This document shows positions 1-64,000 of a stretch of 64,000 nt of DNA, piece after piece. The stretch spans positions 1 to 64,000 of the forward strand of contig JAHJQZ010000074.1 of assembly GCA_018818925.1 (NCBI GenBank), in the 5' to 3' direction. Made by a program: the position numbers and the translations under genes. How positions within the stretch are numbered: the stretch's first letter is position 1; every line of letters starts with the position of its first letter. This DNA is from Alphaproteobacteria bacterium (GTDB taxonomy: Bacteria > Pseudomonadota > Alphaproteobacteria > Rhizobiales > Devosiaceae). The notes below the pieces were generated by a model that saw nothing but the letters and a program-made list of their open reading frames with translations, did no database searches and was not told the DNA's origin.

Positions 1-104
1 ACAGCTATCGCGTGCCGGCCAATGTCGTCCACGGATGCGTGGCGCTCGAAGCGGGCGTGTTGATCGACACCTTCACGCCGCATCGCGAGGATTTTCTCGG
101 CTGA
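1..104 (+). CDS. Cupin-domain protein, C-terminal fragment
   Basis: Only the last 33 codons are in the window, read from base 3 to the TGA at 102-104; the start lies upstream of base 1. The tail contains RVPANVVHG followed by ALEAGVLIDTF and a final HREDFLG. This matches the end of a small single-domain cupin, in which the proline-histidine segment forms the last metal-binding strand of the barrel. Substrate and partners cannot be judged from this piece. It could be a sensor-type or an enzymatic cupin. Confidence 0.6.
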   Translation, partial: SYRVPANVVHGCVALEAGVLIDTFTPHREDFLG

Positions 105-162
105 TCCCGTCCGGGCACCAGCCGAGCCGCCGACGCAACAAGGCACGCGTTTGACAAAGACC

Positions 163-188
163 GGCGGCGGCGGCCTGCCGCCGCCGCC
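163..188. terminator. Perfect hairpin between convergent genes
   Basis: An 11-bp perfect GGC/GCC stem (163-173 with 178-188) closes a 4-base loop. It lies 3 bases beyond the stop of the minus-strand gene at 192 and 58 bases after the stop of the cupin gene. There is no long T-tract on either side; the minus side continues GGTCTTTGTC. It may stop transcription from both sides weakly or protect 3' ends. Confidence 0.45.
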
Positions 189-191
189 AGT

Positions 192-728
192 TCACGGAGT
201 CGGAACCCGGTCGAAGGGGACGGAAGTCGACATCTTCACATCGGATTCGGCGATCCAGACATTGAAGTCGATGACGATCTGCTCCTTCTTCAAAGTCATC
301 TGGGAGTTGATCGTCAGCTCGGATCCCTCGTGCTTTTCCTGCCCCCGGAAATCGAACACCACGGTGTTGCCGCGCGGACGGCCTATGGCGAGGCCTTTGA
401 ACGCGGTGGTGGAATTCATGACGCCTTCGTAGCGATTGCGCTCATCCCGGTAGGCGATAGTTCCCTGGACCTGGAGATTCATGCCAACGACAGCGCAACG
501 TCCGGCATAGTTGATCTTGCCCTGCCCCCCGTCCTTGACATCGACGCGACAGGAGAATTTCTCCGGCTCATCGCCGCCCTTGAGTTCTCCGGTACCGCGC
601 CAGCTGCCGACATAGGTTTGCAGCAGCGCGTCCTGCTTGGGGCCTGCCATTGCAGCATCCGGGCCGCCGAAGATGAGCGCCAGTGTCGCCGCCGCCAGGA
701 TACGGTGCCAGGTTTTGGACTTGTGCAT
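192..728 (-). CDS. Hypothetical exported protein
   Basis: This encodes 178 residues. I chose the ATG at 728 because GGAGAA sits 8 bases upstream and it gives a clean Sec signal peptide (MHKSK, then a hydrophobic stretch ending AAMAG, cleavage near residue 27); an in-frame ATG 11 codons earlier would bury that signal. The mature part looks like a small beta-rich lipocalin-like fold (GSWRGTGELKGG, then alternating polar and hydrophobic strands, a few cysteines). I do not recognise a named family beyond uncharacterised rhizobial periplasmic proteins. It stands alone, convergent with the cupin gene and divergent from the ABC operon at 1036. Confidence 0.7.
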   Translation of the reverse strand: MHKSKTWHRILAAATLALIFGGPDAAMAGPKQDALLQTYVGSWRGTGELKGGDEPEKFSCRVDVKDGGQGKINYAGRCAVVGMNLQVQGTIAYRDERNRYEGVMNSTTAFKGLAIGRPRGNTVVFDFRGQEKHEGSELTINSQMTLKKEQIVIDFNVWIAESDVKMSTSVPFDRVPTP

Positions 729-1035
729 AATTATTTCTCCGTTCTTGGCCCCCTCCGCCAAGCGGCGGTGACATCAAATTAGTCGGCAACGCCCGCGTCG
801 CCAACTCCCGTGTTTGGATTCCGCATTTGTTTGATGCCTTAAGGCACTATGACGCAGCAAAAGCCCGCCGCAAGCTGTGCATGCGCGCCGCCATCCGGCC
901 TCGCGAGTTGGATTTCCCGGTGAATTCGGGCTAGAGCTTTTGGAGTCGGTTGCGCTGCGCTTTTTCGGCAAGTAGCCTCTCGCAATGCGGATGCCGTCAC
1001 GGGACGAGGCCTGAGCCAAGAAGACGACCATAGAT

Positions 1036-1755
1036 ATGACGATATCCGCTGCGACGCCGCCGCTGATCGAAACGGTCAACGCCAATCTGCACCTGATGTC
1101 CGGCAAGGACCATCTGCATATCCTCAAGGACATTTCCCTCAAGATCGCGCCGGCGGAGGTTGTCGCCATCGTCGGACCATCCGGCAGCGGCAAGACCTCG
1201 CTGCTCATGGTCCTGGCCGGGCTCGAGAAGGCGACGAGCGGCACGGTGACGGTCGCGGGGCAGGCGCTGACCGGGCTGAACGAGGACGCGCTTGCCATGT
1301 TCCGCCGCCGGAGCCTCGGCATCCTGTTTCAGAATTTCCATCTTGTGCCCTCCCTGACCGCGCTCGAGAACGTGGCGCTGGCCCTCGAGATCGCCGATGC
1401 CAACCTGCCTTACAAGAGCGTGCGGGCCGCGGCGCAGGCGGCGCTCGAAGAGGTGGGCCTCGGAGACCGGCTGACCCATCTGCCGAGCGCCCTCAGCGGC
1501 GGCGAGCAGCAGCGCGTCGCTCTCGCCCGCGCCATGGTGGCCAAGCCGCGCCTGCTTCTGGCCGACGAGCCGACGGGCAATCTCGATCAGGACGCCGGCG
1601 CCCGCGTCATCGCCCTGATGTTCGATCTCGCCCGCAAGCATCAGACCGCCGTGGTGCTGATCACCCATGACACGGCGCTGGCCAATCGCGCCGACCGTCG
1701 TCTGTCGATGAACCGCGGCCAGCTTCAGGAGATCGAGGGGGCACCGACGGCATGA
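1036..1755 (+). CDS. ABC transporter ATP-binding protein, LolD/YbbA-type
   Basis: This 239-residue ATPase drives a MacB/LolCDE-type (type VII) ABC system. Walker A is GPSGSGKTS, the signature is [15 protein letters not shown], Walker B is [12 protein letters not shown] (the DEPTGNLD form is typical of the LolD/MacB/YbbA class) and the switch histidine is in ITHD. The stop overlaps the start of the next gene (ATGA), so the two are translationally coupled. The partner is a single long FtsX-like permease, as in YbbA-YbbP, rather than LolC/LolE. The substrate is not evident; YbbAP-type systems are linked to lipid, peptide or hydrolase export. Confidence 0.88.
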
Positions 1756-4301
1756 GGCAGCTTCTGAGCTGGATGCGCCTGGCGGTCACCGATCTTCGCG
1801 GCGACATGCGGCGTTTCGTCGTGCTCATCGCCTGCCTGGCCCTTGGGACCAGCGTCATCGCCGCCGTCGGATCGGTCGGCACCAGCCTCAAGAACGCCGT
1901 CGACCGCGACGCCACGCTCCTGATGGGCGGCGACATCGAGGCGTCGCGCCCGGACGAGCCGGCGAGCGCCGAAGAGATCGCCTATCTCAAAAGCTTCGGC
2001 AAGGTCGCCTATGTGGTCGACACGGCGGCGCGCGGCGCGGCCGGCGAGGAATCGGCCCTACTCGACCTGATCGCGGTCGACGATGTCTATCCGCTGGTCG
2101 GCGTCGTGGTGAGCCCACAGCTTCCTGCCGGCGCCAGGCCGGCGACCATCCTCGACGCGCGCGGCGGCGCCTGGGGCGCCCTGGTCGATCCGGTGCTCTA
2201 CGACCGGCTGCTGCTCGGTCCCGGCGGACGCTTCACCATCGGCCAGACCGCCTTCGAAATCCGTGGCGCCATTGCCGGCATGCCGGACGGCGCGGCGCGC
2301 GGCTTCAAGCTCGGCATGACGGTGATGATCTCGACCGACGCCTTCGCATCGATGTCCGATCTGCGAGCGCCGCTGCCCGGCCTTCTGACCAATTACCGCT
2401 ACAAGATCGCGCTCGACAGCCTCGATTATTCCGAGGCCCAGGCCGAGATTACCGCACATTTCGCCGACAATGTCTGGGAGGTGCGCACCCCGCGCGACGT
2501 CGCCGGGGATCTGGTGCGGTTCTACGACATGTTCACGCGTTTTCTGCTCATCGTCGGGCTCAGCTCGCTGCTGGTCGGCGGCGTCGGCGTGTCGAGCGGA
2601 GTGATGTCCTATATCGCCGAGCGCCAGCACGCCATCGCGGTGTTCCGCAGCCTCGGGGCGACGAGCGCCCGTATTCTCGTGCATTTCCTCACCCAGATCG
2701 GCATCCTGACCGGCATCGGCGTCTTGGTCGGGGTCGGCGCCGGCGCCAGCGCCTCGATGGTCATCCTGCCCGTCCTCGGCCGCACGCTCGCCATCGATCT
2801 GCCGCCAACGATCGAGACCGTGCCGCTCCTGACGGCGGCGAGCTTCGGGCTGATCGCCGGGTTCGCCTATTCCTTCCTGCCGCTGATGCAGGCGCAGCGC
2901 ATCAGCCCGGCCCTTTTGTTCCGCAGCCTCGGCTCGGTACCGCCGCGCGTCGAGGCCAATACCCTCTTGCGCCCGGCGATTTTCATCCCGCTGATCCTTT
3001 CGGCCGGGGCGCTGTTTCTCCTGGCCATGGCGATCACCGGCAATTTCGCCCTTGTCGGCTACTACACGCTCGGCGTCGTCGTCACCTTCCTGGTGCTGCG
3101 CCTGGCGGCCATCGGGCTCAACTACCTGCTCAAAAGCCTGCCGGCGCCGCGACAGGCGGTTTTGCGCCATGCATTGCGGAACATTCCGGCGCCTGGCTCC
3201 AGCGCTTCGATCGTGGTGGTTTCGCTCGGTCTCGGGCTGGCGCTGTTGCTGGTGATCGCCCTGCTCAACGTCAATCTCTACCAGCAATTGACCGGTCAGA
3301 TCGTCAAGGACGCGCCGACCTTCGTGGTCACCGACCTGTTCAGCGACGAGGTCGACGAGATCGAGGCGATCCACAAAACCGATCCGGACATGGCCGATTT
3401 CCAGTCGAGCCCGATGCTGCGCGGCCGCATTGTCTCGATCAAGGGCCGCGACCCGCAGAGTTTCAAGGACCTGGCCGGCGAGTCGGCCTACATGATCGCC
3501 CAAGACGTACCGATCACCTACCGGGCGGACATGCCGGCCGAGTCTACCATCACTTATGGCGAATGGTGGCCGGCCGACTACAACGGCCCGCCGCTCGTGT
3601 CGCTGCGCGATCCGGTGCGCGAGGAGTTCGGGCTCGCGGTCGGCGACGAGATTTCCTTCGATCTGTTCGGCGACATCATCGAAGCACGCATCGGCAATTT
3701 CCGCGAATTCGACTACCAGCGCGGCATCAATTTCATGGTCACCGTCTCGCCCGGCGCGCTTGAAATGTACCCGGCGACGTATCTGGGCACGATCAAGGCC
3801 GCCGAGGGTCGGGAGAAGGACCTCGAACGCAAGCTGTTCCGCGCCTTCCCGCTCGTGAGCTTCATCCCGATCGGCGACGCGCTCGAACAGGCGGCCGACA
3901 TCTTCGGCAAGCTGTCGATGGCGGTGAACACGGTGGGCGGCCTCGCCGTCATCAACGGGCTGCTGGTGCTGGCCGGAACCATGGCTTCGGGGCGCAAGCG
4001 CCGCGAATCCGACGCGGTGATCGAAAAGGTTCTCGGGGCGACGCGCGGCGACGTTCTCAAGGTCTTCACGCTCGAATACGCCATTCTCGGCGCCTTCTCG
4101 GCCTTGGTCGCGGCGGTGATCGGCGTCACCGCCGCCTGGGCGATTTCTGTACTGGCGCTTGAGATCGAGTTTGTTGCCGATGGCGGTCTGCTCGCCGGCG
4201 TGGTGGTCGGCGCCATCGCCCTGACCATCGCCGCCGGTGCCATCACCACCTGGCAGGCCCTGTCGACATCGCCGGCCCGGCATCTGCGGGCGGAAGGCTG
4301 A
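1752..4301 (+). CDS. ABC transporter permease, FtsX/YbbP family
   Basis: This 849-residue inner-membrane permease has one N-terminal membrane segment, a large periplasmic domain, a first FtsX block of three helices (around residues 255-380), a central helix pair, a second periplasmic domain and a second FtsX block near the C-terminus (MAVNTVGGLAVINGLLVLAG, GATRGDVLKVFTLEY). Two FtsX units in about 850 residues is the YbbP architecture. It overlaps the ATPase stop by 4 bases. The pair probably forms a mechanotransmission complex acting on an envelope substrate; no associated esterase (TesA) gene is present. It ends 9 bases before the convergent pbpC gene. Confidence 0.88.
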   Translation: MRQLLSWMRLAVTDLRGDMRRFVVLIACLALGTSVIAAVGSVGTSLKNAVDRDATLLMGGDIEASRPDEPASAEEIAYLKSFGKVAYVVDTAARGAAGEESALLDLIAVDDVYPLVGVVVSPQLPAGARPATILDARGGAWGALVDPVLYDRLLLGPGGRFTIGQTAFEIRGAIAGMPDGAARGFKLGMTVMISTDAFASMSDLRAPLPGLLTNYRYKIALDSLDYSEAQAEITAHFADNVWEVRTPRDVAGDLVRFYDMFTRFLLIVGLSSLLVGGVGVSSGVMSYIAERQHAIAVFRSLGATSARILVHFLTQIGILTGIGVLVGVGAGASASMVILPVLGRTLAIDLPPTIETVPLLTAASFGLIAGFAYSFLPLMQAQRISPALLFRSLGSVPPRVEANTLLRPAIFIPLILSAGALFLLAMAITGNFALVGYYTLGVVVTFLVLRLAAIGLNYLLKSLPAPRQAVLRHALRNIPAPGSSASIVVVSLGLGLALLLVIALLNVNLYQQLTGQIVKDAPTFVVTDLFSDEVDEIEAIHKTDPDMADFQSSPMLRGRIVSIKGRDPQSFKDLAGESAYMIAQDVPITYRADMPAESTITYGEWWPADYNGPPLVSLRDPVREEFGLAVGDEISFDLFGDIIEARIGNFREFDYQRGINFMVTVSPGALEMYPATYLGTIKAAEGREKDLERKLFRAFPLVSFIPIGDALEQAADIFGKLSMAVNTVGGLAVINGLLVLAGTMASGRKRRESDAVIEKVLGATRGDVLKVFTLEYAILGAFSALVAAVIGVTAAWAISVLALEIEFVADGGLLAGVVVGAIALTIAAGAITTWQALSTSPARHLRAEG

Positions 4302-4310
4302 CGTTTCGCC

Positions 4311-6449
4311 TCAGCGCAGGAACACCTTGACGATATCCGATTGCCCGTCGGCATCGACGACCGACAGGGTGACAAAGCCCGGGCCTTCCGGCGAAAGGCT
4401 CGTTTGCCGGGCGAAGTCGGCGCGGACGACCGGATCGCCATCGAGGAAATAGGTGAAGGGCGGCACGCCGTTGCGCACCTTGACCACCAGGCTGGCCGCA
4501 TAGCCTTCGGAAAGGCCGAGATCGACATCGACGCCATCGGAAGGAAAGGTGATTTCCGGCGCCGGGCTGCGCGCCACGAGCGCGGCATTGGGATGGCGGA
4601 AATTGCGCAGCGGCAATGGCAATTGCGCGTTGGCGGCGAGGATGGCCCCGGACGGCGCCCGTGGCAGCGGCGTCGCCGGCGCGCCGAGCCGGTCGAAGCT
4701 TTCGAACAGGAGCGGCGCGGCGGCGGAGATGCCGGTCAGGCCCGGCATGGAGGCGCCATCGGGCCGCCCCACCCAGACGCCGATGACGGTCTTGCCGTCG
4801 AAGCCGATCGACCAGGCGTCGCGATAGCCGTAGGAGGTGCCGGTCTTGTAGGCGATGCGGCCCGGGGCGCCGTTATGGGGCGGCGGCACGCCGGCGAGAA
4901 TGTCGGAGACGTACCAGGCGGCGAGTTCGTCGAGAACATGCGGGCGGGCGCCGTTCCAGGTCCGGGCCGGGCCGGCGCCGTCGATCAGGTCGAAGGGCGC
5001 GCCGCCGCGGGCGATGGCACCGTAGAGCGAAACGAGGTCCCTGAGCGTCACGCCGACGCCGCCAAGACCAATGGCCAGGCCCGGCATTGCCGTATCGGGC
5101 AGGACGGGCTGGACATTGGCGCGCTTCAGCCGCGCCAGCAGCCGCGCCGGCCCGACCGCGTCGAGCACGATGACCGCCGGCACGTTGAGCGACTGGGTCA
5201 AGGCCTGGCGCATGGTGACGGTGCCATGGTTCAGACCGTCGAAATTGACCGGGTCGTAGCCGGAAAAACCGGTCGGCCGGTCGGCGATCAGGCTTTCGGG
5301 ATGGGCGAGGCCGAGTTCGAAGGCGAGGCCGTAGATCAGCGGCTTGAGCGTCGAGCCGGGCGAGCGTTCGGCCCGCGTCATGTCGACGAAGCCGTCGGAC
5401 CGAGTGGCGAGCAGGCCCGCCGACCCGACCGAGGCGAGCACCTCGCCGCTTCCGAGATCGGCGACGACGATGCCGACCGAGACGTCCGGGCCCATTATGG
5501 CGGCACGGGCGGCGGCGAGCGTCTCGAGGCTCTGCTGCAAGCCGAGGTCGACGGTCAGGGCGATATGGCGGCTTTGCGGCGCATTGGCGACGGCCGTTCG
5601 AGCCAGGTGCGGCGCGAGGAGCGGAAAATCGCGCCGCGCCGACGGCACTGGCTCGCGCTTGGCGAATTCGGCCTCGTCCGGGCTTAAAAGGCCGGCGCCG
5701 GTCAGCCGGTCGAGCACGCGGTCGCGGCTCATGCGGGCGGCATCGGCGTCGCGATCGGGGCGACGCGCCTCGGGCGATTGCGGCAGGGCGACGAGTAGCG
5801 CCGCCTCGGCCGTGGTGAGGCGCGCCGGCTCCTTGCCGAACCAGGAAAGGCTGGCGGCGCGCACGCCCTCGATATTGCCGCCAAAGGGGGCGAGGGTGAG
5901 GTAGAGGGTGAGGATTTCGTCCTTTGACAGGCTTTGTTCGAGCCGGTCCGCCAGCGCCATCTGCCTGATCTTGGCGGCAAGATTGCCGGTCGGCGTGCGG
6001 TCGATGAGGCGGGCGACCTGCATGGAAAGGGTCGAGCCGCCCGAAACGATCCTGCCCCCTGCCCCGACGAATTGCATCCCGGCACGCAGCATGGCCTGCC
6101 AGTCGATGCCGCTATGCGAATAGTAGTTCTTGTCCTCGTAGGCGATCAGCATGTCGAGATAGCGCCGGTCGACGGCATCGATCCCGACTGGCAGGCGCCA
6201 GCGCCCCTCCGGCGTCGTGAACGGCCTCAAGAGCCGGTCGTTGCGGTCGACGACGACGGTCGAGACCACCAGAGTTTCCGCATTCGGGATTTCGGGCAGG
6301 TCGCGCGTGAGGCCGACAACGAGCGCCAGAACGGCGAAGATGCTGCCGACCAGGACGATGGAAACGGCCGAGGCCAGCGACCAGGCCCACCAGTACCGGG
6401 GGGCCTGGCCGCTGCTGCTTGCGGTTGCGGGACGGTCGGGAGCGGTCAT
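4311..6449 (-). CDS. pbpC: Penicillin-binding protein 1C
   Basis: This bifunctional class A PBP has 712 residues. An N-terminal membrane anchor (about residues 24-48) is followed by a GT51 glycosyltransferase with EDKNYYSHSGID and GGSTLSMQVARL. The transpeptidase carries SPGSTLKP (active-site serine), SLN and KTGTS. A C-terminal BiPBP_C beta domain (about residues 620-712) distinguishes PbpC from PBP1a/1b. It polymerises and may cross-link peptidoglycan at the periplasmic face. It lies downstream of and on the same strand as the alpha-2-macroglobulin gene, the classical yfhM-pbpC pairing thought to guard and repair a breached envelope. The 179-bp gap between them holds a hairpin. Confidence 0.95.
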   Translation of the reverse strand: MTAPDRPATASSSGQAPRYWWAWSLASAVSIVLVGSIFAVLALVVGLTRDLPEIPNAETLVVSTVVVDRNDRLLRPFTTPEGRWRLPVGIDAVDRRYLDMLIAYEDKNYYSHSGIDWQAMLRAGMQFVGAGGRIVSGGSTLSMQVARLIDRTPTGNLAAKIRQMALADRLEQSLSKDEILTLYLTLAPFGGNIEGVRAASLSWFGKEPARLTTAEAALLVALPQSPEARRPDRDADAARMSRDRVLDRLTGAGLLSPDEAEFAKREPVPSARRDFPLLAPHLARTAVANAPQSRHIALTVDLGLQQSLETLAAARAAIMGPDVSVGIVVADLGSGEVLASVGSAGLLATRSDGFVDMTRAERSPGSTLKPLIYGLAFELGLAHPESLIADRPTGFSGYDPVNFDGLNHGTVTMRQALTQSLNVPAVIVLDAVGPARLLARLKRANVQPVLPDTAMPGLAIGLGGVGVTLRDLVSLYGAIARGGAPFDLIDGAGPARTWNGARPHVLDELAAWYVSDILAGVPPPHNGAPGRIAYKTGTSYGYRDAWSIGFDGKTVIGVWVGRPDGASMPGLTGISAAAPLLFESFDRLGAPATPLPRAPSGAILAANAQLPLPLRNFRHPNAALVARSPAPEITFPSDGVDVDLGLSEGYAASLVVKVRNGVPPFTYFLDGDPVVRADFARQTSLSPEGPGFVTLSVVDADGQSDIVKVFLR

Positions 6450-6560
6450 GGAGTCACTGGTTCAGCGTCTGTGCGAGCCGCGTCGTGGCGAAGTGATGCG
6501 GAAAGCCGGAAGCGATGGCGCCCCCGGCTCCGCCCCACCCAACCCGGCTGCGCCAGGCCA

Positions 6561-6581
6561 CCCTCCCCACAAAGGGGAGGG
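6561..6581. repeat. Short GC palindrome between alpha-2-macroglobulin and pbpC
   Basis: CCCTCCCC at 6561-6568 pairs perfectly with GGGGAGGG at 6574-6581 across a 5-base loop. It resembles the CT/GA-rich hairpins at 31.8, 47.1 and 50.1 kb without being identical. It lies in the spacer of the presumed alpha-2-macroglobulin-pbpC operon and could act as an mRNA stabiliser or partial terminator. Confidence 0.4.
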
Positions 6582-6628
6582 AAGCCTGCGATGCCCTGGA
6601 CAAGGCGCGTGTCACGCCCGGGGTCACC

Positions 6629-9600
6629 TCAACCCCCGAGCGTGCCGATGACGATCTCGCCGGCGTCGGTGTTGGCGCGCTGGGCCGGGCGGTACATGTC
6701 CTCGACGCTCGCACCCGGCAGGGTGAACGTGCCCGGTGTCACCGCCCGCACCATATAGGCCGTCGAGAAGCTCGACGCCTCGCTGACATAGCGGAAGGCA
6801 GCGACATAGGTGTCGGTGCGCGACTCGACATGGACAGGCGCATCGACGATGAGCCAGGCGAGATCGCCGACGCCGCTGCCGGCGCTGAGATCGGGATTCT
6901 CGATCTCGAAACCGGCAGGCAGGGGATCGGAGATGACGTACTGGCCCGAGCCGAGCACCTCGGCCGTCACCGACAGGACGACGACGAAGCGGTCGTTCTG
7001 CTCGGGGAAGAGCGCACCCTCGATCGGCGTGCCATCGAGACGGTAATAGCTCCGCGAGATGGTGAAGCCATTGCTCGTCGCGGCCGGTGGCGTTTCGGGA
7101 ATGCCGGTGACCGAGATGGTCGCCTCGGTCGCCCTGTTGCCCGTGTTCTCGACAAGAACCGGCAGATGCATCAGGTCGGCGGCCGAATAGCGGCGATAGA
7201 CCGGACCGGTCACCGGTTCGGCGTCGATGGCAATGTCGCCATCCGCCGTTTCTGTGCCGAGCGCCGCCGCCGCCAGCAGCGTCCATGCGTCCTCCTGGGT
7301 CGAGGTATAGCGCTCGAGATTGCGGAGGCCGGCAAGCTGCTGGGCCAGCGGCCGCGTGTCGACGCCGGCCGGCTGCGTTTCGGCGGCGAGCGCCAGAACG
7401 CCGGCGAGGTCGCGCAGGCGGCTGCCGTAGTCGCTACGATAGCTCAGCATGTCCTCGTCGGACGAGCGAAGGTCGTCAATCGCCGCCTCGAAGGCCTCGG
7501 ACGCCCGTGCCCGCTCGCCGTAAAGGGCGAGCGCTGCGCCGATCTGCGCCTTGGCGAGCGGGGTGGCGAAGTTGTCGAGCCGCGCTTCGAGATATTAGCG
7601 GAGGTCGCCGATCGAGGCCCGCCCGGCCCGCGCCAGATCGTAGAGCGCATAGGCGATGTCCTCGCCGCCGAAGTCGAAATCGGAGGCGTAGGACACCTGG
7701 TTGCCGAGATTGTCGAGCGCCCTTTCGAGCCCGTCCGCCGGCACGTCGTATCCGGCCGACTTGGCTCTCAGAAGGAAGTCGGTGACATAGCCATCGAGCC
7801 ACATCTCGGTATAGCTGAACGGTCCCCACAGCCCAAAGCCGCCCGAATAGGTCTGCTTGGACATGAGGTCGGCGATGGCCGAACGGACGCGGCCGTCGAT
7901 CTCACCGTCTTCCCCGAGGCCGATCATGCCGGCAACGTCGTTGAGATAGAGAAGCGGCAGCGCCCGGCTCGTCACCTGCTCGGCGCAACCATAGGGGTAG
8001 CGGTCGAGCGCCAGCAGCAATTCGGGCACGTTGAGCCGCGCCAGCGGTCCGACCGCCAGCGTCAGCGTGCCGGTGCCGGGAAGCAGGCCGGCGAAGTAGC
8101 CATTGTCGACATCGATCGACGCGCCCGGCTCGATCGGCCAGGTGACCGTCGTCGTGGTGGCGACACTGGTCGGACGGACGCCGAGCGTCAGGGTCTTGAC
8201 CAGGGCATTGCCGGACGGATCGGTCAGAAGAAGTCTCAGGTCGTGATCGCCGATTTCCTTGCCTGTCAGCACGAAATCGAGGGCGACGCGACCGCCGGCC
8301 GCGAGCTCGAAGCTGCGGTTGCCGACATCGGCGGAAAGGCCGTTGCCTGTCGTGAGTTCGACGGCATAGCCGCCCTCCTCGCCGCTGACATTGGCGATTT
8401 CGACCAGAAGCCGCGCACTGTCATCGACGCGCAGGAAGCGCGGCGGCGACAGGGTGACCACGACCGGATCGTGAACGACGACATCCTTCTCGGCATGACC
8501 GACGGCGTTGTCGGTCCAGGCCATGGCCATGACGCGCACCGTGCCGTTGAAATCTGGCATGTCGAATTCGACGCTGGCCGTGCCGTCGTCACCGACGGTG
8601 ACGATGCCGGAATGCAGCGCCACCAGAACCGAGGTCGGCGGCGGCGCGCCGGAGCCGCCCATGCCGTCGCCGCCGGAGCGGAAGGCGCCGGGCAGGCCCT
8701 GGGTCGGGTCGATCAATTGCCCGTAAAGGTCGCGGATATCGACGCCGAGCTGGCGCTGGCCATAGAACCAGCCATCCGGGTCCGGGGTTTCGAAACCGGT
8801 GAGATTGAGGATGCCGAGATCGACGGCGGCCACGGCGACATAGGCCCTGGTGCCCGCCGCGGCGGCGCCGACATCGACCGTCGCCGTGAAGGCTTCACGC
8901 GGCAGCGCTTCCTCCGGCACGTCGAGCGCGAGACCGATGAGACGTTCGCCCGGATCGACATCGGCGAAGGCGAGGCCGACGGCGCGCGCCGGCATGCGCT
9001 TTTCGCCGGCATCGGCCGGCCGGTAGAGCATGGCCGTGACATAGGCGCCCGGCCCCCAGTCCGCGGTGACCGGCAGGGAAACACTGGTGCCGCCCTCGGG
9101 CACGTCCACGGCCTGCATGTCGATGATGCGGTCATCGACCACGAGCACCAGGGCCGTGCCGGCGAATTGCGGTTCGAGCCTGAGGACCGCCGTCTCGCCG
9201 ACGGCATAGGCCTTTTTGTCGAGGGCGACGTCGAGCGTGTCGGGCGTGTCCGATCCGGCCTCGGCATAGTAATAGCCGGCATAGAAGGACTGGCTCGACG
9301 AGGTCGGGTTGTCGCCGGTCGTTTCGATCTCGAACAGGTAGCGGCCCCAGTCGACCGGGGCACTGACGCGCACGGCGCCGGTTTCCGCCGTGTCGACGGA
9401 GCCGTTGGCGACGCGGGAGGTCGTGGTGATCGCCTCCCATTTCCAGGTGCCGCCGGTGCGGTACCATTGATACGTGGTGGTGATGCGGCTGAGCGTCCAT
9501 TCAAGGCCGGTGCGGGCCGCGAGCGCGCCGTCGGGGGCGACGGTGATGATGTCGAAGCCGGCTTCCGACCCCTCGCCCAGCTCGCTGCCCTTGAAGGCCG

Positions 9601-12121
9601 GGCTGATTCCGATGCGGTCGGTCGTGGCCATGACCGGACGGGTCAGGCTGCGAGTGACCGGGCGGCCGTTTGAATCGATCAGGCGCATGACGATCTGCGC
9701 ATCGAGCGGCCGCGTCGACGGCATCGGCTCGGGCAGATAGACATCGGCCACGGCCTCGCCGGACTGATCGGTCGCGGCGATGATGCCGAGCGGGATCTGG
9801 TCGGTCTGGACGGTGTCGTCCTCGCGGCCGAAGGTATAGCCGGGATAGTCCGGCAGGGTCGTGCGCGGCCTCAGGATGGCGTCCGCCTCGATGCTGAGAT
9901 TGGGCGCGGTGGCGCCGTAAAGATACCTGGCCACGACCGAGACGGGCAGCGGCGCGTCCTCGGACACCATGCCTTCGGGCGCCGAGATGTCGAAGGCGAG
10001 CCGTTCAGGCTCGAAATCCTGCACCAGAAAGGAGATGTCGGCGAGAGGCTGTGCCTTGGGATCGGCGAAAAGACGCGCGTGCCAGGAGCCGCGCATGGCG
10101 TTCGACCGCAGATCGAGAGCGGTGAAATAGCTGCCGGCGCCGAGATCGGTCACGGTCTCGCTCGACGACAGGATGCCGTCGGGCCGTTCGAACTGGAGCG
10201 TCAGCGGCAGGCCGGTGACGGCCTCGGCGCGGCTGTCGCGCAACAGTGCCGTCAGGAAGACGGTTTCGCCCGGGCGGTAGACGCCGCGTTCGGTGGTGGC
10301 GAACAGGTCGAGCGGGCCGGCGGTGGGACGGCCGGTAACGCCGCGATCGGAGAGGTCGAAGGCGGGACGGCCGAGATCGAGGAAGGCGTAGTCGCCCGCG
10401 TCGGTCTCGGCGACGAGCAGTTGCGGCGCCATGCCGCCGTCGCCGCGCCCCAGGCCCGGGGCGAAATCGGCGCGGCCGTTCTCGTCGGTGACCGCCTCAC
10501 CGAGGATTTCGTTGTTGACGGCGACGAGCCTGACGCTGGCGCCGGCGACCGGCTCGGTGCCGGTCAGCGAACGGGCAAAGGCGTGGATGCCGTCATTGCC
10601 TGAAACCACCGACAGTCCGAGATCGGTGACGATGAACCATTGCGTCGCCAGTTCGCTCCAATAGTCTTCCTCGGCGTCGGTCACCTTGGCGGTGATGACA
10701 TAGGCGCCCGGCGCCAGTTCGCCGAGCATGTCGGCGACGGGAATGGCGGTGACGCCCATTTCGTTGAGCGCGGCGGCGGCGAGATCGACCGTTCCCTCGA
10801 ATGCGAGTTGTCCGGTGCGGAAGGCGATGTCCTCGGCCGAATAATTGTCGAGCGTCTGGCGGAAAACGCCGTCGCGCACGGCGGCGGCGATCGCCCGGTC
10901 GCCAATGCGGTAGATGGCGACATCGGCGCTCGTCGCATTGACCGAGGTCATCGGCAGGCCGCCGCCGAGGCCGGCGGGCATGACATAGGCGTTGTTGGCG
11001 AAACCGACGAAAGGCGAACGGTCGGGAACGTAGAGGTCGAGCTCGACCGTATTGCGCAGTTCCTCGCCGTCCGACGACGGCAGGCCGGCCCTGAGGGTAA
11101 CGTGATAGCGGGCGCCATGCATGACGCCCTCGAGGCAGAGCTGGTTGTCCTCGCGCTCGACGGCGAGGCGCGGATTGCCGGCCACCGACACAAAGCTCGC
11201 TAGATCGACATCGCCGGAGGCGAGCGGATCGGAGAAGACGGCGCAGATGCGCGGCTGGGCCGATTCGGCGTCGATTTCGTGCGAGACCACGCGGAAACCG
11301 TGTTCGGCCACCACCGTGTCGAGTCGGGCCGCAAGCGCCGCGTCGTCGACCAGTTCCAGGCTGTCGCGATAGGTGGCGATGGCCTCGCGCCACATCTCGC
11401 GGCCTTCGAGGCCGCGGGCGAGATAGGCGAGCGCCGTGGCGCGTTCGCGGGTCGGCTCGGACTTGAGGAAGGCGTTGAGCCCGGCATAGGTGATGTCGGT
11501 GGCGATCTCGTAGTCGCCGCGCCCATTGGCGGCGACGGCGGCGTTGTAGGCCGAGAGCGAGGCGGAGGCGAGCTTGATCCAGGTCGCCGGGTCGTTGCCG
11601 TTAATGCCGAGCGCCTGCCTGAGGAAGACGCGGGCACCGGCGGCATTACCCTCGGCCATTGCCGCGTCGGCCTCGGTGACGAGATCATGGTAGCCGAACC
11701 CTTCCGGTGCCGGATCGGTGCTCGGCAGGCCCGACGCGAAGGAGCGCGCGCCCTCGATCAGGCCCATGGCCGAAAAGCTCAGGTCGCGGATGCGCTGCTC
11801 GTAAAGCTCGTCCAGGGTCGGCGAGGAAACGATGCGGCCGGAGGTAGCGCCCTTGAAGGCAACCGGAGCGGCGGCGGCACCCTTGAGGAAGCACCACTTG
11901 GCCTTTTCGTTGAAGGTGAAGGCCTGGCAGGCCCGGTCGTCGACGCAGGCGCTCTGGCACTGGCCGAGGCTGACATTCTTGCTGACGGCGTAGTCGAAGC
12001 CGGGCAGGTCGACCTGCGGCACCAGTTCGATGCTGCGATCGGCAGCCCCGGCAATCGTCAGTCCCAATCCCAGAAAAACGGCTGCAAACAGCCAAACGGC
12101 TATGTTTCCCAAACGGCTCAT
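6629..12121 (-). pseudogene. Bacterial alpha-2-macroglobulin (YfhM-like), interrupted by in-frame TAA
   Basis: One frame runs from ATG 12121 to TGA 6629-6631 (1831 codons) but contains TAA at 7595-7597 (codon 1509). Codons 1-1508 give a signal peptide (about 1-26), a PAN/apple domain with four cysteines (C55, C59, C65, C77), macroglobulin-like beta domains, an A2M domain (PDFNGTVRVMAMAW) and a thioester domain with YPYGCAEQ (C1379). After the stop, YLEARLDNFATPLAKAQIG continues the thioester helices and the C-terminal receptor-like domain down to the TGA. Full-length relatives are about this size, so a single Tyr-to-stop change (TAC or TAT to TAA) fits. The intact protein would be a periplasmic protease trap working with PbpC. 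The stop may be a true mutation, a sequencing error or a read-through site. Confidence 0.85.
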
Positions 12122-12254
12122 CGTGCCCTCCCGTGCGCGCCCACGCTCGCCCGCATCTTATCCAACAGACGTTTGTGGCCAAACAGGGATCGAGCGGGCG
12201 CCAACCATAAAAAGACAATGGAAGGCCGAGGCGAGGAACTGCAATCGCCCGAAC

Positions 12255-12920
12255 TCACACCAATTCGGTCGGCATGTCTTTTTGGGCGAGGATCAGGTCG
12301 ACCTGTCCGACGGATTTTTTCACCCGCTCGGCGTTGACGATGTCGTTGCCATGCGCCTTGGCTTCGGCCATTGCCGGGTCGAAGCCATAGGCGAGCCAGC
12401 GGGCGATGAGCCGGCGTTTCAACACGGCCATGGGCACGTCGAGAAAAACCGCCATGTCCCAAAGGGGTGCGAGGGCGCGCCAGGGGTCTTCGTCGAGACA
12501 AAGATAATTGCCCTCGACCACGACGATGCGGGTTTCGGGACGGATTTCGGACGCGCCGGCAATAGCGATCTCGCGGGCGCGGTCGAAAACCGGCAGGAAA
12601 ACCGACGCCTCGTGGCGCGCACGCTGAAGCGTGGCGAACAAGCCGCCGAAATCGAAGGTCTCGGGCGCCCCCTTGCGCGTCAGCAGGCCGCGCGCCGCGA
12701 GCAGGCGGTCATCGAGATGAAAGCCATCCATCGGCATCAGAGCGGCTGCCGGCCCATTCTTGCCGAGTTCGGCCACCACGGCCTCGGCCAGGGTGGATTT
12801 GCCCGATCCGGGCGGGCCGGCGATGGCAATGACGCGCCGGGCGCCGGTATCCGGCAGAGCGGCGATGCGTTGCGCGAGATTGGTGGCGGTCAGCACGAGG
12901 GAGGGAACAAATTCAGACAT
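12255..12920 (-). CDS. frcK: FrcK-type nucleoside/sugar kinase-like P-loop protein
   Basis: This P-loop kinase of the uridine kinase / pantothenate kinase-like fold has 221 residues. Walker A is GPPGSGKST near residue 33, followed by PMDGFHLDD and the VVEGNYL strand typical of the FrcK/YggC group. The start at 12920 (MSEFVPSLVL) was chosen over a much longer upstream reading that would run antiparallel into frcR. In Sinorhizobium the orthologue lies in the frcBCAK fructose-uptake locus and was proposed to act as a kinase; its substrate is unproven. Here it follows the ROK regulator on the minus strand, 77 bp downstream, and probably shares its transcript. Confidence 0.85.
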   Translation of the reverse strand: MSEFVPSLVLTATNLAQRIAALPDTGARRVIAIAGPPGSGKSTLAEAVVAELGKNGPAAALMPMDGFHLDDRLLAARGLLTRKGAPETFDFGGLFATLQRARHEASVFLPVFDRAREIAIAGASEIRPETRIVVVEGNYLCLDEDPWRALAPLWDMAVFLDVPMAVLKRRLIARWLAYGFDPAMAEAKAHGNDIVNAERVKKSVGQVDLILAQKDMPTELV

Positions 12921-12997
12921 GGTGTTTCTGGTTCCGACATATCCCGACGCCGAGGCTGTTGCGCCAACGCGGCCGACGCGATCCACCGCGCCGGAAG

Positions 12998-14344
12998 CTA
13001 GAGCGTCTCCTTGAACAGGACCTCGCGATCCTGAGCGAAATTGGCAAGCAGCGGCAAACAGGCGCCGCCTATGGCTGGGGCGGAGGGGCCGATGGTGCCG
13101 GCGACAATGTCTGTGGGCACAAGCCCCTGCCGGTCGAACCTGTCCATGGCGCGCCGCGTTCGGGCAACGATGTCCTCGCGTACCACGGACGGAAAGCCGC
13201 CGTCGATGATGACGGCTTCGAAATCGATCACGGACGTGGCCGAAACCACGGTCAAGGCAAGACCTGTGGCAACCTCGTCGATCCAGGCATCGAGTGGCAC
13301 GCCGAATGCACTCCAGTCGTCGCGGTTCTGCCAGAGCCCGTGCGGATCGCCGCCCGACGCGCTGACGCGTTCGGCGAGCGACAAGATCGAGACATGGCGC
13401 AGCATCTGATGATAGCCGAAACCGCCTTTGCCATTGACCACGGGAAACGGCATCGGTCCGAGCGCGCCGGCATAGCCCGAACGGCCGGGGAACAGGCTGC
13501 CATTGAGCACGACGCCGCCGCCGATGAACGTGCCGATGAACACATGCAGGAAATCCATGCGGTGCTCGGGATTGCCGAGCATGAGTTCGGCGGCGCAGGC
13601 CGAGGTGGCGTCGTTGTAGTAATAGACCGGAAGGGGCGTTTTCCGCTCCGCCTCGGCCTTTATGTCGGTCTCGCGCCAACGTTCAACTGTCTCCGGCGGC
13701 GCGCCGGTTTCCTGCTGCCAGTTCCACATCTCGAAAGGCGCCGCGATACCGACGCCGGCGATCCTTTCACGCTGTGCGGGCGACAGGGGGCGGGACAGGA
13801 CGCCGATGTTTTTTTCGAGAAAAGACAGAATGAACCGCGGATCGGCGATGTCATAGGGCTGGTGCAGCCGGGCGCGCACGGTACCGATGAGGTCGAGCAG
13901 TACCAGTTCGGCGCTGCGCCGGCCGATCTTGAGCCCGAAGGCATAGGCGCCATCCGGATTGAGCGAATAGGGCACGAGCGGCTGTCCGACCCGGCCGCGT
14001 GACGGCGCGCCCTTGAGCAGCAGGCCGTCGCGCGTCAGATTGTTGGTGATGATCGAGATGGTCTGCGGGCTGAGGCCGGTGGCACGGGCGATGTCCGCCT
14101 TGGCAACACTGCCGCGCCGCCGGATGATCGAAAGCACCAGACGCTCATTGTAAAGGCGCACGCCGGCCTGGTGCGTGCCCCGGCTGAGCACGCGGGGACC
14201 CGAACTGCCCGTCGATATGCTGTCGCCCTCAGCCAGACTTGCCTCCCGATGCCGGATCGCGGCTATGCCGATTGTCGCGGCGCGGCATATTCGCCGTGTC
14301 CGGCTGCCATTCGTCAACCCGCGACATGATCCCGCCTGCAACAT
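12998..14344 (-). CDS. frcR: ROK-family transcriptional repressor of the fructose locus
   Basis: An N-terminal winged helix (RLVLSIIRRRGSVAKADIAR, then GLSPQTISIITNNL) precedes a ROK sugar-kinase-like domain that binds the inducer sugar. The family is usually about 400 residues. The start is uncertain: ATG 14344 has GAGGGA upstream and gives 448 residues, GTG 14191 gives 397, and a GTG at 14383 lies inside the operator and is unlikely. If the TTGACA at 14370-14365 is its -35 box, transcription would begin after 14344 and favour the shorter protein. It is divergent from frcB with a 37-bp palindrome in between, which implies autoregulation and control of frcBCA. Confidence 0.85.
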   Translation of the reverse strand: MLQAGSCRGLTNGSRTRRICRAATIGIAAIRHREASLAEGDSISTGSSGPRVLSRGTHQAGVRLYNERLVLSIIRRRGSVAKADIARATGLSPQTISIITNNLTRDGLLLKGAPSRGRVGQPLVPYSLNPDGAYAFGLKIGRRSAELVLLDLIGTVRARLHQPYDIADPRFILSFLEKNIGVLSRPLSPAQRERIAGVGIAAPFEMWNWQQETGAPPETVERWRETDIKAEAERKTPLPVYYYNDATSACAAELMLGNPEHRMDFLHVFIGTFIGGGVVLNGSLFPGRSGYAGALGPMPFPVVNGKGGFGYHQMLRHVSILSLAERVSASGGDPHGLWQNRDDWSAFGVPLDAWIDEVATGLALTVVSATSVIDFEAVIIDGGFPSVVREDIVARTRRAMDRFDRQGLVPTDIVAGTIGPSAPAIGGACLPLLANFAQDREVLFKETL

Positions 14345-14364
14345 TGGTCCCTCGCCCGTTGATG

Positions 14365-14401
14365 TGTCAATTAATAAATCCACTGGATAAACTTATTGAC
14401 A
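14365..14401. promoter_or_regulatory. Palindromic operator with divergent -35 boxes (FrcR site)
   Basis: The left arm TGTCAATTAATAAATCC (14365-14381) and the right arm GGATAAACTTATTGACA (14385-14401) are inverted repeats around ACT. The outer 7 bases and inner ATCC match exactly. Each outer end contains a perfect TTGACA in opposite orientation: plus strand at 14396-14401 and minus strand at 14370-14365. A protein bound here would cover both -35 boxes. The -10 boxes are less clear (plus AAGGAT at 14419-14424 after a 17-base spacer). The best candidate ligand is the adjacent ROK regulator. Confidence 0.75.
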
Positions 14402-14589
14402 GGCGCCATCGGATCGCCAAGGATGGCGGCAGAAAGACGGGCGCCGGCTAGGAGGTGCGCTGCGTTTTTCGGGCCGTCCCGCCGGGCTAAACGGACATGG
14501 CGGACAATCAGGCGCGCGGCATGAGGTGGTTCGACCCGCTCGCTTCCATAAAATCGGCTCCGCCTTGGGTGCGAGCCGGGGAGGAAAAC

Positions 14590-15615
14590 ATGAAAACGAT
14601 TTCGAGAGCGGCGCTTGCCTGCGCCGTTGTTGCTGGTGGTTTGACCGCTGTTCCGGCTTTCGCGGCCGATATCAGCGCCTGCCTGATCACCAAGACCGAC
14701 ACCAATCCGTTCTTCGTCAAAATGAAGGAAGGAGCGACCGCCAAGGCCGCCGAGCTGGGCATCACGCTCAAGTCCTATGCCGGCAAGATCGACGGCGACA
14801 ACGAGACCCAGGTCGCGGCCATCGAGACCTGCATCGCCGACGGCGCCAAGGGCATCCTGCTCGTGCCGTCCGACACCAAGGCCATCGTCCCGACCGTCCA
14901 GAAGGCCCGCGACGCCGGCATTCTGGTGATTGCGCTCGACACGCCGCTTGAACCGATCACGGCTGCGGACGCGACCTTCGCCACCGACAACTTCAAGGCC
15001 GGCGAACTGATCGGCGCCTGGGCCGCCGGGACGCTTGGCGACAAGGCCAAGGACGCCCGCATCGCCATGCTCGACCTGGCCACCAACCAGCCCACAGTCG
15101 GTGTGCTGCGCGACCAGGGCTTCATGCAGGGCTTCGGCATGGATCTGGCCGATCCCAACAAGTGGGGCGATGAGACCGACCCGCGCGTCATCGGCCACGA
15201 CGTCACCTCCGGCAACGAACAGGGCGGCCGTACGGCCATGGAAAACCTGATGCAGAAGGATCCGGGCGTGAACGTGGTCTACACGATCAACGAGCCGGCC
15301 GCCGCCGGTGCCTTTGAAGCCCTCAAGGCGGTCGGCCTCGAGAGCCAGGCTCTGATCGTCTCCGTCGACGGTGGCTGCCCCGGCGTCCAGAACGTCCAGG
15401 AAGGCGTAATCGGCGCGACCTCGCAGCAATACCCGCTGCTGATGGCGTCGATGGGCATTGAGGCGATCAAGCAGTTTGCCGACGACGGCACCCTGCCCGC
15501 CAACACGCCCGGCCTCGACTTCTTCAATACCGGCGTCAACCTCGTGACCGATAAGCCCGTCGAAGGCGTTCCCTCGATCAGTGTCGAGGAAGGCCTTGCT
15601 CTTTGCTGGGGTTGA
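14590..15615 (+). CDS. frcB: Fructose ABC transporter, periplasmic binding protein
   Basis: This type-I sugar-binding protein has 341 residues and a signal peptide ending FAADIS (cleavage about residue 25). Two Rossmann-like lobes follow, with [15 protein letters not shown] at the N-lobe, [18 protein letters not shown] at the hinge-side sugar site and [13 protein letters not shown] in the C-lobe. These are the features of Sinorhizobium FrcB, which binds fructose, mannose and ribose. GAGGAAAA lies directly upstream of the ATG at 14590. It is the first gene of frcBCA, and a hairpin with a T-tract after it would keep its transcript in excess over the membrane components. Confidence 0.93.
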
Positions 15616-15653
15616 TCGCAACCTGCCTGTGACAGAGGCAAGACCTGAAATCG

Positions 15654-15681
15654 AGGGGCGGCCTGCGGGTCGCCCCTTTTT
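15654..15681 (+). terminator. Attenuating terminator between frcB and frcC
   Basis: AGGGGCGGCC (15654-15663) pairs with GGTCGCCCCT (15668-15677), with one G-U pair and a TGCG loop, followed by T residues to 15681. It sits 38 bp after the frcB stop and 13 bp before frcC. This fits partial termination that favours binding-protein expression. Confidence 0.75.
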
Positions 15682-15694
15682 GGGAGTGGGGGGA

Positions 15695-16774
15695 ATGACC
15701 GATCAACCGAAACACACTAGCGGCCAGGACTTCGAACAAAGCCTGGCCGGAAGCGACACCGCCGTTGCCGCATTCGATTCCGAGCGGCGCGGGCTTATGA
15801 GCCGGCTCCAGCATTTCCTGCATTCCAGCCCGGCGATGGTGCCATTGTTCGTGCTGCTTGTGGCGACGGCCACGTTCTCCATCGTTGTCGGTCCGAAATT
15901 CTACTCGCCCTTCGCGCTGACGCTGATCCTGCAGCAGGTGGCGATCACTGGCATCGTGGCGACGGCGGCAACGCTGATCATCCTGACTGCCGGCATCGAC
16001 CTCTCGGTCGGCGCCATAATGGTCCTGACATCGGTGGTGATGGGGCGCGTCGCCATGATCGACGGCTGGCCGACCCCGCTCGCCATTGCCTTCGGCATTG
16101 CCCTTGGCGGTGCCTGCGGCTGGATCAACGGCATGCTGGTCACCAAGGTCAAGCTGCCGCCCTTCATCGTCACGCTCGGCACATGGTCGGTCTTTGCCGC
16201 CGCCATGTTCATCTATTCGTCCAACGAGACGATCCGCAGTCAGGAAATCGCCGCCGAGCATCCCCTGCTGCAGTTCTTCGGCACCACCTTCAAGGTGGGT
16301 GGCGCCGTCTTCACCTATGCGGTGTTCCTGATGGTCATCCTGGCGGTGATCGTCTGGTATGTGCTTAATCACACCGCCTGGGGCCGGCATGTCTATGCCA
16401 TTGGCGACGATCCGGAAGCCGCCGAGCTCGCCGGCGTTAGGGTCGACCGCACGCTCGTATCGGTCTATGTCGTCGCCGGCATCATCTGCGCCCTGGCCGG
16501 CTGGGCCCTGATCGGCCGCATCGGCGCCATCTCGCCGCAATCAGGCCAGAACGAAAACATCAACGCCATAACCGCCGTCGTGATCGGCGGCACGTCCTTG
16601 TTCGGCGGCCGTGGGTCCATCCTCGGCACCCTGTTCGGGGCCCTGATCGTCGGCGTGTTTTCGCTGGGCCTCAGATTGTGGGGCACGGACCCGCAATGGA
16701 CGCAACTGACCGTTGGCGCCCTCATCATCGTCGCCGTCGCGATCGACCAGTGGATCCGGAGGATTTCGTCATGA
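15695..16774 (+). CDS. frcC: Fructose ABC transporter, permease
   Basis: This 359-residue RbsC/BPD_transp_2-type permease has about nine to ten membrane segments and the family motif TAGIDLSVGAIM. A long cytoplasmic N-terminus (about 50 residues) precedes the first helix. The start at 15695 (MTDQPKH) is preceded by a strong G-rich ribosome site; an upstream ATG at 15581 would overlap frcB. Near the C-terminus are RTLVSVYVVAG and NAITAVVIGGTSLFGGRG, the conserved EAA-like region. Its stop overlaps the frcA start (ATGA), so permease and ATPase are translationally coupled. Confidence 0.93.
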   Translation: MTDQPKHTSGQDFEQSLAGSDTAVAAFDSERRGLMSRLQHFLHSSPAMVPLFVLLVATATFSIVVGPKFYSPFALTLILQQVAITGIVATAATLIILTAGIDLSVGAIMVLTSVVMGRVAMIDGWPTPLAIAFGIALGGACGWINGMLVTKVKLPPFIVTLGTWSVFAAAMFIYSSNETIRSQEIAAEHPLLQFFGTTFKVGGAVFTYAVFLMVILAVIVWYVLNHTAWGRHVYAIGDDPEAAELAGVRVDRTLVSVYVVAGIICALAGWALIGRIGAISPQSGQNENINAITAVVIGGTSLFGGRGSILGTLFGALIVGVFSLGLRLWGTDPQWTQLTVGALIIVAVAIDQWIRRISS

Positions 16775-17583
16775 ACGGGACCGCCATACCCGTCCTTGAG
16801 GCCCACGGGCTCTACAAGAGCTTCGGGCGCGTTACCGCCCTCAACGGCGCCGATTTCGATCTTTTTCCCGGCGAGGTGCTGGGGCTGATCGGCGACAACG
16901 GCGCCGGCAAGTCGGTATTGATCAAGATTCTCTCGGGCGCCATCCAGCCGGATGCCGGCCAGATCATGCTCGACGGCAAGCCGGTGAGCTTTTCCTCGCC
17001 GCTCGAAGGCCGCGCCGCCGGCATCGAGACGGTCTATCAGACCCTCGCCCTCAGCCCGGCGCTGTCGATTGCCGACAACATGTTCCTCGGGCGCGAATTG
17101 CGACAACCCGGTTTTCTCGGCCAGTGGTTCCGCAAGCTCGACAAGAAGACGATGGAAAAGCAGGCGCGCGCCAAGCTCAGCGAACTCGGCCTGATGACCA
17201 TCCAGGATATCGGCCAGGCGGTCGAGACGCTGTCGGGCGGCCAGCGCCAGGGTATCGCGGTGGCGCGCGCGGCGGCCTTCGGGTCCAAGGTCGTCATCAT
17301 GGACGAGCCGACCGCCGCCCTGGGCGTCAAGGAGAGCCGGCGCGTGCTCGAACTGATCAAGGACGTCAAGGCCCGTGGCATGCCGATCGTCCTGATCTCG
17401 CACAACATGCCGCATGTCTTCGAGGTCGCCGACCGCATCCACATCCATCGCCTCGGCCGCCGCATCGCCGTCATCGATCCCAAGAAGCACTCGATGTCGG
17501 ACGCCGTGGCGATCATGACGGGCGCGATGGCGCCGCCCGAACCGGAAATGCCCATGACGGGCGCATTGCAGGCGGCGAACTGA
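16771..17583 (+). CDS. frcA: Fructose ABC transporter, ATP-binding protein
   Basis: This 270-residue single-domain ATPase has Walker A GDNGAGKSV, signature LSGGQRQGIAVARAAA, Walker B VVIMDEPTAALG and the H-switch in LISHNMPH. One ABC domain, rather than the fused pair found in RbsA, matches Sinorhizobium FrcA, so two copies should be needed per transporter. The ATG at 16771 overlaps the frcC stop. It has an odd Q-to-V/I pattern near the Q-loop (ETVYQTLAL), which is normal for this subfamily. A 40-bp gap separates it from the first SDR gene, suggesting one transcript. Confidence 0.93.
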   Translation: MNGTAIPVLEAHGLYKSFGRVTALNGADFDLFPGEVLGLIGDNGAGKSVLIKILSGAIQPDAGQIMLDGKPVSFSSPLEGRAAGIETVYQTLALSPALSIADNMFLGRELRQPGFLGQWFRKLDKKTMEKQARAKLSELGLMTIQDIGQAVETLSGGQRQGIAVARAAAFGSKVVIMDEPTAALGVKESRRVLELIKDVKARGMPIVLISHNMPHVFEVADRIHIHRLGRRIAVIDPKKHSMSDAVAIMTGAMAPPEPEMPMTGALQAAN

Positions 17584-17623
17584 GATCAAGCCGGGCCGCA
17601 AGGGCCCGTTGGGAGCGTGTGAC

Positions 17624-18406
17624 ATGGACATGGGTCTTTCGGGCAAGCTGGCGGTGATCACTGGCGGCAGCGTCGGCATCGGGCTTGCGGTGGCGGAGGG
17701 TCTGGCTGCGGAAGGCTGCGCAATCCTCATCGCCGCGCGCGGTGCCGAACGCGTCGCCGACGTCGCCGCTGCGATTGCCGGCAGGTTCGCCGTCGAAGCA
17801 CGCGGCATCGCCTGCGACGTTGCTTCCACCGAGGGCTGCGACGCCCTGATCGCGGCGGCGGCGGAAATGGGCGGCGCCGATATTCTGATCAACAATGCCG
17901 GCACCGGCTCGAACGAGACCATCCAGGAGGCGGACGACGCCAAATGGACCTATTACTGGGAACTGCATGTCATGGCCGCCGTGCGGCTGGCGCGAGGCCT
18001 CGTTCCGCAGATGAAGAAAAACGGCGGCGGCGCCATTATTCACAATGCCTCGATCTGCGCCGTGCAGCCGCTGTGGTACGAGCCGATCTACAACGTCACC
18101 AAGGCGGCGCTGATGATGTTCTCAAAGACGCTCAGCAGCGAGGTGGTCGGCGACAACATCCGCGTCAACACCATCAATCCCGGTCTCGTGCTCACGCCCG
18201 ACTGGGTCAAGACGGCCAAACAGCTCGCCGGCGAGGACGGCTACAAGGCGCATCTGCAAGGCGTCGCCGACGAGGCCGGCGGCATGAAGCGCTTCGCCAC
18301 GCCCGAGGAACTGGCCAATTTCTTCGTCTTCCTTTGCTCGGACAAGGCGAGCTATTCGACCGGCTCCACCTATTTCGTCGATGGCGGCTGGCTGAGAACG
18401 GTTTAG
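17624..18406 (+). CDS. Short-chain dehydrogenase/reductase in the fructose locus
   Basis: A classical SDR of 260 residues. The cofactor site is TGGSVGIG (about residues 15-22), the NNAG motif is INNAGTG, and the catalytic serine (HNASICAV) precedes YNVTK. The C-terminus has the usual DGGWLRTV end. The ATG at 17624 has GGGAGC 8 bases upstream. An acidic residue after the second beta strand is not obvious (RGAERV), so NADP cannot be excluded. Its position after frcA and before a sorbitol-type dehydrogenase suggests oxidation of a polyol or sugar feeding the fructose pool; the exact substrate is unknown. Confidence 0.85.
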   Translation: MDMGLSGKLAVITGGSVGIGLAVAEGLAAEGCAILIAARGAERVADVAAAIAGRFAVEARGIACDVASTEGCDALIAAAAEMGGADILINNAGTGSNETIQEADDAKWTYYWELHVMAAVRLARGLVPQMKKNGGGAIIHNASICAVQPLWYEPIYNVTKAALMMFSKTLSSEVVGDNIRVNTINPGLVLTPDWVKTAKQLAGEDGYKAHLQGVADEAGGMKRFATPEELANFFVFLCSDKASYSTGSTYFVDGGWLRTV

Positions 18407-18462
18407 CGCATCGACGGTCGCGCGACGCGCGATACAGTCGCAAACTTCGGAGAATAGAAACA

Positions 18463-19245
18463 ATGACCAGTCGTCCACGGCTTGCGGGCAAGACCGCGCT
18501 GATCACCGGCGCGGCGCGCGGCATCGGGCGCGCCTTTGCCGAGGCCTATTTGCGCGAAGGCGCCAGGGTGGCGATCGCCGACATCAATATCGATCGGGCA
18601 AGGCGGACCGCCGCCGAACTCGGCGATGCCGCCATTGCCGTCGACATGGATGTCACCCGTGAGGAGAGCATCGATGCCGGCGTGGCCGAGGCCGTCAAGA
18701 AGATGGGCCGCATCGACATCCTCATCAACAACGTCGCCCTGTTCACCGCCGGCGAAATCGTCGACATCGCCCGCGCCGATTTCGACAGGGTCTTTGCCGT
18801 CAATGTCGGCGGCGTGCTGTTCACCCTGCAAGCAGTGGCCAAACACATGATCGAGCGTGGCGGCGGCGGCAAGATCATCAACATGGCGAGCCAGGCTGGC
18901 CGTCGCGGCGAGGCGCTGGTCGCGGTCTATTGCGCCAGCAAGGCTGCCGTCATTTCACTGACCCAGTCGGCCGGGCTCAACCTCATCAAGTACGGCATCA
19001 ACGTCAACGCCATCGCGCCCGGCGTCGTCGACGGCGAGCACTGGGACGGCGTCGATGCCTTCTTCGCCAGGCTGGAGAACAAGGCCTCGGGCCAGAAGAA
19101 AAAGGAAGTCGGCCAAAGCGTTCCCTTCGGCCGCATGGGCACGGCCGATGACCTTGTCGGCATGGCGATCTTCCTCGCCACCGCGGAAGCCGACTACATC
19201 GTTTCCCAGTGTTTCAACGTCGATGGCGGTCAGTGGATGAGCTAA
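18463..19245 (+). CDS. smoS: Sorbitol (L-iditol/polyol) dehydrogenase, SDR family
   Basis: A 260-residue SDR with TGAARGIG, DINIDRAR (the aspartate after strand 2 favours NAD), NNVALF in place of NNAG, the catalytic serine in NMASQAGRRGEALVA, and YCASK. The run NAIAPGVVDGEHWDGVD and the end NVDGGQWMS closely resemble rhizobial SmoS/PolS sorbitol dehydrogenases, which oxidise sorbitol to fructose and often galactitol to tagatose. AGGA-like bases (CGGAGAAT) precede the ATG at 18463. Fructose made here would join the fructose imported by FrcBCA. The assignment is by recalled similarity; substrate preference is inferred. Confidence 0.85.
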   Translation: MTSRPRLAGKTALITGAARGIGRAFAEAYLREGARVAIADINIDRARRTAAELGDAAIAVDMDVTREESIDAGVAEAVKKMGRIDILINNVALFTAGEIVDIARADFDRVFAVNVGGVLFTLQAVAKHMIERGGGGKIINMASQAGRRGEALVAVYCASKAAVISLTQSAGLNLIKYGINVNAIAPGVVDGEHWDGVDAFFARLENKASGQKKKEVGQSVPFGRMGTADDLVGMAIFLATAEADYIVSQCFNVDGGQWMS

Positions 19246-19525
19246 GCGGCTCGAATCGCGTGGCGGCAAATGGACATGGCGCGTCGACGTCTGGTCGAGC
19301 GCTGTGTTGATCAACCAGGGTGTGCCCGCGATCGCCGGTTCCGGGCCTGGCGGCGGATTGCCATGCGCCTACCCGCCCGGACAGGATGCGCCGCGGAGGG
19401 CAGAGGACGCGTGTTCGGTCCGGCCTGCCGCGGTTCAAAGCTGGAATTCATCATGTGTCGCTGGCGCGGCGGCCCCGCCGGCAGGTTTTCATGCCTCGGG
19501 AGCACCACCCGGATGAATTGCACGC
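19246..19525. other. Gene-free spacer between convergent operons
   Basis: About 280 bases between the end of smoS and the terminator of the next operon. I see no coding pattern with a ribosome site, no tRNA and no strong repeat. Short readings in several frames lack homologue-like motifs. Confidence 0.5.
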
Positions 19526-19555
19526 AAAAAAAGGAGGCTGCCGAAGCAGCCTCCT
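19526..19555 (-). terminator. Strong intrinsic terminator of the rare-sugar ABC operon
   Basis: A perfect 10-bp stem (19532-19541 with 19546-19555) closes, on the minus strand, a TTCG tetraloop and is followed by seven T residues. It lies 24 bp beyond the stop of the binding-protein gene. On the plus strand the A-run precedes the hairpin, so it is expected to act mainly on the minus strand. Confidence 0.9.
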
Positions 19556-19578
19556 GACGTTCCGGACGCTTGGGAGGA

Positions 19579-20652
19579 TCAATAGTCCGGGTTCTCGCGG
19601 AACGACGGGTCGTTGATGTCGTAGACGAAGGCACCCGCGTCGCGCTTGGCCATGTAGTCGTCATGGAAGAACGGCACGAGCTTCGAGCGGTCGATTGTGT
19701 CGGTGTAGAACGGAATGACCGAGACGAAGACCGCCTTCTTGTAGGGCTCGCCGGCGAAATAGGCCTTGATCTGCTGCGAAGCGATATCGGCCTCGAGCGT
19801 CGCGGTCTCGTTCACGTCCATCGTGGTGATGCCCTTCTCGACCCAATCCCACGACTTTTCCTTGCCGTTGGACGCGCCGATCCAGTAGTCGGACGGGTTG
19901 AGCCCGGCTTCCTCGAACGCCTGCAGCACGCCGGCCGCCATTTCGTCGTTATGGACATAGACGCCGTCGAACCCGTCAGGGCCGAGGCTGGTGATCGCGT
20001 CCTGCATCACCTTCTTGGCCGGATCGGCGAACCAGCCGCCGGAACCCCAGAACACGACCTGCAGGTCGGTGCCGCCGGCGCCCTTGACGCCGACATTCTC
20101 GGCAAGATTGCCGATGTCCTTGCCGGCTGCGGCGTAGGACTTGAGGAAGCCTTCGGTCTGGCCGGAGGCGGTACCCTGGCCGAGCTTGCCCTCGATCATC
20201 ACAAGCTTGGTGACGTCGTGCTTCATGGCGGACTCGCCGGCAACCTCGCCGATATAGACCCAGTCATAGCCGGCAAAGCCGCCGAGACCCGGTTCGTTGG
20301 GCGGATTGTGGGTCAGGTGGAACTCGGGAATGCCGGCGTCCGACGCCAGTTTCAGGGTCCGCGAGGTGGTTTCGGGCGAGTTCTGCACGACCAGCAGCGC
20401 ATCGACGCCCTGGGTGATGAAGTTCTCGACCGCCGAAATCTGCTCGGGCGCGGTGCCCTGGCCGACGACATCGAGCACGGTCCAGCCTTCGCGTTCGGCC
20501 AGGGTCTTGAAGACCTCGTAGCCGGCTTTGTAGAAGTCGTCCGACGCGTCCATATAGTAGCCGATGACCTTGTCTTCGGCCATGACGCCGGTAGCAAAAG
20601 CCATTGTTCCGATGGCCACGGCCGTCATCAGTTTGAGTGCTGTTCTCTTCAT
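19579..20652 (-). CDS. Sugar ABC transporter, periplasmic binding protein
   Basis: This type-I periplasmic binding protein (Peripla_BP_4 fold) has 357 residues and a signal peptide ending GVMAED (cleavage about residue 25). The mature N-terminus KVIGYYMDASDDFYKAGYEV is followed by GVDALLVVQNSPET and, in the C-lobe, VYVHNDEMAAGVLQAFEEAG. It differs from RbsB and FrcB at the sugar-contact loops, so the ligand cannot be named; the neighbouring epimerase and MocA dehydrogenase suggest a ketose, inositol or uncommon aldose. It is last in the operon, 42 bp after the permease, and followed by a strong terminator. Confidence 0.88.
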   Translation of the reverse strand: MKRTALKLMTAVAIGTMAFATGVMAEDKVIGYYMDASDDFYKAGYEVFKTLAEREGWTVLDVVGQGTAPEQISAVENFITQGVDALLVVQNSPETTSRTLKLASDAGIPEFHLTHNPPNEPGLGGFAGYDWVYIGEVAGESAMKHDVTKLVMIEGKLGQGTASGQTEGFLKSYAAAGKDIGNLAENVGVKGAGGTDLQVVFWGSGGWFADPAKKVMQDAITSLGPDGFDGVYVHNDEMAAGVLQAFEEAGLNPSDYWIGASNGKEKSWDWVEKGITTMDVNETATLEADIASQQIKAYFAGEPYKKAVFVSVIPFYTDTIDRSKLVPFFHDDYMAKRDAGAFVYDINDPSFRENPDY

Positions 20653-20694
20653 AATCCAACTCCCTTTTGGATGGTGTGGTCCGCTCCTCGGACA

Positions 20695-21846
20695 TCACAC
20701 GGGTGGGTTCTGCAGCTCTGCCTGCGGTTCCTGCTTTTTGTCGGCGCCTCCCTGTTTCGCCTGCGCCGCAGTGGCGCGTGCCTTCGCCTGTTCCCGCTTC
20801 AGGGTCCGGTAGTCGGAGATGCGCGACGAGATGTCGCCAGCCGAAACCGCGATGATGACGATGAGACCCTTGGCGAGGAATTGAACTTCGGACGGCAGGC
20901 GGAGCATGTTCATCGCGTTGGCGATGGATCCGAGGAACAGAACGCCGATCAGCGTCCCGACGATGTTCCCGCGGCCACCGGAAAGCGCCGTTCCGCCGAT
21001 CACGACCATGGCGATGGTGTCGATCTCCAGACCCTGGCCGAGTGTGATGATGCCGGTATTGATGCGCGCCAGCAGCATGGTGGCGCCGATGCCGACCAGG
21101 AGACCCTGGATGGCGAATACCGCGAGCCGCATGTTGGCGACGTCGATGCCGGCGAGGAACGCAGCGCGCGGATTGGTGCCGACCGCATAGATGCGCCGCC
21201 CGAACTTGGTGTAGGTCAGCGTCAGTCCGCCGATCAACGCGATCAGGAAGAAGACCAGCACATAGGGCGGCAGCCTGAGCACCAGGCCCGTGACCGGGTC
21301 GCGGGCGCCGTCGATGAGATTCATGGTCAGGAAGTCGAGCTCGCCCTTCATCACGACTTCGCGCGAATTGGATAAAAGGAGCGCGATGCCCTGGAACGAG
21401 ATCATGCCGCCGAGCGTGATGATGAACGGCTCGATCCGCGTCCGCGAGATGATGAAGCCCATGGCGGATTCGAGCACGACCGCCGCCGAGACGCCGAGTG
21501 CGATCGAGGGCACGACACCGAGGCCCCAGCGCGAGATGCCGAGCGAGACGACGATCGAGACCAGCGAGGCGAGCATGCCGACCGACAGGTCGATGCCGCC
21601 GGAGATCATCACCATGGTCATGGACACCGCAATGATGCCGGGCACCGCGACCTGCTGGAGGATGTTGAGTATGTTCACCGGGCTGATGAAGGTCGGATAG
21701 GCTGCAAAGCCCGTCGAGATCAGTTGCAGACCAACGATGATCACGACGAAACTCAGGAAGATCGACAGGACGGTCAGGTTCTCGTGCCGCTTGAACAGCG
21801 ACTCCTTGACTCCCGCCGCCGCGTTGGTGATTTCGCGCTTGCTCAC
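20695..21846 (-). CDS. Sugar ABC transporter, permease (RbsC-like)
   Basis: A 383-residue BPD_transp_2 permease with SGGIDLSVGMLASLVS and the cytoplasmic-loop region AMVVIGGTALSGGRGN. Membrane segments start after a cytoplasmic N-terminus of about 25 residues. The C-terminus carries an Ala/Gln/Lys-rich tail of about 35 residues beyond the last helix, longer than in RbsC. Its start overlaps the stop of the two-domain ATPase by 4 bases, so they are translationally coupled. It forms the membrane channel for the importer encoded by this operon. Confidence 0.9.
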   Translation of the reverse strand: MSKREITNAAAGVKESLFKRHENLTVLSIFLSFVVIIVGLQLISTGFAAYPTFISPVNILNILQQVAVPGIIAVSMTMVMISGGIDLSVGMLASLVSIVVSLGISRWGLGVVPSIALGVSAAVVLESAMGFIISRTRIEPFIITLGGMISFQGIALLLSNSREVVMKGELDFLTMNLIDGARDPVTGLVLRLPPYVLVFFLIALIGGLTLTYTKFGRRIYAVGTNPRAAFLAGIDVANMRLAVFAIQGLLVGIGATMLLARINTGIITLGQGLEIDTIAMVVIGGTALSGGRGNIVGTLIGVLFLGSIANAMNMLRLPSEVQFLAKGLIVIIAVSAGDISSRISDYRTLKREQAKARATAAQAKQGGADKKQEPQAELQNPPV

Positions 21847-23327
21847 TCTTTCTGATCTCCTATTGAGAGGGTGAGGATGGCCTCTTCGGTAATGTCCTCA
21901 CCGGTCAGCTCGCCCGCGATCTGCCCCTGCTTGAAAACGATCACGCGATCGCTCATCGAGATCACTTCGGGCATGTCGGACGAGACCATCAGGATGGCCT
22001 TGCCCTGCTTCAGCAGGTCGACCATGACCTTGTAGATTTCCTGCTTGGAGCCGACGTCGACGCCGCGGGACGGCTCGTCGAAGATGAAGATCTCGCCCCC
22101 GGTGTTGAACCATTTGCCGAGGACGACCTTCTGCTGGTTGCCACCGGACAGGTTGAGGACCTTGGTGCGGGCGGTTGGCGCCTTGATATTCAGGAGCTTG
22201 AGATATTTCTCGCCGGTGGCCAGATCGTCGGACGGCTTGACGATGATCTCGCTCGTGTTGACCATGTTGGCCACGGCGACATTGTCGGCGATGGACTTGT
22301 CAAGAAACAGGCCGGTGTTCTGCCGGTCCTCGGTAATGAAGCACATCTTGTTGCGGATCGCGGCCTTGGGGCTCGCATGGCGGACCTTCTTGCCGTCGAT
22401 CAGGATGTCGCCGTGAACGATCGGCGCCCCGCCGAACAGCACTTCCATGAGCTCGGACCGACCCGAGCCGACCATGCCGGCAATGCCGAGCACCTCGCCA
22501 CGATGAACGTCGAACGAGACGTTCCTGACGCCGTTGCCGGTGACATTGCGCACCTCAAGCGCGACCTTGCCGCGCGCGACATGCTCGCGTTCGTAGAAGG
22601 TCGAGGGATCGCGCCCGACCATGTCCTTGATCAGGGTCGACTTCGTGAGCCCGGTGATCGGGTGGACGCTGACCTTGCGTCCGTCGCGCAGCACGGTAGC
22701 CCGGTCGCCGATCTCGAAGACCTCATCGAGGTGGTGTGAGATGTAGATGACGCCGATGCCGTTCTGCCGGACGGTCCTGACGATCTCGAGCACCGTGTCG
22801 ATCTCCTTGGAGGAAAAGGACGCCGTCGGCTCGTCGAGGATGATCACGTTGGATTTGAAAAGAAGCGCCTTGGCGATCTCGACGATCTTTTGCTGGCCGC
22901 TCGTCAGGTGGCGCATCTTGATTTCGGGCGACAGGTCGCTCTTCAAATACCTGAGAACGCTTTCGGCTTGCTGGCGCATCTGCCGGCGCTGCTGCAATCC
23001 CCAGCGGGTGATCTCCGAGCCGGTGAAAATGTTCTCCGTAATGCTCAGATCATTGAAGACGATGTGTTCCTGATAGATGGTGTGAATGCCCATCTTCAGC
23101 GCCGAGTTCGGCGTCAGCGACACCTCGCGGCCGTCGAAATAGATTTTGCCGCCATCGTCCGGCTGATAGGCGCCGGAAAGGATCTTGATCAGCGTCGACT
23201 TGCCCGCGCCGTTCTCCCCACACAGGCAATGGACTTCACCCCGTTTGACATCGAACGAGATGTCCTCCAGTGCCCTGACACCGGGAAACGTCTTGGATAC
23301 GTGCGAAAGACGCAGAACTTCGTCCAT
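21843..23327 (-). CDS. Sugar ABC transporter, two-domain ATP-binding protein (RbsA/MglA-like)
   Basis: This 494-residue fused tandem ATPase has GENGAGKST, LTSGQQKIVEIAKAL and IILDEPTASF in its first half. In the second half, Walker A is degenerate (GMVGSGRSE) while LSGGNQQKVVLGKWF and FDEPSRGVDVGSK remain. Such asymmetry is normal in RbsA/MglA/XylG proteins, which hydrolyse ATP mainly in one half. The GTVL-type recognition loop is replaced by RDGRKVSVHPITGLTKSTL. It couples to the overlapping permease and lies 40 bp downstream of the MocA-type dehydrogenase gene. Confidence 0.92.
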   Translation of the reverse strand: MDEVLRLSHVSKTFPGVRALEDISFDVKRGEVHCLCGENGAGKSTLIKILSGAYQPDDGGKIYFDGREVSLTPNSALKMGIHTIYQEHIVFNDLSITENIFTGSEITRWGLQQRRQMRQQAESVLRYLKSDLSPEIKMRHLTSGQQKIVEIAKALLFKSNVIILDEPTASFSSKEIDTVLEIVRTVRQNGIGVIYISHHLDEVFEIGDRATVLRDGRKVSVHPITGLTKSTLIKDMVGRDPSTFYEREHVARGKVALEVRNVTGNGVRNVSFDVHRGEVLGIAGMVGSGRSELMEVLFGGAPIVHGDILIDGKKVRHASPKAAIRNKMCFITEDRQNTGLFLDKSIADNVAVANMVNTSEIIVKPSDDLATGEKYLKLLNIKAPTARTKVLNLSGGNQQKVVLGKWFNTGGEIFIFDEPSRGVDVGSKQEIYKVMVDLLKQGKAILMVSSDMPEVISMSDRVIVFKQGQIAGELTGEDITEEAILTLSIGDQKE

Positions 23328-23367
23328 GCTCCCCTCCCTTGCCGGATGGCTTCTCCCTCGAGGTGTC

Positions 23368-24477
23368 TCAGCGCCTGGTGAAGTCGGGAATCTTGACGAT
23401 CTCGCCGCCCTTCAGGGCCGACTGGTGGGCGCAGATGCCGACCGAGGTCCAGTTGGCCGACTGCTCGACATTCGGGAACGGATCCCGGTCCTCGAGAAGG
23501 GCGTTGACGAACTCGTTGACCAGGTGCGGGTGCGAGCCGCCATGGCCGCCGCCCTGGATGAAGCTCAGATGGTCCTCGTCGACGATGCCGCGCGTAAATT
23601 TCTGGATTTCCTTGGGCAGCCTGTGCGCGAAGTCCGGCACCTCGACGCGCTCGGCGATCTCGGGTTCGGGTTTCTTGGCGGTATGGAGCACCGGGTTCTC
23701 GTCGGTGATGAGCTGCCACTCGAAGCTTTTCTTCGAGGCGTAGACGTCGATCGACTCGCGGTACTGGCGCGCGGTGTCCCAAAGGAACCGCCAGATATGC
23801 GCGGCAACATCGGAATCCTTAATCTTGATCTGGCACGATTCGACCGCGAACTTGGAACCGGAGCGGGAAGCGCATTCGTCGTTGATGGTGCCGGAACCGA
23901 AACAGGAGACATAGTCCGCCATGCCGTCGACCATGGCCATGAGCGGAGAAACGACATGGGTGGCATAGTGCATCGGCACCATGTCCTTCCAATAGTCGGG
24001 CCAACCTAGCATGTCCTGCGGATGGGACGCCTGCAGATACTGGATCTTGCCCAGCTCGCCCTTGTCGTAGAGCTCCTTGATGAACAGGTATTCGCGGGAA
24101 TAGACGACCGTTTCGGCCATCATGTACTTGAGCCCGGTTTCACGGACGAGGCCGACGATCTCCCCGGCTTCCTCGAGCGTTGTCGCCATCGGCACAGTGC
24201 ACATGACGTGCTTGCCGGCCTTCAGTGCGGCAATCGACTGCGGGGCATGGTCGGGGATCGGGCTGTTGATGTGGACGAAATCCACATTCGGGTCGGTCAG
24301 AACATCGCGGAAATCGGTGTAGCGCGTCTCGATGCCGAACTGGTCGCCGATCTTGTTGAGCTTGTCTCTGTTCCGCTGGCAGATCGCCGTGACCTCGGCT
24401 TTCGGATGCGCCTGATAAATCGGTATGAACTCCGCTCCGAAACCAAGCCCGATGAGTCCAACTCGTACCTTGTCCAT
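23368..24477 (-). CDS. Gfo/Idh/MocA-family oxidoreductase with altered EKP motif
   Basis: This 369-residue NAD(P)-dependent sugar dehydrogenase has an N-terminal Rossmann fold with GLIGLGFGAEFIP. The segment that normally reads EKP(L/I)A reads CTVPMATTLEE, so the usual cofactor- and substrate-contacting lysine is absent. The C-terminal alpha/beta domain has HPQDMLGWPDYWKD and GGGHGGSHPHLVNEFVNA, glycine/histidine-rich loops seen in some MocA subfamilies. It is the first gene after the regulatory region carrying the 31-bp motif and the promoter-proximal gene of the ABC operon. It probably oxidises, or oxidises and re-reduces, the imported sugar. The reaction cannot be specified. Confidence 0.82.
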   Translation of the reverse strand: MDKVRVGLIGLGFGAEFIPIYQAHPKAEVTAICQRNRDKLNKIGDQFGIETRYTDFRDVLTDPNVDFVHINSPIPDHAPQSIAALKAGKHVMCTVPMATTLEEAGEIVGLVRETGLKYMMAETVVYSREYLFIKELYDKGELGKIQYLQASHPQDMLGWPDYWKDMVPMHYATHVVSPLMAMVDGMADYVSCFGSGTINDECASRSGSKFAVESCQIKIKDSDVAAHIWRFLWDTARQYRESIDVYASKKSFEWQLITDENPVLHTAKKPEPEIAERVEVPDFAHRLPKEIQKFTRGIVDEDHLSFIQGGGHGGSHPHLVNEFVNALLEDRDPFPNVEQSANWTSVGICAHQSALKGGEIVKIPDFTRR

Positions 24478-24532
24478 GATAGTTCCCCGGTTCTCCTTGC
24501 GCAGGAGTATTGGGGAGGGCGCGGAAAATGAG

Positions 24533-24563
24533 AATGAGCATTTGCGCTGGATTGTTGAGATAT
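24533..24563 (-). promoter_or_regulatory. Shared 31-bp motif upstream of the MocA/ABC operon
   Basis: Read on the plus strand it is AATGAGCATT, one variable base, GCGC, eight variable bases, then TGAGATAT. The identical arrangement with identical spacing occurs upstream of the epimerase gene at 26939-26969. This copy lies 56 bases before the dehydrogenase start, in a locally AT-rich patch. It is the likely binding site of the XylR-type regulator encoded between the two targets. Confidence 0.7.
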
Positions 24564-24704
24564 TTTCCCAATGCGCTGATGATCGGAATCAATGCTCTCA
24601 AATCGGAAAAAATACTGCCAAATATCAGAGTGAACATACCCAATTCAGCAGTTGCACTTGGTGCAACCGCTTGGGCAGGCCGGTCCGGACGGTGGCAGTT
24701 GGCG

Positions 24705-25883
24705 TCAGTCCGGCATCTTGGGGAAGGAGCGGCCCCGCACCTGGTCGCGGTATTCGCGCGGCGTCAGGCCCGTCTCCTTCTTGAAAAACACGCTCAGATA
24801 TTCGGGATGCTCGATACCGAGAACCTCGCTGATTTCGGAAAGTGACATGTCCGTCTCGAGCAGCAATTCCCGCACGGCGTTGGTGCGGACGCGCAGGATT
24901 TCCTGGTGCGGAGTCCGGTCGAGCGCCTTGCGGAAGCGCGCTTCGAGCACGCGCCGGGACATGGGAACAATGTCGAGCACGTCCTCGACACGGATGTTGT
25001 TGTGGGCGTTCTTGCGGATGAAGGCGATGGCCTCGGCGACATGGCTGTCGCCTACGGTCAGCACGTCGGTCGAGACGCGCTTGCGCACGCCAAGCGGCTC
25101 CATCGAGTGCTTTCGCCCGGAGAGCTTTTCGCCGCGCATCATGCGATCGAGGATTTCGGCGGCATAGGCGCCGGTCCGGAACGAATTGGGGATGATGCTC
25201 GACATCGAGGGCGTGGTGATCTCGCACAGCAACTCGTCATTGTCGACGCCGACGATGGCGATGTCCTCGGGCACCATGAAGCCGTAATAGCGGCAGATCT
25301 CGAGAAGCTGCTGGCCGCAGCCGTCATAACAGGCGAAAACACCGACCGGCTTGGGCAGGCTCTTCAGCCAGTCCCGAATCGCCTCGCGCTGGGTCCACCA
25401 GCGCACGCGCGGCTCCTTGCGCTGCGGCAGGTTGTAAATCTGCGACTTGATGATGTCGGGATGGCCGAGAATGCGCTCGAAGGCGTGCTGGCGCCAGATC
25501 GACCAGTTGTAGAACGGGTCGCCGAAAAAGGCGAAGTTCTGTAGCCCGCAGTCGCGCAGATGGTCGAGCGCCATGCGCGTGATCGCTTCGTCGTCGGTCT
25601 CGACCCAGGGAATGCCCTCGATCAGGCGGGCCGCGCTGACATCGACGGTCGGCACGTTCATGGTCTTGATGATCCGGGCCATCTGGTCGGTCTCGATGCG
25701 GGCGATGACGCCATCGAATGTCCAGTTGCCGGCAAAGGATTCGTCGATCTCGTGGCGCCCGTGCTCGGTGAGATAGAGCCGCCAGCCATGCCGGGTGCGG
25801 GCATAGTCGTGGATGCCGCGCAGGATGCCGCGGGCATAGCTGTTCGACGTTTCGATGATGAGCGCGACGTTTCTCTCGTCCAC
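24705..25883 (-). CDS. XylR-type (periplasmic-binding-fold + AraC) transcriptional regulator
   Basis: At 392 residues it matches the length of E. coli XylR. The N-terminal two-thirds is a LacI/PBP-like sugar sensor starting VALIIETSNSYARGILRGIHDYAR, with FACYDGCGQQLLEICRYYGFMVPEDIAIVGVDNDELLCE. The C-terminal 100 residues are an AraC-type double helix-turn-helix (IRVEDVLDIVPMSRRVLEAR, then MSLSEISEVLGIEHPEYLSV and KKETGLTPREYR). Such proteins sense a pentose or related sugar and activate adjacent uptake and catabolic genes. It lies between the epimerase gene (111 bp upstream) and the dehydrogenase/ABC genes, all on the minus strand. The ligand is unknown; xylose itself is not implied, since no xylA or xylB is present. 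Confidence 0.9.
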   Translation of the reverse strand: MDERNVALIIETSNSYARGILRGIHDYARTRHGWRLYLTEHGRHEIDESFAGNWTFDGVIARIETDQMARIIKTMNVPTVDVSAARLIEGIPWVETDDEAITRMALDHLRDCGLQNFAFFGDPFYNWSIWRQHAFERILGHPDIIKSQIYNLPQRKEPRVRWWTQREAIRDWLKSLPKPVGVFACYDGCGQQLLEICRYYGFMVPEDIAIVGVDNDELLCEITTPSMSSIIPNSFRTGAYAAEILDRMMRGEKLSGRKHSMEPLGVRKRVSTDVLTVGDSHVAEAIAFIRKNAHNNIRVEDVLDIVPMSRRVLEARFRKALDRTPHQEILRVRTNAVRELLLETDMSLSEISEVLGIEHPEYLSVFFKKETGLTPREYRDQVRGRSFPKMPD

Positions 25884-25994
25884 CTGCGGGGCCCCTCCCT
25901 TCGCCGATTGCCGAGTCGCGACGCATGATGGCGCCGCGTGAAGTTGAATTCTACACTCAAGTTCGCGCCGCTCCCCTGCGACACGATGCGCTCC

Positions 25995-26840
25995 TCAGCC
26001 GAGCAGGCCGCGCAGATATCTGGCGCCTCCGCTGGCCAGTTCGTCCTGCGACGGGGCGAGAGGCCGCCAGATCGAGGCCGCCTTGGCGATTTCGACCGCG
26101 CCGGGCGTGAAGGATTCGATGACGATGGCGCCATCGTAGCCCACCTGCTTGAGCGCATCGCGGATGCCGTTCCAGTCCTGGTGGCCGGTGCCGGGAATGC
26201 CCCGGTCGTTCTCGCAGGCGTGGAAATGGCCGAGCTTCCTGCCGGCGAGGCGGATGGCCTGGGGAATGCCTTTTTCCTCAATGTTGGCGTGGAAGGTGTC
26301 GATATGGACCTTGTAGGCCGGATGATCGACATCGTCGATGAGCTTCAGAGCCTGCTCGACCAGATTGATCATGTCGCTCTCGAAGCGGTTGAGCGGCTCC
26401 ACCCCGACCGTGACGCCGGCATCGCTCGCGACCTTGCCGATTTCCCTGAGGTTCTCGACGCACCAGGCCCATTCCTGCTTCTTCTCGTCCTCGGGCACGA
26501 GGCGTGTCTTGCCGACGGCCGAATAGACCGGACCGGAGAACAGCGTGCTGCCGACCGTTTCGGCGAAGCGGATGCCGGCGCGGATATAATCGGCGCCGTT
26601 CCGGCGGATCGCCGCATCGTCGCTCGAAATGTCGCGCGTCGGCCCGAAGGCGCCGCACACGGTAATCGACAGGCCGTTGTCCTCGGTCATCCGGCGCAAG
26701 AGCTCGGCGTCGATCAGCGCCGGATCATCGAGCGCGACCTCGATAACGTCGAATCCCATCTGCTTGATCTTGGGAATGAGGTCGAATTCGTTGGTCGTGA
26801 ACGGCGACGTCCACACCCAGGTGTTCACACCGATCTTCAT
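25995..26840 (-). CDS. Sugar-phosphate isomerase/epimerase, tagatose/psicose 3-epimerase-like
   Basis: A TIM-barrel protein of 281 residues (AP endonuclease 2-like). Expected metal ligands appear in VEPLNRFE, VHIDTFHANIEE, LGHFHACENDRGIPGTGH and VIESF. This pattern, especially DTFHxNIEE and HFHxxExxRxxPGxG, is that of D-tagatose/D-psicose 3-epimerases, which interconvert ketohexoses at C3. The start at 26840 was chosen because GGAGGAG lies 8 bases upstream; an ATG two codons earlier would be too close to it. It is promoter-proximal in the locus and carries the 31-bp motif 99 bases upstream. Inosose or hydroxypyruvate isomerases are alternative functions. Confidence 0.82.
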   Translation of the reverse strand: MKIGVNTWVWTSPFTTNEFDLIPKIKQMGFDVIEVALDDPALIDAELLRRMTEDNGLSITVCGAFGPTRDISSDDAAIRRNGADYIRAGIRFAETVGSTLFSGPVYSAVGKTRLVPEDEKKQEWAWCVENLREIGKVASDAGVTVGVEPLNRFESDMINLVEQALKLIDDVDHPAYKVHIDTFHANIEEKGIPQAIRLAGRKLGHFHACENDRGIPGTGHQDWNGIRDALKQVGYDGAIVIESFTPGAVEIAKAASIWRPLAPSQDELASGGARYLRGLLG

Positions 26841-26938
26841 TGTCATCTCCTCCAGGCGCCGCATTCGAAGGCGGCTGGTCGCCAATTCCGGCGCCCTTTT
26901 TCTTGCCTGTCAGTTTCGGACCGGCGTCTTGAAGCGTA

Positions 26939-26969
26939 AATGAGCATTCGCGCGAGAATTCTGAGATAT
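26939..26969 (-). promoter_or_regulatory. Shared 31-bp motif upstream of the epimerase gene
   Basis: Second copy of the AATGAGCATT / GCGC / N8 / TGAGATAT arrangement, matching the copy at 24533-24563 at 22 of the 23 defining positions with the same 8-base gap. It is 99 bases upstream of the epimerase start. Two copies in front of two target transcripts of one locus make it a good candidate operator for the XylR-type regulator. Confidence 0.7.
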
Positions 26970-27101
26970 CTGACCGGTGGATTTTGCGGGTGCGGGATCA
27001 AGAAACAGAAGTGGACTTGCCGCACGCCCGTTCAGCGCCTGCTCTCCTCCAGCGCCGCCAGCGACCGGGTCAGATCTTGGCCAGACAGTTGTTGAAATCA
27101 T

Positions 27102-27177
27102 TGGTGGGCCCGGCAGGACTCGAACCTGCAACCAGACCGTTATGAGCGGCCGGCTCTAACCGTTGAGCTACAGGCCC
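27102..27177 (-). tRNA. ileX: tRNA-Ile (CAU anticodon, AUA-decoding type)
   Basis: A 76-base cloverleaf with encoded CCA. The acceptor GGGCCTG pairs with CGGGCCC, the D stem is GCTC/GAGC, the anticodon stem is GGCCG/CGGTC with loop CTCATAA (anticodon at 142-144 of kb 27), and the T arm is GCAGG-TTCGAGT-CCTGC. The CAU anticodon with this body (G1-C72 pair and the Ile2-like D and T arms) fits the isoleucine tRNA whose C34 is converted to lysidine by TilS, rather than elongator Met. Elongator Met is the main alternative. Confidence 0.85.
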
Positions 27178-27496
27178 ATGCGGCGGCGGCGATGCGTTGC
27201 GCATCCTGCAGCCGGCCGACACGCGGTGGTACCGGCGCACCGCAATTTCGTCAAGCGTCGGTCGCGCGCGGCGATGCGGCGCGATGGGCCGGCTGGATCG
27301 GCACGGCCGCCGCACTTTGTGGGAAACGCCGGAGCGATTCGTGTCAGTTGTGTGACTGACGCTTTTGTTTCAATAGCTTGTGGAGAATCGTCGTTGCATG
27401 GGCAACGTCATGAAAGCGAAATCAAACCGACAAGAATGTGATATGCGGGCCAGCTAGGTGTCCAGCCTTCCCACAACCCTATCAGGGACATCTGCC
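27178..27496. other. Spacer upstream of ugpB
   Basis: 319 bases between tRNA-Ile and ugpB. The first part is GC-rich and featureless; the last 160 bases are less GC-rich and contain the inverted repeat GTCAG/CTGAC at 27343-27360. I could not find a convincing pair of CTGTCAT-like PhoB half-sites, although ugp operons are often phosphate-controlled. Confidence 0.4.
27343..27360 (+). promoter_or_regulatory. Inverted repeat upstream of ugpB, possible operator
   Basis: GTCAG at 27343-27347 and CTGAC at 27356-27360 are perfect inverted arms around 8 bases, 137 bp before the ugpB start. No regulator gene is adjacent, so this is only a candidate site. Confidence 0.3.
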
Positions 27497-28816
27497 ATGA
27501 AAAAAGCGATCATCGCGGCCAGCTTGATGCTGTCCGTTTCCGCCCACGCGGCCATTGCCGCCACCGAGATCGACTGGTGGCACGCCATGGGCGGCGAGCT
27601 CGGCACCAAGCTCGAGGAAATCGTTGCCGGCTACAATGCCGCGCAGGGCGACTATGTCGTCAAGCCGGTCTACAAGGGCTCCTATGCCGAGACCATGACC
27701 AGCGCCATCGCCGCCTTCCGCGCCGGCGAGCAGCCGGCCATCGTGCAGGTGTTCGAAGTCGGCACCGGCACCATGATGGCCGCCAAAGGCGCCATCTATC
27801 CGGTCTACCAGCTGATGGCCGACACCGGAGCCGATTTCGATCCCAACGCCTTTCTGCCCGCGGTCGTCGGCTACTACACCGACACCGAAGGCCACATGCT
27901 GTCGATGCCGTTCAATTCCTCGACCCCGATCTTTTACTACAACAAGAACGTGTTCAAGGCTGCCGGCCTCGACCCCGAAGTCGCGCCCAAGACCTGGGAA
28001 GAAGTGGAAGCCTTCTCCAACACGATCATGGAAACCGGCGCTGCCAAATGCGGCTTTACCACCGGCTGGATTTCCTGGGTGCAGCTCGAGAACTTCTCGG
28101 CCTGGCACAACCAGCCGATCGGCACGCTCGAGAACGGTTTCGGCGGTCTTGACACCGAACTGACCGTCAACGGCCCGGCCCAGGTCAAGCATTGGGAGAA
28201 CCTCAAGAAGTGGCAGGATTCCGGCGTCTTCCAGTATGGTGGCCCGGGTGGCGGTGCCGATGCTCCGCCCAAGTTCTATGCCCAGGAATGCGCCATGTAC
28301 ATGAACTCGTCGGCCTCGCGCGCCGGCGTCGTCGCCAACGCCAAGGATTTCGAGGTCGGCTACGGCATGCTGCCCTACTATTCCGACATCGAGGGCGCCC
28401 CGCAGAATTCGATCATCGGCGGCGCCACCCTGTGGGTGCTGCAGGGCCATTCGGACGAGGACTACAAGGCCGTGGCGGATTTCTTCTCCTACCTCTCCTC
28501 GCCGGAAGTGCAGGCCGACTGGCACCAGTTCTCCGGCTATCTGCCGATCACGCAGGCAGCCTACGAGCTTGGCCAGAGCCAGGGCTATTATGAAGCCAAT
28601 CCGGGTTCGGACGTGGCGATCAAGCAGATCACGCTCAACGCGCCGACGCCCAATTCCAAGGGTCTGCGTTTTGGCAATTACGTGCAGATCCGCGACGTCA
28701 TCGACGAGGAATTCCAGAACCTGCTCAACGGTTCCAAGACCGCTCAGGGCGCGCTCGATGCCCTGGTCGCTCGCGGCAACGACCTGATCCGCGATTTCCA
28801 GGCGGCAAATCAGTAA
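27497..28816 (+). CDS. ugpB: sn-Glycerol-3-phosphate ABC transporter, binding protein
   Basis: A cluster D binding protein of 439 residues with a signal peptide ([21 protein letters not shown], cleavage about residue 23). The mature start [15 protein letters not shown] contains the WWHAMGG signature of UgpB, and later [15 protein letters not shown] and [23 protein letters not shown] form the glycerophosphate pocket region. AGGGA precedes the ATG at 27497, preferred over an earlier ATG that would put 13 extra residues before the signal peptide. First gene of ugpBAEC, which imports glycerol-3-phosphate and glycerophosphodiesters as phosphate or carbon sources. Confidence 0.95.
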
Positions 28817-28830
28817 GAGTTGCTTTTTCG

Positions 28831-28857
28831 AAGGGTCCGGGCGAGTCTCGGACCCTT
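28831..28857 (+). terminator. Hairpin after ugpB
   Basis: AAGGGTCCG (28831-28839) pairs with CGGACCCTT (28849-28857) across 9 bases, starting 14 bp after the ugpB stop. The tail is TCCACC rather than a T-run, so it probably stabilises the ugpB message or causes partial termination rather than ending the operon. Confidence 0.6.
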
Positions 28858-28878
28858 TCCACCTTCGGTTGGCCGCTC

Positions 28879-29763
28879 ATGCAAACCAAGCGCACGGTGT
28901 TCGGCAGTCCGGTGCTGCCCTACCTGCTCGTCCTGCCGCAACTGGCGATCACGTTCGTTTTCTTCCTGTGGCCCGCTGGACAGGCGGTCTGGCAGTCGTT
29001 CTTGCGCGAAGACCCGTTCGGACTGAAGACGAGCTTTGTCTGGTTCGCCAATTACCAGAAGCTGTTCGTCGATCCGCAATATCTGTATTCGCTGCAGATC
29101 ACCGCGGTTTTCGCCCTGAGCGTGGCGGTGCTGTCGATCGGCTCGGCGCTGGTGCTGGCCGTCGCCGCTGACCGCATGATCCGCCTGTCGCAGACCTACA
29201 CGACGCTTCTGGTCTGGCCCTATGCGGTGGCGCCGGCGGTCGCGGGCGTGATGTGGTGGTTCATGTTCAACCCCACCATCGGCATCATGAGCTACATGCT
29301 CGAAATGCTCGGATATGACTGGAACCACTCGCTCAACCCCACAGACGCCATGATTCTTGTGGTCATCGCCGCGAGCTGGAAGCAGATATCCTACAATTTC
29401 CTGTTCTTTCTTGCCGGGCTGCAGGCCATTCCAGCTTCGCTCAACGAGGCGGCGGCCATCGACGGCGCCGGCCCGGTCAAGCGCTTCTTCACCATCGTCT
29501 TGCCCTTGCTGTCGCCGACGACGTTCTTCCTCGCCGTCGTCAATATGGTCTACGCCATGTTCGATACCTTCGCGGTCATCCATGCCACGACCCAGGGCGG
29601 ACCGTCGGGATCGACCGCGATCCTCGTCTACAAGGTGTTCCAGGACGGTTTCATCGGTTTGAAGCTCGGTTCGTCGGCGGCGCAGTCGGTCGTGCTGATG
29701 GTCATCGTCATCACCCTCACGGTCATCCAGTTCCGCTGGGTCGAGCGGCACGTGGAGTATTGA
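28879..29763 (+). CDS. ugpA: sn-Glycerol-3-phosphate ABC transporter, permease
   Basis: A 294-residue MalF-type permease with six membrane segments. The EAA loop is [24 protein letters not shown], which contacts the ATPase. The N-terminus [25 protein letters not shown] is typical of UgpA. The ribosome site before the ATG at 28879 is weak, with only GGTTGG nearby, and the preceding hairpin suggests lower expression than ugpB. A palindromic repeat begins immediately after its stop. Confidence 0.94.
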
Positions 29764-29809
29764 GCGATGCGTGAAAAAGTGGGAACCGGTTTTTCGCAAG
29801 AAGCATCGC
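29764..29809. repeat. Rhizobiales-type intergenic palindrome between ugpA and ugpE
   Basis: Outer arms GCGATGC (29764-29770) and GCATCGC (29803-29809) enclose an inner GTGAAAAA / TTTTTCGC pair around a GTGGGAACCGG core. The core motif, a run of A, GTGGGAACC, then G and a run of T, is a widespread intergenic palindrome in Rhizobiales genomes as I recall them. A second small palindrome (GGGATC/GATCCC) follows at 29823-29836. It forms the 113-bp gap inside the ugp operon. Confidence 0.7.
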
Positions 29810-29876
29810 GATCGCCAGAAGCGGGATCTCGATCCCCCTATTCGTCGCGTCGCAACGCCTGTCGGGGAGATGCCTG

Positions 29877-30725
29877 ATGGTCGAAAACCGTCCCTGGCTC
29901 AACATCTTCTCGCACATCGTTCTGATCCTCGGCGTGCTGACCGTCGCCTTTCCGGTCTATCTCGCCTTCATCGCCTCGACGCACGGGCCTGACGATTTCA
30001 TGTCCGGGGTCATGCCGGTCCTGCCCGGCCCGCACCTGATCGACAATTACTGGCAGATGCTCTCCCAGGGCGTGTCGACCTCCGGGGCGCCGCCGCTGTG
30101 GCGGATGATGTTCAATTCGCTGGTCATGGCGCTGATGATCGCCGTGGGCAAGATCGCCATCTCGATCCTTTCGGCCTTCGCCATGGTCTATTTCCGCTTT
30201 CCGCTGCGCGGCGTCGCCTTCTGGCTGATCTTCATCACGCTCATGCTGCCGGTCGAGGTCAGGATCATGCCGACCTTCAAGGTCGTCGCCGACCTGCACC
30301 TGCTCAATTCCTATGCCGGCCTGTCGATCCCGCTCATCGCCTCGGCGACGGCGACCTTCCTGTTCCGGCAGTTCTTCCTGACCGTACCCGACGAATTGAC
30401 CGAAGCCTCGCGCGTCGACGGGGCGACACCGATGATGTTCTTCCGCGATATTCTTCTGCCGCTGAGCCGGACCAATATCGCGGCCCTGTTCGTGATCCTG
30501 TTCATCTATGGCTGGAACCAGTATCTGTGGCCGCTGCTGATCACGACCGATCCCCAGTATTATACCGTCGTCATGGGCATCAAGCGCATGGCCGACGTCG
30601 CCGATGCCATACCGCAATGGAACGTGGTCATGGCGACGGTCATCCTCGCCATGCTGCCGCCGGTCGTGGTGGTGGTGGCGATGCAACGGCTCTTCGTCAA
30701 GGGCCTGGTCGAAACGGAGAAGTAA
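29877..30725 (+). CDS. ugpE: sn-Glycerol-3-phosphate ABC transporter, permease
   Basis: A 282-residue MalG-type permease with six membrane segments. The EAA loop is [23 protein letters not shown]. The C-terminus [16 protein letters not shown] is characteristic of UgpE. GGGGAGA lies upstream of the ATG at 29877. It pairs with UgpA to form the membrane pore and ends one base before the ATG of ugpC. Confidence 0.95.
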
Positions 30726-30726
30726 C

Positions 30727-31782
30727 ATGGCCGCTATCGAGCTCAGCGATGTGCGCAAGACATATCCCGGCGGCTTCGAGGCGGTCAAAGGGATCAGCCT
30801 GCCCATTCGCGACGGCGAATTCGTCGTCCTGGTCGGACCGTCGGGCTGCGGCAAATCGACCTTGCTGCGCATGATCGCCGGCCTCGAACGTATTACCTCC
30901 GGCACCGTCAAGATCGCCAATCGGGTGGTCAACAATCTCGAACCCATGCAGCGCGACATCGCCATGGTGTTCCAGAACTACGCGCTCTATCCGCATATGA
31001 CCGTGTTCCAGAACCTCGCCTATGGCCTCAAGAACCGCGGCATGGCCAAGTCCGAAATCGACATCCGTGTCGACGAGGTGGCGCGCATTCTCGAAATCGA
31101 GCCCTATCTCGCCCGCAAGCCGCGCGCCCTTTCCGGCGGCCAACGCCAGCGTGTCGCCATGGGCCGCGCCATCGTCCGGGAGCCGGCGGCCTTCCTGTTC
31201 GACGAGCCGCTCAGCAATCTCGACGCCAAGCTTCGCATCCAGATGCGCGGCGAGATCAAGCAATTGCAGAAGCGTCTCGGCACCACCTCGGTCTATGTCA
31301 CGCACGATCAGCTCGAGGCGATGACGCTGGCCGACCGGCTGGTTGTGCTCAACACTGGCGAAATCGAGCAGATCGGCACGCCGCTCGACATCTACCGCAG
31401 ACCGGCGACGACCTTTGTCGCCGCCTTCATCGGTTCGCCGGCGATGAATCTCGTGAAGGCGCACAGGCGCTCGGGAGCGGCCGTGTTCGGCGATGCGTCG
31501 CTGCCGATGGCCGATGACATCGCCAGCGGCATGGAGGTCACGGTCGGCGTCCGGCCCGAAGACCTGACGGTGGCGGGAACAAAAGACGCACTACGCCTGA
31601 CGCTCAAGATCGCCTATGTCGAGGAACTCGGAGCCACCCGACTCGTGCATGGAACGGTCGACGGGCAGAACCTGGTCGCGTCGGTTCCGGTGGACTGTCC
31701 GCTCGGCGAGACGCTCGAGGTGCATGCCGAGCCGTCGGCCCTGCATTTCTTCGATCCGCAGACCGGCAGGCGGCTGAACTAG
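30727..31782 (+). CDS. ugpC: sn-Glycerol-3-phosphate ABC transporter, ATP-binding protein
   Basis: A 351-residue MalK-type ATPase with [40 protein letters not shown] and the H-switch in VTHDQ. The C-terminal regulatory OB-like (TOBE) domain from about residue 240 contains [10 protein letters not shown] and ends [13 protein letters not shown]. The start [16 protein letters not shown] at 30727 sits just after the ugpE stop. It energises the UgpBAE importer. Relaxed MalK-like ATPases can serve more than one transporter, but position makes Ugp the clear partner. Confidence 0.95.
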
Positions 31783-31821
31783 ATAGCTTTCAGTTCAAAA
31801 GAAACGGGCGGCCTGGCACAG

Positions 31822-31850
31822 TTCACCTCTCCCTTGGGGGAGAGGTCGGG
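31822..31850. repeat. Solo copy of the CT/GA-rich hairpin
   Basis: ACCTCTCCC (31825-31833) pairs with GGGAGAGGT (31838-31846) with TTCA before it. The same terminal hairpin forms the ends of the two long palindromes at 47113-47248 and 50078-50215, so this is a short relative of that element. It lies 40 bp downstream of ugpC and may serve as its 3' hairpin. Confidence 0.7.
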
Positions 31851-31928
31851 CCGGTGGAGGCTCGCGATCGCCGTTTTGCACCGCAAAAGCGGCGCAAGGC
31901 CCTTGAGAAAGCCCCAGGGGCCTTGTCG

Positions 31929-32177
31929 TCAGTCGTGTTCGACCACCTCGGGCCCGACGCGTTCGGCGAGTCCGAAATCGTGCAGGGCGGCGGCAAGTTC
32001 CTCGTCCTGATCGGCCACTTCGATCATCAGCGCAAAGGCAGCCAAGGCGAGGTCCTTGGACTTGGCTTTCGGGTGCTGCTTGCGCAGATTCTTGAGAATC
32101 TCCTTGGGCTTGGTGCCGGATTGGACCTTGCTGGCGATCGCCGTCTTGAGCTGTTCGGTAAGTTTGTCTTCTGGCAT
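31929..32177 (-). CDS. Small hypothetical helical protein
   Basis: 82 residues from ATG 32177 (MPEDKLTEQLK), or up to 91 from an ATG nine codons earlier. It is highly charged and predicted helical (TAIASKVQSGTKPKEILKNLRKQHPKAKSKDLALAAFALMIEVADQDEELAAALHDF), soluble, without cysteines or membrane segments. I do not recognise a family. It is convergent with the ugp operon. Regular codon use and charged helix periodicity support a real gene, but no function can be given. Confidence 0.6.
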   Translation of the reverse strand: MPEDKLTEQLKTAIASKVQSGTKPKEILKNLRKQHPKAKSKDLALAAFALMIEVADQDEELAAALHDFGLAERVGPEVVEHD

Positions 32178-32358
32178 GTCAATTGCGCCTGCTCGTTGTA
32201 CCAATCGATACTAGTGTTTTCGACGGGACAAGGCCAGAGACCCAAGGCGCCAGCGCACCAAATTGGCGCGACGCTTGCCGCCCCGCGCCTGAGCAGCATA
32301 TCGCCGGCATGCATCGCCCGAACTCGCGCAAGCGCGACGCTTGCCGCCGGGAGCGGAG

Positions 32359-32958
32359 CTAGTTGTGGAACAGCGCGTCCGGCAGGCCGTATCGGTCCGT
32401 CCAGCTGTACCAGAACACATCCGTTGGCCCGACGACATGGTCGACCACCTGCCATCTGCCGCCGCGCCGGGCGAGCAGGACCATGACGATGTCGCTCATG
32501 GCGTCCGCCCGCCAGTCGGCGGCGAGCCTGGTCCTGGTCCAGTCGAGCGGGCGGCCATCGGGCTGGACCGGGGTAGCCTGCAGATAGGCCCATTGCCCAT
32601 CCGTCCGCAGCACCTGCACAACGAAGACGATCTGTTGTCCGATGTCGCGCACCACCGGAACGCGGGCTGCGTTCATGATGGCTTGCCGGTCGGCGCTGCC
32701 GCGGCCCGGCGTTACGTAGACGCCTGCGGCGGAAGCGGCAAGCAGGGCCGATGGCGCGACATCCGGCCCGCCTCGCGCATCGGGCGCGACAGCCTTTGCA
32801 AAGGAATCGAACACGGCGGCGCGGGCGGCAAAGGGCGGCAGGCCGGCCGAGACGACGACAAGAACGGCGAGCAGCAAAAGCAGCGAGAACAACGGCCTGG
32901 CAAGCCGTTTGCGGCGCATATGTGTGCGAATGCGCCCAATCGCGAGACTGGCGGGCAT
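32359..32958 (-). CDS. Hypothetical exported or membrane-anchored protein
   Basis: 199 residues. A basic N-terminus (RRKRLARP) precedes a hydrophobic segment of about 24 residues ending PFAARA, a signal peptide or anchor. The mature part has TDGQWAYLQATPVQPDGRPLDW and a C-terminal GGRWQVVDHVVGPTDVFWYSW, a pattern I associate with small uncharacterised alphaproteobacterial periplasmic proteins resembling SH3-like or DUF-type domains. An alternative start 13 codons downstream (ATG 32919) also leaves the signal intact. No operon partners; next to GH94 on the same strand but separated by 173 bp with a terminator. Confidence 0.65.
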   Translation of the reverse strand: MPASLAIGRIRTHMRRKRLARPLFSLLLLLAVLVVVSAGLPPFAARAAVFDSFAKAVAPDARGGPDVAPSALLAASAAGVYVTPGRGSADRQAIMNAARVPVVRDIGQQIVFVVQVLRTDGQWAYLQATPVQPDGRPLDWTRTRLAADWRADAMSDIVMVLLARRGGRWQVVDHVVGPTDVFWYSWTDRYGLPDALFHN

Positions 32959-33082
32959 GACTTCCTCCCCAGCCGACTACGACATCGGCAAGGCAGTACT
33001 TCCATGACTTGAATCAATTGAAACTTCTGAACCTTTCTGGTTGGGAAGCGTCAGGTCAGAACAGACCTCCGGCATGACAAGA

Positions 33083-33106
33083 GGCGCGGCACCTTTATGC
33101 CGCGCC
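33083..33106 (-). terminator. Terminator of the GH94 gene
   Basis: A perfect 9-bp stem, GGCGCGGCA with TGCCGCGCC, closes a 6-base loop (33083-33106), 26 bp after the GH94 stop on the minus strand, followed by TCTTGTC. The T-content of the tail is modest, so efficiency may be limited. Confidence 0.6.
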
Positions 33107-33131
33107 CCGATCGCGCCGGATGCGGATCCGG

Positions 33132-35579
33132 TCAGCCGATGACGGCCTCGACCTTGACCGCACTCCGCCCGACCGGCGCCGGTGGCACCAGGTTGCCGGC
33201 GATCCGCTTGCCGTCGACGGTGAGGCCGACAGCATTGCCGGGACCCATGCGCACCACGGAAATGTCGTAGGTGACGCCGCGGAAGATACGTTTGGCCGCA
33301 AAGCCCTGCCAGCGCTCGGGAATGACCGGGGCGATCCGCAAGCCGTCATATTCCGGCCTGATGCCGAAAATCCACTGGGTGACGGCATAGTAGTTCCAGG
33401 CCGCCGTGCCGGTCAGCCAGGAATTCTTGGCCTCGCCATGGGTCGGGGCGTCGCGCCCGGCGATCATCTGGGCGTAAACATAGGGCTCGCAACGATGGGT
33501 GTCGGAAATCTGTTCGCGCACCGAAGGATTGATGCGCGAATAATAGTCGAAGGCCCTGTCGCCGTCGCCGAGCATGGCTTCGGCGATGATCACCCACGGG
33601 TTGTTGTGGCAGAAGATGCCGGCGTTTTCCTTGTAGCCGGGCGGATAGGTCGAGATCTCGCCATATTCGATGTAGTAGCGGGTATAGGCCGGCTGCTGCA
33701 GCACGATGCCGTGCGGCGTCGCCAGATGCCTGGCGACGCTGTCGAGCGCCTTGCGCGCCTTGCCGTCGTCAAGGCCGATGCCGGCGAGGACGCAATAGCC
33801 CTGCGGCTCGATGAAGATCTTGCCTTCCTCGCAGTCCCTTGATCCGATCGGCTTGCCGAAATCGTCATAGGCGCGGCGGAACCATTCGCCATCCCAGCCG
33901 TGTTCCAGAACCGTCCTCTTCATGTCGGCGGCGATCCGCCGGTATTTGCCGGCGTCGTCGGTCCTGCCGGCCGCCGCTGCGATGCCGGCCAGTTCGTTGG
34001 AGGCATGGACCATCAGCGCGCCGATGAAGACGGATTCGGCGGTCTTGCCGTCGGTCTTGCCCTTAAGTGTCTGGAAGGACTGGCCCGGTTCGTCCGAGAA
34101 GCAGTTGAGATTGAGGCAATCGTTCCAGTCGGCCTGGCCGATCAATGGCAGGCCGTGCGGGCCGAGCCGGTCGAGCGCAAACTGGATCGAACGCTCAAGA
34201 TGGGCGTAGAGCGGCGCCTCGGTGCCCTCGAGATTGTTGAACACCACCTTTTCGTCGAGAATGGCGAAATCGCCGGTTTCCCGGAGATATTGCGCAACGC
34301 CGATGACCAGCCAATGCGGATCGTCGTTGAAGCCGCCGCCGACGGAATCGTTCCCCTTCTTGGTCAGGGGCTGGTACTGGTGGTAAGCGCCACCGCTTTC
34401 AAGCTGGGTGGCGGCAAGTTCGAGAATGCGCTGGCGGGCGCGCTCGGGCACCATGTGGACGAAGCCGAGCAGATCCTGGTTGGAGTCGCGGAAGCCGAGC
34501 CCTCGGCCGATGCCGGATTCGAATGTCGAGGCGGAGCGCGACATGTTGAAGGTCGCCATGCACTGATAGGCGTTCCAGACATTGACCATGCGGTCGGCAT
34601 GCTGGTCGGGCGAGGTGACCCGATAGACGCCGAGGAGCCTGTCCCAGTGCTCGGCAAGCCTGGCGAAGGCCGCTTCGACAGTCTTTTCATCGAGGTATCT
34701 GGCGATAAGCGGCCTGACCCGCTTCTTGTTGATCGTCTGCGAGTTCGGCGGGTCGAACTTGTCGTCCCTCGGGTTCTCGAAATAGCCGAGCACGAAGACG
34801 ATCTGCCGTGACTCGCCGGGCTGCAACCTGACCTTGACGTGGTGCGAGCCGATCGGCGACCAGCCATGAGCGATGGAATTGTCCGACCTGCCGGTCTCGA
34901 CGGCGCGCGGCCTGTCCCAGCCGCGCCAGGGCCCGAGGAAGTTTTCGCGCTGGGTGTCGAAACCTTCGAGCGCCTCGGAACAGGCGAAATAGGCGAAATG
35001 GTCGCGACGCTCGCGGTATTCGGTCTTGTGGTAGATCGTGCTGGCCTCGACCTCGACCTGGCCGGTCGAGTAGTTGCGCTGGAAGTTGGTCATGTCGTCA
35101 TTGGCTTCCCACAGGCAGAATTCCACCGAGGAAAACACCGAGATATCGGCCTCGACCAGGCGCTCGTTGGTCACCGTGAGCTGCCAGATTTCGAGAGTCT
35201 CGCCGAGCGGCACGAAATAGCGGGTCGAGGAGGCGATACCGTCCTTTTTGGCCGAGATCGTCGAATAGCCCATGCCGTGCCGGCATTCGTAGGCATCGAG
35301 GTCGGATTGCGTCGGCATCCAGGACGGTGACCAGTATTCGGTCGTCTCGTTGTCGCGCAAATAGATGTAGCGGCCGCCGAAATCCATCGGCACGTTGTTG
35401 TAGCGGCCGCGGGTCAGCCGGCGCATGCGCGCGTCGCGGTAATAGGAATAGCCGCCGCCGGTGGCGCTGAGGATGCCAAAATAATCCTCGCAGCCGATAT
35501 AGTTGATCCAGGGCAAGGGCGTGTCCGGTCGCGTGATGACGTATTCACGGGCGCTGTCGTCGAAATGGCCGTATTTCAT
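33132..35579 (-). CDS. GH94 cellobiose phosphorylase-like enzyme
   Basis: 815 residues, the usual length for single-domain-set GH94 phosphorylases that convert a beta-1,4-glucobiose plus phosphate into alpha-glucose-1-phosphate and glucose. The N-terminal beta-sandwich begins MKYGHFDDSAREYVITRPDTPLPWINYIG. The (alpha/alpha)6 barrel has GQADWNDCLN with the probable general acid D487, and phosphate-site sequences around GYKENAGIFCHNNPW. The start at 35579 is favoured by AGGA five bases upstream and by matching the family N-terminus; the ATG 5 codons earlier lacks such a site. No signal peptide, so cytoplasmic. Cellodextrin or other beta-glucan disaccharides are possible substrates. A LacI-type operator lies upstream. 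Confidence 0.9.
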   Translation of the reverse strand: MKYGHFDDSAREYVITRPDTPLPWINYIGCEDYFGILSATGGGYSYYRDARMRRLTRGRYNNVPMDFGGRYIYLRDNETTEYWSPSWMPTQSDLDAYECRHGMGYSTISAKKDGIASSTRYFVPLGETLEIWQLTVTNERLVEADISVFSSVEFCLWEANDDMTNFQRNYSTGQVEVEASTIYHKTEYRERRDHFAYFACSEALEGFDTQRENFLGPWRGWDRPRAVETGRSDNSIAHGWSPIGSHHVKVRLQPGESRQIVFVLGYFENPRDDKFDPPNSQTINKKRVRPLIARYLDEKTVEAAFARLAEHWDRLLGVYRVTSPDQHADRMVNVWNAYQCMATFNMSRSASTFESGIGRGLGFRDSNQDLLGFVHMVPERARQRILELAATQLESGGAYHQYQPLTKKGNDSVGGGFNDDPHWLVIGVAQYLRETGDFAILDEKVVFNNLEGTEAPLYAHLERSIQFALDRLGPHGLPLIGQADWNDCLNLNCFSDEPGQSFQTLKGKTDGKTAESVFIGALMVHASNELAGIAAAAGRTDDAGKYRRIAADMKRTVLEHGWDGEWFRRAYDDFGKPIGSRDCEEGKIFIEPQGYCVLAGIGLDDGKARKALDSVARHLATPHGIVLQQPAYTRYYIEYGEISTYPPGYKENAGIFCHNNPWVIIAEAMLGDGDRAFDYYSRINPSVREQISDTHRCEPYVYAQMIAGRDAPTHGEAKNSWLTGTAAWNYYAVTQWIFGIRPEYDGLRIAPVIPERWQGFAAKRIFRGVTYDISVVRMGPGNAVGLTVDGKRIAGNLVPPAPVGRSAVKVEAVIG

Positions 35580-36165
35580 GGCGTTCCTGTTCATGTCGTT
35601 CGCCGGTTCGTCGAGAACGCTCCGGCCTGCCGAGGCGAGACTGTGCCTTTGCGACCCGAATGGGCCGACACGACGCCCCGCGTCGCACATCTCGCATTTA
35701 AAAAGTGCCTCTCCCGAACCTCTCCACTCCCGGATTGCGTGCGCCTTTTTCGGCGACCTTCAACCGGGGATTCCGTCCCGACGCCCGCCGGCGCCAATTG
35801 GCGCGGAACGGGCGTCGCGACCGCAAATCGCTGGCAGCTTACACGCGATGTAATCGATTTCAAGCTCGGAACGCGAATGAATGCCCGGCACGCATGTCCT
35901 GCCAATGCCCGGCCTGAACTTTCGCATCCGGACACCGGCACGGGCGATTGCGGAACGCAAGCGTATGAGATGAACGAATTAGGAAGGATTAACTATAGAT
36001 TCATGAAACAAATACAAATGTCCGCAATTGTCGGTAGCGATGCATCCACTGCGAATTTGTCTCAAATATTACGTGTTTTTCTGCAACATATAATTAAGTT
36101 CGAACGCGCAGGCTCTGCATCAGTTCTTATGGAACGCTGCCCCGTACCTTTGGAAGCGTTGGCAA
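35580..36165. other. Divergent promoter region between GH94 and the histidine kinase
   Basis: 586 bases with no supported gene. The part nearest GH94 holds the LacI-type site at 35849-35862, overlapped on the minus strand by a possible -35 TTGAAA with a TAAGCT-like -10 downstream. The part nearest the kinase (about 35960-36125) is strikingly AT-rich compared with its surroundings and probably contains the kinase promoter. Confidence 0.5.
35849..35862 (-). promoter_or_regulatory. LacI-family operator upstream of GH94
   Basis: TGTAATCGATTTCA fits the LacI/CcpA-type consensus TGWAANCGNTTWCA at every defined position, with an 8-bp perfect core AATCGATT and central CG at 35855-35856. It is 270 bp upstream of the GH94 start and overlaps a possible minus-strand -35 box. 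No LacI-family gene lies in the window. Confidence 0.7.
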
Positions 36166-38739
36166 ATGGCCGGCAAAAAGACTCAACCGCAAAACCAATC
36201 GCAGGTCGAAGCCAAATCGCCGGCAAAGGCTTTGACGCTGCCACGTTCGCGCCGGGACGCGGCGTCGAAACGGCCGCAGGCGAAGACACCTGCGCCGCCG
36301 ATGCCTGCCATGGCGCGCGATGGCGGCACGGCCATCGACCATGCGAATTCTGCCGAGGTCCTGTCCGAGCTTCCCATCGGCCTTGCCCTGATCAGCGCGG
36401 ATGACAGGCTGGTCTTTGCCAATCCCCATTTCAGCGAAGTGTTCGATGCCGATCCGGCGCTGATCGCTCCGGGCCGGTCGGTGGACGATCTCATCCGTCT
36501 CATGGCTGACGACGATATCTTCGACGACGCCTCGCAAATCGCCGCGATGCGCGACAAGGTGCAAAACCTCAAGCCCGGCGAAATACTCGAGAGCACCATT
36601 CAGCTGCAATCCGGCCAGCGCATCGGCCAGAAGATCAAGAAATTGTCCAATGGCAGCTGGTTGGCTGTCCTTACCGACCTGACCGCCGTCATGGAAGCCG
36701 AGGCACAGGCACGGGAAGCGGAAAATCGCTGGAGTTTCGCCCTTGAAAGCGCCCGACAAGGCGTCTGGGACAGCGATCTCAGGACCGGGACGGTATTTTA
36801 TTCCCATATGTGGCGCGTCATTCGCGGCCTCGAACAGGTTGACGAACACGAGCTGACGCCGGAAGCCTGGCGCGGTCGCTTGCATCCTGAGGATAGCGAG
36901 CGCGTGCTCGATACCATCGCGCGCCAGGACAATGGCGAGACTTTCGCAAACGGCATCGAATACCGGGAACGCCATCGCGACGGTCACTGGATATGGATCC
37001 TGTGCCGGGGTCAGGCCGTCGCATGGGACGCGAACGGCAAGCCGACGCGCATCATCGGCACCGATTCCGACATCACCGAGATGCGCAACGCCCAGGCCGC
37101 CCTGTCGGAAGCCGAAGGGCGCTGGAACTTCGCCCTGCAGGGCACCGGGCAAGGCGTGTGGGACGCCGACCTGCGGGAGGGGACGGTGTTCTATTCGCCG
37201 ACCTGGCGGGACATGCGCGGCTTCGGACATGATGAGGACATCGACAGCAGCGCCGACACCTGGCTGGAGCGTGTCCATCCAGGCGACCGCGACAGGATTC
37301 GCGACACTATCGGGAAACTGGATCGCGGCGCGCTCCTGCACAATTCTTTCGAATACCGGGAACGGCACCGCGACGGCCATTACCTGTGGATTCAAAGCCG
37401 TGGCGAGCCGGTCGCGTGGGACGCGTCGGGCCGTCCGACCCGGATGATCGGCATCGACATCGACATCACGGTGCGCAAGGAGCTCGAGCTCCGGGTCAGG
37501 GAAAGCCTGCAACTGGTCAACACCATGCTCGACAACTTCCCCGGCGGCATCTGCATGATCGACAAGCACCTCGTTATGCGCGCCGCCAACAGCATCTACT
37601 ACGAAATCAATGACCTCGATGAGCACTGGTTCCCCGTCGGGTCGAAATTCGAGGACATCCTGCGCCATCACGCCGTACGCGGCGATTTCGGTCCGGTCGA
37701 TGTCGAGGCGTTTGTCGCCGAGCGCATTCAGCTGTCGCATTACAGCCAGCCGCGCCGTTTCTCCCTGCCGCGTCCGACCACCGGGGCGATGATCGAATAC
37801 ACGATCACGCCGCTTGCCGAGGGCGGCTTCGTGATGACGTTCCAGGACATTTCGGAGCGCATCAAGGCCGAGGAAGAGAAATCGCAACTCGAAAAGGAGC
37901 TCATTCAGGCGCAGCGCCTCGAGTCGCTCGGCACGCTGGCCAGCGGCATCGCCCACGAGATCAACACCCCCATTCAATATGTCGGGGACAATATTCGCTT
38001 CATCGCCCAGAGCCTTCGCGACATGCTGGCGGTGCTGCAGGGCTACCGAAAGTCTATGCGCCGGCCGATCGACCCCGGCCTGATCGCCGAACAGGCCGAA
38101 GCACTGGCGGAACTCGAGAAGAGCCTCGATCTCGGCTTCATTCTCGAGGAATTGCCGCTGGCGCTCGAACAATCGGCGCAGGGTGTCAAACAGGTTGCCA
38201 CCATCGTCAAGGCGATCAAGGAATTCTCGCATCCTGGCCAGGACGAGAAGACCGAATTCGACATCAACGCGCTGATCGAGACGACGCTCATCGTGTCGCG
38301 GAACCAGTGGAAATATGTCGCCGAGGTCGAAACCGACCTCGATCCGTCGCTGCCGCCGTTCAGGTGCCTACCCGGCGAGCTCGGCCAAGCGCTGCTGAAC
38401 CTCGTGGTCAACGCCGCGCATGCCATCGAATCGGCCGGGCGGGAAAACGGATTGATCCGCGTCACCACCCGGCATGTCGGCCGTCGCGCCGTCATCACGA
38501 TCTCGGACAATGGCTGCGGTATGTCTGAAGCGATCAGGGCGCGCATCTACGACCCGTTCTTCACCACCAAGGACATCGGCAAGGGCACCGGCCAGGGCCT
38601 GACCATTGCCTTCAACGCGGTGGTCAAGAAACACGGCGGCACGATCGATTGCGACTCGGCCGAGGGCGCAGGCACGACCTTCACCATGGCACTGCCGATG
38701 GACAAGGAGACAGAAATCGGTTCGGAGATTGCGGCATGA
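36166..38739 (+). CDS. Soluble multi-PAS sensor histidine kinase
   Basis: 857 residues, no membrane segment or signal peptide. After a basic, low-complexity N-terminus (1-60) come four PAS domains: about 62-175, 185-310, 318-440 and 455-575. PAS-B and PAS-C are near duplicates sharing RHRDGH, VAWDA and FEYRERH-type segments and look like PAS_3 folds. The HisKA helix has GIAHEINTP with phospho-accepting H597. The ATPase domain has the N-box [10 protein letters not shown] (N745, N749), DNGCGM (D781) and [14 protein letters not shown] precedes the ATG at 36166. Its stop overlaps the next gene by 4 bases. It should sense a cytoplasmic signal and phosphorylate one or both response regulators downstream. 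Confidence 0.92.
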
Positions 38740-39743
38740 CCAAACCGTCAATCGTGTTCGTCGACGACGAGCCCAATCTCCTGTCGGGCCTGAGACGGCT
38801 GACACGCGGCCACGCCGACAAATGGGACATGGCATTTCTTGCTTCCGCCGAGGAGGCGCTCAAGTTCCTGGCGCAGGCGCCGGTGCATCTGTTGATTTCC
38901 GACATGCGCATGCCCGGCATGGATGGCGCCGAGCTGATGGAAAAGATTTCGGAGACATCACCGGGAATCGTCTGCTTTGCCCTTTCGGGCGAGACCGACG
39001 CGCAGCGGGCGATCCGCGTCGTCGGCAAGAGCCACCGGTTTCTGGCAAAGCCCATCGATCCCGACACGTTGCTGAATTCGATCGACACGCTCTTCGCCAG
39101 CGGCGGCGTCTCTCTCGAAGAAAACCGCAAGCGCAACACATCGGTGTTCGACATTCTCAAATCCGCGCCCGGACGGCTTCATGCACTTGAAACCCTGCTG
39201 GCACGGCCCGAACCGGACGGCATCGCGATCAATGCGCAGATCATGGCGGACCCGAGTCTGTCGACAAGAGTGCTGCAAATCGCGAATTCGGCTTATTTCG
39301 GCAAGCCGCTCGCGACCTGCAACCTGCCGCGCGCCATCAGTTCCATCGGGCTGGCGCGCCTGACCCAGTTGCTGGCGAGGGGGCGGCTCGGCACGGAACA
39401 GGCACAGGCCGAGGGCGCCGCCGACGCGTACAGGCTGCACGCCATGGCGGCGGTCATGGCTCGCGAACAGGCCGAGGCAACCAACAAGAGCGCCGAACTG
39501 CAGGATCTCGCCTATGCCATCGCGCTTTTGTGCGGCATCGGCGCGGGCGTCGACGACGGCGGCCAAACCTGCCTGTCGCGACCGGGTTGCATCGCCACCG
39601 TTTTCGGCCTGCCCCAGGTGCTCGCGCACGGCCTGTCACGCTACGACGGCGGCGGCTGCACCAATATGGACGAAGTCGAAATGGCCGCCAGCGCGCTCGC
39701 GATCGCGGCCGAGGTCCTTGTCGAGGCAAAGGTGGCGGCATGA
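38736..39743 (+). CDS. Response regulator with HDOD output domain
   Basis: 335 residues. The receiver domain (about 1-120) has the acidic pair D10-D11, phospho-acceptor D56 in [12 protein letters not shown], a serine in ALSGET and the lysine in LAKPID. The remainder resembles an HDOD domain: [25 protein letters not shown] and [24 protein letters not shown] lacks the catalytic HD pair and usually acts as a protein-interaction or signalling module. The gene overlaps the kinase stop (ATGA) and the next response regulator start (ATGA), so all three are co-translated. No DNA-binding domain is visible, so output is not direct transcription. Confidence 0.9.
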
Positions 39744-40918
39744 ACGAGGCGACACCGATGACATCGCGCGTGCTTTTCGTCGACGACAGCCAGCACCTGC
39801 TCAGCGCCGTGCGCCGCATGCTGCGCGGCCGGGCCGATCTGGTTTTAACCGAAAGCGCCCAGGAGGCGATCAAGCGCCTCGAAACCGATCCCGGCATTTC
39901 CGTGGTCATCACCGACCAGAACATGCCCGGCATGAAGGGCATCGAGTTCCTCGCGACCGTGGCCGAGCGCTGGCCGCTGGTGACGCGGGTCATGCAGACC
40001 GGCAACAACGATCAGGACACGGCTATTTCGGCCATTCACGCCGGCCGCGTCTTCCGCTTCCTGCGCAAGCCCTACGAGCCCGCCGATCTGCTCGACGTCA
40101 TAAGGGACGCCCAGGCCGAGCACGAGATCCGCAAGGCCGAGCGTATCCTGCTCGAAACGACGCTCGCCTCGTCAATCAAGCTCGTGACCGAGATGCTGTC
40201 GCTCATGCGGCCGGAACTGTTCGCCCAGTCGGCCCAGGTCAACGAACTGGTCAGGGCGCTGGCGCCGAAGCTGAAGTTGGCCCAGCCCTGGGAACCGGGC
40301 CTTGCCGCCCTGCTCTATCCGCTCGGCCTGGCGACGCTGCCCCGGGAACTCCTGGAAAAGCGCCGGCTTGGCGTGCGGCTCAACGAGGCGGAAAGCTTCG
40401 CGATCGCGCAAAGCGGCGTCGTTGCCGGGCAATTGGTCGCCAAGATTCCCAAGCTCGAACGTGTCGCGATCTATTTGCGCTATTCCCGCAAGGGGCATGA
40501 CGGATCGGGGCTTCCCGAGGGCGAGATCGATCCGGGCATCCCGCCCGTCGCCCTTTTCCTGCTGCCGCTCTTGATCGACATCGTCGAACTGGCCGACATC
40601 CGCGACATCAGCCTCGGCGACGCCGCGGCGGCGCTCTACGACAATTCCGAGCGCTACCATCCAAGCCTGTTGGCGAGTGTCGGCGATTTCCTGACCACGA
40701 GCACCGACTACAACGGCGCTCATGAACGGATCGCCCGCGAGATGGCGATCGGCGAAATCCGGGTCGGCGACGTGCTCGTCAACGATCTGCGCAGCGAAAC
40801 CGGCGATCTGCTGCTGACCGGCGGCACCAGGCTGACCGATCTGACAATAAAGCGATTGCACATGCTGCAGGCCAGCCGGGCGATCCCCACCATTCTGGCC
40901 GTGGCGCGCAAGGCCTGA
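39740..40918 (+). CDS. Response regulator with degenerate HD-GYP-like domain
   Basis: 392 residues. The receiver domain has D15-D16, acceptor D59 in VITDQNMPGMKG and lysine in LRKPYE. A coiled linker (AEHEIRKAERILLETTLASS) leads to a domain laid out like RpfG HD-GYP: LLYPLGLATLP aligns with the usual LLHDIGKIGIP, so HD is replaced by Y193-P194, and the GYP motif appears as GHDGSGLP (G257-L258-P259). The c-di-GMP phosphodiesterase centre is therefore probably inactive. The last 80 residues (IGEIRVGDVLVNDLRSETGDLLLTGG) form an extra C-terminal extension. A regulatory role in the cassette with the kinase and HDOD protein is inferred. Confidence 0.88.
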   Translation: MNEATPMTSRVLFVDDSQHLLSAVRRMLRGRADLVLTESAQEAIKRLETDPGISVVITDQNMPGMKGIEFLATVAERWPLVTRVMQTGNNDQDTAISAIHAGRVFRFLRKPYEPADLLDVIRDAQAEHEIRKAERILLETTLASSIKLVTEMLSLMRPELFAQSAQVNELVRALAPKLKLAQPWEPGLAALLYPLGLATLPRELLEKRRLGVRLNEAESFAIAQSGVVAGQLVAKIPKLERVAIYLRYSRKGHDGSGLPEGEIDPGIPPVALFLLPLLIDIVELADIRDISLGDAAAALYDNSERYHPSLLASVGDFLTTSTDYNGAHERIAREMAIGEIRVGDVLVNDLRSETGDLLLTGGTRLTDLTIKRLHMLQASRAIPTILAVARKA

Positions 40919-40941
40919 GACCCGAAGCGGGGCGCGCAACG

Positions 40942-40975
40942 AAAAAACCCGCCCCGAAACCGGGGCGGGCTCGTT
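40942..40975. terminator. Bidirectional terminator
   Basis: CCCGCCCCG (40948-40956) pairs perfectly with CGGGGCGGG (40961-40969) around AAAC. On the minus strand six T residues follow, making a strong terminator for the KDPG aldolase gene; on the plus strand CTCGTTT follows, a weaker one for the response-regulator operon. Confidence 0.88.
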
Positions 40976-40992
40976 TCCATACCAACTTGTGC

Positions 40993-41664
40993 CTACCAGC
41001 CGCGGACCTTGCGGACCAGCGCCAGCGTTTCGGCGACCTTCTTTTCGACGCCGGCATAGTCCTTGGCGGCCAGAAGCTCCTTGGTGATCATCTTGGAACC
41101 GATGCCGCAGGCGGCAATGCCGGCCTTGAACCATTTGCCAAGGGATTCCTCGGTGGGATCGACGCCGCCGGTCGGCATCAGCTTGGTCCAGGGCATGGGT
41201 CCACGAATGTTGGCGACGAATTCCGGGCCGCCGACCGAGGAACCAGGGAAGACCTTGACGATCTCGCAGCCGAGTTCGTGCGCTTCGGATATTTCGGAGG
41301 CCGAGCCGCAGCCGGGGCTATAGGGAACGCAATGGCGGTTGCAGGCCCTGGCGACTTCGGGATTGAGAATGGGCCCGACGACGAAATTGGCGCCATTGGC
41401 CATGTAGAGGGCGGCGGTCGGCGCGTCGATGATCGAGCCGACGCCCATGATCACCGACGGATCGGCCTTGAGGAAGTGCTGGGTGACTTCCATGAACACC
41501 TGCCAGGCGAAATCGCCGCGGTTGGTGAACTCGATGCACTTGGCGCCGCCATTGGCACAAGCCTGGATGACGTTTTTGCAGACTTCGACGTCGGGGTGAT
41601 AGAAAACCGGAATCACACCCTGGTCTATCATGGCCGAGAGAACCTTCAGTCGGTCGGCGCTCAT
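40993..41664 (-). CDS. eda: KDPG/KHG aldolase
   Basis: 223 residues. It cleaves 2-keto-3-deoxy-6-phosphogluconate to pyruvate and glyceraldehyde-3-phosphate (class I aldolase, Entner-Doudoroff and uronate pathways). The Schiff-base lysine is in EIVKVFPGS, with the phosphate-binding region LMPTGGVDP; the N-terminus VIPVFYHPDVEVCKNVIQAC differs from E. coli Eda (VIPVIV-type) and resembles a rhizobial subgroup. The ATG at 41664 has GGAGAAG just upstream; longer in-frame starts lack a site. It stands alone, so substrate (KDPG, KDPGal or 4-hydroxy-2-oxoglutarate) is not fixed by context. Confidence 0.88.
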   Translation of the reverse strand: MSADRLKVLSAMIDQGVIPVFYHPDVEVCKNVIQACANGGAKCIEFTNRGDFAWQVFMEVTQHFLKADPSVIMGVGSIIDAPTAALYMANGANFVVGPILNPEVARACNRHCVPYSPGCGSASEISEAHELGCEIVKVFPGSSVGGPEFVANIRGPMPWTKLMPTGGVDPTEESLGKWFKAGIAACGIGSKMITKELLAAKDYAGVEKKVAETLALVRKVRGW

Positions 41665-41982
41665 GCTCTTCTCCTCATTATGGATATCTGAACCGCGACA
41701 GCCGCGGCTTGGCGCACGGCGGGTCGATACGCATGCACCGCGCCCGGTCAACCGGCTCGCGCGACGCAACTCGTCGCCTCTTCAATACTCTTGTCGATCG
41801 GTCCTTGGAATGCCGCCTCGTTTCGCGACACGGAACGGATGCGAAGCCAGATGGGGCACCCCGCCCGGCGGCGCACCGAAACGGTGCATCCCGTCCGCAC
41901 GATCCGCATTCGGGCTGGGCAGGGCGGGATCGTGCCGGCTATTGTCGATGTGCTACGTTTGCAGCAACGACCGGAGGCCGAA
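41665..41982. other. Divergent intergenic region
   Basis: 318 bases between the aldolase and the ABM-domain gene, which are transcribed away from each other. It must contain both promoters; I see no convincing -35/-10 pair, palindrome or RNA structure apart from the ribosome site GGAGG at 41972-41976. Confidence 0.4.
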
Positions 41983-42273
41983 ATGAGCGCTATTCTCGTC
42001 ATCAATTTCCACGTCAAGGCACAACACCTCGACACCCTGCTCGGCATCCTCGAGGGCGCCAAGCGCTACCTGCCCGAAAATGGCGAAGGCTGTTCGGCCG
42101 TCCGTGTTCTGCAGGATGTCGCCGATCCGAACCGGATCAAGCTGATGGAGACCTGGGACTCCGTCGCGGCGCATCAGGCACATTTCGAGGCGATCAACGC
42201 CTCGGGCGACTGGCAGGGCATCGTCGCCATGATGCTGACCGAGCCGCAGCGCGAATACTACAACGATATCTAG
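41983..42273 (+). CDS. ABM-domain (antibiotic biosynthesis monooxygenase-like) protein
   Basis: 96 residues forming a single ferredoxin-like alpha-beta barrel typical of dimeric ABM proteins. Characteristic pieces are INFHVKAQHLDTLLGILE, GCSAVRVLQDVADPNRIKLMETWDSVAAHQAHFEAI and a C-terminal YYNDI. GGAGG precedes the ATG at 41983 at good spacing. Family members include quinol monooxygenases (YgiN), haem-degrading enzymes and many with no known substrate. It sits alone between the aldolase and the initiator tRNA, so nothing further can be said. Confidence 0.8.
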   Translation: MSAILVINFHVKAQHLDTLLGILEGAKRYLPENGEGCSAVRVLQDVADPNRIKLMETWDSVAAHQAHFEAINASGDWQGIVAMMLTEPQREYYNDI

Positions 42274-42371
42274 ACAGACCGAGGGCTGACCGCGCGGCAC
42301 TTGCGCTCCCCGTCCGGCGGCACCTGCGCAGCGCGGACTCTCAAGCAACCGGCAAGCACACATAAAAACGC

Positions 42372-42395
42372 AAAAAGCCCGCCATCAGGCGGGCT
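42372..42395 (-). terminator. Terminator of initiator tRNA gene
   Basis: AGCCCGCC (42376-42383) pairs with GGCGGGCT (42388-42395) around ATCA, and on the minus strand is followed by five T residues. It starts 9 bases beyond the tRNA CCA end. Confidence 0.85.
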
Positions 42396-42402
42396 ATTCT
42401 TG

Positions 42403-42480
<78 letters not shown>

Positions 42481-42572
42481 TCACCATTGTCTTCGTCCTG
42501 TCGGCCCCCGGCACTTCGCTTCGGGACCGGCGCTGGCATGCGCCCCGGAAGGGTCGGAATTCGGTTCGGACG

Positions 42573-42600
42573 AAAAAAAGGCGGCCTCAGCCGCGCCGCC
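42573..42600 (-). terminator. Hairpin with T-run upstream of initiator tRNA
   Basis: On the minus strand GGCGGC, an 8-9 base loop and GCCGCC are followed by seven T residues. As a terminator it would end a transcript coming from above 42600 or attenuate transcription entering the tRNA. It directly abuts a TATATA box, and the two readings conflict. Confidence 0.45.
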
Positions 42601-42629
42601 TATATAGGAGGATCGCTTCGGCTTGTGAA
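42601..42629 (-). promoter_or_regulatory. Candidate promoter of initiator tRNA
   Basis: On the minus strand TTCACA (42629-42624) and TATATA (42606-42601) are separated by exactly 17 bases, a good sigma-70-like arrangement about 120 bp upstream of the tRNA 5' end. Confidence 0.45.
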
Positions 42630-42886
42630 CCCCCCACGTAGACACTCATGACAGTTTTTTAACGCGCTGGCTCGGCCCGCCGCCACTTCGACCGGTCGGG
42701 GCCCACTGGCCCGGCTACGCGATCCCCTCGGATCGACGAGGCCGCAATCCATGTGTTTGCATTGCCGTCGCGCCATTGGCGTGCCCATGCGGCAGGGCCG
42801 CACCGGCGCCCGAGCGCCTTCGGCAAATTGCCGGCCACGCAAAAGGCTCAGGTCGGAACCATGGGAAAACAAACATCAATGACCTG

Positions 42887-42915
42887 TTGACTCATTCAGT
42901 CATTGCTACTATTTG
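42887..42915 (+). promoter_or_regulatory. Promoter of the TetR-ABC operon with overlapping operator
   Basis: The -35 TTGACT (42887-42892) and -10 TATTTG (42910-42915) are 17 bases apart. The perfect palindrome TGACT-CATTC-AGTCA (42888-42902) overlaps the -35 box, and AATGAC/GTCATT form a second, wider inverted pair (42878-42904). A TetR dimer bound here would block the polymerase. The predicted leader is about 95 bases. Confidence 0.65.
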
Positions 42916-43016
42916 ACCGGTGTCGTCGGCGGTGTTGCAGCGTAACAAGCACGCCGGCCGTGGTTGACGACAGCACGGATGCCGGGCGCCGGCGCAGGTG
43001 GAATTGGAACGGGGAA

Positions 43017-43634
43017 ATGCCCAGGCCCTTCAGCGAAAACGAACGCGCGGCGATCCACCAGCGCCTGATGGACGAAGGCCTCAAGCGCTTCGCGCGTCAG
43101 GGCGTCCGGGCGATGCGCATCGACGATCTGTGCCGCGACATCGGCATCGCCAAGGGGTCGTTCTATGCGTTCTTTGCCAGCAAGGAAGCGCTGTTCTTCG
43201 CCCTGGCGGATCAGCGCGACGAGCAGCACAAATCAGAGATGATGGCCGAAATGCTCGCGGCGCAAGGCGAAGCCGAAACGGTGCTCGGCCTGTTCTTCGA
43301 CACGGTGATGCAGCGTCTCGAAACCGATCCGCTGATGCGCATCGTTCAGGATGCCGGCGAACTCGCCTATGCCATGCGCCATGCTCCCGCGGGCTATGTC
43401 GCGGAAAACCTGCGCCGCGACCGCGCCTTCGTCGCCGAACTCTCCGATGTTCTGCAATCGCGCTTCGGCTTGCACCACGCCACGGCGCGGGCGCTCGAAG
43501 ACGGCATGACGCTGATGGTCGCGCTGAGCCTGCAACGGGACTATCTCGCGACCATTGGCACCTATGGCTCGGCCGTCGCCCTGTTGCGCAGCATGTGTCT
43601 CAAATACCTGATCGAAGGATCCGGAAATGATTGA
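43017..43634 (+). CDS. TetR-family transcriptional regulator
   Basis: 205 residues. The N-terminal helix-turn-helix is FARQGVRAMRIDDLCRDIGIAKGSFYAFFASKEALF, the standard TetR DNA-binding domain; the C-terminal ligand-binding helices are not classifiable. The ATG at 43017 is preceded by GGGGAAA; an earlier in-frame ATG would place a basic, unconserved segment in front of the helix-turn-helix. Its stop overlaps the next gene by 8 bases, so it is the first gene of the exporter operon and probably represses it through the palindrome at its own promoter. The inducer may be a substrate of the exporter. Confidence 0.9.
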   Translation: MPRPFSENERAAIHQRLMDEGLKRFARQGVRAMRIDDLCRDIGIAKGSFYAFFASKEALFFALADQRDEQHKSEMMAEMLAAQGEAETVLGLFFDTVMQRLETDPLMRIVQDAGELAYAMRHAPAGYVAENLRRDRAFVAELSDVLQSRFGLHHATARALEDGMTLMVALSLQRDYLATIGTYGSAVALLRSMCLKYLIEGSGND

Positions 43635-44490
43635 CGTCGAAGATCTCGAATTCACCTATCCCGGCGCCGACGGGCCGGTGCTCAAGGGCATCGGCTTTGC
43701 GGTCGCCAGGGGCGAGGTGTTCGGCCTGCTTGGACCGTCCGGCGCCGGTAAGTCGACCACGCAGGCGATCCTGATGGGCCTTCTCAAGGGCCATCGCGGC
43801 ACCGCCCATGTGTTCGGGCGACCGGTCGGCGACGGTGGCGGCGCGTTCTACGAGAAAATCGGCGTCAGCTTCGAACTGCCGAGCCTTTACCTGCGGCTGA
43901 CGGCGCTCGAAAACCTGAGGCTTTTCGCGGCGCTCTACGACCGCAGGACGCGCGACCCCATGGAGGTGCTCGGACTGGTCGACCTTCAGGACGCCGCCGG
44001 CCAGCGGGTCGAGCACTTTTCCAAGGGCATGAAGATGCGGCTCAACCTCGCCCGCGCCCTGCTGCACGATCCGGAACTCCTCTTCCTCGACGAGCCGACC
44101 ACCGGCCAGGACCCGGCGCGGGCGCGCCGCACGCGCGAACTGATCAAGCAGCTGCGCAACGAGGGACGGACGGTGTTCCTGACGACGCACAACATGGCCG
44201 AGGCCGAGGAAGTGTGCGATCGCGTCGCCTTTCTGGCCCGCGGCACCATCCCGGCCATGGGGGTGCCGGCCGAGCTCAAGCGCGCCTATGGGCAGAGCAT
44301 CGTCGAGGTCTCAATCGCGGCGGCGCGCGGCATCGAGATCGTCAGCTTTCCGATGCAAAATCTTGGCGCCAATGGCGCGTTCATGGAACTGATGGCCACC
44401 GGCAGCGTCGTCGCCATCCATTCCAAGGAGGCGAGCCTTGACGATGTGTTCATCGCCGTGACCGAGGGCAGCGGGAGCAAAGCGGCATGA
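43627..44490 (+). CDS. ABC exporter ATP-binding protein (drug-export type)
   Basis: 287 residues of the CcmA/DrrA-like class. Walker A GPSGAGKST, signature FSKGMKMRLNLARALL, Walker B LLFLDEPTTGQDP (glutamine in place of the usual leucine before DP), switch histidine in TTHNMAEAEE. The C-terminal 75 residues form a short regulatory tail. The start overlaps the TetR gene by 8 bases and the end overlaps the first permease by 4. The ATPase-plus-two-permease layout resembles mycobacterial fluoroquinolone-export systems (Rv2686c-Rv2688c); the cargo here is unknown. Confidence 0.9.
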   Translation: MIDVEDLEFTYPGADGPVLKGIGFAVARGEVFGLLGPSGAGKSTTQAILMGLLKGHRGTAHVFGRPVGDGGGAFYEKIGVSFELPSLYLRLTALENLRLFAALYDRRTRDPMEVLGLVDLQDAAGQRVEHFSKGMKMRLNLARALLHDPELLFLDEPTTGQDPARARRTRELIKQLRNEGRTVFLTTHNMAEAEEVCDRVAFLARGTIPAMGVPAELKRAYGQSIVEVSIAAARGIEIVSFPMQNLGANGAFMELMATGSVVAIHSKEASLDDVFIAVTEGSGSKAA

Positions 44491-45185
44491 GCGGACTGTT
44501 CCTAACGCTTGTCGCCCACGAGACGCGGCTGCAATTCCGCTACGGCATCTATTTCGCCTATGCCTTCGTCGTCGCCTTCTATGTCGGCGTGCTGGTCTGG
44601 GGCGGCGCCTACCTGCCGCCGGCCCTTGTCGGCTTCATCATCTATTCCGATCCGGCGGTTCTAGGCTTTTTCTTTCTCGGGGCGCTGATGATGCTCGAAA
44701 AGGCCGAGGGCGTGCGCCGCGCCCTGGCGATAGCGCCGGTCTCGGCATCGGCCTATTTCTGGGCCAAGGCACTGCCCCTGACCCTGCTCGGGCTCGTGGC
44801 GGTTGCCACCATGGCGCCGCTTGTTCATGCGGCGGTCGACTGGCCGGTGCTGATGGCGGCGGTGGCTCTGACCGCGCTCGCCTATCTCGGCATCGGCGTG
44901 CCGATCGCCCTTCATTTTCGCACTGTGTCCTCCTATCTCATCGGCTCGGCCGGCCTGATGATGCCCATCATCCTGCCGGCTTTCCTCGCCTTTCTCGACC
45001 CCATGCCGGCCTGGGCCATGATCGTGCCGACCGCGGCGCAGCTGCGCCTCATCATGATCGGCACCGGCGCCGCAAGCGACGGCTTCGGCGCCGCGGTGCT
45101 GATGTTCGCGGTGGCGCTCGCCGGCACTGTCGCCGCCATCTGGTTCGGCCTCGAGCGGCTCGAAAAGGAGATCGGGCGCAAATGA
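44487..45185 (+). CDS. ABC-2 type exporter permease, first subunit
   Basis: 232 residues with about six membrane segments, e.g. YGIYFAYAFVVAFYVGVLVWGGAYL, a helix ending with FFFLGALMMLEKAEG and a C-terminal AVLMFAVALAGTVAAIWFGL. This is a half-size ABC-2 permease. It overlaps both the ATPase and the second permease by 4 bases (ATGA), which indicates translational coupling and stoichiometric assembly of a heterodimeric channel. Confidence 0.87.
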   Translation: MSGLFLTLVAHETRLQFRYGIYFAYAFVVAFYVGVLVWGGAYLPPALVGFIIYSDPAVLGFFFLGALMMLEKAEGVRRALAIAPVSASAYFWAKALPLTLLGLVAVATMAPLVHAAVDWPVLMAAVALTALAYLGIGVPIALHFRTVSSYLIGSAGLMMPIILPAFLAFLDPMPAWAMIVPTAAQLRLIMIGTGAASDGFGAAVLMFAVALAGTVAAIWFGLERLEKEIGRK

Positions 45186-45919
45186 CAACGCATGTCTTCA
45201 GCTTAAGGCGCCTGCCGCTGCTCTTTTCTTCCGACGCGCTCAACGTCACCCGCGACCCGACGCTGTTGTTCGCCATCTGCTTTTCCATCGTGCCGGCCAT
45301 CGCCGGGTTCTTCTTCCGCGATGCCATCGACGCGGCGGCGCTCGGCTATTTCGGCGTCGCGAACCTGTTCGCCATGATCGTGCCGATCTTCATCTGTCTG
45401 CCGGCCTTCATGGTCGGCTGGGTGACCGGGTTCCTGTTTCTCGAGGATCGCGACGACGGCCCGCTTCTCGCACTCGAGGTGACGCCGGTCGGCAAGCGCG
45501 GCTTCATGGCCTACCGCGTCGCGGTGACGGCGGCGATCAGCTTTGTCATCACCCTTTTGGGCGCGGCGCTGCTCCTGCCGGAGCGCGGCGTGGCGATGGC
45601 ATTGGTCCTTGCCACCATGGTGGCGCTCGACGCGGTCGGATCGGCGCTGATCCTGCCCGCCCTCGCCCGCAACAAGGTCGAGGGGCTGGCGCTGACCAAG
45701 GTGACCAACATTTTCGGCATGGTGCCGCTCGTGGCGCTGGTGCCAGGTCCGTGGCGCTTTGTCGGTGGCGTCGTCCCGACCTTCTGGGTCGGCGAGGTCA
45801 TCCTCAATGCCGGCGATTTCCCGTCGTGGCATTTCCTTGCCGCATCGGCCATCGGCATCGGATTGCATCTGGCGGCGGTCGCCCTGCTCTACCGGCTGCA
45901 GGCGAACCGCGCCGGATAG
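45182..45919 (+). CDS. ABC-2 type exporter permease, second subunit
   Basis: 245 residues, about six membrane segments, with a conserved cytoplasmic segment FLEDRDDGPLLALEVTPVGKRGFMAYRV that corresponds to EKAEGVRRALAIAPVSASAYFWAK in the first permease. The two permeases are thus distant duplicates. The operon ends here; 60 bp separate it from the DUF599 gene on the same strand, with no clear terminator between. Confidence 0.87.
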   Translation: MTTHVFSLRRLPLLFSSDALNVTRDPTLLFAICFSIVPAIAGFFFRDAIDAAALGYFGVANLFAMIVPIFICLPAFMVGWVTGFLFLEDRDDGPLLALEVTPVGKRGFMAYRVAVTAAISFVITLLGAALLLPERGVAMALVLATMVALDAVGSALILPALARNKVEGLALTKVTNIFGMVPLVALVPGPWRFVGGVVPTFWVGEVILNAGDFPSWHFLAASAIGIGLHLAAVALLYRLQANRAG

Positions 45920-45979
45920 TTTCGCGAGGCGGCAAAAGTGAGTTAGGTTCCCTGCCGAATCCAATTCGGGGGCACCGGG

Positions 45980-46759
45980 ATGAGCATGCTGGGATCGTTG
46001 TTTCCGCTGGTCGGCTGGCTGCTTTATGCCGTGATCGTCTCGCGCATCGAGCGGGTGCGTCCGTCGCTGTCGCTGATCATGAGCGAGCACCGGCGCCGCT
46101 GGGTCGCCAATGCGCTGTCGCGCGACAACCCGGTCGATGCGATCCTGACCTCGAACCTGATGGGCTCGATCTCGTTCTTCGCCTCGACGATGGTTCTGCT
46201 GATCATCGCCCTGTTCACCGTTTCGAGCCAGTTCGAGGCCATCGGCTCCGTGCTCGGCGACCTGCGCTTCGGCCCGCCGCCCGGACCGTTCGAGCTCGAA
46301 GTCCAGCTTTTATCCATGCTGGCGCTGCTGACGGCCGGGTTCTTTTCATTCACCCTGTCCCTGCGCCAGTTCAACCATTTCTGCATCCTGCTCGGCGCCG
46401 CCCGACACGGCACCGACGACCAGTCCGAAATCATCGCCATCGCCGCGATCAATTCCATTGCGGCGCGCAATTTCAACCAGGGCATCCGCGCCTATTACTT
46501 CTTCATCGCCGCCGTTGCCTGGTTCTGGACGCCGCTCGCCTCGATCGCCGGCACCCTCATCATCGCCGGCATTCTGATGATGCGCGAATTCCATTCGGCG
46601 GCGCGCTCGCTGATCGCCGGCCTCGATGTGGCGGACGCGGATACGACCATCAAGGCGGCGAAATTCACCGGCTACCGGCAGGCTGCGTCGTCGTTGCGCT
46701 CGGCAAAGGCCGAAAAAACCGGCAAGAAGCCACCAGAAGATTCCACGGAGACGCCATGA
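45980..46759 (+). CDS. DUF599-family membrane protein
   Basis: 259 residues. Four or so membrane segments, with the family's conserved loops RRRWVANALSRDNPVDAILTSNLMGSISFFASTMVLLI, FFSFTLSLRQFNHFCILLGA and FNQGIRAYYFFIAAVAWFW. The protein is of unknown function; it is common in Proteobacteria and plants. The Lys/Pro-rich C-terminal tail is cytoplasmic or periplasmic and not conserved. Its stop overlaps the following small membrane gene by 4 bases. Confidence 0.85.
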   Translation: MSMLGSLFPLVGWLLYAVIVSRIERVRPSLSLIMSEHRRRWVANALSRDNPVDAILTSNLMGSISFFASTMVLLIIALFTVSSQFEAIGSVLGDLRFGPPPGPFELEVQLLSMLALLTAGFFSFTLSLRQFNHFCILLGAARHGTDDQSEIIAIAAINSIAARNFNQGIRAYYFFIAAVAWFWTPLASIAGTLIIAGILMMREFHSAARSLIAGLDVADADTTIKAAKFTGYRQAASSLRSAKAEKTGKKPPEDSTETP

Positions 46760-47079
46760 GCAAGACCATCGATCCGCGTGACATCAAATGGTTCGGCCCG
46801 CTCTGGCGCCGCATCGTCCTCGTCGCAATCATTGCCGTGTGGACCGCGGTCGAATGGGTCAACGGCGACCAGTTCTGGGCGTTCATGACGCTCGCGGTGC
46901 TCGGCTATGCCGTGTGGAAGCTGTTCATCGATTTTCCGAGCGCCGCCGACATCGCCGCCTTCGAGAAGGCAGAAACGGAAAAGGCCGCAGCGGTAGCGCG
47001 TCCGGCGCCTGATGTGGACGAGGACGCCGACGCCGGGACCGATGTCCCCGGCGGGGACGACGACGCAGACCGCCGCTAG
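46756..47079 (+). CDS. Small membrane protein, DUF3329-like
   Basis: 107 residues. FGPLWRRIVLVAIIAVWTAVEWV and FWAFMTLAVLGYAVWKLFI give two membrane helices, followed by a strongly acidic C-terminal tail (DVDEDADAGTDVPGGDDDADRR). The PLWRR-helix-W layout is like DUF3329, a short membrane family in alphaproteobacteria. It is coupled by a 4-base overlap with the DUF599 gene, suggesting that the two proteins work together. Function unknown. Confidence 0.75.
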   Translation: MSKTIDPRDIKWFGPLWRRIVLVAIIAVWTAVEWVNGDQFWAFMTLAVLGYAVWKLFIDFPSAADIAAFEKAETEKAAAVARPAPDVDEDADAGTDVPGGDDDADRR

Positions 47080-47112
47080 GGCGTTTCATGCTTAATTGGA
47101 AGCGGTTGCCAC

Positions 47113-47248
47113 TTTCACCTCTCCCTTAGGGGGAGAGGTCGACGCGAAGCGGCGGGTGAGGGGGCCTTGCCGCGAACGCTGCGAAGGCCCCCTCACCCGG
47201 ACCTTCGCTTTGCTACGGTCCGACCTCTCCCCCAAGGGAGAGGTGAAA
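47113..47248. repeat. 136-bp nested palindromic element, copy 1
   Basis: Ends are perfect 15-bp inverted repeats (TTTCACCTCTCCCTT and its complement). Each end is itself a small CTCTCCC/GGGAGAG hairpin, and an inner pair GGTGAGGGGGCCTT / AAGGCCCCCTCACC surrounds a short centre. No coding capacity. It sits between DUF3329 and the esterase gene, convergent 3' ends. The copy at 50078 is the same element in opposite orientation. Confidence 0.9.
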
Positions 47249-47287
47249 GGTGCCAAGCCGCCTGTTTTCGTGAAAACATGATATTGT

Positions 47288-48058
47288 CTACATCCGCTCC
47301 CGCATGAACGCGAGGACATCGCGCAAGACCGGCAGGCGCCAGCGCAGAAGCGGGAACAGCGACAGGAGTGGCAGGATGTGGCGGACGCCCTCGTAGTGCC
47401 GCTCGAAGACCGGCACGCCGGCGGCGCGCAGCCTGTCGCCGAGATTCTGGGTGTTGTAGAGCCCGCAGGTCGTGTCGTCGGTGCCATGGCCGAGAAAGAA
47501 GGCCGGCGCCTTGCGGTTGACCAGATTGACCGGCTGGCTCGCCTGCGGGTTCTCGGCCCGCGAGAAGGCGGCGATCGATTGCTTGACATCGAACGGATAG
47601 AAATCGTAGGGGCCGGACAGGCCGATGACGCCGCGCAGCCTCTCGCCGAGCGCCGGAGCGCCGAAGCGGGTGCCGTCGAGCCCGAGCATCGCCGCGTTGT
47701 AGGCCCCGGCGGAATGGCCCATCAGAAAGACCCTGTCGGCATCGGCACCGAAGGCCGGCAGCACGCTGAGTGCCTCGGTCAGTGCCCGTCCGCAATCGAT
47801 CAGAAAGTCCGGATAATGGACTTCGGGCACGATGCGGTAGTCGGCGATGGCGGTGATGAAGCCGGCCCTGGCAAAAGCACGCCCGACGAATTCGTATTCG
47901 GAGCTATGGCCACTGTCCCAGCCGCCACCATAAATGAAGAACAGGACCGGCAATGGCTCGTCGAAGCGACGCGGCGCATAGGCATCGAGCCTCATGCGCG
48001 GATGCGGCCCGTAGCCATGACCAGAAAGGACGCGGCGCGTGCCGCCATCCTTGGGCAT
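47288..48058 (-). CDS. Alpha/beta-hydrolase, carboxylesterase
   Basis: About 256 residues from ATG 48058; the start is uncertain because conserved-looking sequence (VPEKDGRTRLGPVNRL) extends upstream and a GTG start is possible. Motifs: oxyanion loop FIYGGGWDSG, nucleophile in MGHSAGA, aspartate in GHGTDDTT and histidine in YEGVRHI, so the catalytic triad is complete. The early YGPHPRMRLDAYAP is typical of bacterial BD-FAE-like esterases related to hormone-sensitive lipase. No signal peptide with this start. Substrate unknown. It is divergent from recQ. Confidence 0.82.
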   Translation of the reverse strand: MPKDGGTRRVLSGHGYGPHPRMRLDAYAPRRFDEPLPVLFFIYGGGWDSGHSSEYEFVGRAFARAGFITAIADYRIVPEVHYPDFLIDCGRALTEALSVLPAFGADADRVFLMGHSAGAYNAAMLGLDGTRFGAPALGERLRGVIGLSGPYDFYPFDVKQSIAAFSRAENPQASQPVNLVNRKAPAFFLGHGTDDTTCGLYNTQNLGDRLRAAGVPVFERHYEGVRHILPLLSLFPLLRWRLPVLRDVLAFMRERM

Positions 48059-48235
48059 CAGCCGATTGACCGGACCAAGCCGTGTTCTTCCGTCTTTTTC
48101 GGGCACGTGAGCAACCACATCGAATCGCTGGCGCGAGCCTAGCCGATGACCGAAATGCCGGGCCAGTGGCGAACGTGGCACGCCGTCGCGGCGCGGAGAC
48201 TGCCGGCCTTTGTCTTTCGGGCGCGAGGTGAGACG

Positions 48236-50071
48236 ATGCGCCAAAGAATCGCTTCCCTTGGTCTCATCGCAAAATCCATGCCGCCCCTCGACCTGCTCAA
48301 GTCCGTTTTCGGCTATGAAAGCTTCCGGCCCGGGCAGGAAGAGATCATCGCCGCCATCGGCGCCGGCGAGGACGTGCTCGCCATCATGCCGACGGGTGCC
48401 GGCAAGTCGCTGTGTTTCCAGGTGCCGGCGCTGGCGCGGGACGGGCTGACGCTCGTCATCTCGCCGCTCGTCGCTTTGATGAGCGACCAGGTGTCGGCGC
48501 TCAGGCAGAACGGCGTCGCCGCCGGGGCGCTGACCTCGGCCAGCAGCGAGGCCGAGCGCGAGGCAATCTTTTCGGCGCTACGCGACAAAACGCTGAAGCT
48601 CTTGTACATGGCGCCGGAGCGGCTCGGACTGGCGCAGGCCATGCTGTCGCGGGCCGGGGTGACGCTGATCGCCATCGACGAGGCGCATTGCGTCAGCCAG
48701 TGGGGCCACGATTTCCGGCCCGACTATTTGAGGATCGGCGAACTGGCCGAGGCGCTCGGGCATCCCCAGATCGCCGCCTTCACCGCCACCGCCGACGCCG
48801 AAACCCGCAAGGACATCGCGGCAAGGCTGTTTCGCCAGCCGCCGCGCCTGTTCCTTTTCGGCTTTGACCGGCCGAACCTGTTTTTGAGCTTCTTCCCCAA
48901 GCTGGGTCCGCGCTCGCAGGTCAGCGATTTCGTCGCGGCCCACAAGGGCCAGTCCGGCATCGTCTATTGCGCCTCGCGCAAGAAGGTCGAAGCTCTTGCC
49001 GGACTTCTCGTCGCCAAGGGCATCGATGCCCTGCCCTATCATGCCGGCCTGCCGCACGAGACCCGTCAGGCCAACCAGACACGATTCAGCCGCGAGGACG
49101 GCGTCGTCATGGTGGCGACCGTCGCCTTCGGCATGGGCATCGACAAGCCGGACGTGCGCTTCGTCATGCATGCCGACCTGCCGGCGAGCGTCGAGGCCTA
49201 TTATCAGGAAATCGGCCGGGCCGGGCGCGACGGATTGCCGGCCAATACCCAGGTGCTTTACGGCATAGACGACATCAAGCTGAGGCGCCGGCAAATCGAG
49301 GAGAGCGACGCGCCGGCCGAGCGCAAGCGCATCGACCATTTGCGATTGAACGCCCTTTTGTCCATCGCCGAGGCGCCGCGCTGCCGGCGGCAGAGCCTTC
49401 TGGCCTATTTCGGCGAGGAGAGCGCGCCCTGCGGCAATTGCGATTTGTGCCGGAACCCGCCCGAGACCATCGACGGCACGGTTCCGGCGCAAAAGGCCCT
49501 CTCGGCCATCGCCCGCACCGGCCAGCGCTTCGGTCTCGAACACCTGATCGCCATCCTTGTCGGCGAGGACGGCGAACGCATGCGGGAACTCGGCCACAAC
49601 CGCCTGCCGACCTTCGGGGTCGGTTCTGAATTCGACAAGGGCCAGTGGCGCGGCGTCTTCCGCCAGCTCTACGCCGCCGGCTATGCTTCGGTCGATCCGG
49701 AATTCGGCGGCTGGGGGATGACCGAAGAGGGCCGCGCCGTGCTGCGCGGCAACGCGCCGGTGCTGCTGCGCAAGGACAGCCTCAAGCCGCGCCTGCAAAA
49801 GCGGGCGCGGAGCCGGGCGCCGGCCATCGAGCTCGACACCGACGATGCATCGCTGTTGCGCGTGCTCAAATCCATGCGCCGCGACCTCGCCGCCGAAGCC
49901 AACGTGCCGGCCTATGTGATCTTTGCCGACCGGACGCTGATCGAGATGGCGGAACACCGGCCTCGCACAAAGGCCCAGATGGCCGAAATCCATGGCGTCG
50001 GCACCCGCAAGCTCGCTTCGTTCGGCGACATCTTCCTCGCGGCGATCCGCGATTTCGAGAATGGACGTTGA
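48236..50071 (+). CDS. recQ: ATP-dependent DNA helicase RecQ
   Basis: 611 residues against 609 in E. coli. It unwinds DNA 3'-5' in recombination and repair (RecF pathway). Walker A TGAGKS, DEAH box at 148-151 in IDEAHCVSQWGHDFRPDY, helicase domain 2 with GRAGRDG, a RecQ zinc site (C383, C399, C402, C405), winged helix, and a C-terminal HRDC domain (LLRVLKSMRRDLAAEANVPAYVIFADRTL). The ATG at 48236 has GAGGTGAG upstream. A start 14 codons later is possible. The two flanking inverted palindromes are the only unusual feature around it. Confidence 0.96.
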   Translation: MRQRIASLGLIAKSMPPLDLLKSVFGYESFRPGQEEIIAAIGAGEDVLAIMPTGAGKSLCFQVPALARDGLTLVISPLVALMSDQVSALRQNGVAAGALTSASSEAEREAIFSALRDKTLKLLYMAPERLGLAQAMLSRAGVTLIAIDEAHCVSQWGHDFRPDYLRIGELAEALGHPQIAAFTATADAETRKDIAARLFRQPPRLFLFGFDRPNLFLSFFPKLGPRSQVSDFVAAHKGQSGIVYCASRKKVEALAGLLVAKGIDALPYHAGLPHETRQANQTRFSREDGVVMVATVAFGMGIDKPDVRFVMHADLPASVEAYYQEIGRAGRDGLPANTQVLYGIDDIKLRRRQIEESDAPAERKRIDHLRLNALLSIAEAPRCRRQSLLAYFGEESAPCGNCDLCRNPPETIDGTVPAQKALSAIARTGQRFGLEHLIAILVGEDGERMRELGHNRLPTFGVGSEFDKGQWRGVFRQLYAAGYASVDPEFGGWGMTEEGRAVLRGNAPVLLRKDSLKPRLQKRARSRAPAIELDTDDASLLRVLKSMRRDLAAEANVPAYVIFADRTLIEMAEHRPRTKAQMAEIHGVGTRKLASFGDIFLAAIRDFENGR

Positions 50072-50077
50072 GCGTTT

Positions 50078-50215
50078 GTGACCTCTCCCTTTGGGGGAGA
50101 GGTCGGAACGTAGCGCAGCGAAGGTCCGGGTGAGGGGGCCTTTGCTCAGCGTTTGCAGCAAGGCCCCCTCACCCGCCGCTTCGCGTCGACCTCTCCCCCT
50201 AAGGGAGAGGTGAAA
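50078..50215. repeat. Nested palindromic element, copy 2 (inverted)
   Basis: Reading this copy on the minus strand reproduces copy 1 at 47113-47248 with few differences, mostly in the central 15 bases and in the loop CGCTGCGCTACG versus CGCTTTGCTACG. The left boundary is less perfect (GTGACC rather than TTCACC). It begins 7 bp after the recQ stop and ends 23 bp before the pirin stop. Confidence 0.9.
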
Positions 50216-50238
50216 AGGGCATCCAGCTTTCGCCGCCT

Positions 50239-51165
50239 TCAGTCCCGCCAGTTGGCGGCACTTTCCTTGATGAACGTCCCAGCCTGCAATTCGCTGACCG
50301 CCGTGATCAGTTCCTCGCGGGTGTTCATGACGATCGGGCCGTGCCAGGCGACCGGTTCGCGCAGCGGCTTGCCGGAGATCAACAGAAAGCGGATGCCCTG
50401 ATCGCCGGCCTCGACCGTCACCTCGTCGCCCGTGTCGAAATAAACGAGCGTTCGGTTGCCGGAGGTGTCGCGGACATGGACCTCCTCGCCGTCGACCTGC
50501 TTTTCCAGCAGCACGCCGGTCGGCAGCGAGGCGTCGCGGAATGAGCCGGAGCCGGCAAAGACATAGGCGAAGGCGTTGCGGTAGGCGTCGATTTTAAAGG
50601 TCTTGCGCTTGCCGGGCGGCACCGAAATGTCGAGATATTGCGGATCGGCGGCGATGCCCTCGATAACGCCCTTTTTGCCGAGATAATCGCCGACGACGAT
50701 GCGGATCACCGTGCCGTCGTCGTCGACGAGCTCGGGGATTTCGCTGCCCGGCACGTCCTGATAGCGCGGCGACGTCATCTTCAGCGCCGCCGGCAGGTTG
50801 GCCCAGAGCTGGAAGCCGTGCATCTGGCCGGCCTGGTTCCCCTTGGGCATTTCCTGATGCATGATGCCGGAACCGGCCGTCATCCACTGCACGTCGCCGG
50901 CGCCGAGCCTGCCGCGATTGCCGAGGCTGTCGCCATGCTCGACCGTGCCGGCCAGGACATAGGTGATGGTCTCGATGCCGCGATGCGTGTGCCAGGGGAA
51001 GCCGGCGAGGTAATCGTCCGGGTTCTCGTTGCGGAAATCGTCGAACAACAAGAACGGATCGAGTTCGCGCGGTTCGTGAAAGCCGAAGGCGCGGTGCAAC
51101 TTGACGCCGGCCCCTTCCAGGGTCGGCTGGGCCGCAACGCTCTTTTTGACGGGACGAATGGACAT
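50239..51165 (-). CDS. Pirin-family bicupin protein
   Basis: 308 residues. The N-terminal cupin carries FPWHTHRGIETITYVLAG and MTAGSGIMHQEMP, supplying the metal-binding histidines (HTH, H) and glutamate of pirins. The C-terminal cupin begins about residue 180. AAAGGAG precedes ATG 51165. Bacterial pirins such as YhhW oxidise quercetin or modulate pyruvate dehydrogenase; the role here is unknown. It is divergent from nadC and convergent with recQ across the repeat. Confidence 0.93.
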   Translation of the reverse strand: MSIRPVKKSVAAQPTLEGAGVKLHRAFGFHEPRELDPFLLFDDFRNENPDDYLAGFPWHTHRGIETITYVLAGTVEHGDSLGNRGRLGAGDVQWMTAGSGIMHQEMPKGNQAGQMHGFQLWANLPAALKMTSPRYQDVPGSEIPELVDDDGTVIRIVVGDYLGKKGVIEGIAADPQYLDISVPPGKRKTFKIDAYRNAFAYVFAGSGSFRDASLPTGVLLEKQVDGEEVHVRDTSGNRTLVYFDTGDEVTVEAGDQGIRFLLISGKPLREPVAWHGPIVMNTREELITAVSELQAGTFIKESAANWRD

Positions 51166-51397
51166 GGTCGTCTCCTTTGTTCCGATTCCGCGACCAGCCG
51201 ACACGGCATGGCGTGGAATCCGGATTTATGAATGCGAGTGCTTTTGTCCGAAATATAGGCAATCGCGAACCGGCATTGAGAGCGGAAAAGGAAACAGTGC
51301 GTTGCCGGTTTTGCATTGGCCGCCGCCCGACGCATCGACCGGCGTTTTCAAGCCGCCGCGGAACCGCTAGAACGCAAATTCGAACCGGTTCGAAAGG

Positions 51398-52267
51398 ATG
51401 CTGCCCGTGCCCTATCCCGCCAGCCTGCCCGCCCATCTTGTGCGCGCGGCCGTGACCGCCGCCCTCAGCGAGGATTTGGGGCTGGCCGGCGACCTGACTT
51501 CGCAATCGGTGCTGGCGCCCGAGGCGGAACTCGCCGCCGTGATGCGCACGCGCGAGGCGGGCGTGATCGCCGGCCTGGACCTCGCCGAGGAAGCCTTCCG
51601 TCAGTCCGGGTCCGGCGTGCACTTCGAGCGGCTCGTTGGTGACGGCGCTTCGGTTACTGCCGGAACCGCCATCGCCCGCATCGGCGGCAATGCGCGGCAG
51701 GCGCTCAGCAGCGAGCGGGTGGCGCTCAATTTCGTCAATCACATGAGCGGCATTGCCAGTCTGACGGCACGCTTTGTCGCCGAGACCGCCGGCACGAAGG
51801 CGCGGATCTGCGACACGCGCAAGACGACGCCTGGCTTGAGGGCGTTCGAAAAATATGCCGTGCGCTGTGGCGGCGGCTCCAATCACCGCTACGGGCTCGA
51901 TACCGCCATTCTGATCAAGGACAACCACATTGCCGTCGCCGGCGGGGTGGCCGAGGCCATTGCCGCCGCCCGCGCCTTCGCCGGCCATCTCACCGCCATC
52001 GAGGTCGAGGTGGACACGCTCGACCAGTTCGCCGAGGCGCTCGAAACCGGCGTCGAGGCGGTGCTGCTCGACAATATGTCGACCGATGACTTGCGGCATG
52101 CTGTCGCGCTCAACGCCGGACGGGTACGCCTCGAAGCTTCGGGCGGCGTTCGCCTCGAAACGGTCCGGGCCATAGCCGAAACCGGGGTCGACTACATCTC
52201 CTCGAGCCGGATCACCATGGCCGCGATTCCGCTCGACATCGGCCTCGACATGGCGCTAACAGGCTGA
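51398..52267 (+). CDS. nadC: Nicotinate-nucleotide pyrophosphorylase (quinolinate phosphoribosyltransferase)
   Basis: 289 residues. Converts quinolinate and PRPP to nicotinate mononucleotide in de novo NAD synthesis. Conserved blocks are EDLGLAGDLTSQSVL, NFVNHMSGIASLT, DTRKTTPGLRAFEKYAVRCGG, NHRYGLDTAILIKDNH and EVEVDTLDQF, then LDNMS and EASGGV at the barrel end. AAAGG directly abuts the ATG at 51398; a GTG three codons later has better spacing and could be the real start. nadA and nadB are not in the window. Confidence 0.95.
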   Translation: MLPVPYPASLPAHLVRAAVTAALSEDLGLAGDLTSQSVLAPEAELAAVMRTREAGVIAGLDLAEEAFRQSGSGVHFERLVGDGASVTAGTAIARIGGNARQALSSERVALNFVNHMSGIASLTARFVAETAGTKARICDTRKTTPGLRAFEKYAVRCGGGSNHRYGLDTAILIKDNHIAVAGGVAEAIAAARAFAGHLTAIEVEVDTLDQFAEALETGVEAVLLDNMSTDDLRHAVALNAGRVRLEASGGVRLETVRAIAETGVDYISSSRITMAAIPLDIGLDMALTG

Positions 52268-52453
52268 CGTCGAAAGGTTTTTTTCCTCAATTGCACCGGC
52301 ACGATCCGTTCGGCGATTGCCTACGTATTAACCTGACGTAAGCCTTGCGATTACGAGCTACGTGCCATGCGCGTGGCGCACTTGTAATACGAGGAGCCGA
52401 TATATATATGCCCGGCATATGCTCGTCCGAAATAGGCTCGACAGTCCCAAGTC

Positions 52454-52999
52454 ATGAACGTACGCACGCTCTGCCTCGCCCTGCTCTTCAACAACGATGC
52501 GTCCGGATACGAAATCCGCAAGGCATCCACCGAAGGTGGATTGGCCTATTTCGTCGAGGCAAGCTTCGGCTCGATCTACCCGGCTCTCGGAAAACTCGAA
52601 GAAGAAGAACTGGTTACCAGCCGGATCGAAGCCCAGGAAGGGCGCCCGGCAAAAAAGGTCTATTCCATTACGGAAGCGGGACGGAACGAGCTCTTGGGAT
52701 CGCTGTTCCACGAGCTCGACCCTGATGTCTATCGCAGCGAGTTTCTACTGTTCGCCCTTTTCGCCCCTCACCTGCCGCGCTCGCTGGTCGAGACGCGGCT
52801 TAGGGAGCGCATGGCGGCTTACGACGTCGACATCGCAAATATCGAAAAAATGCGCGCCGGCTCTACCGACAGTGCCGATCTCTGGGTACTCAATTTTGGA
52901 AAGCACGCCATGCAGGTTGCGCGCGAATATCTGTCCACCCATATGCATGAACTAGTCGCTCTGGCGCGCCCCGAACACGACGCCAAGGCAGCCGAATAG
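52454..52999 (+). CDS. PadR-family transcriptional regulator
   Basis: 181 residues. The winged helix (TLCLALLFNNDASGYEIRKAS, FVEASFGSIYPALGKLEEEELV, EGRPAKKVYSITEAGRNEL) is the PadR signature; the C-terminal helices (Vir_act_alpha_C-like) mediate dimerisation. First gene of a PadR-adaptor-RND operon, 22 bp upstream of the adaptor. Such regulators often repress drug or lipid efflux pumps and respond to the pump substrate. The upstream region (52300-52410) has TACGT/ACGTA arms and an AT-rich TATATATAT run that may form the promoter and operator. Confidence 0.88.
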   Translation: MNVRTLCLALLFNNDASGYEIRKASTEGGLAYFVEASFGSIYPALGKLEEEELVTSRIEAQEGRPAKKVYSITEAGRNELLGSLFHELDPDVYRSEFLLFALFAPHLPRSLVETRLRERMAAYDVDIANIEKMRAGSTDSADLWVLNFGKHAMQVAREYLSTHMHELVALARPEHDAKAAE

Positions 53000-53021
53000 C
53001 AAAATCAGGAATCCCCCCACA

Positions 53022-54266
53022 ATGCGTGCCATCTGGTCCTACGGCGTTGCGCTTCTCATCATCATTGTCCTCGGTATCTGGATGTTCACCGGCAACATCG
53101 TCATCGGCGGCCTCGGCCCCGACGAGGGCGAAATGCCCGTCGTGTCCCTGATCGAGCCCGAAGGCGGTCCGGTCACCGAAATCGTCGGCGAAAACCAAGC
53201 CGAAGTCCACAAAGACCCCAACGAACCCAATCCCGATCTCACCATTGCCGAACGCAATTCGGAGAACAATGGCGGCGAGGAATCGGTGCGCTCGGTGCGC
53301 GTGAAGACGTTCCTGGTTGCCGCGCTGCCGCTGGAAGTGACCTTGCGCGGCCGCACCAAGGCAAAGGCGGTGATCACGGCGCCGGCGGAAACGACCGGCA
53401 TCGTGCAGTCCGTCAACGTCGAAAAGGGCCAGACCGTCGCGGTCGGCGATCTGTTGTGCACGCTCGATCCCTCGACCCGCAACGATGCGGTCCGGCAGGC
53501 ACAGGCCTCGCTCGACCAGGCCAGAGCCGGTCTGGTCCAGACGCAGCTTTCCTATGATTCCAACATGGCTCTGGTGAAAAAAGGGCTGGCCCCGGCCAAT
53601 TCCGCCGAGCAGCTCGAAGCGGCGCTGCTTGCCTCCAAGTCGGGAGTGCAATCGGCCGAAACCGGGCTTGCCGTCGCCGAGGCCGAGCTCGATCGCACCG
53701 AAATCCGGGCCAAGGTGGCCGGCGTCATCCAATCGCCGATCGCCGACGAGGGCACGATGCTGGCGGCGGGATCGCCCTGCGCGACCATTGCCGTGCTCGA
53801 TCCGATATTGTTTACGGGCAACGTTCCCGAAGCGAGGATCTCTCTCGCCAAGACCGGCTTGACCGCCGAGGTCACGACGGTGAGCGGCGTATCGGCCGAA
53901 GGTGAGGTCACCTACATTTCCAGCATCGCCGACAATTCCACGCGATCCTTCCCGATCGAGATCGAGCTGCCCAATCCGGACAGCAAGATTCTCGACGGAC
54001 TGTCGGCCGAGGCCAAGGTCAATCTCGGAACCGTGCCGGCACATCTCATTCCCCAGTCCGTTCTGACTCTGGACGACGAAGGGAACATCGGCGTGCGGGC
54101 CGTGGACGATGGCGTCGTTCAGTTCCACGAAATCACCATTGCCAGCGATACCCGTGACGGCGTGTGGGTGCTCGGGCTGCCCCCGAAGGTCGACGTCATA
54201 ACAATTGGACAAGAATTCGTTTCGGCCGGCCAGAAGGTCGAAGCCGCTCAGAGCACAGAGGGCTAG
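53022..54266 (+). CDS. RND efflux periplasmic adaptor (membrane fusion protein)
   Basis: 414 residues. An N-terminal signal anchor (MRAIWSYGVALLIIIVLGIWMF) rather than a lipobox, then an acidic linker (residues about 35-90) unusual for AcrA. The barrel-sandwich/lipoyl halves are TAPAETTGIVQSVNVEKGQTVAVGDLLCTLD and TEIRAKVAGVIQSPIADEGTMLAAGSP, split by an alpha-hairpin (NDAVRQAQASLDQARAGLVQ and on). A beta-barrel and membrane-proximal domain follow. It connects the RND pump to an outer-membrane channel; no tolC-like gene is in the window. Three bp separate it from the pump gene. Confidence 0.92.
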   Translation: MRAIWSYGVALLIIIVLGIWMFTGNIVIGGLGPDEGEMPVVSLIEPEGGPVTEIVGENQAEVHKDPNEPNPDLTIAERNSENNGGEESVRSVRVKTFLVAALPLEVTLRGRTKAKAVITAPAETTGIVQSVNVEKGQTVAVGDLLCTLDPSTRNDAVRQAQASLDQARAGLVQTQLSYDSNMALVKKGLAPANSAEQLEAALLASKSGVQSAETGLAVAEAELDRTEIRAKVAGVIQSPIADEGTMLAAGSPCATIAVLDPILFTGNVPEARISLAKTGLTAEVTTVSGVSAEGEVTYISSIADNSTRSFPIEIELPNPDSKILDGLSAEAKVNLGTVPAHLIPQSVLTLDDEGNIGVRAVDDGVVQFHEITIASDTRDGVWVLGLPPKVDVITIGQEFVSAGQKVEAAQSTEG

Positions 54267-54269
54267 ATT

Positions 54270-57200
54270 ATGCTCGATTTCGTCGAACGCATTCTGCGCA
54301 TGCCGCGGGTCGTCCTGACCATGATGGTCCTGCTGATCGGCGCAGGTTATTTCTCATACGTTTATGTGTTGCCCAAGGAAGCCTTTCCGGCAATCGACAT
54401 TCCGTATTTCTACATCTCGGCCAGCCAGACCGGTGTGTCGCCGGGCGATGCCGACCGGCTGCTCGCCAAGCCGATCGAAGACCGTATCAAGGACATCGAC
54501 GGGCTCAAGAACTACTCGTCCACGTCCTCCAATGGTCATGCTTCGGTCTTTCTCGAATTCGATGTGAATGCCGACAAGGACAAGGCGGAACAGGACATAA
54601 GGGCTGAACTGGACGGCGTCGCCGCCGATCTGCCTGACGATGCCCGCGAGCCGACCATTCACGCCATCGACATCGCCGGCGAAAGCACGATCTTCGTGTC
54701 GGTCTATGGCGACGTTCCGGAACGCACGCTTGTCGAGCGAGCCAAGGCCCTGAGGGACAAACTCGAGAATATCGATCTGGCGCAAAGCGTCGAGATTTCG
54801 GGTGCGCGCGACGAACAGCTCGAGGTCCAGATCGACCTGAACCGGCTCGAAGCCTACAATCTGACGGCGGCGCAATTGTTCGACGCCCTCGCCAAGAACA
54901 ACCTTGTGGTTGCCGGCGGCACGCTGGACAGCGGCCAGGGCGCGTTCGCCATCGAGGTTCCCGGCCTGATCACCTCGGCCGAGGACGTCTACAGCCTGCC
55001 GCTCAAGACCGACGGCGATACCGTGGTCACGTTCGGCGACGTGGCGACGATCACGCGTGCCTTCAAGGACGCGACCGAGTACGCCCGCGTCAACGGCGCG
55101 CCGGCGATCACGCTGGGCGTAGTCAAGAATATCGGCGCCAACGTCATCGACCTCAGCGACCAGGTGCGCGAAGTCACGGCCGAGTTCACCAAGGACTGGC
55201 CTGCGGGCCTGCAGGCCTCGTTCCTGCTCGATCAGGCCCAGTCGACGCTGGCGCTTTACACTTCCCTCGAAGCCGCGGTGATGACGGCCGTCGTGCTGGT
55301 GCTGATCACCTGCGTCGCGACGCTCGGCGTCGTGCCGGCGATCATGATCGGCACATCGATCCCGATCTCGTTCATGATCGCCTTCCTCGTGCTCAACGCC
55401 ATCGGCATGTCGATCAACATGATGGTCATGTTCGGCCTGGTGCTGGCGGTCGGCGTTCTGGTCGATGATCCGATCGTTGTCGTCGAGTATGCCGAACGCA
55501 AACTCCAGGAAGGCGTCTCCAAGCAGCAGGCCTTCATCCTCGCGGCCCGCAAGATGTTCGTCCCTGTCGTTTCGGCGACCGCGACGACGCTTGGTGCCTT
55601 CGTGCCCCTGCTGTTCTGGCCGGGCATTATCGGCAAGATCATGGGCTTCTTGCCGACGGTGGTGATCATCGTCATGATCGCCTCGCTCGTTTCGGCGCTC
55701 ATCTTCATGCCGGTGATCGGCGCCATCATCTCCAACCACAAGGTGGACGAAAAGGAGAAGGAGCGCGCCGACATCGTCATGTATCCCGACAAGTTCGACA
55801 TGAAGAAGGTCGGCGGCGTCACCGGCTGGTATGTGCGGGTGATGTCGCACCTGATGCACCACCCGATCGCGACGCTGTTCATCGGCTTCGCCTTCATCGT
55901 CGGGGTGTTCTGGTACTACGGCGAACATCCGACCGGGTCGGAGCTGTTCCCGGCCAGCGAACCGGAATACGGCACGGTGTCCGTGGTGGCCCGCGGCAAT
56001 TACTCGCCGATCGAAATCCGCGACATGCTGATCGAGGTCGAGAACGAGATCGTGCAGGTCAACGGCATCCAGGACATCATCATGACCTTCGGCGGTGGCG
56101 GCAGCTCGCCTCCGAACACGATCGGCAAGTTCCAGCTGCAGCTTCTGCCGTGGTCGGAGCGCTATACGGCAAAGCAGATCTTCGACGACATCCGCGAACG
56201 GACGGCCGACATTTCGGGCCTGGAAATCCAGATCGCCGAGATGGAGAACGGTCCGCCGTCGGGCAAGGACATCAACCTGAGGCTCGAGAGCGTCCGGTAC
56301 GACGACCTCGCTCCGGCGGTCGCCAAGCTCCGCGACTTCGTCGAGAACGAGCTCGGCGACGTGATCGATGTCGAGGACGGACGTCCGCAGCCCGGCATCG
56401 ACTGGCAAATCAGCATAGACCGTGCCGCCGCCGCGAATTACGGCATCGGCGTGCGCGAGCTCAGCCCCTATGTCCAGCTGATCACGTCGGGCGTCACCAT
56501 CGGCAGCTATCGGCCGGACGATGCGACCGACGAGCTCGACATCGTGGTGCGCCTGCCGCAGGAAGAGCGCACGTTCGACGCGCTCGATACGATGCGGATC
56601 GCCACTGCTTCCGGTCTGGTGCCGGTGAGCAATTTCATCGAGCGCAAGGCCGTGCGCAAGGTCGCGAGCATCTCGCGCTACAACGGGCTTTATTCGATGA
56701 GTTTCGGCGCCAATGTCACGGGAACCGATCCCGAGACCGGTGAAGCCTGGCTGCCGTCGAAAAAGGTCGACCTGATCCAGGACTGGGAAAAGGCCGGCAA
56801 CCTGCCCGAAGGCGTGACGATCGCCTTTGGCGGCATGGAAGAGATGATGGGGGACACCAATACCTTCATCGTCCAGGCCTTCGCGGGCGCCATGTTCCTG
56901 ATCTTCCTGATCCTTTTGATGGAGTACCAGCGCTTCTACCAGGTGTTCGTGACGCTCTCGACCGTGATCATGTCACTCGCCGGCGTGCTGCTCGGCATGA
57001 TGGTGATCAATATGCCCTTCTCCGCCGTGATGACCGGCCTCGGCATCGTGGCGTTGACGGGCATCGTGGTGAAAAACGGCATCGTGCTCATCGACACCTA
57101 CAACCACTACAACCGCGACGACGGTGTCGAGCCGGTCAAGGCCATGCTCCTGACCGTTGCCCAGCGCATCCGTCCGGTGCTTCTCACCGCCTCGGTGACG

Positions 57201-57662
57201 GCACTCGGCGTCATCCCTATGGCGATCAATATCGAATTCAACTTCTTCGCTCGCGAAGTCGTTGTCGGTGGTATTGCCGGGTCGTGGTTCGTTTACCTGT
57301 CGGTCGCGCTGGTTTCGGGCCTGGTCGTATCGACCATGCTGACCTTGGTGATGGTGCCGGTAATGATCACCGCGCCGTCGGTGATCTGGGCCGGAGCGTT
57401 TGGCAAGTCGGCGCGCTGGAGCACCCGCCAGGTCGGGCGGACCTTCGGTGCGGTGTTCTCCGTCTTCCGGCCTCGGCGCCGGGCGGTCACGCCGGACGGC
57501 ATCGAGATCGAGATGCCGGAAGACGCGGTCGCCGCCACGGCAGAAGGCGATATCCCGACCGATATCGACAGCGCCGCCAAGTATATCCAGGCCGACCGGA
57601 CCGGCCTGGTCGAGACCGACCAGGACGGGGTGATCGTCGTTTCCCGCCAGGCGGCAGAATAG
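54270..57662 (+). CDS. RND efflux transporter, AcrB/HAE-type
   Basis: 1130 residues with two repeats of one plus five helices and two large periplasmic loops. The proton-relay aspartates are in VLVDDPIVVVEYAERKLQEG (TM4) and the lysine in GIVVKNGIVLIDTYN (TM10). It starts MLDFVERILRMPRVVLTMMVLLIG and keeps the porter-domain order. It is about 80 residues longer than AcrB because of a C-terminal cytoplasmic tail (residues about 1050-1130) that is acidic and low in complexity. It is less like AcrB than like the broad HAE/metabolite pumps of alphaproteobacteria. Regulated with PadR; substrate unknown. A terminator follows. Confidence 0.93.
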   Translation: MLDFVERILRMPRVVLTMMVLLIGAGYFSYVYVLPKEAFPAIDIPYFYISASQTGVSPGDADRLLAKPIEDRIKDIDGLKNYSSTSSNGHASVFLEFDVNADKDKAEQDIRAELDGVAADLPDDAREPTIHAIDIAGESTIFVSVYGDVPERTLVERAKALRDKLENIDLAQSVEISGARDEQLEVQIDLNRLEAYNLTAAQLFDALAKNNLVVAGGTLDSGQGAFAIEVPGLITSAEDVYSLPLKTDGDTVVTFGDVATITRAFKDATEYARVNGAPAITLGVVKNIGANVIDLSDQVREVTAEFTKDWPAGLQASFLLDQAQSTLALYTSLEAAVMTAVVLVLITCVATLGVVPAIMIGTSIPISFMIAFLVLNAIGMSINMMVMFGLVLAVGVLVDDPIVVVEYAERKLQEGVSKQQAFILAARKMFVPVVSATATTLGAFVPLLFWPGIIGKIMGFLPTVVIIVMIASLVSALIFMPVIGAIISNHKVDEKEKERADIVMYPDKFDMKKVGGVTGWYVRVMSHLMHHPIATLFIGFAFIVGVFWYYGEHPTGSELFPASEPEYGTVSVVARGNYSPIEIRDMLIEVENEIVQVNGIQDIIMTFGGGGSSPPNTIGKFQLQLLPWSERYTAKQIFDDIRERTADISGLEIQIAEMENGPPSGKDINLRLESVRYDDLAPAVAKLRDFVENELGDVIDVEDGRPQPGIDWQISIDRAAAANYGIGVRELSPYVQLITSGVTIGSYRPDDATDELDIVVRLPQEERTFDALDTMRIATASGLVPVSNFIERKAVRKVASISRYNGLYSMSFGANVTGTDPETGEAWLPSKKVDLIQDWEKAGNLPEGVTIAFGGMEEMMGDTNTFIVQAFAGAMFLIFLILLMEYQRFYQVFVTLSTVIMSLAGVLLGMMVINMPFSAVMTGLGIVALTGIVVKNGIVLIDTYNHYNRDDGVEPVKAMLLTVAQRIRPVLLTASVTALGVIPMAINIEFNFFAREVVVGGIAGSWFVYLSVALVSGLVVSTMLTLVMVPVMITAPSVIWAGAFGKSARWSTRQVGRTFGAVFSVFRPRRRAVTPDGIEIEMPEDAVAATAEGDIPTDIDSAAKYIQADRTGLVETDQDGVIVVSRQAAE

Positions 57663-57691
57663 TTGCGTCGTACTTGATTCTCCAAATGCAG

Positions 57692-57718
57692 AAGGCCCGC
57701 AGCGATGCGGGCCTTTTT
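57692..57718 (+). terminator. Intrinsic terminator of the RND operon
   Basis: AAGGCCCGC (57692-57700) pairs with GCGGGCCTT (57707-57715) around AGCGAT and runs into TTTCTTG, with five consecutive T residues at 57714-57718. It is 30 bp after the pump stop and 28 bp from the convergent map stop. Confidence 0.9.
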
Positions 57719-57745
57719 CTTGTACGGAACTGAATGAACCTGCTC

Positions 57746-58498
57746 TCAGTTCGCGCCGGTCACCACCAACGGGCCGTTGCGGGTGGCGACAACCGTGTGC
57801 TCGTACTGCACGGTCAGGGCGCGCGGCTCGCTCAGCAGCGTCCAGTCGTCCCTGCCGTTCTCGATAGCCCATCGGGCGCCGAGCGACAGGAAAGGCTCGA
57901 TCGTGAAGACCAGGCCCTCATGCATGCGGCGGCGTTCGCGCGGGTTCGGCCAGGTGGCAATCTCGCCGGGTTCCTCGTGGATCGCATGGCCGACGCCGTG
58001 GCTGGCGAGGTTGCGAACGAGGGTATAGCCGTTCCTGTCGGCGAAACGGCCGATCGCGGTGCCGATATCGGCAAGCGGCCGGCCGGCGCCCACCTGCCTC
58101 AACCCGGCCCACAAGGCGCGCCGGCCGTCGCGGCAGAGCCGTTCGACCCGGCGGGACACGGGGGGCACGGCGTAGGACGCGCCGGTGTCGGCGAAAACCC
58201 CGTTCTTTTCGGCCGAAACATCGATGTTGACGAGATCGCCGGCGGCGATCACCCGGTCGCCGGGAATGCCATGCGCCACTTCTTCGTTGACGCTGATGCA
58301 GGTCACCCCGGGAAAACCATAGGCCAGCTGCGGCGCCGAGCGCGCACCCTCCGCCTCCAGCAGCTTCTGGCCGGTCTCGTCGAGTTCGCCGGTCGTAATC
58401 CCGGGCACGAGTGCCGCCGCCATGGCGTCGCGCACCCGCGCCACGATGCGGCCGATGTCCTTGAGTTTGTCGAGGTCGTCGGGGCCGCCTATGGTCAC
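57746..58498 (-). CDS. map: Type I methionine aminopeptidase
   Basis: 250 residues. Removes N-terminal Met from nascent proteins. Metal ligands are visible: D in VNIDVSAEKNGVFADTG (two aspartates), H in SHGVGHAIHEEP, E in FTIEPF and E in VQYEHTVV. The GTG at 58498 is the best start: GGAG lies 8 bases upstream and the preceding ABC gene ends 5 bp away; the upstream reading is out of that operon. In this position it is the third gene of an ArsR-Atm1-Map unit; the genome may well have another map elsewhere. Confidence 0.93.
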   Translation of the reverse strand: MTIGGPDDLDKLKDIGRIVARVRDAMAAALVPGITTGELDETGQKLLEAEGARSAPQLAYGFPGVTCISVNEEVAHGIPGDRVIAAGDLVNIDVSAEKNGVFADTGASYAVPPVSRRVERLCRDGRRALWAGLRQVGAGRPLADIGTAIGRFADRNGYTLVRNLASHGVGHAIHEEPGEIATWPNPRERRRMHEGLVFTIEPFLSLGARWAIENGRDDWTLLSEPRALTVQYEHTVVATRNGPLVVTGAN

Positions 58499-58503
58499 CT
58501 TCC

Positions 58504-60399
58504 CTACTCCGCTGCCGGGACCGGCCGCACGAAGAAACCTTCGGTGTCGGCAGCGCGGGTACGGCGCAGATGCTCCTCGGCCTCGGTCGCCTCGCGCTGC
58601 CGGTTCCACATCTGGGCGTAGAGCCCATTCATGTCCAGCAGTCTGGCATGGGTGCCACGTTCGGCGATCTCGCCACCACGCAACACGATGATCTCGTCGG
58701 CATTGACCACGGTCGAAAGTCGGTGGGCGATGACCAGGGTGGTGCGGCCTTGTGAAACCGTATCGAGCGCCGATTGGATGTCGCGCTCGGTCTGGGTGTC
58801 GAGCGCCGATGTCGCCTCGTCGAGGATGAGGATGGGCGGCGCCTTCAGAATGGTGCGGGCGATGGCGACGCGCTGCTTCTCGCCGCCGGAAAGCTTGAGG
58901 CCGCGCTCGCCGACCGGGGTGTCGTAGCCCTTGGGCAAGCTGTCGATGAATCCGGAAATCTGGGCCATGCGCGCCGCCTCGCGCACCTCCGCCTCGCTGG
59001 CGTCGGGCTTTCCGTAGCGGATGTTGTAGGCGATGGTGTCGTTGAACAGCACCGTATCCTGCGGCACCATGCCGACGGCGGCCCTGAGCGAATGCTGGGT
59101 GATGTCGCGCACGTCCTGCCCGTCGACGCTGATGCGACCGCCGGTGACGTCATAGAAGCGGAAGATGAGGCGCGAGATGGTCGACTTGCCGGCGCCGGAC
59201 GGGCCGACCACGGCGATGGTCTTGCCGGCCGGCACCTCGAAATCCACGCCTTTGAGGATTGGCCGGTCGGCGTCGTAGTGGAAGCGCACGTCCTCGAATT
59301 TCAGCACTGGACCGGAAATGACGAGCGGACGGGCGTCGGGCTTGTCCTCGATTTCGGCTGGCTGGCCAAGGAGCTTGAACATTGCCTCGATGTCGGCGAG
59401 GCCCTGGCGGATTTCGCGGTAGATAAAGCCGATGAAATTGAGCGGGCGATAGATCTGCATCATGAATGTGTTGATGAGCACGAAATCTCCCACCGTGAGA
59501 GTGTCGGCCATCACGCCCCACGCCGCCATCGCTCCGATCACGCTCATGCCGCCCCAGAAGATGACGCCCTGACCGAAGTTCAGAAACCCGAGAGAGGTCC
59601 AGATGCGGATGGCCGAGTGTTCGTAACGCGCCATCGACTGGTCGAAGCGCTCCGCCTCCATGCGCTCATTGCCGAAATACTTGACGGTCTCGAAATTGAG
59701 CAGGCTGTCGATCGCCTTGGAATTGGCGTCGGTGTCGCTCTCGTTCATCTCGCGGCGGATGCCGATGCGCCAGTTGCTGGCGCGGATGGTGAACCAGACA
59801 TAGAGCCAGATGGTGATGACGAGCGCGCCGAGATAGGAGACGCCGAACATGACAACGAAGATCGTCCCGACGACGAGGAATTCGACCAGCGTCGGCGCCG
59901 TATTGAGCATGGTGAAGCGGACTATGGTTTCGATACCCTTGGTACCACGCTCGATGACCCGGCTCAGGCCGCCGGTCCGACGCTGCAGGTGGAAGCGCAA
60001 GCTCAGTCTGTGCAGGTGTTCAAAGGTCTGGCGCGCCAGACTTCTGACCGCATGCTGGCCGACGCTGGCAAACAGCACGTCGCGCAATTGCTGGAAGCCG
60101 GTATCGGCGACATTGGCGACGCCGTAAGCGATGACGAACACCACCGGCACGGCGACGCCCCAGAGCATTTCGGTCGATGCGCCGCCCCGTTCGAAGGAAT
60201 CGATCAGGCCCTTGTAGGCGAAGGGCGCCAGCGTCGTCGCCACCTTGGCGATGAGCAGCGCGCCGACGGCCATCACGACTCTCAGCTTGAGGTCGGCGCG
60301 ATCAGCGGGCCACATATAGGACCACAGATTGCGGATGGTCGAAACGAGATCGCCCTCCTCGGCGCTGACGCGCGGGCGGGCATTGCTCTTGTCGGACAT
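58504..60399 (-). CDS. Atm1-type ABC exporter (half transporter)
   Basis: 631 residues: a six-helix ABC exporter domain (about 40-340) and a nucleotide-binding domain with GPSGAGKST, LSGGEKQRVAIARTIL and LILDEATSALDTQ. The N-terminal region and membrane sequence (TLAPFAYKGLIDSFERG, FHLQRRTGGLSRVIERGTKGIETI) match the Atm1/ABCB7/NaAtm1 class, which exports glutathione-derived compounds in metal detoxification or Fe-S metabolism. Homodimer expected. It starts 9 bp after the ArsR gene, consistent with metal or redox control. Confidence 0.92.
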   Translation of the reverse strand: MSDKSNARPRVSAEEGDLVSTIRNLWSYMWPADRADLKLRVVMAVGALLIAKVATTLAPFAYKGLIDSFERGGASTEMLWGVAVPVVFVIAYGVANVADTGFQQLRDVLFASVGQHAVRSLARQTFEHLHRLSLRFHLQRRTGGLSRVIERGTKGIETIVRFTMLNTAPTLVEFLVVGTIFVVMFGVSYLGALVITIWLYVWFTIRASNWRIGIRREMNESDTDANSKAIDSLLNFETVKYFGNERMEAERFDQSMARYEHSAIRIWTSLGFLNFGQGVIFWGGMSVIGAMAAWGVMADTLTVGDFVLINTFMMQIYRPLNFIGFIYREIRQGLADIEAMFKLLGQPAEIEDKPDARPLVISGPVLKFEDVRFHYDADRPILKGVDFEVPAGKTIAVVGPSGAGKSTISRLIFRFYDVTGGRISVDGQDVRDITQHSLRAAVGMVPQDTVLFNDTIAYNIRYGKPDASEAEVREAARMAQISGFIDSLPKGYDTPVGERGLKLSGGEKQRVAIARTILKAPPILILDEATSALDTQTERDIQSALDTVSQGRTTLVIAHRLSTVVNADEIIVLRGGEIAERGTHARLLDMNGLYAQMWNRQREATEAEEHLRRTRAADTEGFFVRPVPAAE

Positions 60400-60408
60400 T
60401 GACAGCCT

Positions 60409-60753
60409 CTAGGCGCTTTCGCTCAATTCGATTTCGGTGTCGACAACGACCAGCGCCGCAACGAACGCATCGAGCGCCGCCATCGCTTGTGTCAACCGGT
60501 CGGCGCGCACCAGATAGCAGTTGCGCGTTCCGCTCGGCTTCCGCTCGATCAGGCCGGCATCGAGCAGAACCTTGATGTGCTGGCTGACGGTCGATTGGGC
60601 CAGCGGCAGGCACTCGGCCACCTCGTTGCAGCAACAGGCCGAGGTACCATTACGCGACAGGATGCGCAAAATGCTGAGCCGCGCCGGATGCGCCAGGGCG
60701 CGCAGGGCGGTCGTCAGGTCTTCGTCTTCGGCTGCTTCGTATTTCATCGCCAT
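60409..60753 (-). CDS. ArsR/SmtB-family regulator with CCC motif
   Basis: 114 residues (112 from the second ATG). Winged helix: LTTALRALAHPARLSILRILSRNGTSACCCNEVAECLPLAQSTVSQHIKVLLDAGLI. Three adjacent cysteines (C40-C42) precede the recognition helix at the position where ArsR-type proteins bind thiophilic metals, and a fourth lies at C48. The second half is acidic. It should repress itself and the Atm1-type exporter until metal or oxidant binds the cysteines. A TTTAAT -10-like box ends very close to the ATG, so the message may be nearly leaderless. Confidence 0.9.
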   Translation of the reverse strand: MAMKYEAAEDEDLTTALRALAHPARLSILRILSRNGTSACCCNEVAECLPLAQSTVSQHIKVLLDAGLIERKPSGTRNCYLVRADRLTQAMAALDAFVAALVVVDTEIELSESA

Positions 60754-60810
60754 TCAACGATTAAATGAAGCCGGACGCGACCGCAAGTGCCAAGCGAACC
60801 CTCAAAAGGC

Positions 60811-60839
60811 AAAAAGGGCGGCCCGCCGGACCGCCTTTT
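60811..60839 (-). terminator. Terminator of the LysM gene
   Basis: GGCGGTCC and GGGCCGCC (on the minus strand, 60835-60828 and 60824-60817) pair with one G-U, separated by a tight 3-base loop, and are followed by C and five T. It lies 26-54 bp after the LysM gene stop and just upstream of the arsR promoter. Confidence 0.7.
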
Positions 60840-60864
60840 CGCATATTCGGCGCCGGAGTCGACG

Positions 60865-62940
60865 TCAGTTGCTCGCTGTATCCGCTTCACCTGCGCCATC
60901 GGGCAGGGCGAAGACCTGACCCGGATAGATCAGGTCCGGGTCGCGGATCTGATCGCGATTGGCGCCATAGATCTGGGTGTAGCGCACGCCGGTGCCGTAG
61001 ACGCGACGGGCGATGGTCCACAGATTGTCGCCCGCTCGGATAATGGCCTTGCCGGTGGCGAAACGGCCGAATTCGGGTGCGCCGACCGGAACGGCAACGA
61101 GCTGGGGCACTTCCGCCTCGGCGACAACCGTCTCCTCGGGCGCCGGTTCCTCCACCACGGCAGGCGCCGGCTCCTCGGCCGCGGCTTCCGCCGCGATGGA
61201 CACAGGCTGTTCGGCTTCGGCAACAATGGTCACCGGAATGCCGGTATCGATGCTGAAATCGGGCTCGGGCACCGCCACGGACGCGCCGCCCGAAGCGACC
61301 GCCACGGTGCCGGACGCATCGGCTGCGCTGGCGGTGCCGCCAGCAAGGGTCGACGAGCCGGCGTTATCGGCCGGCGGCGGCGCCACTGGCTCGCTGGCGG
61401 GTTGAGAGGCGGTCGGCGCGGCCTCGGCAACGACCGTCGGCGCTTCGGAGACAATGGCCTCGTCGGGGATCGGCTCATCGGTATCGATGCCGAAATCGGG
61501 TTCGGGAACGACAACGGAGGCTTCGGCCACGGCGGTGTCCGCCGCAGTGGCATCGGCCGCCGGCTTCGTGGCGGCCGCCGGTTCCGTGGCCGGCGCGGGT
61601 TCTGCGGCGACCGCCGGTTCGGCTTCGGCCACCACGACGGGTTCAGCCACCGGCTCGACCGGCACGAGTACCGGCGCATCGGTATCGATGGCGTAATCGG
61701 GCAGCGGCACTGTGATCGGCGCTTCGGCGACAGCCGTATCGGCCGGCACCCCGGCCGGTTCCTCGAAGATGAAGTCGATCTCGGCCCGCGAGGCCACGTC
61801 CGCCGTGCCCGACAGCAACTGATCGACACGCACGCGCTGGCTGCGGTTCTTCAGCACGTCGTCGGTTTCGAGCAGCCACCGGCCATTGCTGACCTCGGCG
61901 TCTGCGACGAAGATGTTGTCGACATAGAGCCGGATCACGGCGCCGTCGGCGCCGGTGCCGGCGAAGTAATTGCGGCCGCCATCGATTTCGACGGCGTCGA
62001 TGGAGGGCGGCGTCAGAGCGCCGAGCGCTTCGATGCGGTTTTCAAGAGCAGCGACGTCGCCCACGACATCCTCTTCGGCGACCGGCTCGCTAGCGGCGGG
62101 CTCGGCCTCGGCGACGACGGGATCAGCCTCGGCGACGGCCGGTGCTTGAAGCTCGACCTGTTCGGTCGCGGCGGGTTCTTCGACTGGCTCCGCGACGGGT
62201 TCGGCAGTAGCGACGGCGGTTGCGGGTTCATCCGCAACGGCGGTTTCCTCGGCCGGCGCCGGCTCGGGCTCGGTGGCCGGCTGCTCGGTCGTCTCCGCTT
62301 CGGCCACTAGTGTCGGGGCGGCAAGGCCCTGGAGGATTTCGCTCGCCTCGCCCGGCGCCGAGGCGACGACCAGCGGCTCGCTGCTGAGGTCCTCGTTGAT
62401 GGCGACGACAAAGGACTTCTCGAATGGCGTGCCGGTTTCGGGGTCGACCAGCGTCAACTCGTAGCCACCCGGCGGCAGCGGCGCATCCGGCACGAGCACC
62501 CAGTCGCCGCTCGGATCGACTTCGGCCGTGCCGTAGAGTTCGCCATTGACGTAGATTTCCACCGTCTTGCCGGAAGCGCCGCTGCCGGCGATCAGGATCG
62601 AGCCGTTCGGCTCGACGCGCACCCCGAAATCGGGCGCCTTAACGCTCGGATCGGGCATCACGACCGTGTCGGCCGGCTGAGCGACGGCAACCGATTCCGG
62701 CGTAGGCTCCGAATCAGCAGCCGGCGGCCTGGCCAGCCCCAGATCGGCGAGCTTGGAATTGATGCAGGTTCCGAAGCCGTCGGTGCTGCTGCTGCATTCG
62801 AGAACCGACGGCGCGGCGAATCCGCCGGCCGCCAGAACGAGAACCACAACCGCCACAACCGGCCAGAACCATTGTGGACGCCTGGGTGATGCCGTCTCAG
62901 CCAAATCAGTCTCCTTGCGCCGGTCCCCGCCCCCGGTCAT
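60865..62940 (-). CDS. LysM-domain envelope protein with Ig-like domains and Ala/Pro/Glu-rich repeats
   Basis: 691 residues. A single membrane anchor (about 26-43), then two Ig-like beta domains (about 106-182 with GSGASGKTVEIYVNGELYG, and 313-395 with GTGADGAVIRLYVDNIFV). These are separated and followed by long Ala/Glu/Pro/Val-rich low-complexity segments. Three near-identical motifs occur: VPLPDYAIDTDAPV (411-424), VPEPDFGIDTDEPI (478-491), VPEPDFSIDTGIPV (557-570), with a looser APDFGVRV at 102-109. The C-terminal LysM (about 631-680) has IIRAGDNLWTIARRVYGTG and PDLIYPGQVFALP and should bind peptidoglycan. It begins 4 bp after cimA. Probably an envelope-spanning tether; function unknown. 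Confidence 0.88.
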   Translation of the reverse strand: MTGGGDRRKETDLAETASPRRPQWFWPVVAVVVLVLAAGGFAAPSVLECSSSTDGFGTCINSKLADLGLARPPAADSEPTPESVAVAQPADTVVMPDPSVKAPDFGVRVEPNGSILIAGSGASGKTVEIYVNGELYGTAEVDPSGDWVLVPDAPLPPGGYELTLVDPETGTPFEKSFVVAINEDLSSEPLVVASAPGEASEILQGLAAPTLVAEAETTEQPATEPEPAPAEETAVADEPATAVATAEPVAEPVEEPAATEQVELQAPAVAEADPVVAEAEPAASEPVAEEDVVGDVAALENRIEALGALTPPSIDAVEIDGGRNYFAGTGADGAVIRLYVDNIFVADAEVSNGRWLLETDDVLKNRSQRVRVDQLLSGTADVASRAEIDFIFEEPAGVPADTAVAEAPITVPLPDYAIDTDAPVLVPVEPVAEPVVVAEAEPAVAAEPAPATEPAAATKPAADATAADTAVAEASVVVPEPDFGIDTDEPIPDEAIVSEAPTVVAEAAPTASQPASEPVAPPPADNAGSSTLAGGTASAADASGTVAVASGGASVAVPEPDFSIDTGIPVTIVAEAEQPVSIAAEAAAEEPAPAVVEEPAPEETVVAEAEVPQLVAVPVGAPEFGRFATGKAIIRAGDNLWTIARRVYGTGVRYTQIYGANRDQIRDPDLIYPGQVFALPDGAGEADTASN

Positions 62941-62944
62941 CGAA

Positions 62945-64000
62945 TCACATACGCACCGCTTCGGTTTTCAGAAGCTTGTAGTTGATAGACTCATACAGTG
63001 CCTCGAAGGAGGCATCAATTATGTTGGACGAAACGCCGATGGTATTCCAGCGCTCTCCGCTGCCATCGCGGCTTTCCACCAGAACCCGGGTGATGGCGCC
63101 GGTGCCGCCATTGAGGATGCGCACCTTGAAGTCGACGAGTTCGAGATCGTCGATGCGCTGCGAATACTTGCCGAGATCCTTGCGCATGGCCAGATCGAGG
63201 GCATTGACCGGGCCGTTGCCCTCGGCGACCGACATCAGCTGCATCTCGTCGACGCGGATCTTGACCACCGCCTCGGAGACCGTAATCAGCTCGCCACGGG
63301 CGTTATGGCGCCTTTCGACGGCGGTTCGGTAGCTGTCGACGGAGAAATAATCCGGCACCATGCCGAATTGCCGCGCGGCCAGCATGTAGAACGAGGCATT
63401 GGCGCTGTCGTAGGAATAGCCGCGCGCTTCGCGCTCCTTGACCTCGCGCAAAAGCCTGTCGAGCCGCTTGTCGTTCTTGTCGATCTCGATGCCGTTGCGC
63501 GCCAGCGCCGAAATCAGGTTCGACTTGCCGGCCTGCTGCGACACCATGACCGACCGCTCGTTGCCGACGCTCTCGGGCAAAACGTGCTCGTAGCTCGCGT
63601 AGTCCTTGGCCAGCGCCGAAGCGTGGATGCCCGCCTTGGTGGCGAAGGCCGAGCGGCCGACATAGGGGGCGTGGCGATTGGGCGCGCGATTGAGCAGGTC
63701 GTCGAAGGTTCGGGAGATGTGGGTCAGCTTGCCGAGTTGCTCGCGGCTGAGGCCGGTCTCGAAGCGATCGGCGAACTGCTTTTTCAGCATCAGGGTCGGG
63801 ATGACCGTGATGAGATCGGCATTGCCGCAGCGCTCGCCGATACCGTTGAGCGTGCCCTGCACCTGGCGGGCGCCGGCCTTGACGGCAGCAAGCGTGTTGG
63901 CGACGGCTTGGCCGGTGTCGTTATGGGCATGGATGCCGAGCCTGTCGCCGGGGCACACGGACATGACATCGGCGACGATCTCGGCGACTTCGTCGGGCAT
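62945..64000 (-). CDS. cimA: Citramalate synthase, C-terminal part
   Basis: 351 residues are visible; the true start is beyond base 64000 (full family about 530 residues). The enzyme condenses pyruvate and acetyl-CoA to citramalate (threonine-independent isoleucine route). Visible motifs: HAHNDTGQAVANTLAAVKAGARQVQGT (metal and substrate site), NGIGERCGNADL, the linker HISRTFDDLL with RHAPYVGRSAFATKAGIHASA, and a LeuA-type dimer regulatory domain (about 240-351) containing VKIRVDEMQLMSVAEGNGPVNALD. The SAFATKAGIHASA form and the C-terminal domain fit CimA rather than LeuA. It is followed after 4 bp by the LysM gene. Confidence 0.88.
   Translation of the reverse strand: MPDEVAEIVADVMSVCPGDRLGIHAHNDTGQAVANTLAAVKAGARQVQGTLNGIGERCGNADLITVIPTLMLKKQFADRFETGLSREQLGKLTHISRTFDDLLNRAPNRHAPYVGRSAFATKAGIHASALAKDYASYEHVLPESVGNERSVMVSQQAGKSNLISALARNGIEIDKNDKRLDRLLREVKEREARGYSYDSANASFYMLAARQFGMVPDYFSVDSYRTAVERRHNARGELITVSEAVVKIRVDEMQLMSVAEGNGPVNALDLAMRKDLGKYSQRIDDLELVDFKVRILNGGTGAITRVLVESRDGSGERWNTIGVSSNIIDASFEALYESINYKLLKTEAVRM

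Follow-up and report, generated by a model that had tools for sequence, protein, structure and literature searches.

A 37-bp tandem-repeat site, a candidate operator, in front of two operons at a XylR-type regulator locus in Devosiaceae

Genes of the locus and two copies of a rare motif

We analysed a stretch of 64,000 nucleotides from an alphaproteobacterium of the Devosiaceae (contig JAHJQZ010000074.1), called the window below. The genes considered here lie on its minus strand around a regulator gene at 24705..25883 (-). The product is of the XylR type, with a sensor matching PBP1_XylR (38.1 bits, cut-off 27) and Peripla_BP_3 (97.4 bits, cut-off 26.5), and a C-terminal AraC-family DNA-binding domain (Pfam HTH_18, 67.9 bits, cut-off 33.6). 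The protein aligns with E. coli XylR (4fe7/4fe4) over its full length, at residues 5-380 with an E-value of about 2e-56. Our first-pass annotation had placed a XylR-type regulator between two copies of a motif, and both the domains and this alignment bear that out.

On one side of the regulator is the gene of a ketose 3-epimerase-like TIM barrel at 25995..26840 (-), with the Pfam domain AP_endonuc_2. It scores 214.6 bits against the NCBIfam D-psicose 3-epimerase model, under the cut-off of 300, and matches the D-psicose 3-epimerase structure 7x7w with an E-value of 7e-48. This is the first gene of a probable epimerase-regulator operon. The gap between the two genes is 111 bp on the same strand, and the epimerase promoter probably transcribes the regulator gene as well. 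The annotation had spoken of two transcripts; the site before the epimerase stands, and the transcript starting there probably extends into the regulator.

On the other side, a second operon begins with a Gfo/Idh/MocA-superfamily gene at 23368..24477 (-), followed by the ATP-binding protein (21843..23327, -), the permease (20695..21846, -) and the substrate-binding protein (19579..20652, -) of a sugar ABC transporter. A strong terminator-like hairpin is found at 19532-19555, 3' of the last of these genes. The transporter scores below the cut-offs of the xylose models, and no sugar kinase is found among the identified genes of the locus.

The first protein of this operon had been labelled a dehydrogenase. 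Membership in the family is clear (Pfam GFO_IDH_MocA), and the protein may be something other than a plain dehydrogenase. Gfo/Idh/MocA sugar dehydrogenases carry an EKP motif with the catalytic lysine. This usual lysine is missing here: the protein has CTVPM, invariant in 12/12 aligned homologs, at the position where aligned DgpA proteins have EKP. A stretch near its end, GGGHGGSHPHLVNEF, can be aligned to a GH109 enzyme. The predicted structure is of moderate confidence (mean pLDDT 70.9) and matches inositol dehydrogenases, DgpA1, levoglucosan dehydrogenase and GH109 alike. It therefore fits the Gfo/Idh/MocA superfamily generally, and the fold does not decide the activity. The description of the locus as one for a rare sugar is a guess from family resemblance, to be held loosely. 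Because the usual catalytic lysine is missing, the substrate may be something other than a plain rare sugar, such as a glycoside or keto-sugar.

Each operon is preceded by one copy of the same motif. On the plus strand the pattern reads AATGAGCATT-Y-GCGC-N8-TGAGATAT, and along transcription, both gene sets being on the minus strand, it reads ATATCTCA-N8-GCGCRAATGCTCATT. A pattern search of the window found it without a mismatch at 24533-24563 and at 26939-26969, in one orientation, exactly as the annotation had claimed. With up to 3 mismatches allowed, the window holds no third match, and none of 100 dinucleotide shuffles gave two matches (0/100).

A genome-wide pattern search had been named beforehand as a check, with many unrelated copies as the outcome that would count against the motif. 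The whole assembly (3,177,644 bases, 177 contigs, 96% complete) returned the same two matches only at up to 3 mismatches, and the reversed pattern, used as a control under the same limit, returned 0 matches assembly-wide. A sequence-only model of 26 sites (R1) likewise picked out only these two in the assembly, at 48.1 bits for the copy before the epimerase and 41.1 bits for the copy before the MocA-family gene. A neighbouring plus-strand transporter/SDR operon at 14497-19245 was also considered as a regulon member. Neither the pattern nor the model search of the assembly found a site there, which places it outside this regulon.

Anatomy of the site and its place in the promoter

Aligned sites from related loci (alignment A1, 26 sites) give the consensus GGTnAAATATCTCAnAAATCTCGCGCGAATGCTCATT in the direction of transcription. 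The epimerase site of L014 was excluded from A1 on account of a 1-bp deletion. Conservation runs about 6 bp further upstream than the core first noted, as GGnnAn, and the stretch described as N8 is partly conserved among relatives, with A and then ATCT. The site thus measures 37 bp. Copy 1, 5' of the MocA-ABC operon, occupies 24533..24569 (-), and copy 2, 5' of the epimerase-regulator operon, occupies 26939..26975 (-).

Within the 37 bp we find two direct half-sites of the form G-N4-A-N3-CTCA, 21 bp apart. In copy 1 the promoter-distal half-site lies at 24556..24568 (-) and the promoter-proximal one at 24535..24547 (-); in copy 2 they lie at 26962..26974 (-) and 26941..26953 (-). The half-site columns are invariant in A1. 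A shift of 21 scores best among 27 shifts (column permutation p = 0.009). The repeat is imperfect, with 6/16 overlapping consensus positions matching at shift 21, and in an 8-column test shift 9 comes second. The earlier description of a bipartite 31-bp motif was right as to location; instead of two different boxes, the 37 bp form one tandem direct repeat. Dimeric AraC-family operators likewise carry a pair of direct half-sites at a distance of about 21 bp.

The identical core of the two copies could also be read as a recent duplication, the end of a mobile element or an RNA element such as an attenuator, with no protein site involved. The surroundings of the copies make this hardly credible. 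Eleven loci have two gap-free sites. There the sites of the two promoters agree at 296/407 positions (73%), and outside the site agreement falls to 23-29%, with 107/374 positions upstream, 54/231 in the spacer and 99/363 downstream. With such unrelated flanks, duplication of a segment as the origin of the two copies is ruled out. The half-sites are direct rather than inverted repeats, and in 11 loci the copies are kept separately 5' of the same two genes. As for an RNA element, the putative -10 box lies downstream of the site, which places the site outside the predicted transcript.

Both sites hold the same position relative to putative promoter boxes. At copy 1, a putative -35 box TTCTCA (24529..24534, -) shares 2 bp with the operator and is followed after a 17-bp spacer by a putative -10 box AATACT (24506..24511, -), in a register that is fixed across the A1 sites. 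At copy 2, the corresponding boxes are TTTACG (26935..26940, -), again with 2 bp in common with the operator, and GAAACT (26912..26917, -), also with a 17-bp spacer. Over the 26 promoters, column 54 is A in 22/26 and column 58 is T in 25/26. The -10-like box sits 1 bp nearer in 4/26 promoters (two of L009, and one each of L010 and L014), and the epimerase promoter of L009 has no good -10.

The predicted -35 and -10 boxes are poor matches to the consensus, and a generic sigma-70 scan reported no promoter at their positions. Weak boxes missed by such a scan are what activator-dependent promoters would show. Furthermore, the promoter-proximal half-site abuts and overlaps the predicted -35 box, which is the class II register.

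Distribution of the regulator and its site

When 84,980 species genomes were scanned for the regulator, 18 loci matched; 12 of these encode orthologs at 66-90% identity. The orthologs come from Martelella radicis, a record titled Marinicella sp. W31, Pleomorphomonas oryzae, two Devosia, an Ancalomicrobiaceae MAG, four MAGs labelled Proteobacteria, Alphaproteobacteria or Hyphomicrobiales, and two Spirochaetaceae MAGs. One further ortholog is present in genome G332 (locus L048). The other six matches (L015-L020) are remote, mostly partial and at 23-34% identity, and their loci hold no match to the motif at up to 6 mismatches. These six were excluded from the footprint, as were L047, L049, L050 and L051, which duplicate the records L005-L008.

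No ortholog was found in 36 genomes of the same family or in 24 at order level. Evenly sampled genomes of the order have one in 6/397 cases, the present genome included, those sampled from the class in 1/385, the present genome itself, and 72,556 plasmid records gave no match. This patchy distribution, together with the 90% identity to Martelella, suggests that the regulator locus spread by horizontal transfer. Over 12 aligned orthologs both DNA-recognition segments are near-invariant; the whole protein drops to 65% identity in the spirochaete orthologs.

We compared 14 regulator loci (the window, L003-L014 and L048). The site is found 5' of the Gfo/Idh/MocA-family gene in all of them (14/14), so that copy 1 has counterparts 5' of that gene in the 13 loci other than the window. 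It also precedes the epimerase in 12/12 loci where an epimerase adjoins the regulator, which gives copy 2 counterparts in 11 further loci, the one in L014 with its 1-bp deletion. L012 and L013 have no epimerase adjoining the regulator, and the contig of L013 stops just past the start codon of the MocA-family gene. L009 has a third copy, 5' of a gene on the opposite strand.

On the scale of whole genomes, with 150 first-look candidates scored in each, the 13 genomes with an ortholog contain 25 matches of at least 27 bits, all of them at the locus. The next best in these genomes, with the same 150 candidates scored per genome, reaches 18.2 bits; it lies inside a TPR-repeat gene of the genome of L011 and is regarded as chance. 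The 60 relatives without an ortholog have no comparable site, the top score there being 20.8 bits in G016. That match and a 3-mismatch match in G033 were rejected as regulon members, both being isolated and neither genome having an ortholog. Four distant homologs of the MocA-family gene (46% identity), from genomes in which no ortholog was found, also have no site; for two of them the check also covered 15-16 kb.

Most of these sites are tied to the way in which the loci were found, since 24/26 training sites come from loci retrieved through the regulator itself. Of the 25 whole-genome matches, 24 are training sites, and for this reason a leave-clade-out test was made. The only evidence independent of the regulator-based finding comes from this test and from the epimerase site of L014 (27 bits, outside training). 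With the clade left out, the site ranks first in 14/14 loci, and gap-free sites score 25.1-57.7 bits with all else at 14.1 or below. With a matrix built solely from other clades, the two Spirochaetaceae sites reach 30.9 and 25.1 bits. The L014 epimerase copy is the sole site missed by this gap-free test (-3.0 bits), which is due to its deletion. A candidate at 7805 in L014 (14.1 bits) was rejected, as it lies within the coding region of a transporter permease.

Rarity in the genome, presence with the regulator ortholog and absence without it (0/60 relatives) make the motif a specific candidate operator, which agrees with the first-pass proposal of a specific binding sequence. The same data bear on the idea that the motif is the site of some other, unlinked regulator or a global factor acting on the same operons. 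Further sugar regulators are encoded in the genome (G000, with 6 weaker matches), and binding of the XylR-type regulator to the motif is a prediction, which leaves room for another protein. Such a partner is nevertheless very improbable: two copies in the whole genome exclude a global-factor site, and the motif accompanies the XylR-type regulator across genera, into Spirochaetaceae-labelled MAGs, and is missing where the regulator is missing.

Proposed regulation and comparison with known systems

Both copies are very probably operators of the XylR-type regulator whose gene lies between them and which would bind as a dimer to the tandem half-sites and activate both operons. The layout, with tandem half-sites and an edge on a weak -35 box, is that of a dimeric AraC-type activator. 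The regulator dimer, probably ligand-bound, would read one half-site with each AraC-type DNA-binding domain. The bound regulator would then recruit RNA polymerase as an activator in a class II arrangement. Recruitment is the most likely mode of action because the downstream half-site abuts the weak -35 box with an overlap of 2 bp.

Activation at copy 1 would turn on the MocA-family gene and the sugar ABC transporter, and the ligand would probably be a sugar or sugar derivative brought in by that transporter. At copy 2 it would turn on the epimerase gene and the regulator gene behind it. Given this gene order, the epimerase promoter would yield a positive feedback loop.

The same regulator could act on the same sites mainly as a repressor freed by its ligand, keeping RNA polymerase off the promoter through the overlap at the -35 box. 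Its sensor belongs to the LacI/periplasmic-binding type, many proteins with such sensors are repressors, and the site does cover 2 bp of the -35 box. Still, the site lies upstream and touches the box with its edge only, and weak boxes fit dependence on an activator. E. coli XylR, the closest relative over the full length that has been characterised, acts as an activator according to PMC8534289, and PMC4514859 reports that it does not bind its target DNA unless xylose is present. Repression is thus an unlikely main role, and activation of both operons remains our preferred reading.

A further proposal, which we regard as doubtful, is that the two operators mark a self-contained regulon that moves horizontally and serves a substrate new to XylR-type regulators. 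It would comprise the regulator, the epimerase, the lysine-less MocA-family enzyme and usually the ABC transporter. The MocA-family enzyme would be a GH109-related, glycosidase- or lyase-like NAD enzyme, and the inducer would be a glycoside or a 3-keto-sugar, not a free rare sugar.

The analysis supplies a precise candidate operator (37 bp, two half-sites) and a complete two-operon regulon that extends from Hyphomicrobiales to Spirochaetaceae-labelled MAGs. With operator and regulon defined, the ligand could be screened directly by a two-promoter reporter. The operator is also usable in a biosensor, as no other copy was found in the genome. Among open PubMed Central papers, we found none on this regulon or pathway.

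The closest known system is that of E. coli XylR, which has the same domain order, a LacI-like sensor followed by an AraC-type DNA-binding domain. According to PMC8534289, E. coli XylR switches on both xylAB and xylFGHR, its own operon, and the targets predicted here, a transporter operon and the regulator's own gene, are alike. Unlike the E. coli system, the present locus has no xylA or xylB; the two sites are followed by the genes of the epimerase-like TIM barrel, the regulator, the MocA-family protein and the ABC transporter. The locus is thus not a XylR system in the narrow sense of control over xylose isomerase, xylulokinase and xylose transport. The recognition segments are SRRVLEARF and HPEYLSVFF here versus SRSNLEKRF and SLQYFYSVF in E. 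coli XylR. Applied to the intergenic region between E. coli xylA and xylF, the site model found nothing (best score -0.6 bits). With model scores of -0.6 bits or less, different recognition segments and regulated genes other than xylAB, we rejected the motif as an E. coli xylose operator.

As for the metabolic genes, the locus resembles those of D-psicose/D-tagatose 3-epimerases in that the best matches of its epimerase are D-psicose 3-epimerase models and structures. It differs from ketose 3-epimerase catabolic loci in that the epimerase stays below the NCBIfam equivalog cut-off (214.6 versus 300) and is paired with a lysine-less MocA-family protein.

Lastly, the operator itself can be compared with those of XylS, MekR, MtlR and AraC, dimeric activators of the AraC/XylS family that act in carbon metabolism. 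In PMC4514859, the dimer sites of XylS and MekR are tandem repeats, with the repeat unit counted as 21 bp, and the MtlR site spans at least 37 bp. The present site shares with all four the tandem direct half-sites upstream of a -35 box, and it differs from them in the half-site sequence and in being paired with a LacI-like sensor of the XylR type. The kind of switch is well known, and this regulator-operator pair is a new example of it.

Distribution of the regulator and its probable operator

Upstream of the epimerase gene's operator, a predicted target of the XylR-type regulator, a tRNA-Met gene (27102-27177) ends at a distance of 132 bp. Given this proximity and the patchy distribution of the regulator, a transferred segment may have its border at this tRNA gene. 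In two MAGs labelled as Spirochaetaceae (L012, at 11157-12371 of that locus, and L013), the regulator is found at 65-66% identity and the operator is present in both; the MocA protein of L012 is 80% identical to that of the window. This reflects either cross-phylum transfer or mislabelling of the MAGs.

In Devosia sp. A8/3-2, the epimerase, regulator and MocA genes all have frameshift-like breaks and one operator has a 1-bp deletion, pointing to either decay or sequencing indels. At 12405-13527 of locus L009, a third operator copy precedes an ORF and reaches slightly inside it. By eye, the parts of this ORF were named as an aldehyde-dehydrogenase C-terminal remnant fused to alpha/beta-hydrolase-like sequence.

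Neighbouring sugar genes

Beside the regulated operon lies a second sugar ABC operon (14497-19245, + strand), convergent with it. This operon includes two short-chain dehydrogenases, the second exceeding the NCBIfam cut-off for L-iditol 2-dehydrogenase. No operator copy was found before it when the site model was run on the whole assembly (3,177,644 bases). Separately, a GH94 glycoside phosphorylase-family gene (33132-35690, 540 bits) is close to another sugar ABC transporter gene set (27458-31782).

The MocA-family protein

The MocA-family “dehydrogenase” (23368-24477, - strand) lacks the EKP lysine, with CTVPM there instead, invariant in all 12 aligned homologs. It also has a GHGG segment near its C-terminus in common with GH109. 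The protein may act as an NAD enzyme of a glycosidase- or lyase-like kind.

Follow-up and report, generated by a model that had tools for sequence, protein, structure and literature searches.

Gene content of the cassette

The window (the whole stretch of DNA analysed, 64,000 nucleotides) carries a three-gene signalling cassette encoding a PAS-rich histidine kinase, a response regulator with an HDOD domain (REC-HDOD) and a response regulator with a dead HD-GYP-like domain (REC-dead-HD). The cassette and its features are listed in Table 1. The first-pass annotation, made from the sequence alone, had described a three-gene unit with ATGA at both junctions, and the ORF coordinates bear this out. 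The flanking genes both lie on the opposite strand, with a GH94 phosphorylase preceding the cassette and a KDPG-aldolase-like gene following it, so the cassette looks self-contained. For the hairpin downstream of the cassette the T-run was scored on the minus strand, and the count of such sites was not above that in shuffles. The region upstream of the cassette (29838–35690) contained sugar-type ABC transporter genes (permease 29877–30725, ATPase from 30721) and the GH94 phosphorylase, which suggests a beta-glucoside uptake region.

Table 1 Features of the cassette, with positions in the window unless given as residues.
Feature	Position	Strand	Basis
Soluble (probable) PAS-rich histidine kinase, 857 aa	36166..38739	+	ORF, Pfam, hydropathy
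Kinase, PAS_8-like domain	residues 67–110		
Kinase, PAS_3 copies	best, residues 341–430		
Kinase, PAS_7 domain	residues 455–570		
Kinase, HATPase domain	residues 738–846		
ATGA stop-start overlap, kinase / REC-HDOD genes	38736..38739	+	sequence
REC (D56) + short HDOD response regulator, 335 aa	38736..39743	+	ORF, Pfam
ATGA stop-start overlap, REC-HDOD / REC-dead-HD genes	39740..39743	+	sequence
REC (D59) + catalytically dead HD-GYP-like (HD_5) + small strand-bearing C-terminal region, 392 aa	39740..40918	+	
Terminator-like hairpin (12 pairs) in the gap between cassette and convergent KDPG-aldolase-like gene	40945..40972	.	weak

The kinase matched the Pfam models PAS_7, PAS_3 and HATPase_c. It has a HisKA-like segment with the phosphoacceptor H597 in the motif HEINT, an N box at 745 and a HATPase match of 79 bits, the features of a two-component histidine kinase. 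The maximum of the 19-residue Kyte-Doolittle profile was 1.13 and no hydrophobic helix was found, which argues that the kinase is probably soluble. The earlier label of soluble PAS kinase thus holds for the PAS domains, and with that grade for the solubility. The catalytic core was 43–51% identical to that of kinases from H-NOX operons. Closely matching cores were rare in the class (9/385 sampled genomes, E up to 1e-50).

The second protein matched Response_reg and HDOD (PF08668, 53.5 bits against a cut-off of 22.9), and was the only HDOD match in its genome. Its HDOD domain is shortened, as are those of the nearest copies from H-NOX operons. The phosphoacceptors proposed for the two regulators were found where expected, D56 in SDMRMP and D59 in TDQNMP, and H597 was likewise confirmed. 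No DNA-binding Pfam model matched in either regulator, in agreement with the first reading of both as lacking such a domain.

The third protein matched Response_reg and HD_5 (68.9 bits). As noted from the sequence before, Y193-P194 occupies the expected HD site and GLP (257–259) replaces GYP; the HHE ligands are also replaced. None of the 36 aligned relatives had the HD dyad, so the inactivity is a family trait rather than decay of the window protein. By its residues, the protein belongs to an inactive family and is not a decayed enzyme, and the earlier claim that it is no ordinary c-di-GMP phosphodiesterase stands. The alphaproteobacterial subfamily kept a DGSGxP remnant of GYP and has no HHE ligands, while a sister subfamily has largely lost the GYP segment. 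By sequence profile, the HD part matched two solved chains: 5z7c, which is a cGAMP phosphodiesterase of the HD-GYP type, and 9rc0. A PDB sequence search with the dead-HD domain alone gave no match, and in fold searches with models of the full-length regulators the match lists were filled by the receiver domain. In a plasmid search, the matches listed covered only the receiver half, none of those listed covering 80% of the query.

Conservation of the triplet

In a search among 120 relatives, only three genomes had a relative of the third protein at near full length; the class sample gave 7/385 genomes, own included (alignment search, E up to 1e-25). Six of these seven also carried the closely matching kinase core. 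In the Pseudomonadota sample, 21/398 genomes had a strong relative (E below 1e-70). Reading of the neighbourhoods placed histidine kinase, REC-HDOD and REC-dead-HD together in 16 of these 21, own included; in one of the 16 (G163) the kinase is encoded on the opposite strand at a distance of about 2.5 kb. The overlapping stop-start junctions recur as well (L062, L144, L227, L232, L233 and L234). The triplet for which a search in other genomes had been proposed is therefore present beyond the window, and its arrangement is not a matter of chance.

Variants of the arrangement were also seen. Two tandem REC-HDOD regulators precede the dead-HD regulator and the kinase in L228 (5006–7584). In three loci (L142, 2786–3811; L143, 7866–8873; L145, 6310–7395) the partner of the dead-HD regulator was not an HDOD protein and had a LuxR-type HTH-like tail (HnoC-like by eye, no Pfam match).

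Relationship to H-NOX operons

L062 (Kordiimonas laminariae), L174 and L227 each have a gene for H-NOX, a nitric-oxide sensor, followed in order by histidine kinase, REC-HDOD and REC-dead-HD. G114 has H-NOX, kinase and REC-HDOD in this order, with the dead-HD regulator elsewhere. G109 has H-NOX, kinase, REC-dead-HD and a further regulator with a LuxR-type HTH-like tail (by eye, not confirmed by Pfam).

In the concatenated tree, the window triplet grouped with three H-NOX sets (support 100/99) and was sister to the H-NOX set of G114 (100/98); the G114 row combines the kinase and HDOD regulator with a dead-HD regulator encoded on a different contig. The tree was rooted at its midpoint, and the window sits on a long branch (1.62). 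Grouping of the window with alphaproteobacterial triplets that have no H-NOX was rejected (p-AU 1.2e-5, concatenated tree). The HDOD tree also placed the window protein as sister to REC-HDOD of the G114 H-NOX operon (99/97). In the dead-HD tree, the window sequence stood next to proteins with a coil and a dead-HD domain from its own family and related ones, and some of these proteins adjoin H-NOX (86/86). The kinase-only tree recovered the H-NOX grouping at 94/91 with all rows, and was unresolved after the long rows were dropped. Window rows had long branches in the single-gene trees as well. Judged by these trees, all three cassette proteins group with proteins of H-NOX operons, and the module is assigned to an H-NOX/NO signalling lineage.

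In several loci (L148, 3940–5381; L149, 4624–6065; also L008, L011 and L014) H-NOX is followed directly by a protein with a coil and a dead HD-GYP domain, and no kinase or receiver is present. Such pairs are possibly direct NO-controlled dead-HD switches.

Proposed replacement of the sensor

No HNOB match was found in the window genome, and no FIST (NosP) match either; the assembly has 177 contigs and is about 96% complete, which leaves some chance that an H-NOX gene was missed. In the window's family, H-NOX was found in 3/136 genomes, all of one genus. All five H-NOX-linked kinases (four independent, two being near-identical) had the N-terminal coil ARxxAExxxExKSxEL, and none of the 27 others, window included; the window kinase has PAS domains instead of this coil. 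The trees and these absences are most simply read as a module that originated alongside H-NOX and then lost this input, with PAS now in its place. The cassette has the look of a familiar type of switch that has been coupled to a new signal.

We also considered the coil as a strict marker of H-NOX. Among dead-HD proteins it fails, because the motif was matched in L146 and L147, where no H-NOX was found in the locus. L150 has a dead-HD protein of the same kind, again with no H-NOX found in the locus; all three are same-family genomes, and only three other genomes of that family gave an HNOB match.

Proposed function

HnoD, a regulator with a receiver and a degenerate HD-GYP domain, has no phosphodiesterase activity; through contact it suppresses HnoB, an EAL enzyme, and the kinases relieve this effect (PMC6335343). 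We lean towards a phospho-switch of the HnoK/HnoD type, in which PAS replaces the H-NOX input and the two dead outputs act by contact on c-di-GMP enzymes. A cytoplasmic signal sensed by PAS would set the balance of kinase and phosphatase activity at H597. Its motif HEINT fits the H-E-x-x-T pattern, and bifunctionality is likely in kinases that carry H-E-x-x-T/N (PMC12570481). Phosphoryl groups would pass from H597 to D56 and D59. Both dead HD-superfamily outputs would then bind and inhibit, or release, phosphodiesterases or cyclases of c-di-GMP encoded elsewhere, as HnoD does with HnoB. The genome gave 12 EAL and 20 GGDEF matches, the EAL matches lying on other contigs. Given these matches and the HnoD parallel, contact control of a c-di-GMP enzyme appears the most likely output of the cassette.

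The same phospho-switch could instead direct the dead HD outputs to targets unrelated to c-di-GMP, e.g., transcription, motility or another enzyme complex. There is no EAL or GGDEF gene in the cassette and no c-di-GMP enzyme among the neighbours tested, and GsmR, an HDOD regulator of Xanthomonas, affects motility gene expression without phosphatase or phosphodiesterase activity (PMC4114195), all of which fits such targets. We regard them as somewhat unlikely, since c-di-GMP is the main route of action in the H-NOX and NosP pathways examined to date (PMC8738867, PMC8846402) and the genome has many c-di-GMP enzymes.

A wider proposal, which we hold with some doubt and think rather unlikely, is that HDOD and dead HD-GYP form a widespread two-output module in which evolution exchanges the sensors (H-NOX, PAS and others) and both dead regulators bind each other under the control of phosphorylation.

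Dead domains serving as c-di-GMP receptors, with the HDOD/dead-HD pair reading phosphorylation and ligand together, seem improbable. HDOD proteins are described as non-catalytic, and SadB, which has an HDOD and also a YbaK-like domain, binds c-di-GMP with a Kd of 0.23 uM (PMC6543031); the DGSGxP remnant in the alphaproteobacterial subfamily would also suit a receptor. However, the family has lost the metal ligands of HD and HHE, and in the sister subfamily the GYP segment is largely gone too, so conservation of ligand binding is not evident.

The long branches of the window rows might point to a decaying, functionless cassette, but this is very improbable: the three frames are intact with their overlaps, the kinase and receiver residues are kept, and the dead centre is common to intact relatives in many genomes. 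An active, unusual phosphodiesterase as third protein, to which the HD_5 match could point, is barely credible and was rejected on the residues (YP for HD, HHE replaced, relatives alike), as HD-GYP proteins of V. cholerae that lack an intact HD, among them VC1087, are inactive in vivo and in vitro (PMC4212101).

In preferring the HnoK/HnoD-type switch, we keep from the first-pass annotation the three-gene unit, the lack of a DNA-binding domain, the dead HD-GYP centre and the conservation of the triplet; the H-NOX/NO lineage and the known precedent for a phosphodiesterase inhibitor (HnoD, with NosR as a relative) had been overlooked there.

Comparison with known systems

With RpfG-type phosphodiesterases the third protein shares the order of a receiver followed by an HD-GYP-like domain, but it has neither the catalytic HD nor the HHE ligands. 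Regulators like GsmR have the same combination of a receiver and HDOD, a non-catalytic relative of HD; the window HDOD differs in being shortened and tied to a dead-HD partner.

Neither the pairing of HDOD and dead HD in a conserved module nor the exchange of the sensor appears to have been described. In the literature searched, which most subscription papers fall outside, we found no description of the module or of sensor replacement, and no paper treating HDOD together with H-NOX. The cassette would be a natural case of sensor replacement, in which a NO circuit kept the kinase core and both regulators and the input appears changed. The dead HD-GYP regulator, known from few NO pathways, is a broad family that travels with a REC-HDOD partner, and the role of the HDOD regulator thus becomes testable through a defined partner and kinase.

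For the third protein, the best named model was NosR of the Burkholderia system NosP-NosK-NosR (NF053512), at 186 bits and thus below the curated cut-off of 400. The HD-GYP domain of NosR, which is phosphorylated by NosK, is degenerate too (HG-GTP; PMC12570481). In contrast to the window, that system has no HDOD regulator, and the window genome lacks its FIST/NosP sensor.

HnoX-HnoK-HnoD, with HnoB and HnoC (Shewanella oneidensis, Vibrio cholerae), likewise combines a soluble kinase with a regulator of receiver and degenerate HD-GYP domain, the likeness to HnoD being one to its published description and not to its sequence. Adjacency to H-NOX, as in that system, is found in relatives of the cassette. 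A dead HD-GYP regulator as phosphodiesterase inhibitor is therefore already known from HnoD. The window cassette differs in that H-NOX, the EAL regulator HnoB and the DNA-binding HnoC are all absent from it; a REC-HDOD regulator is present instead, and the kinase has several PAS domains.
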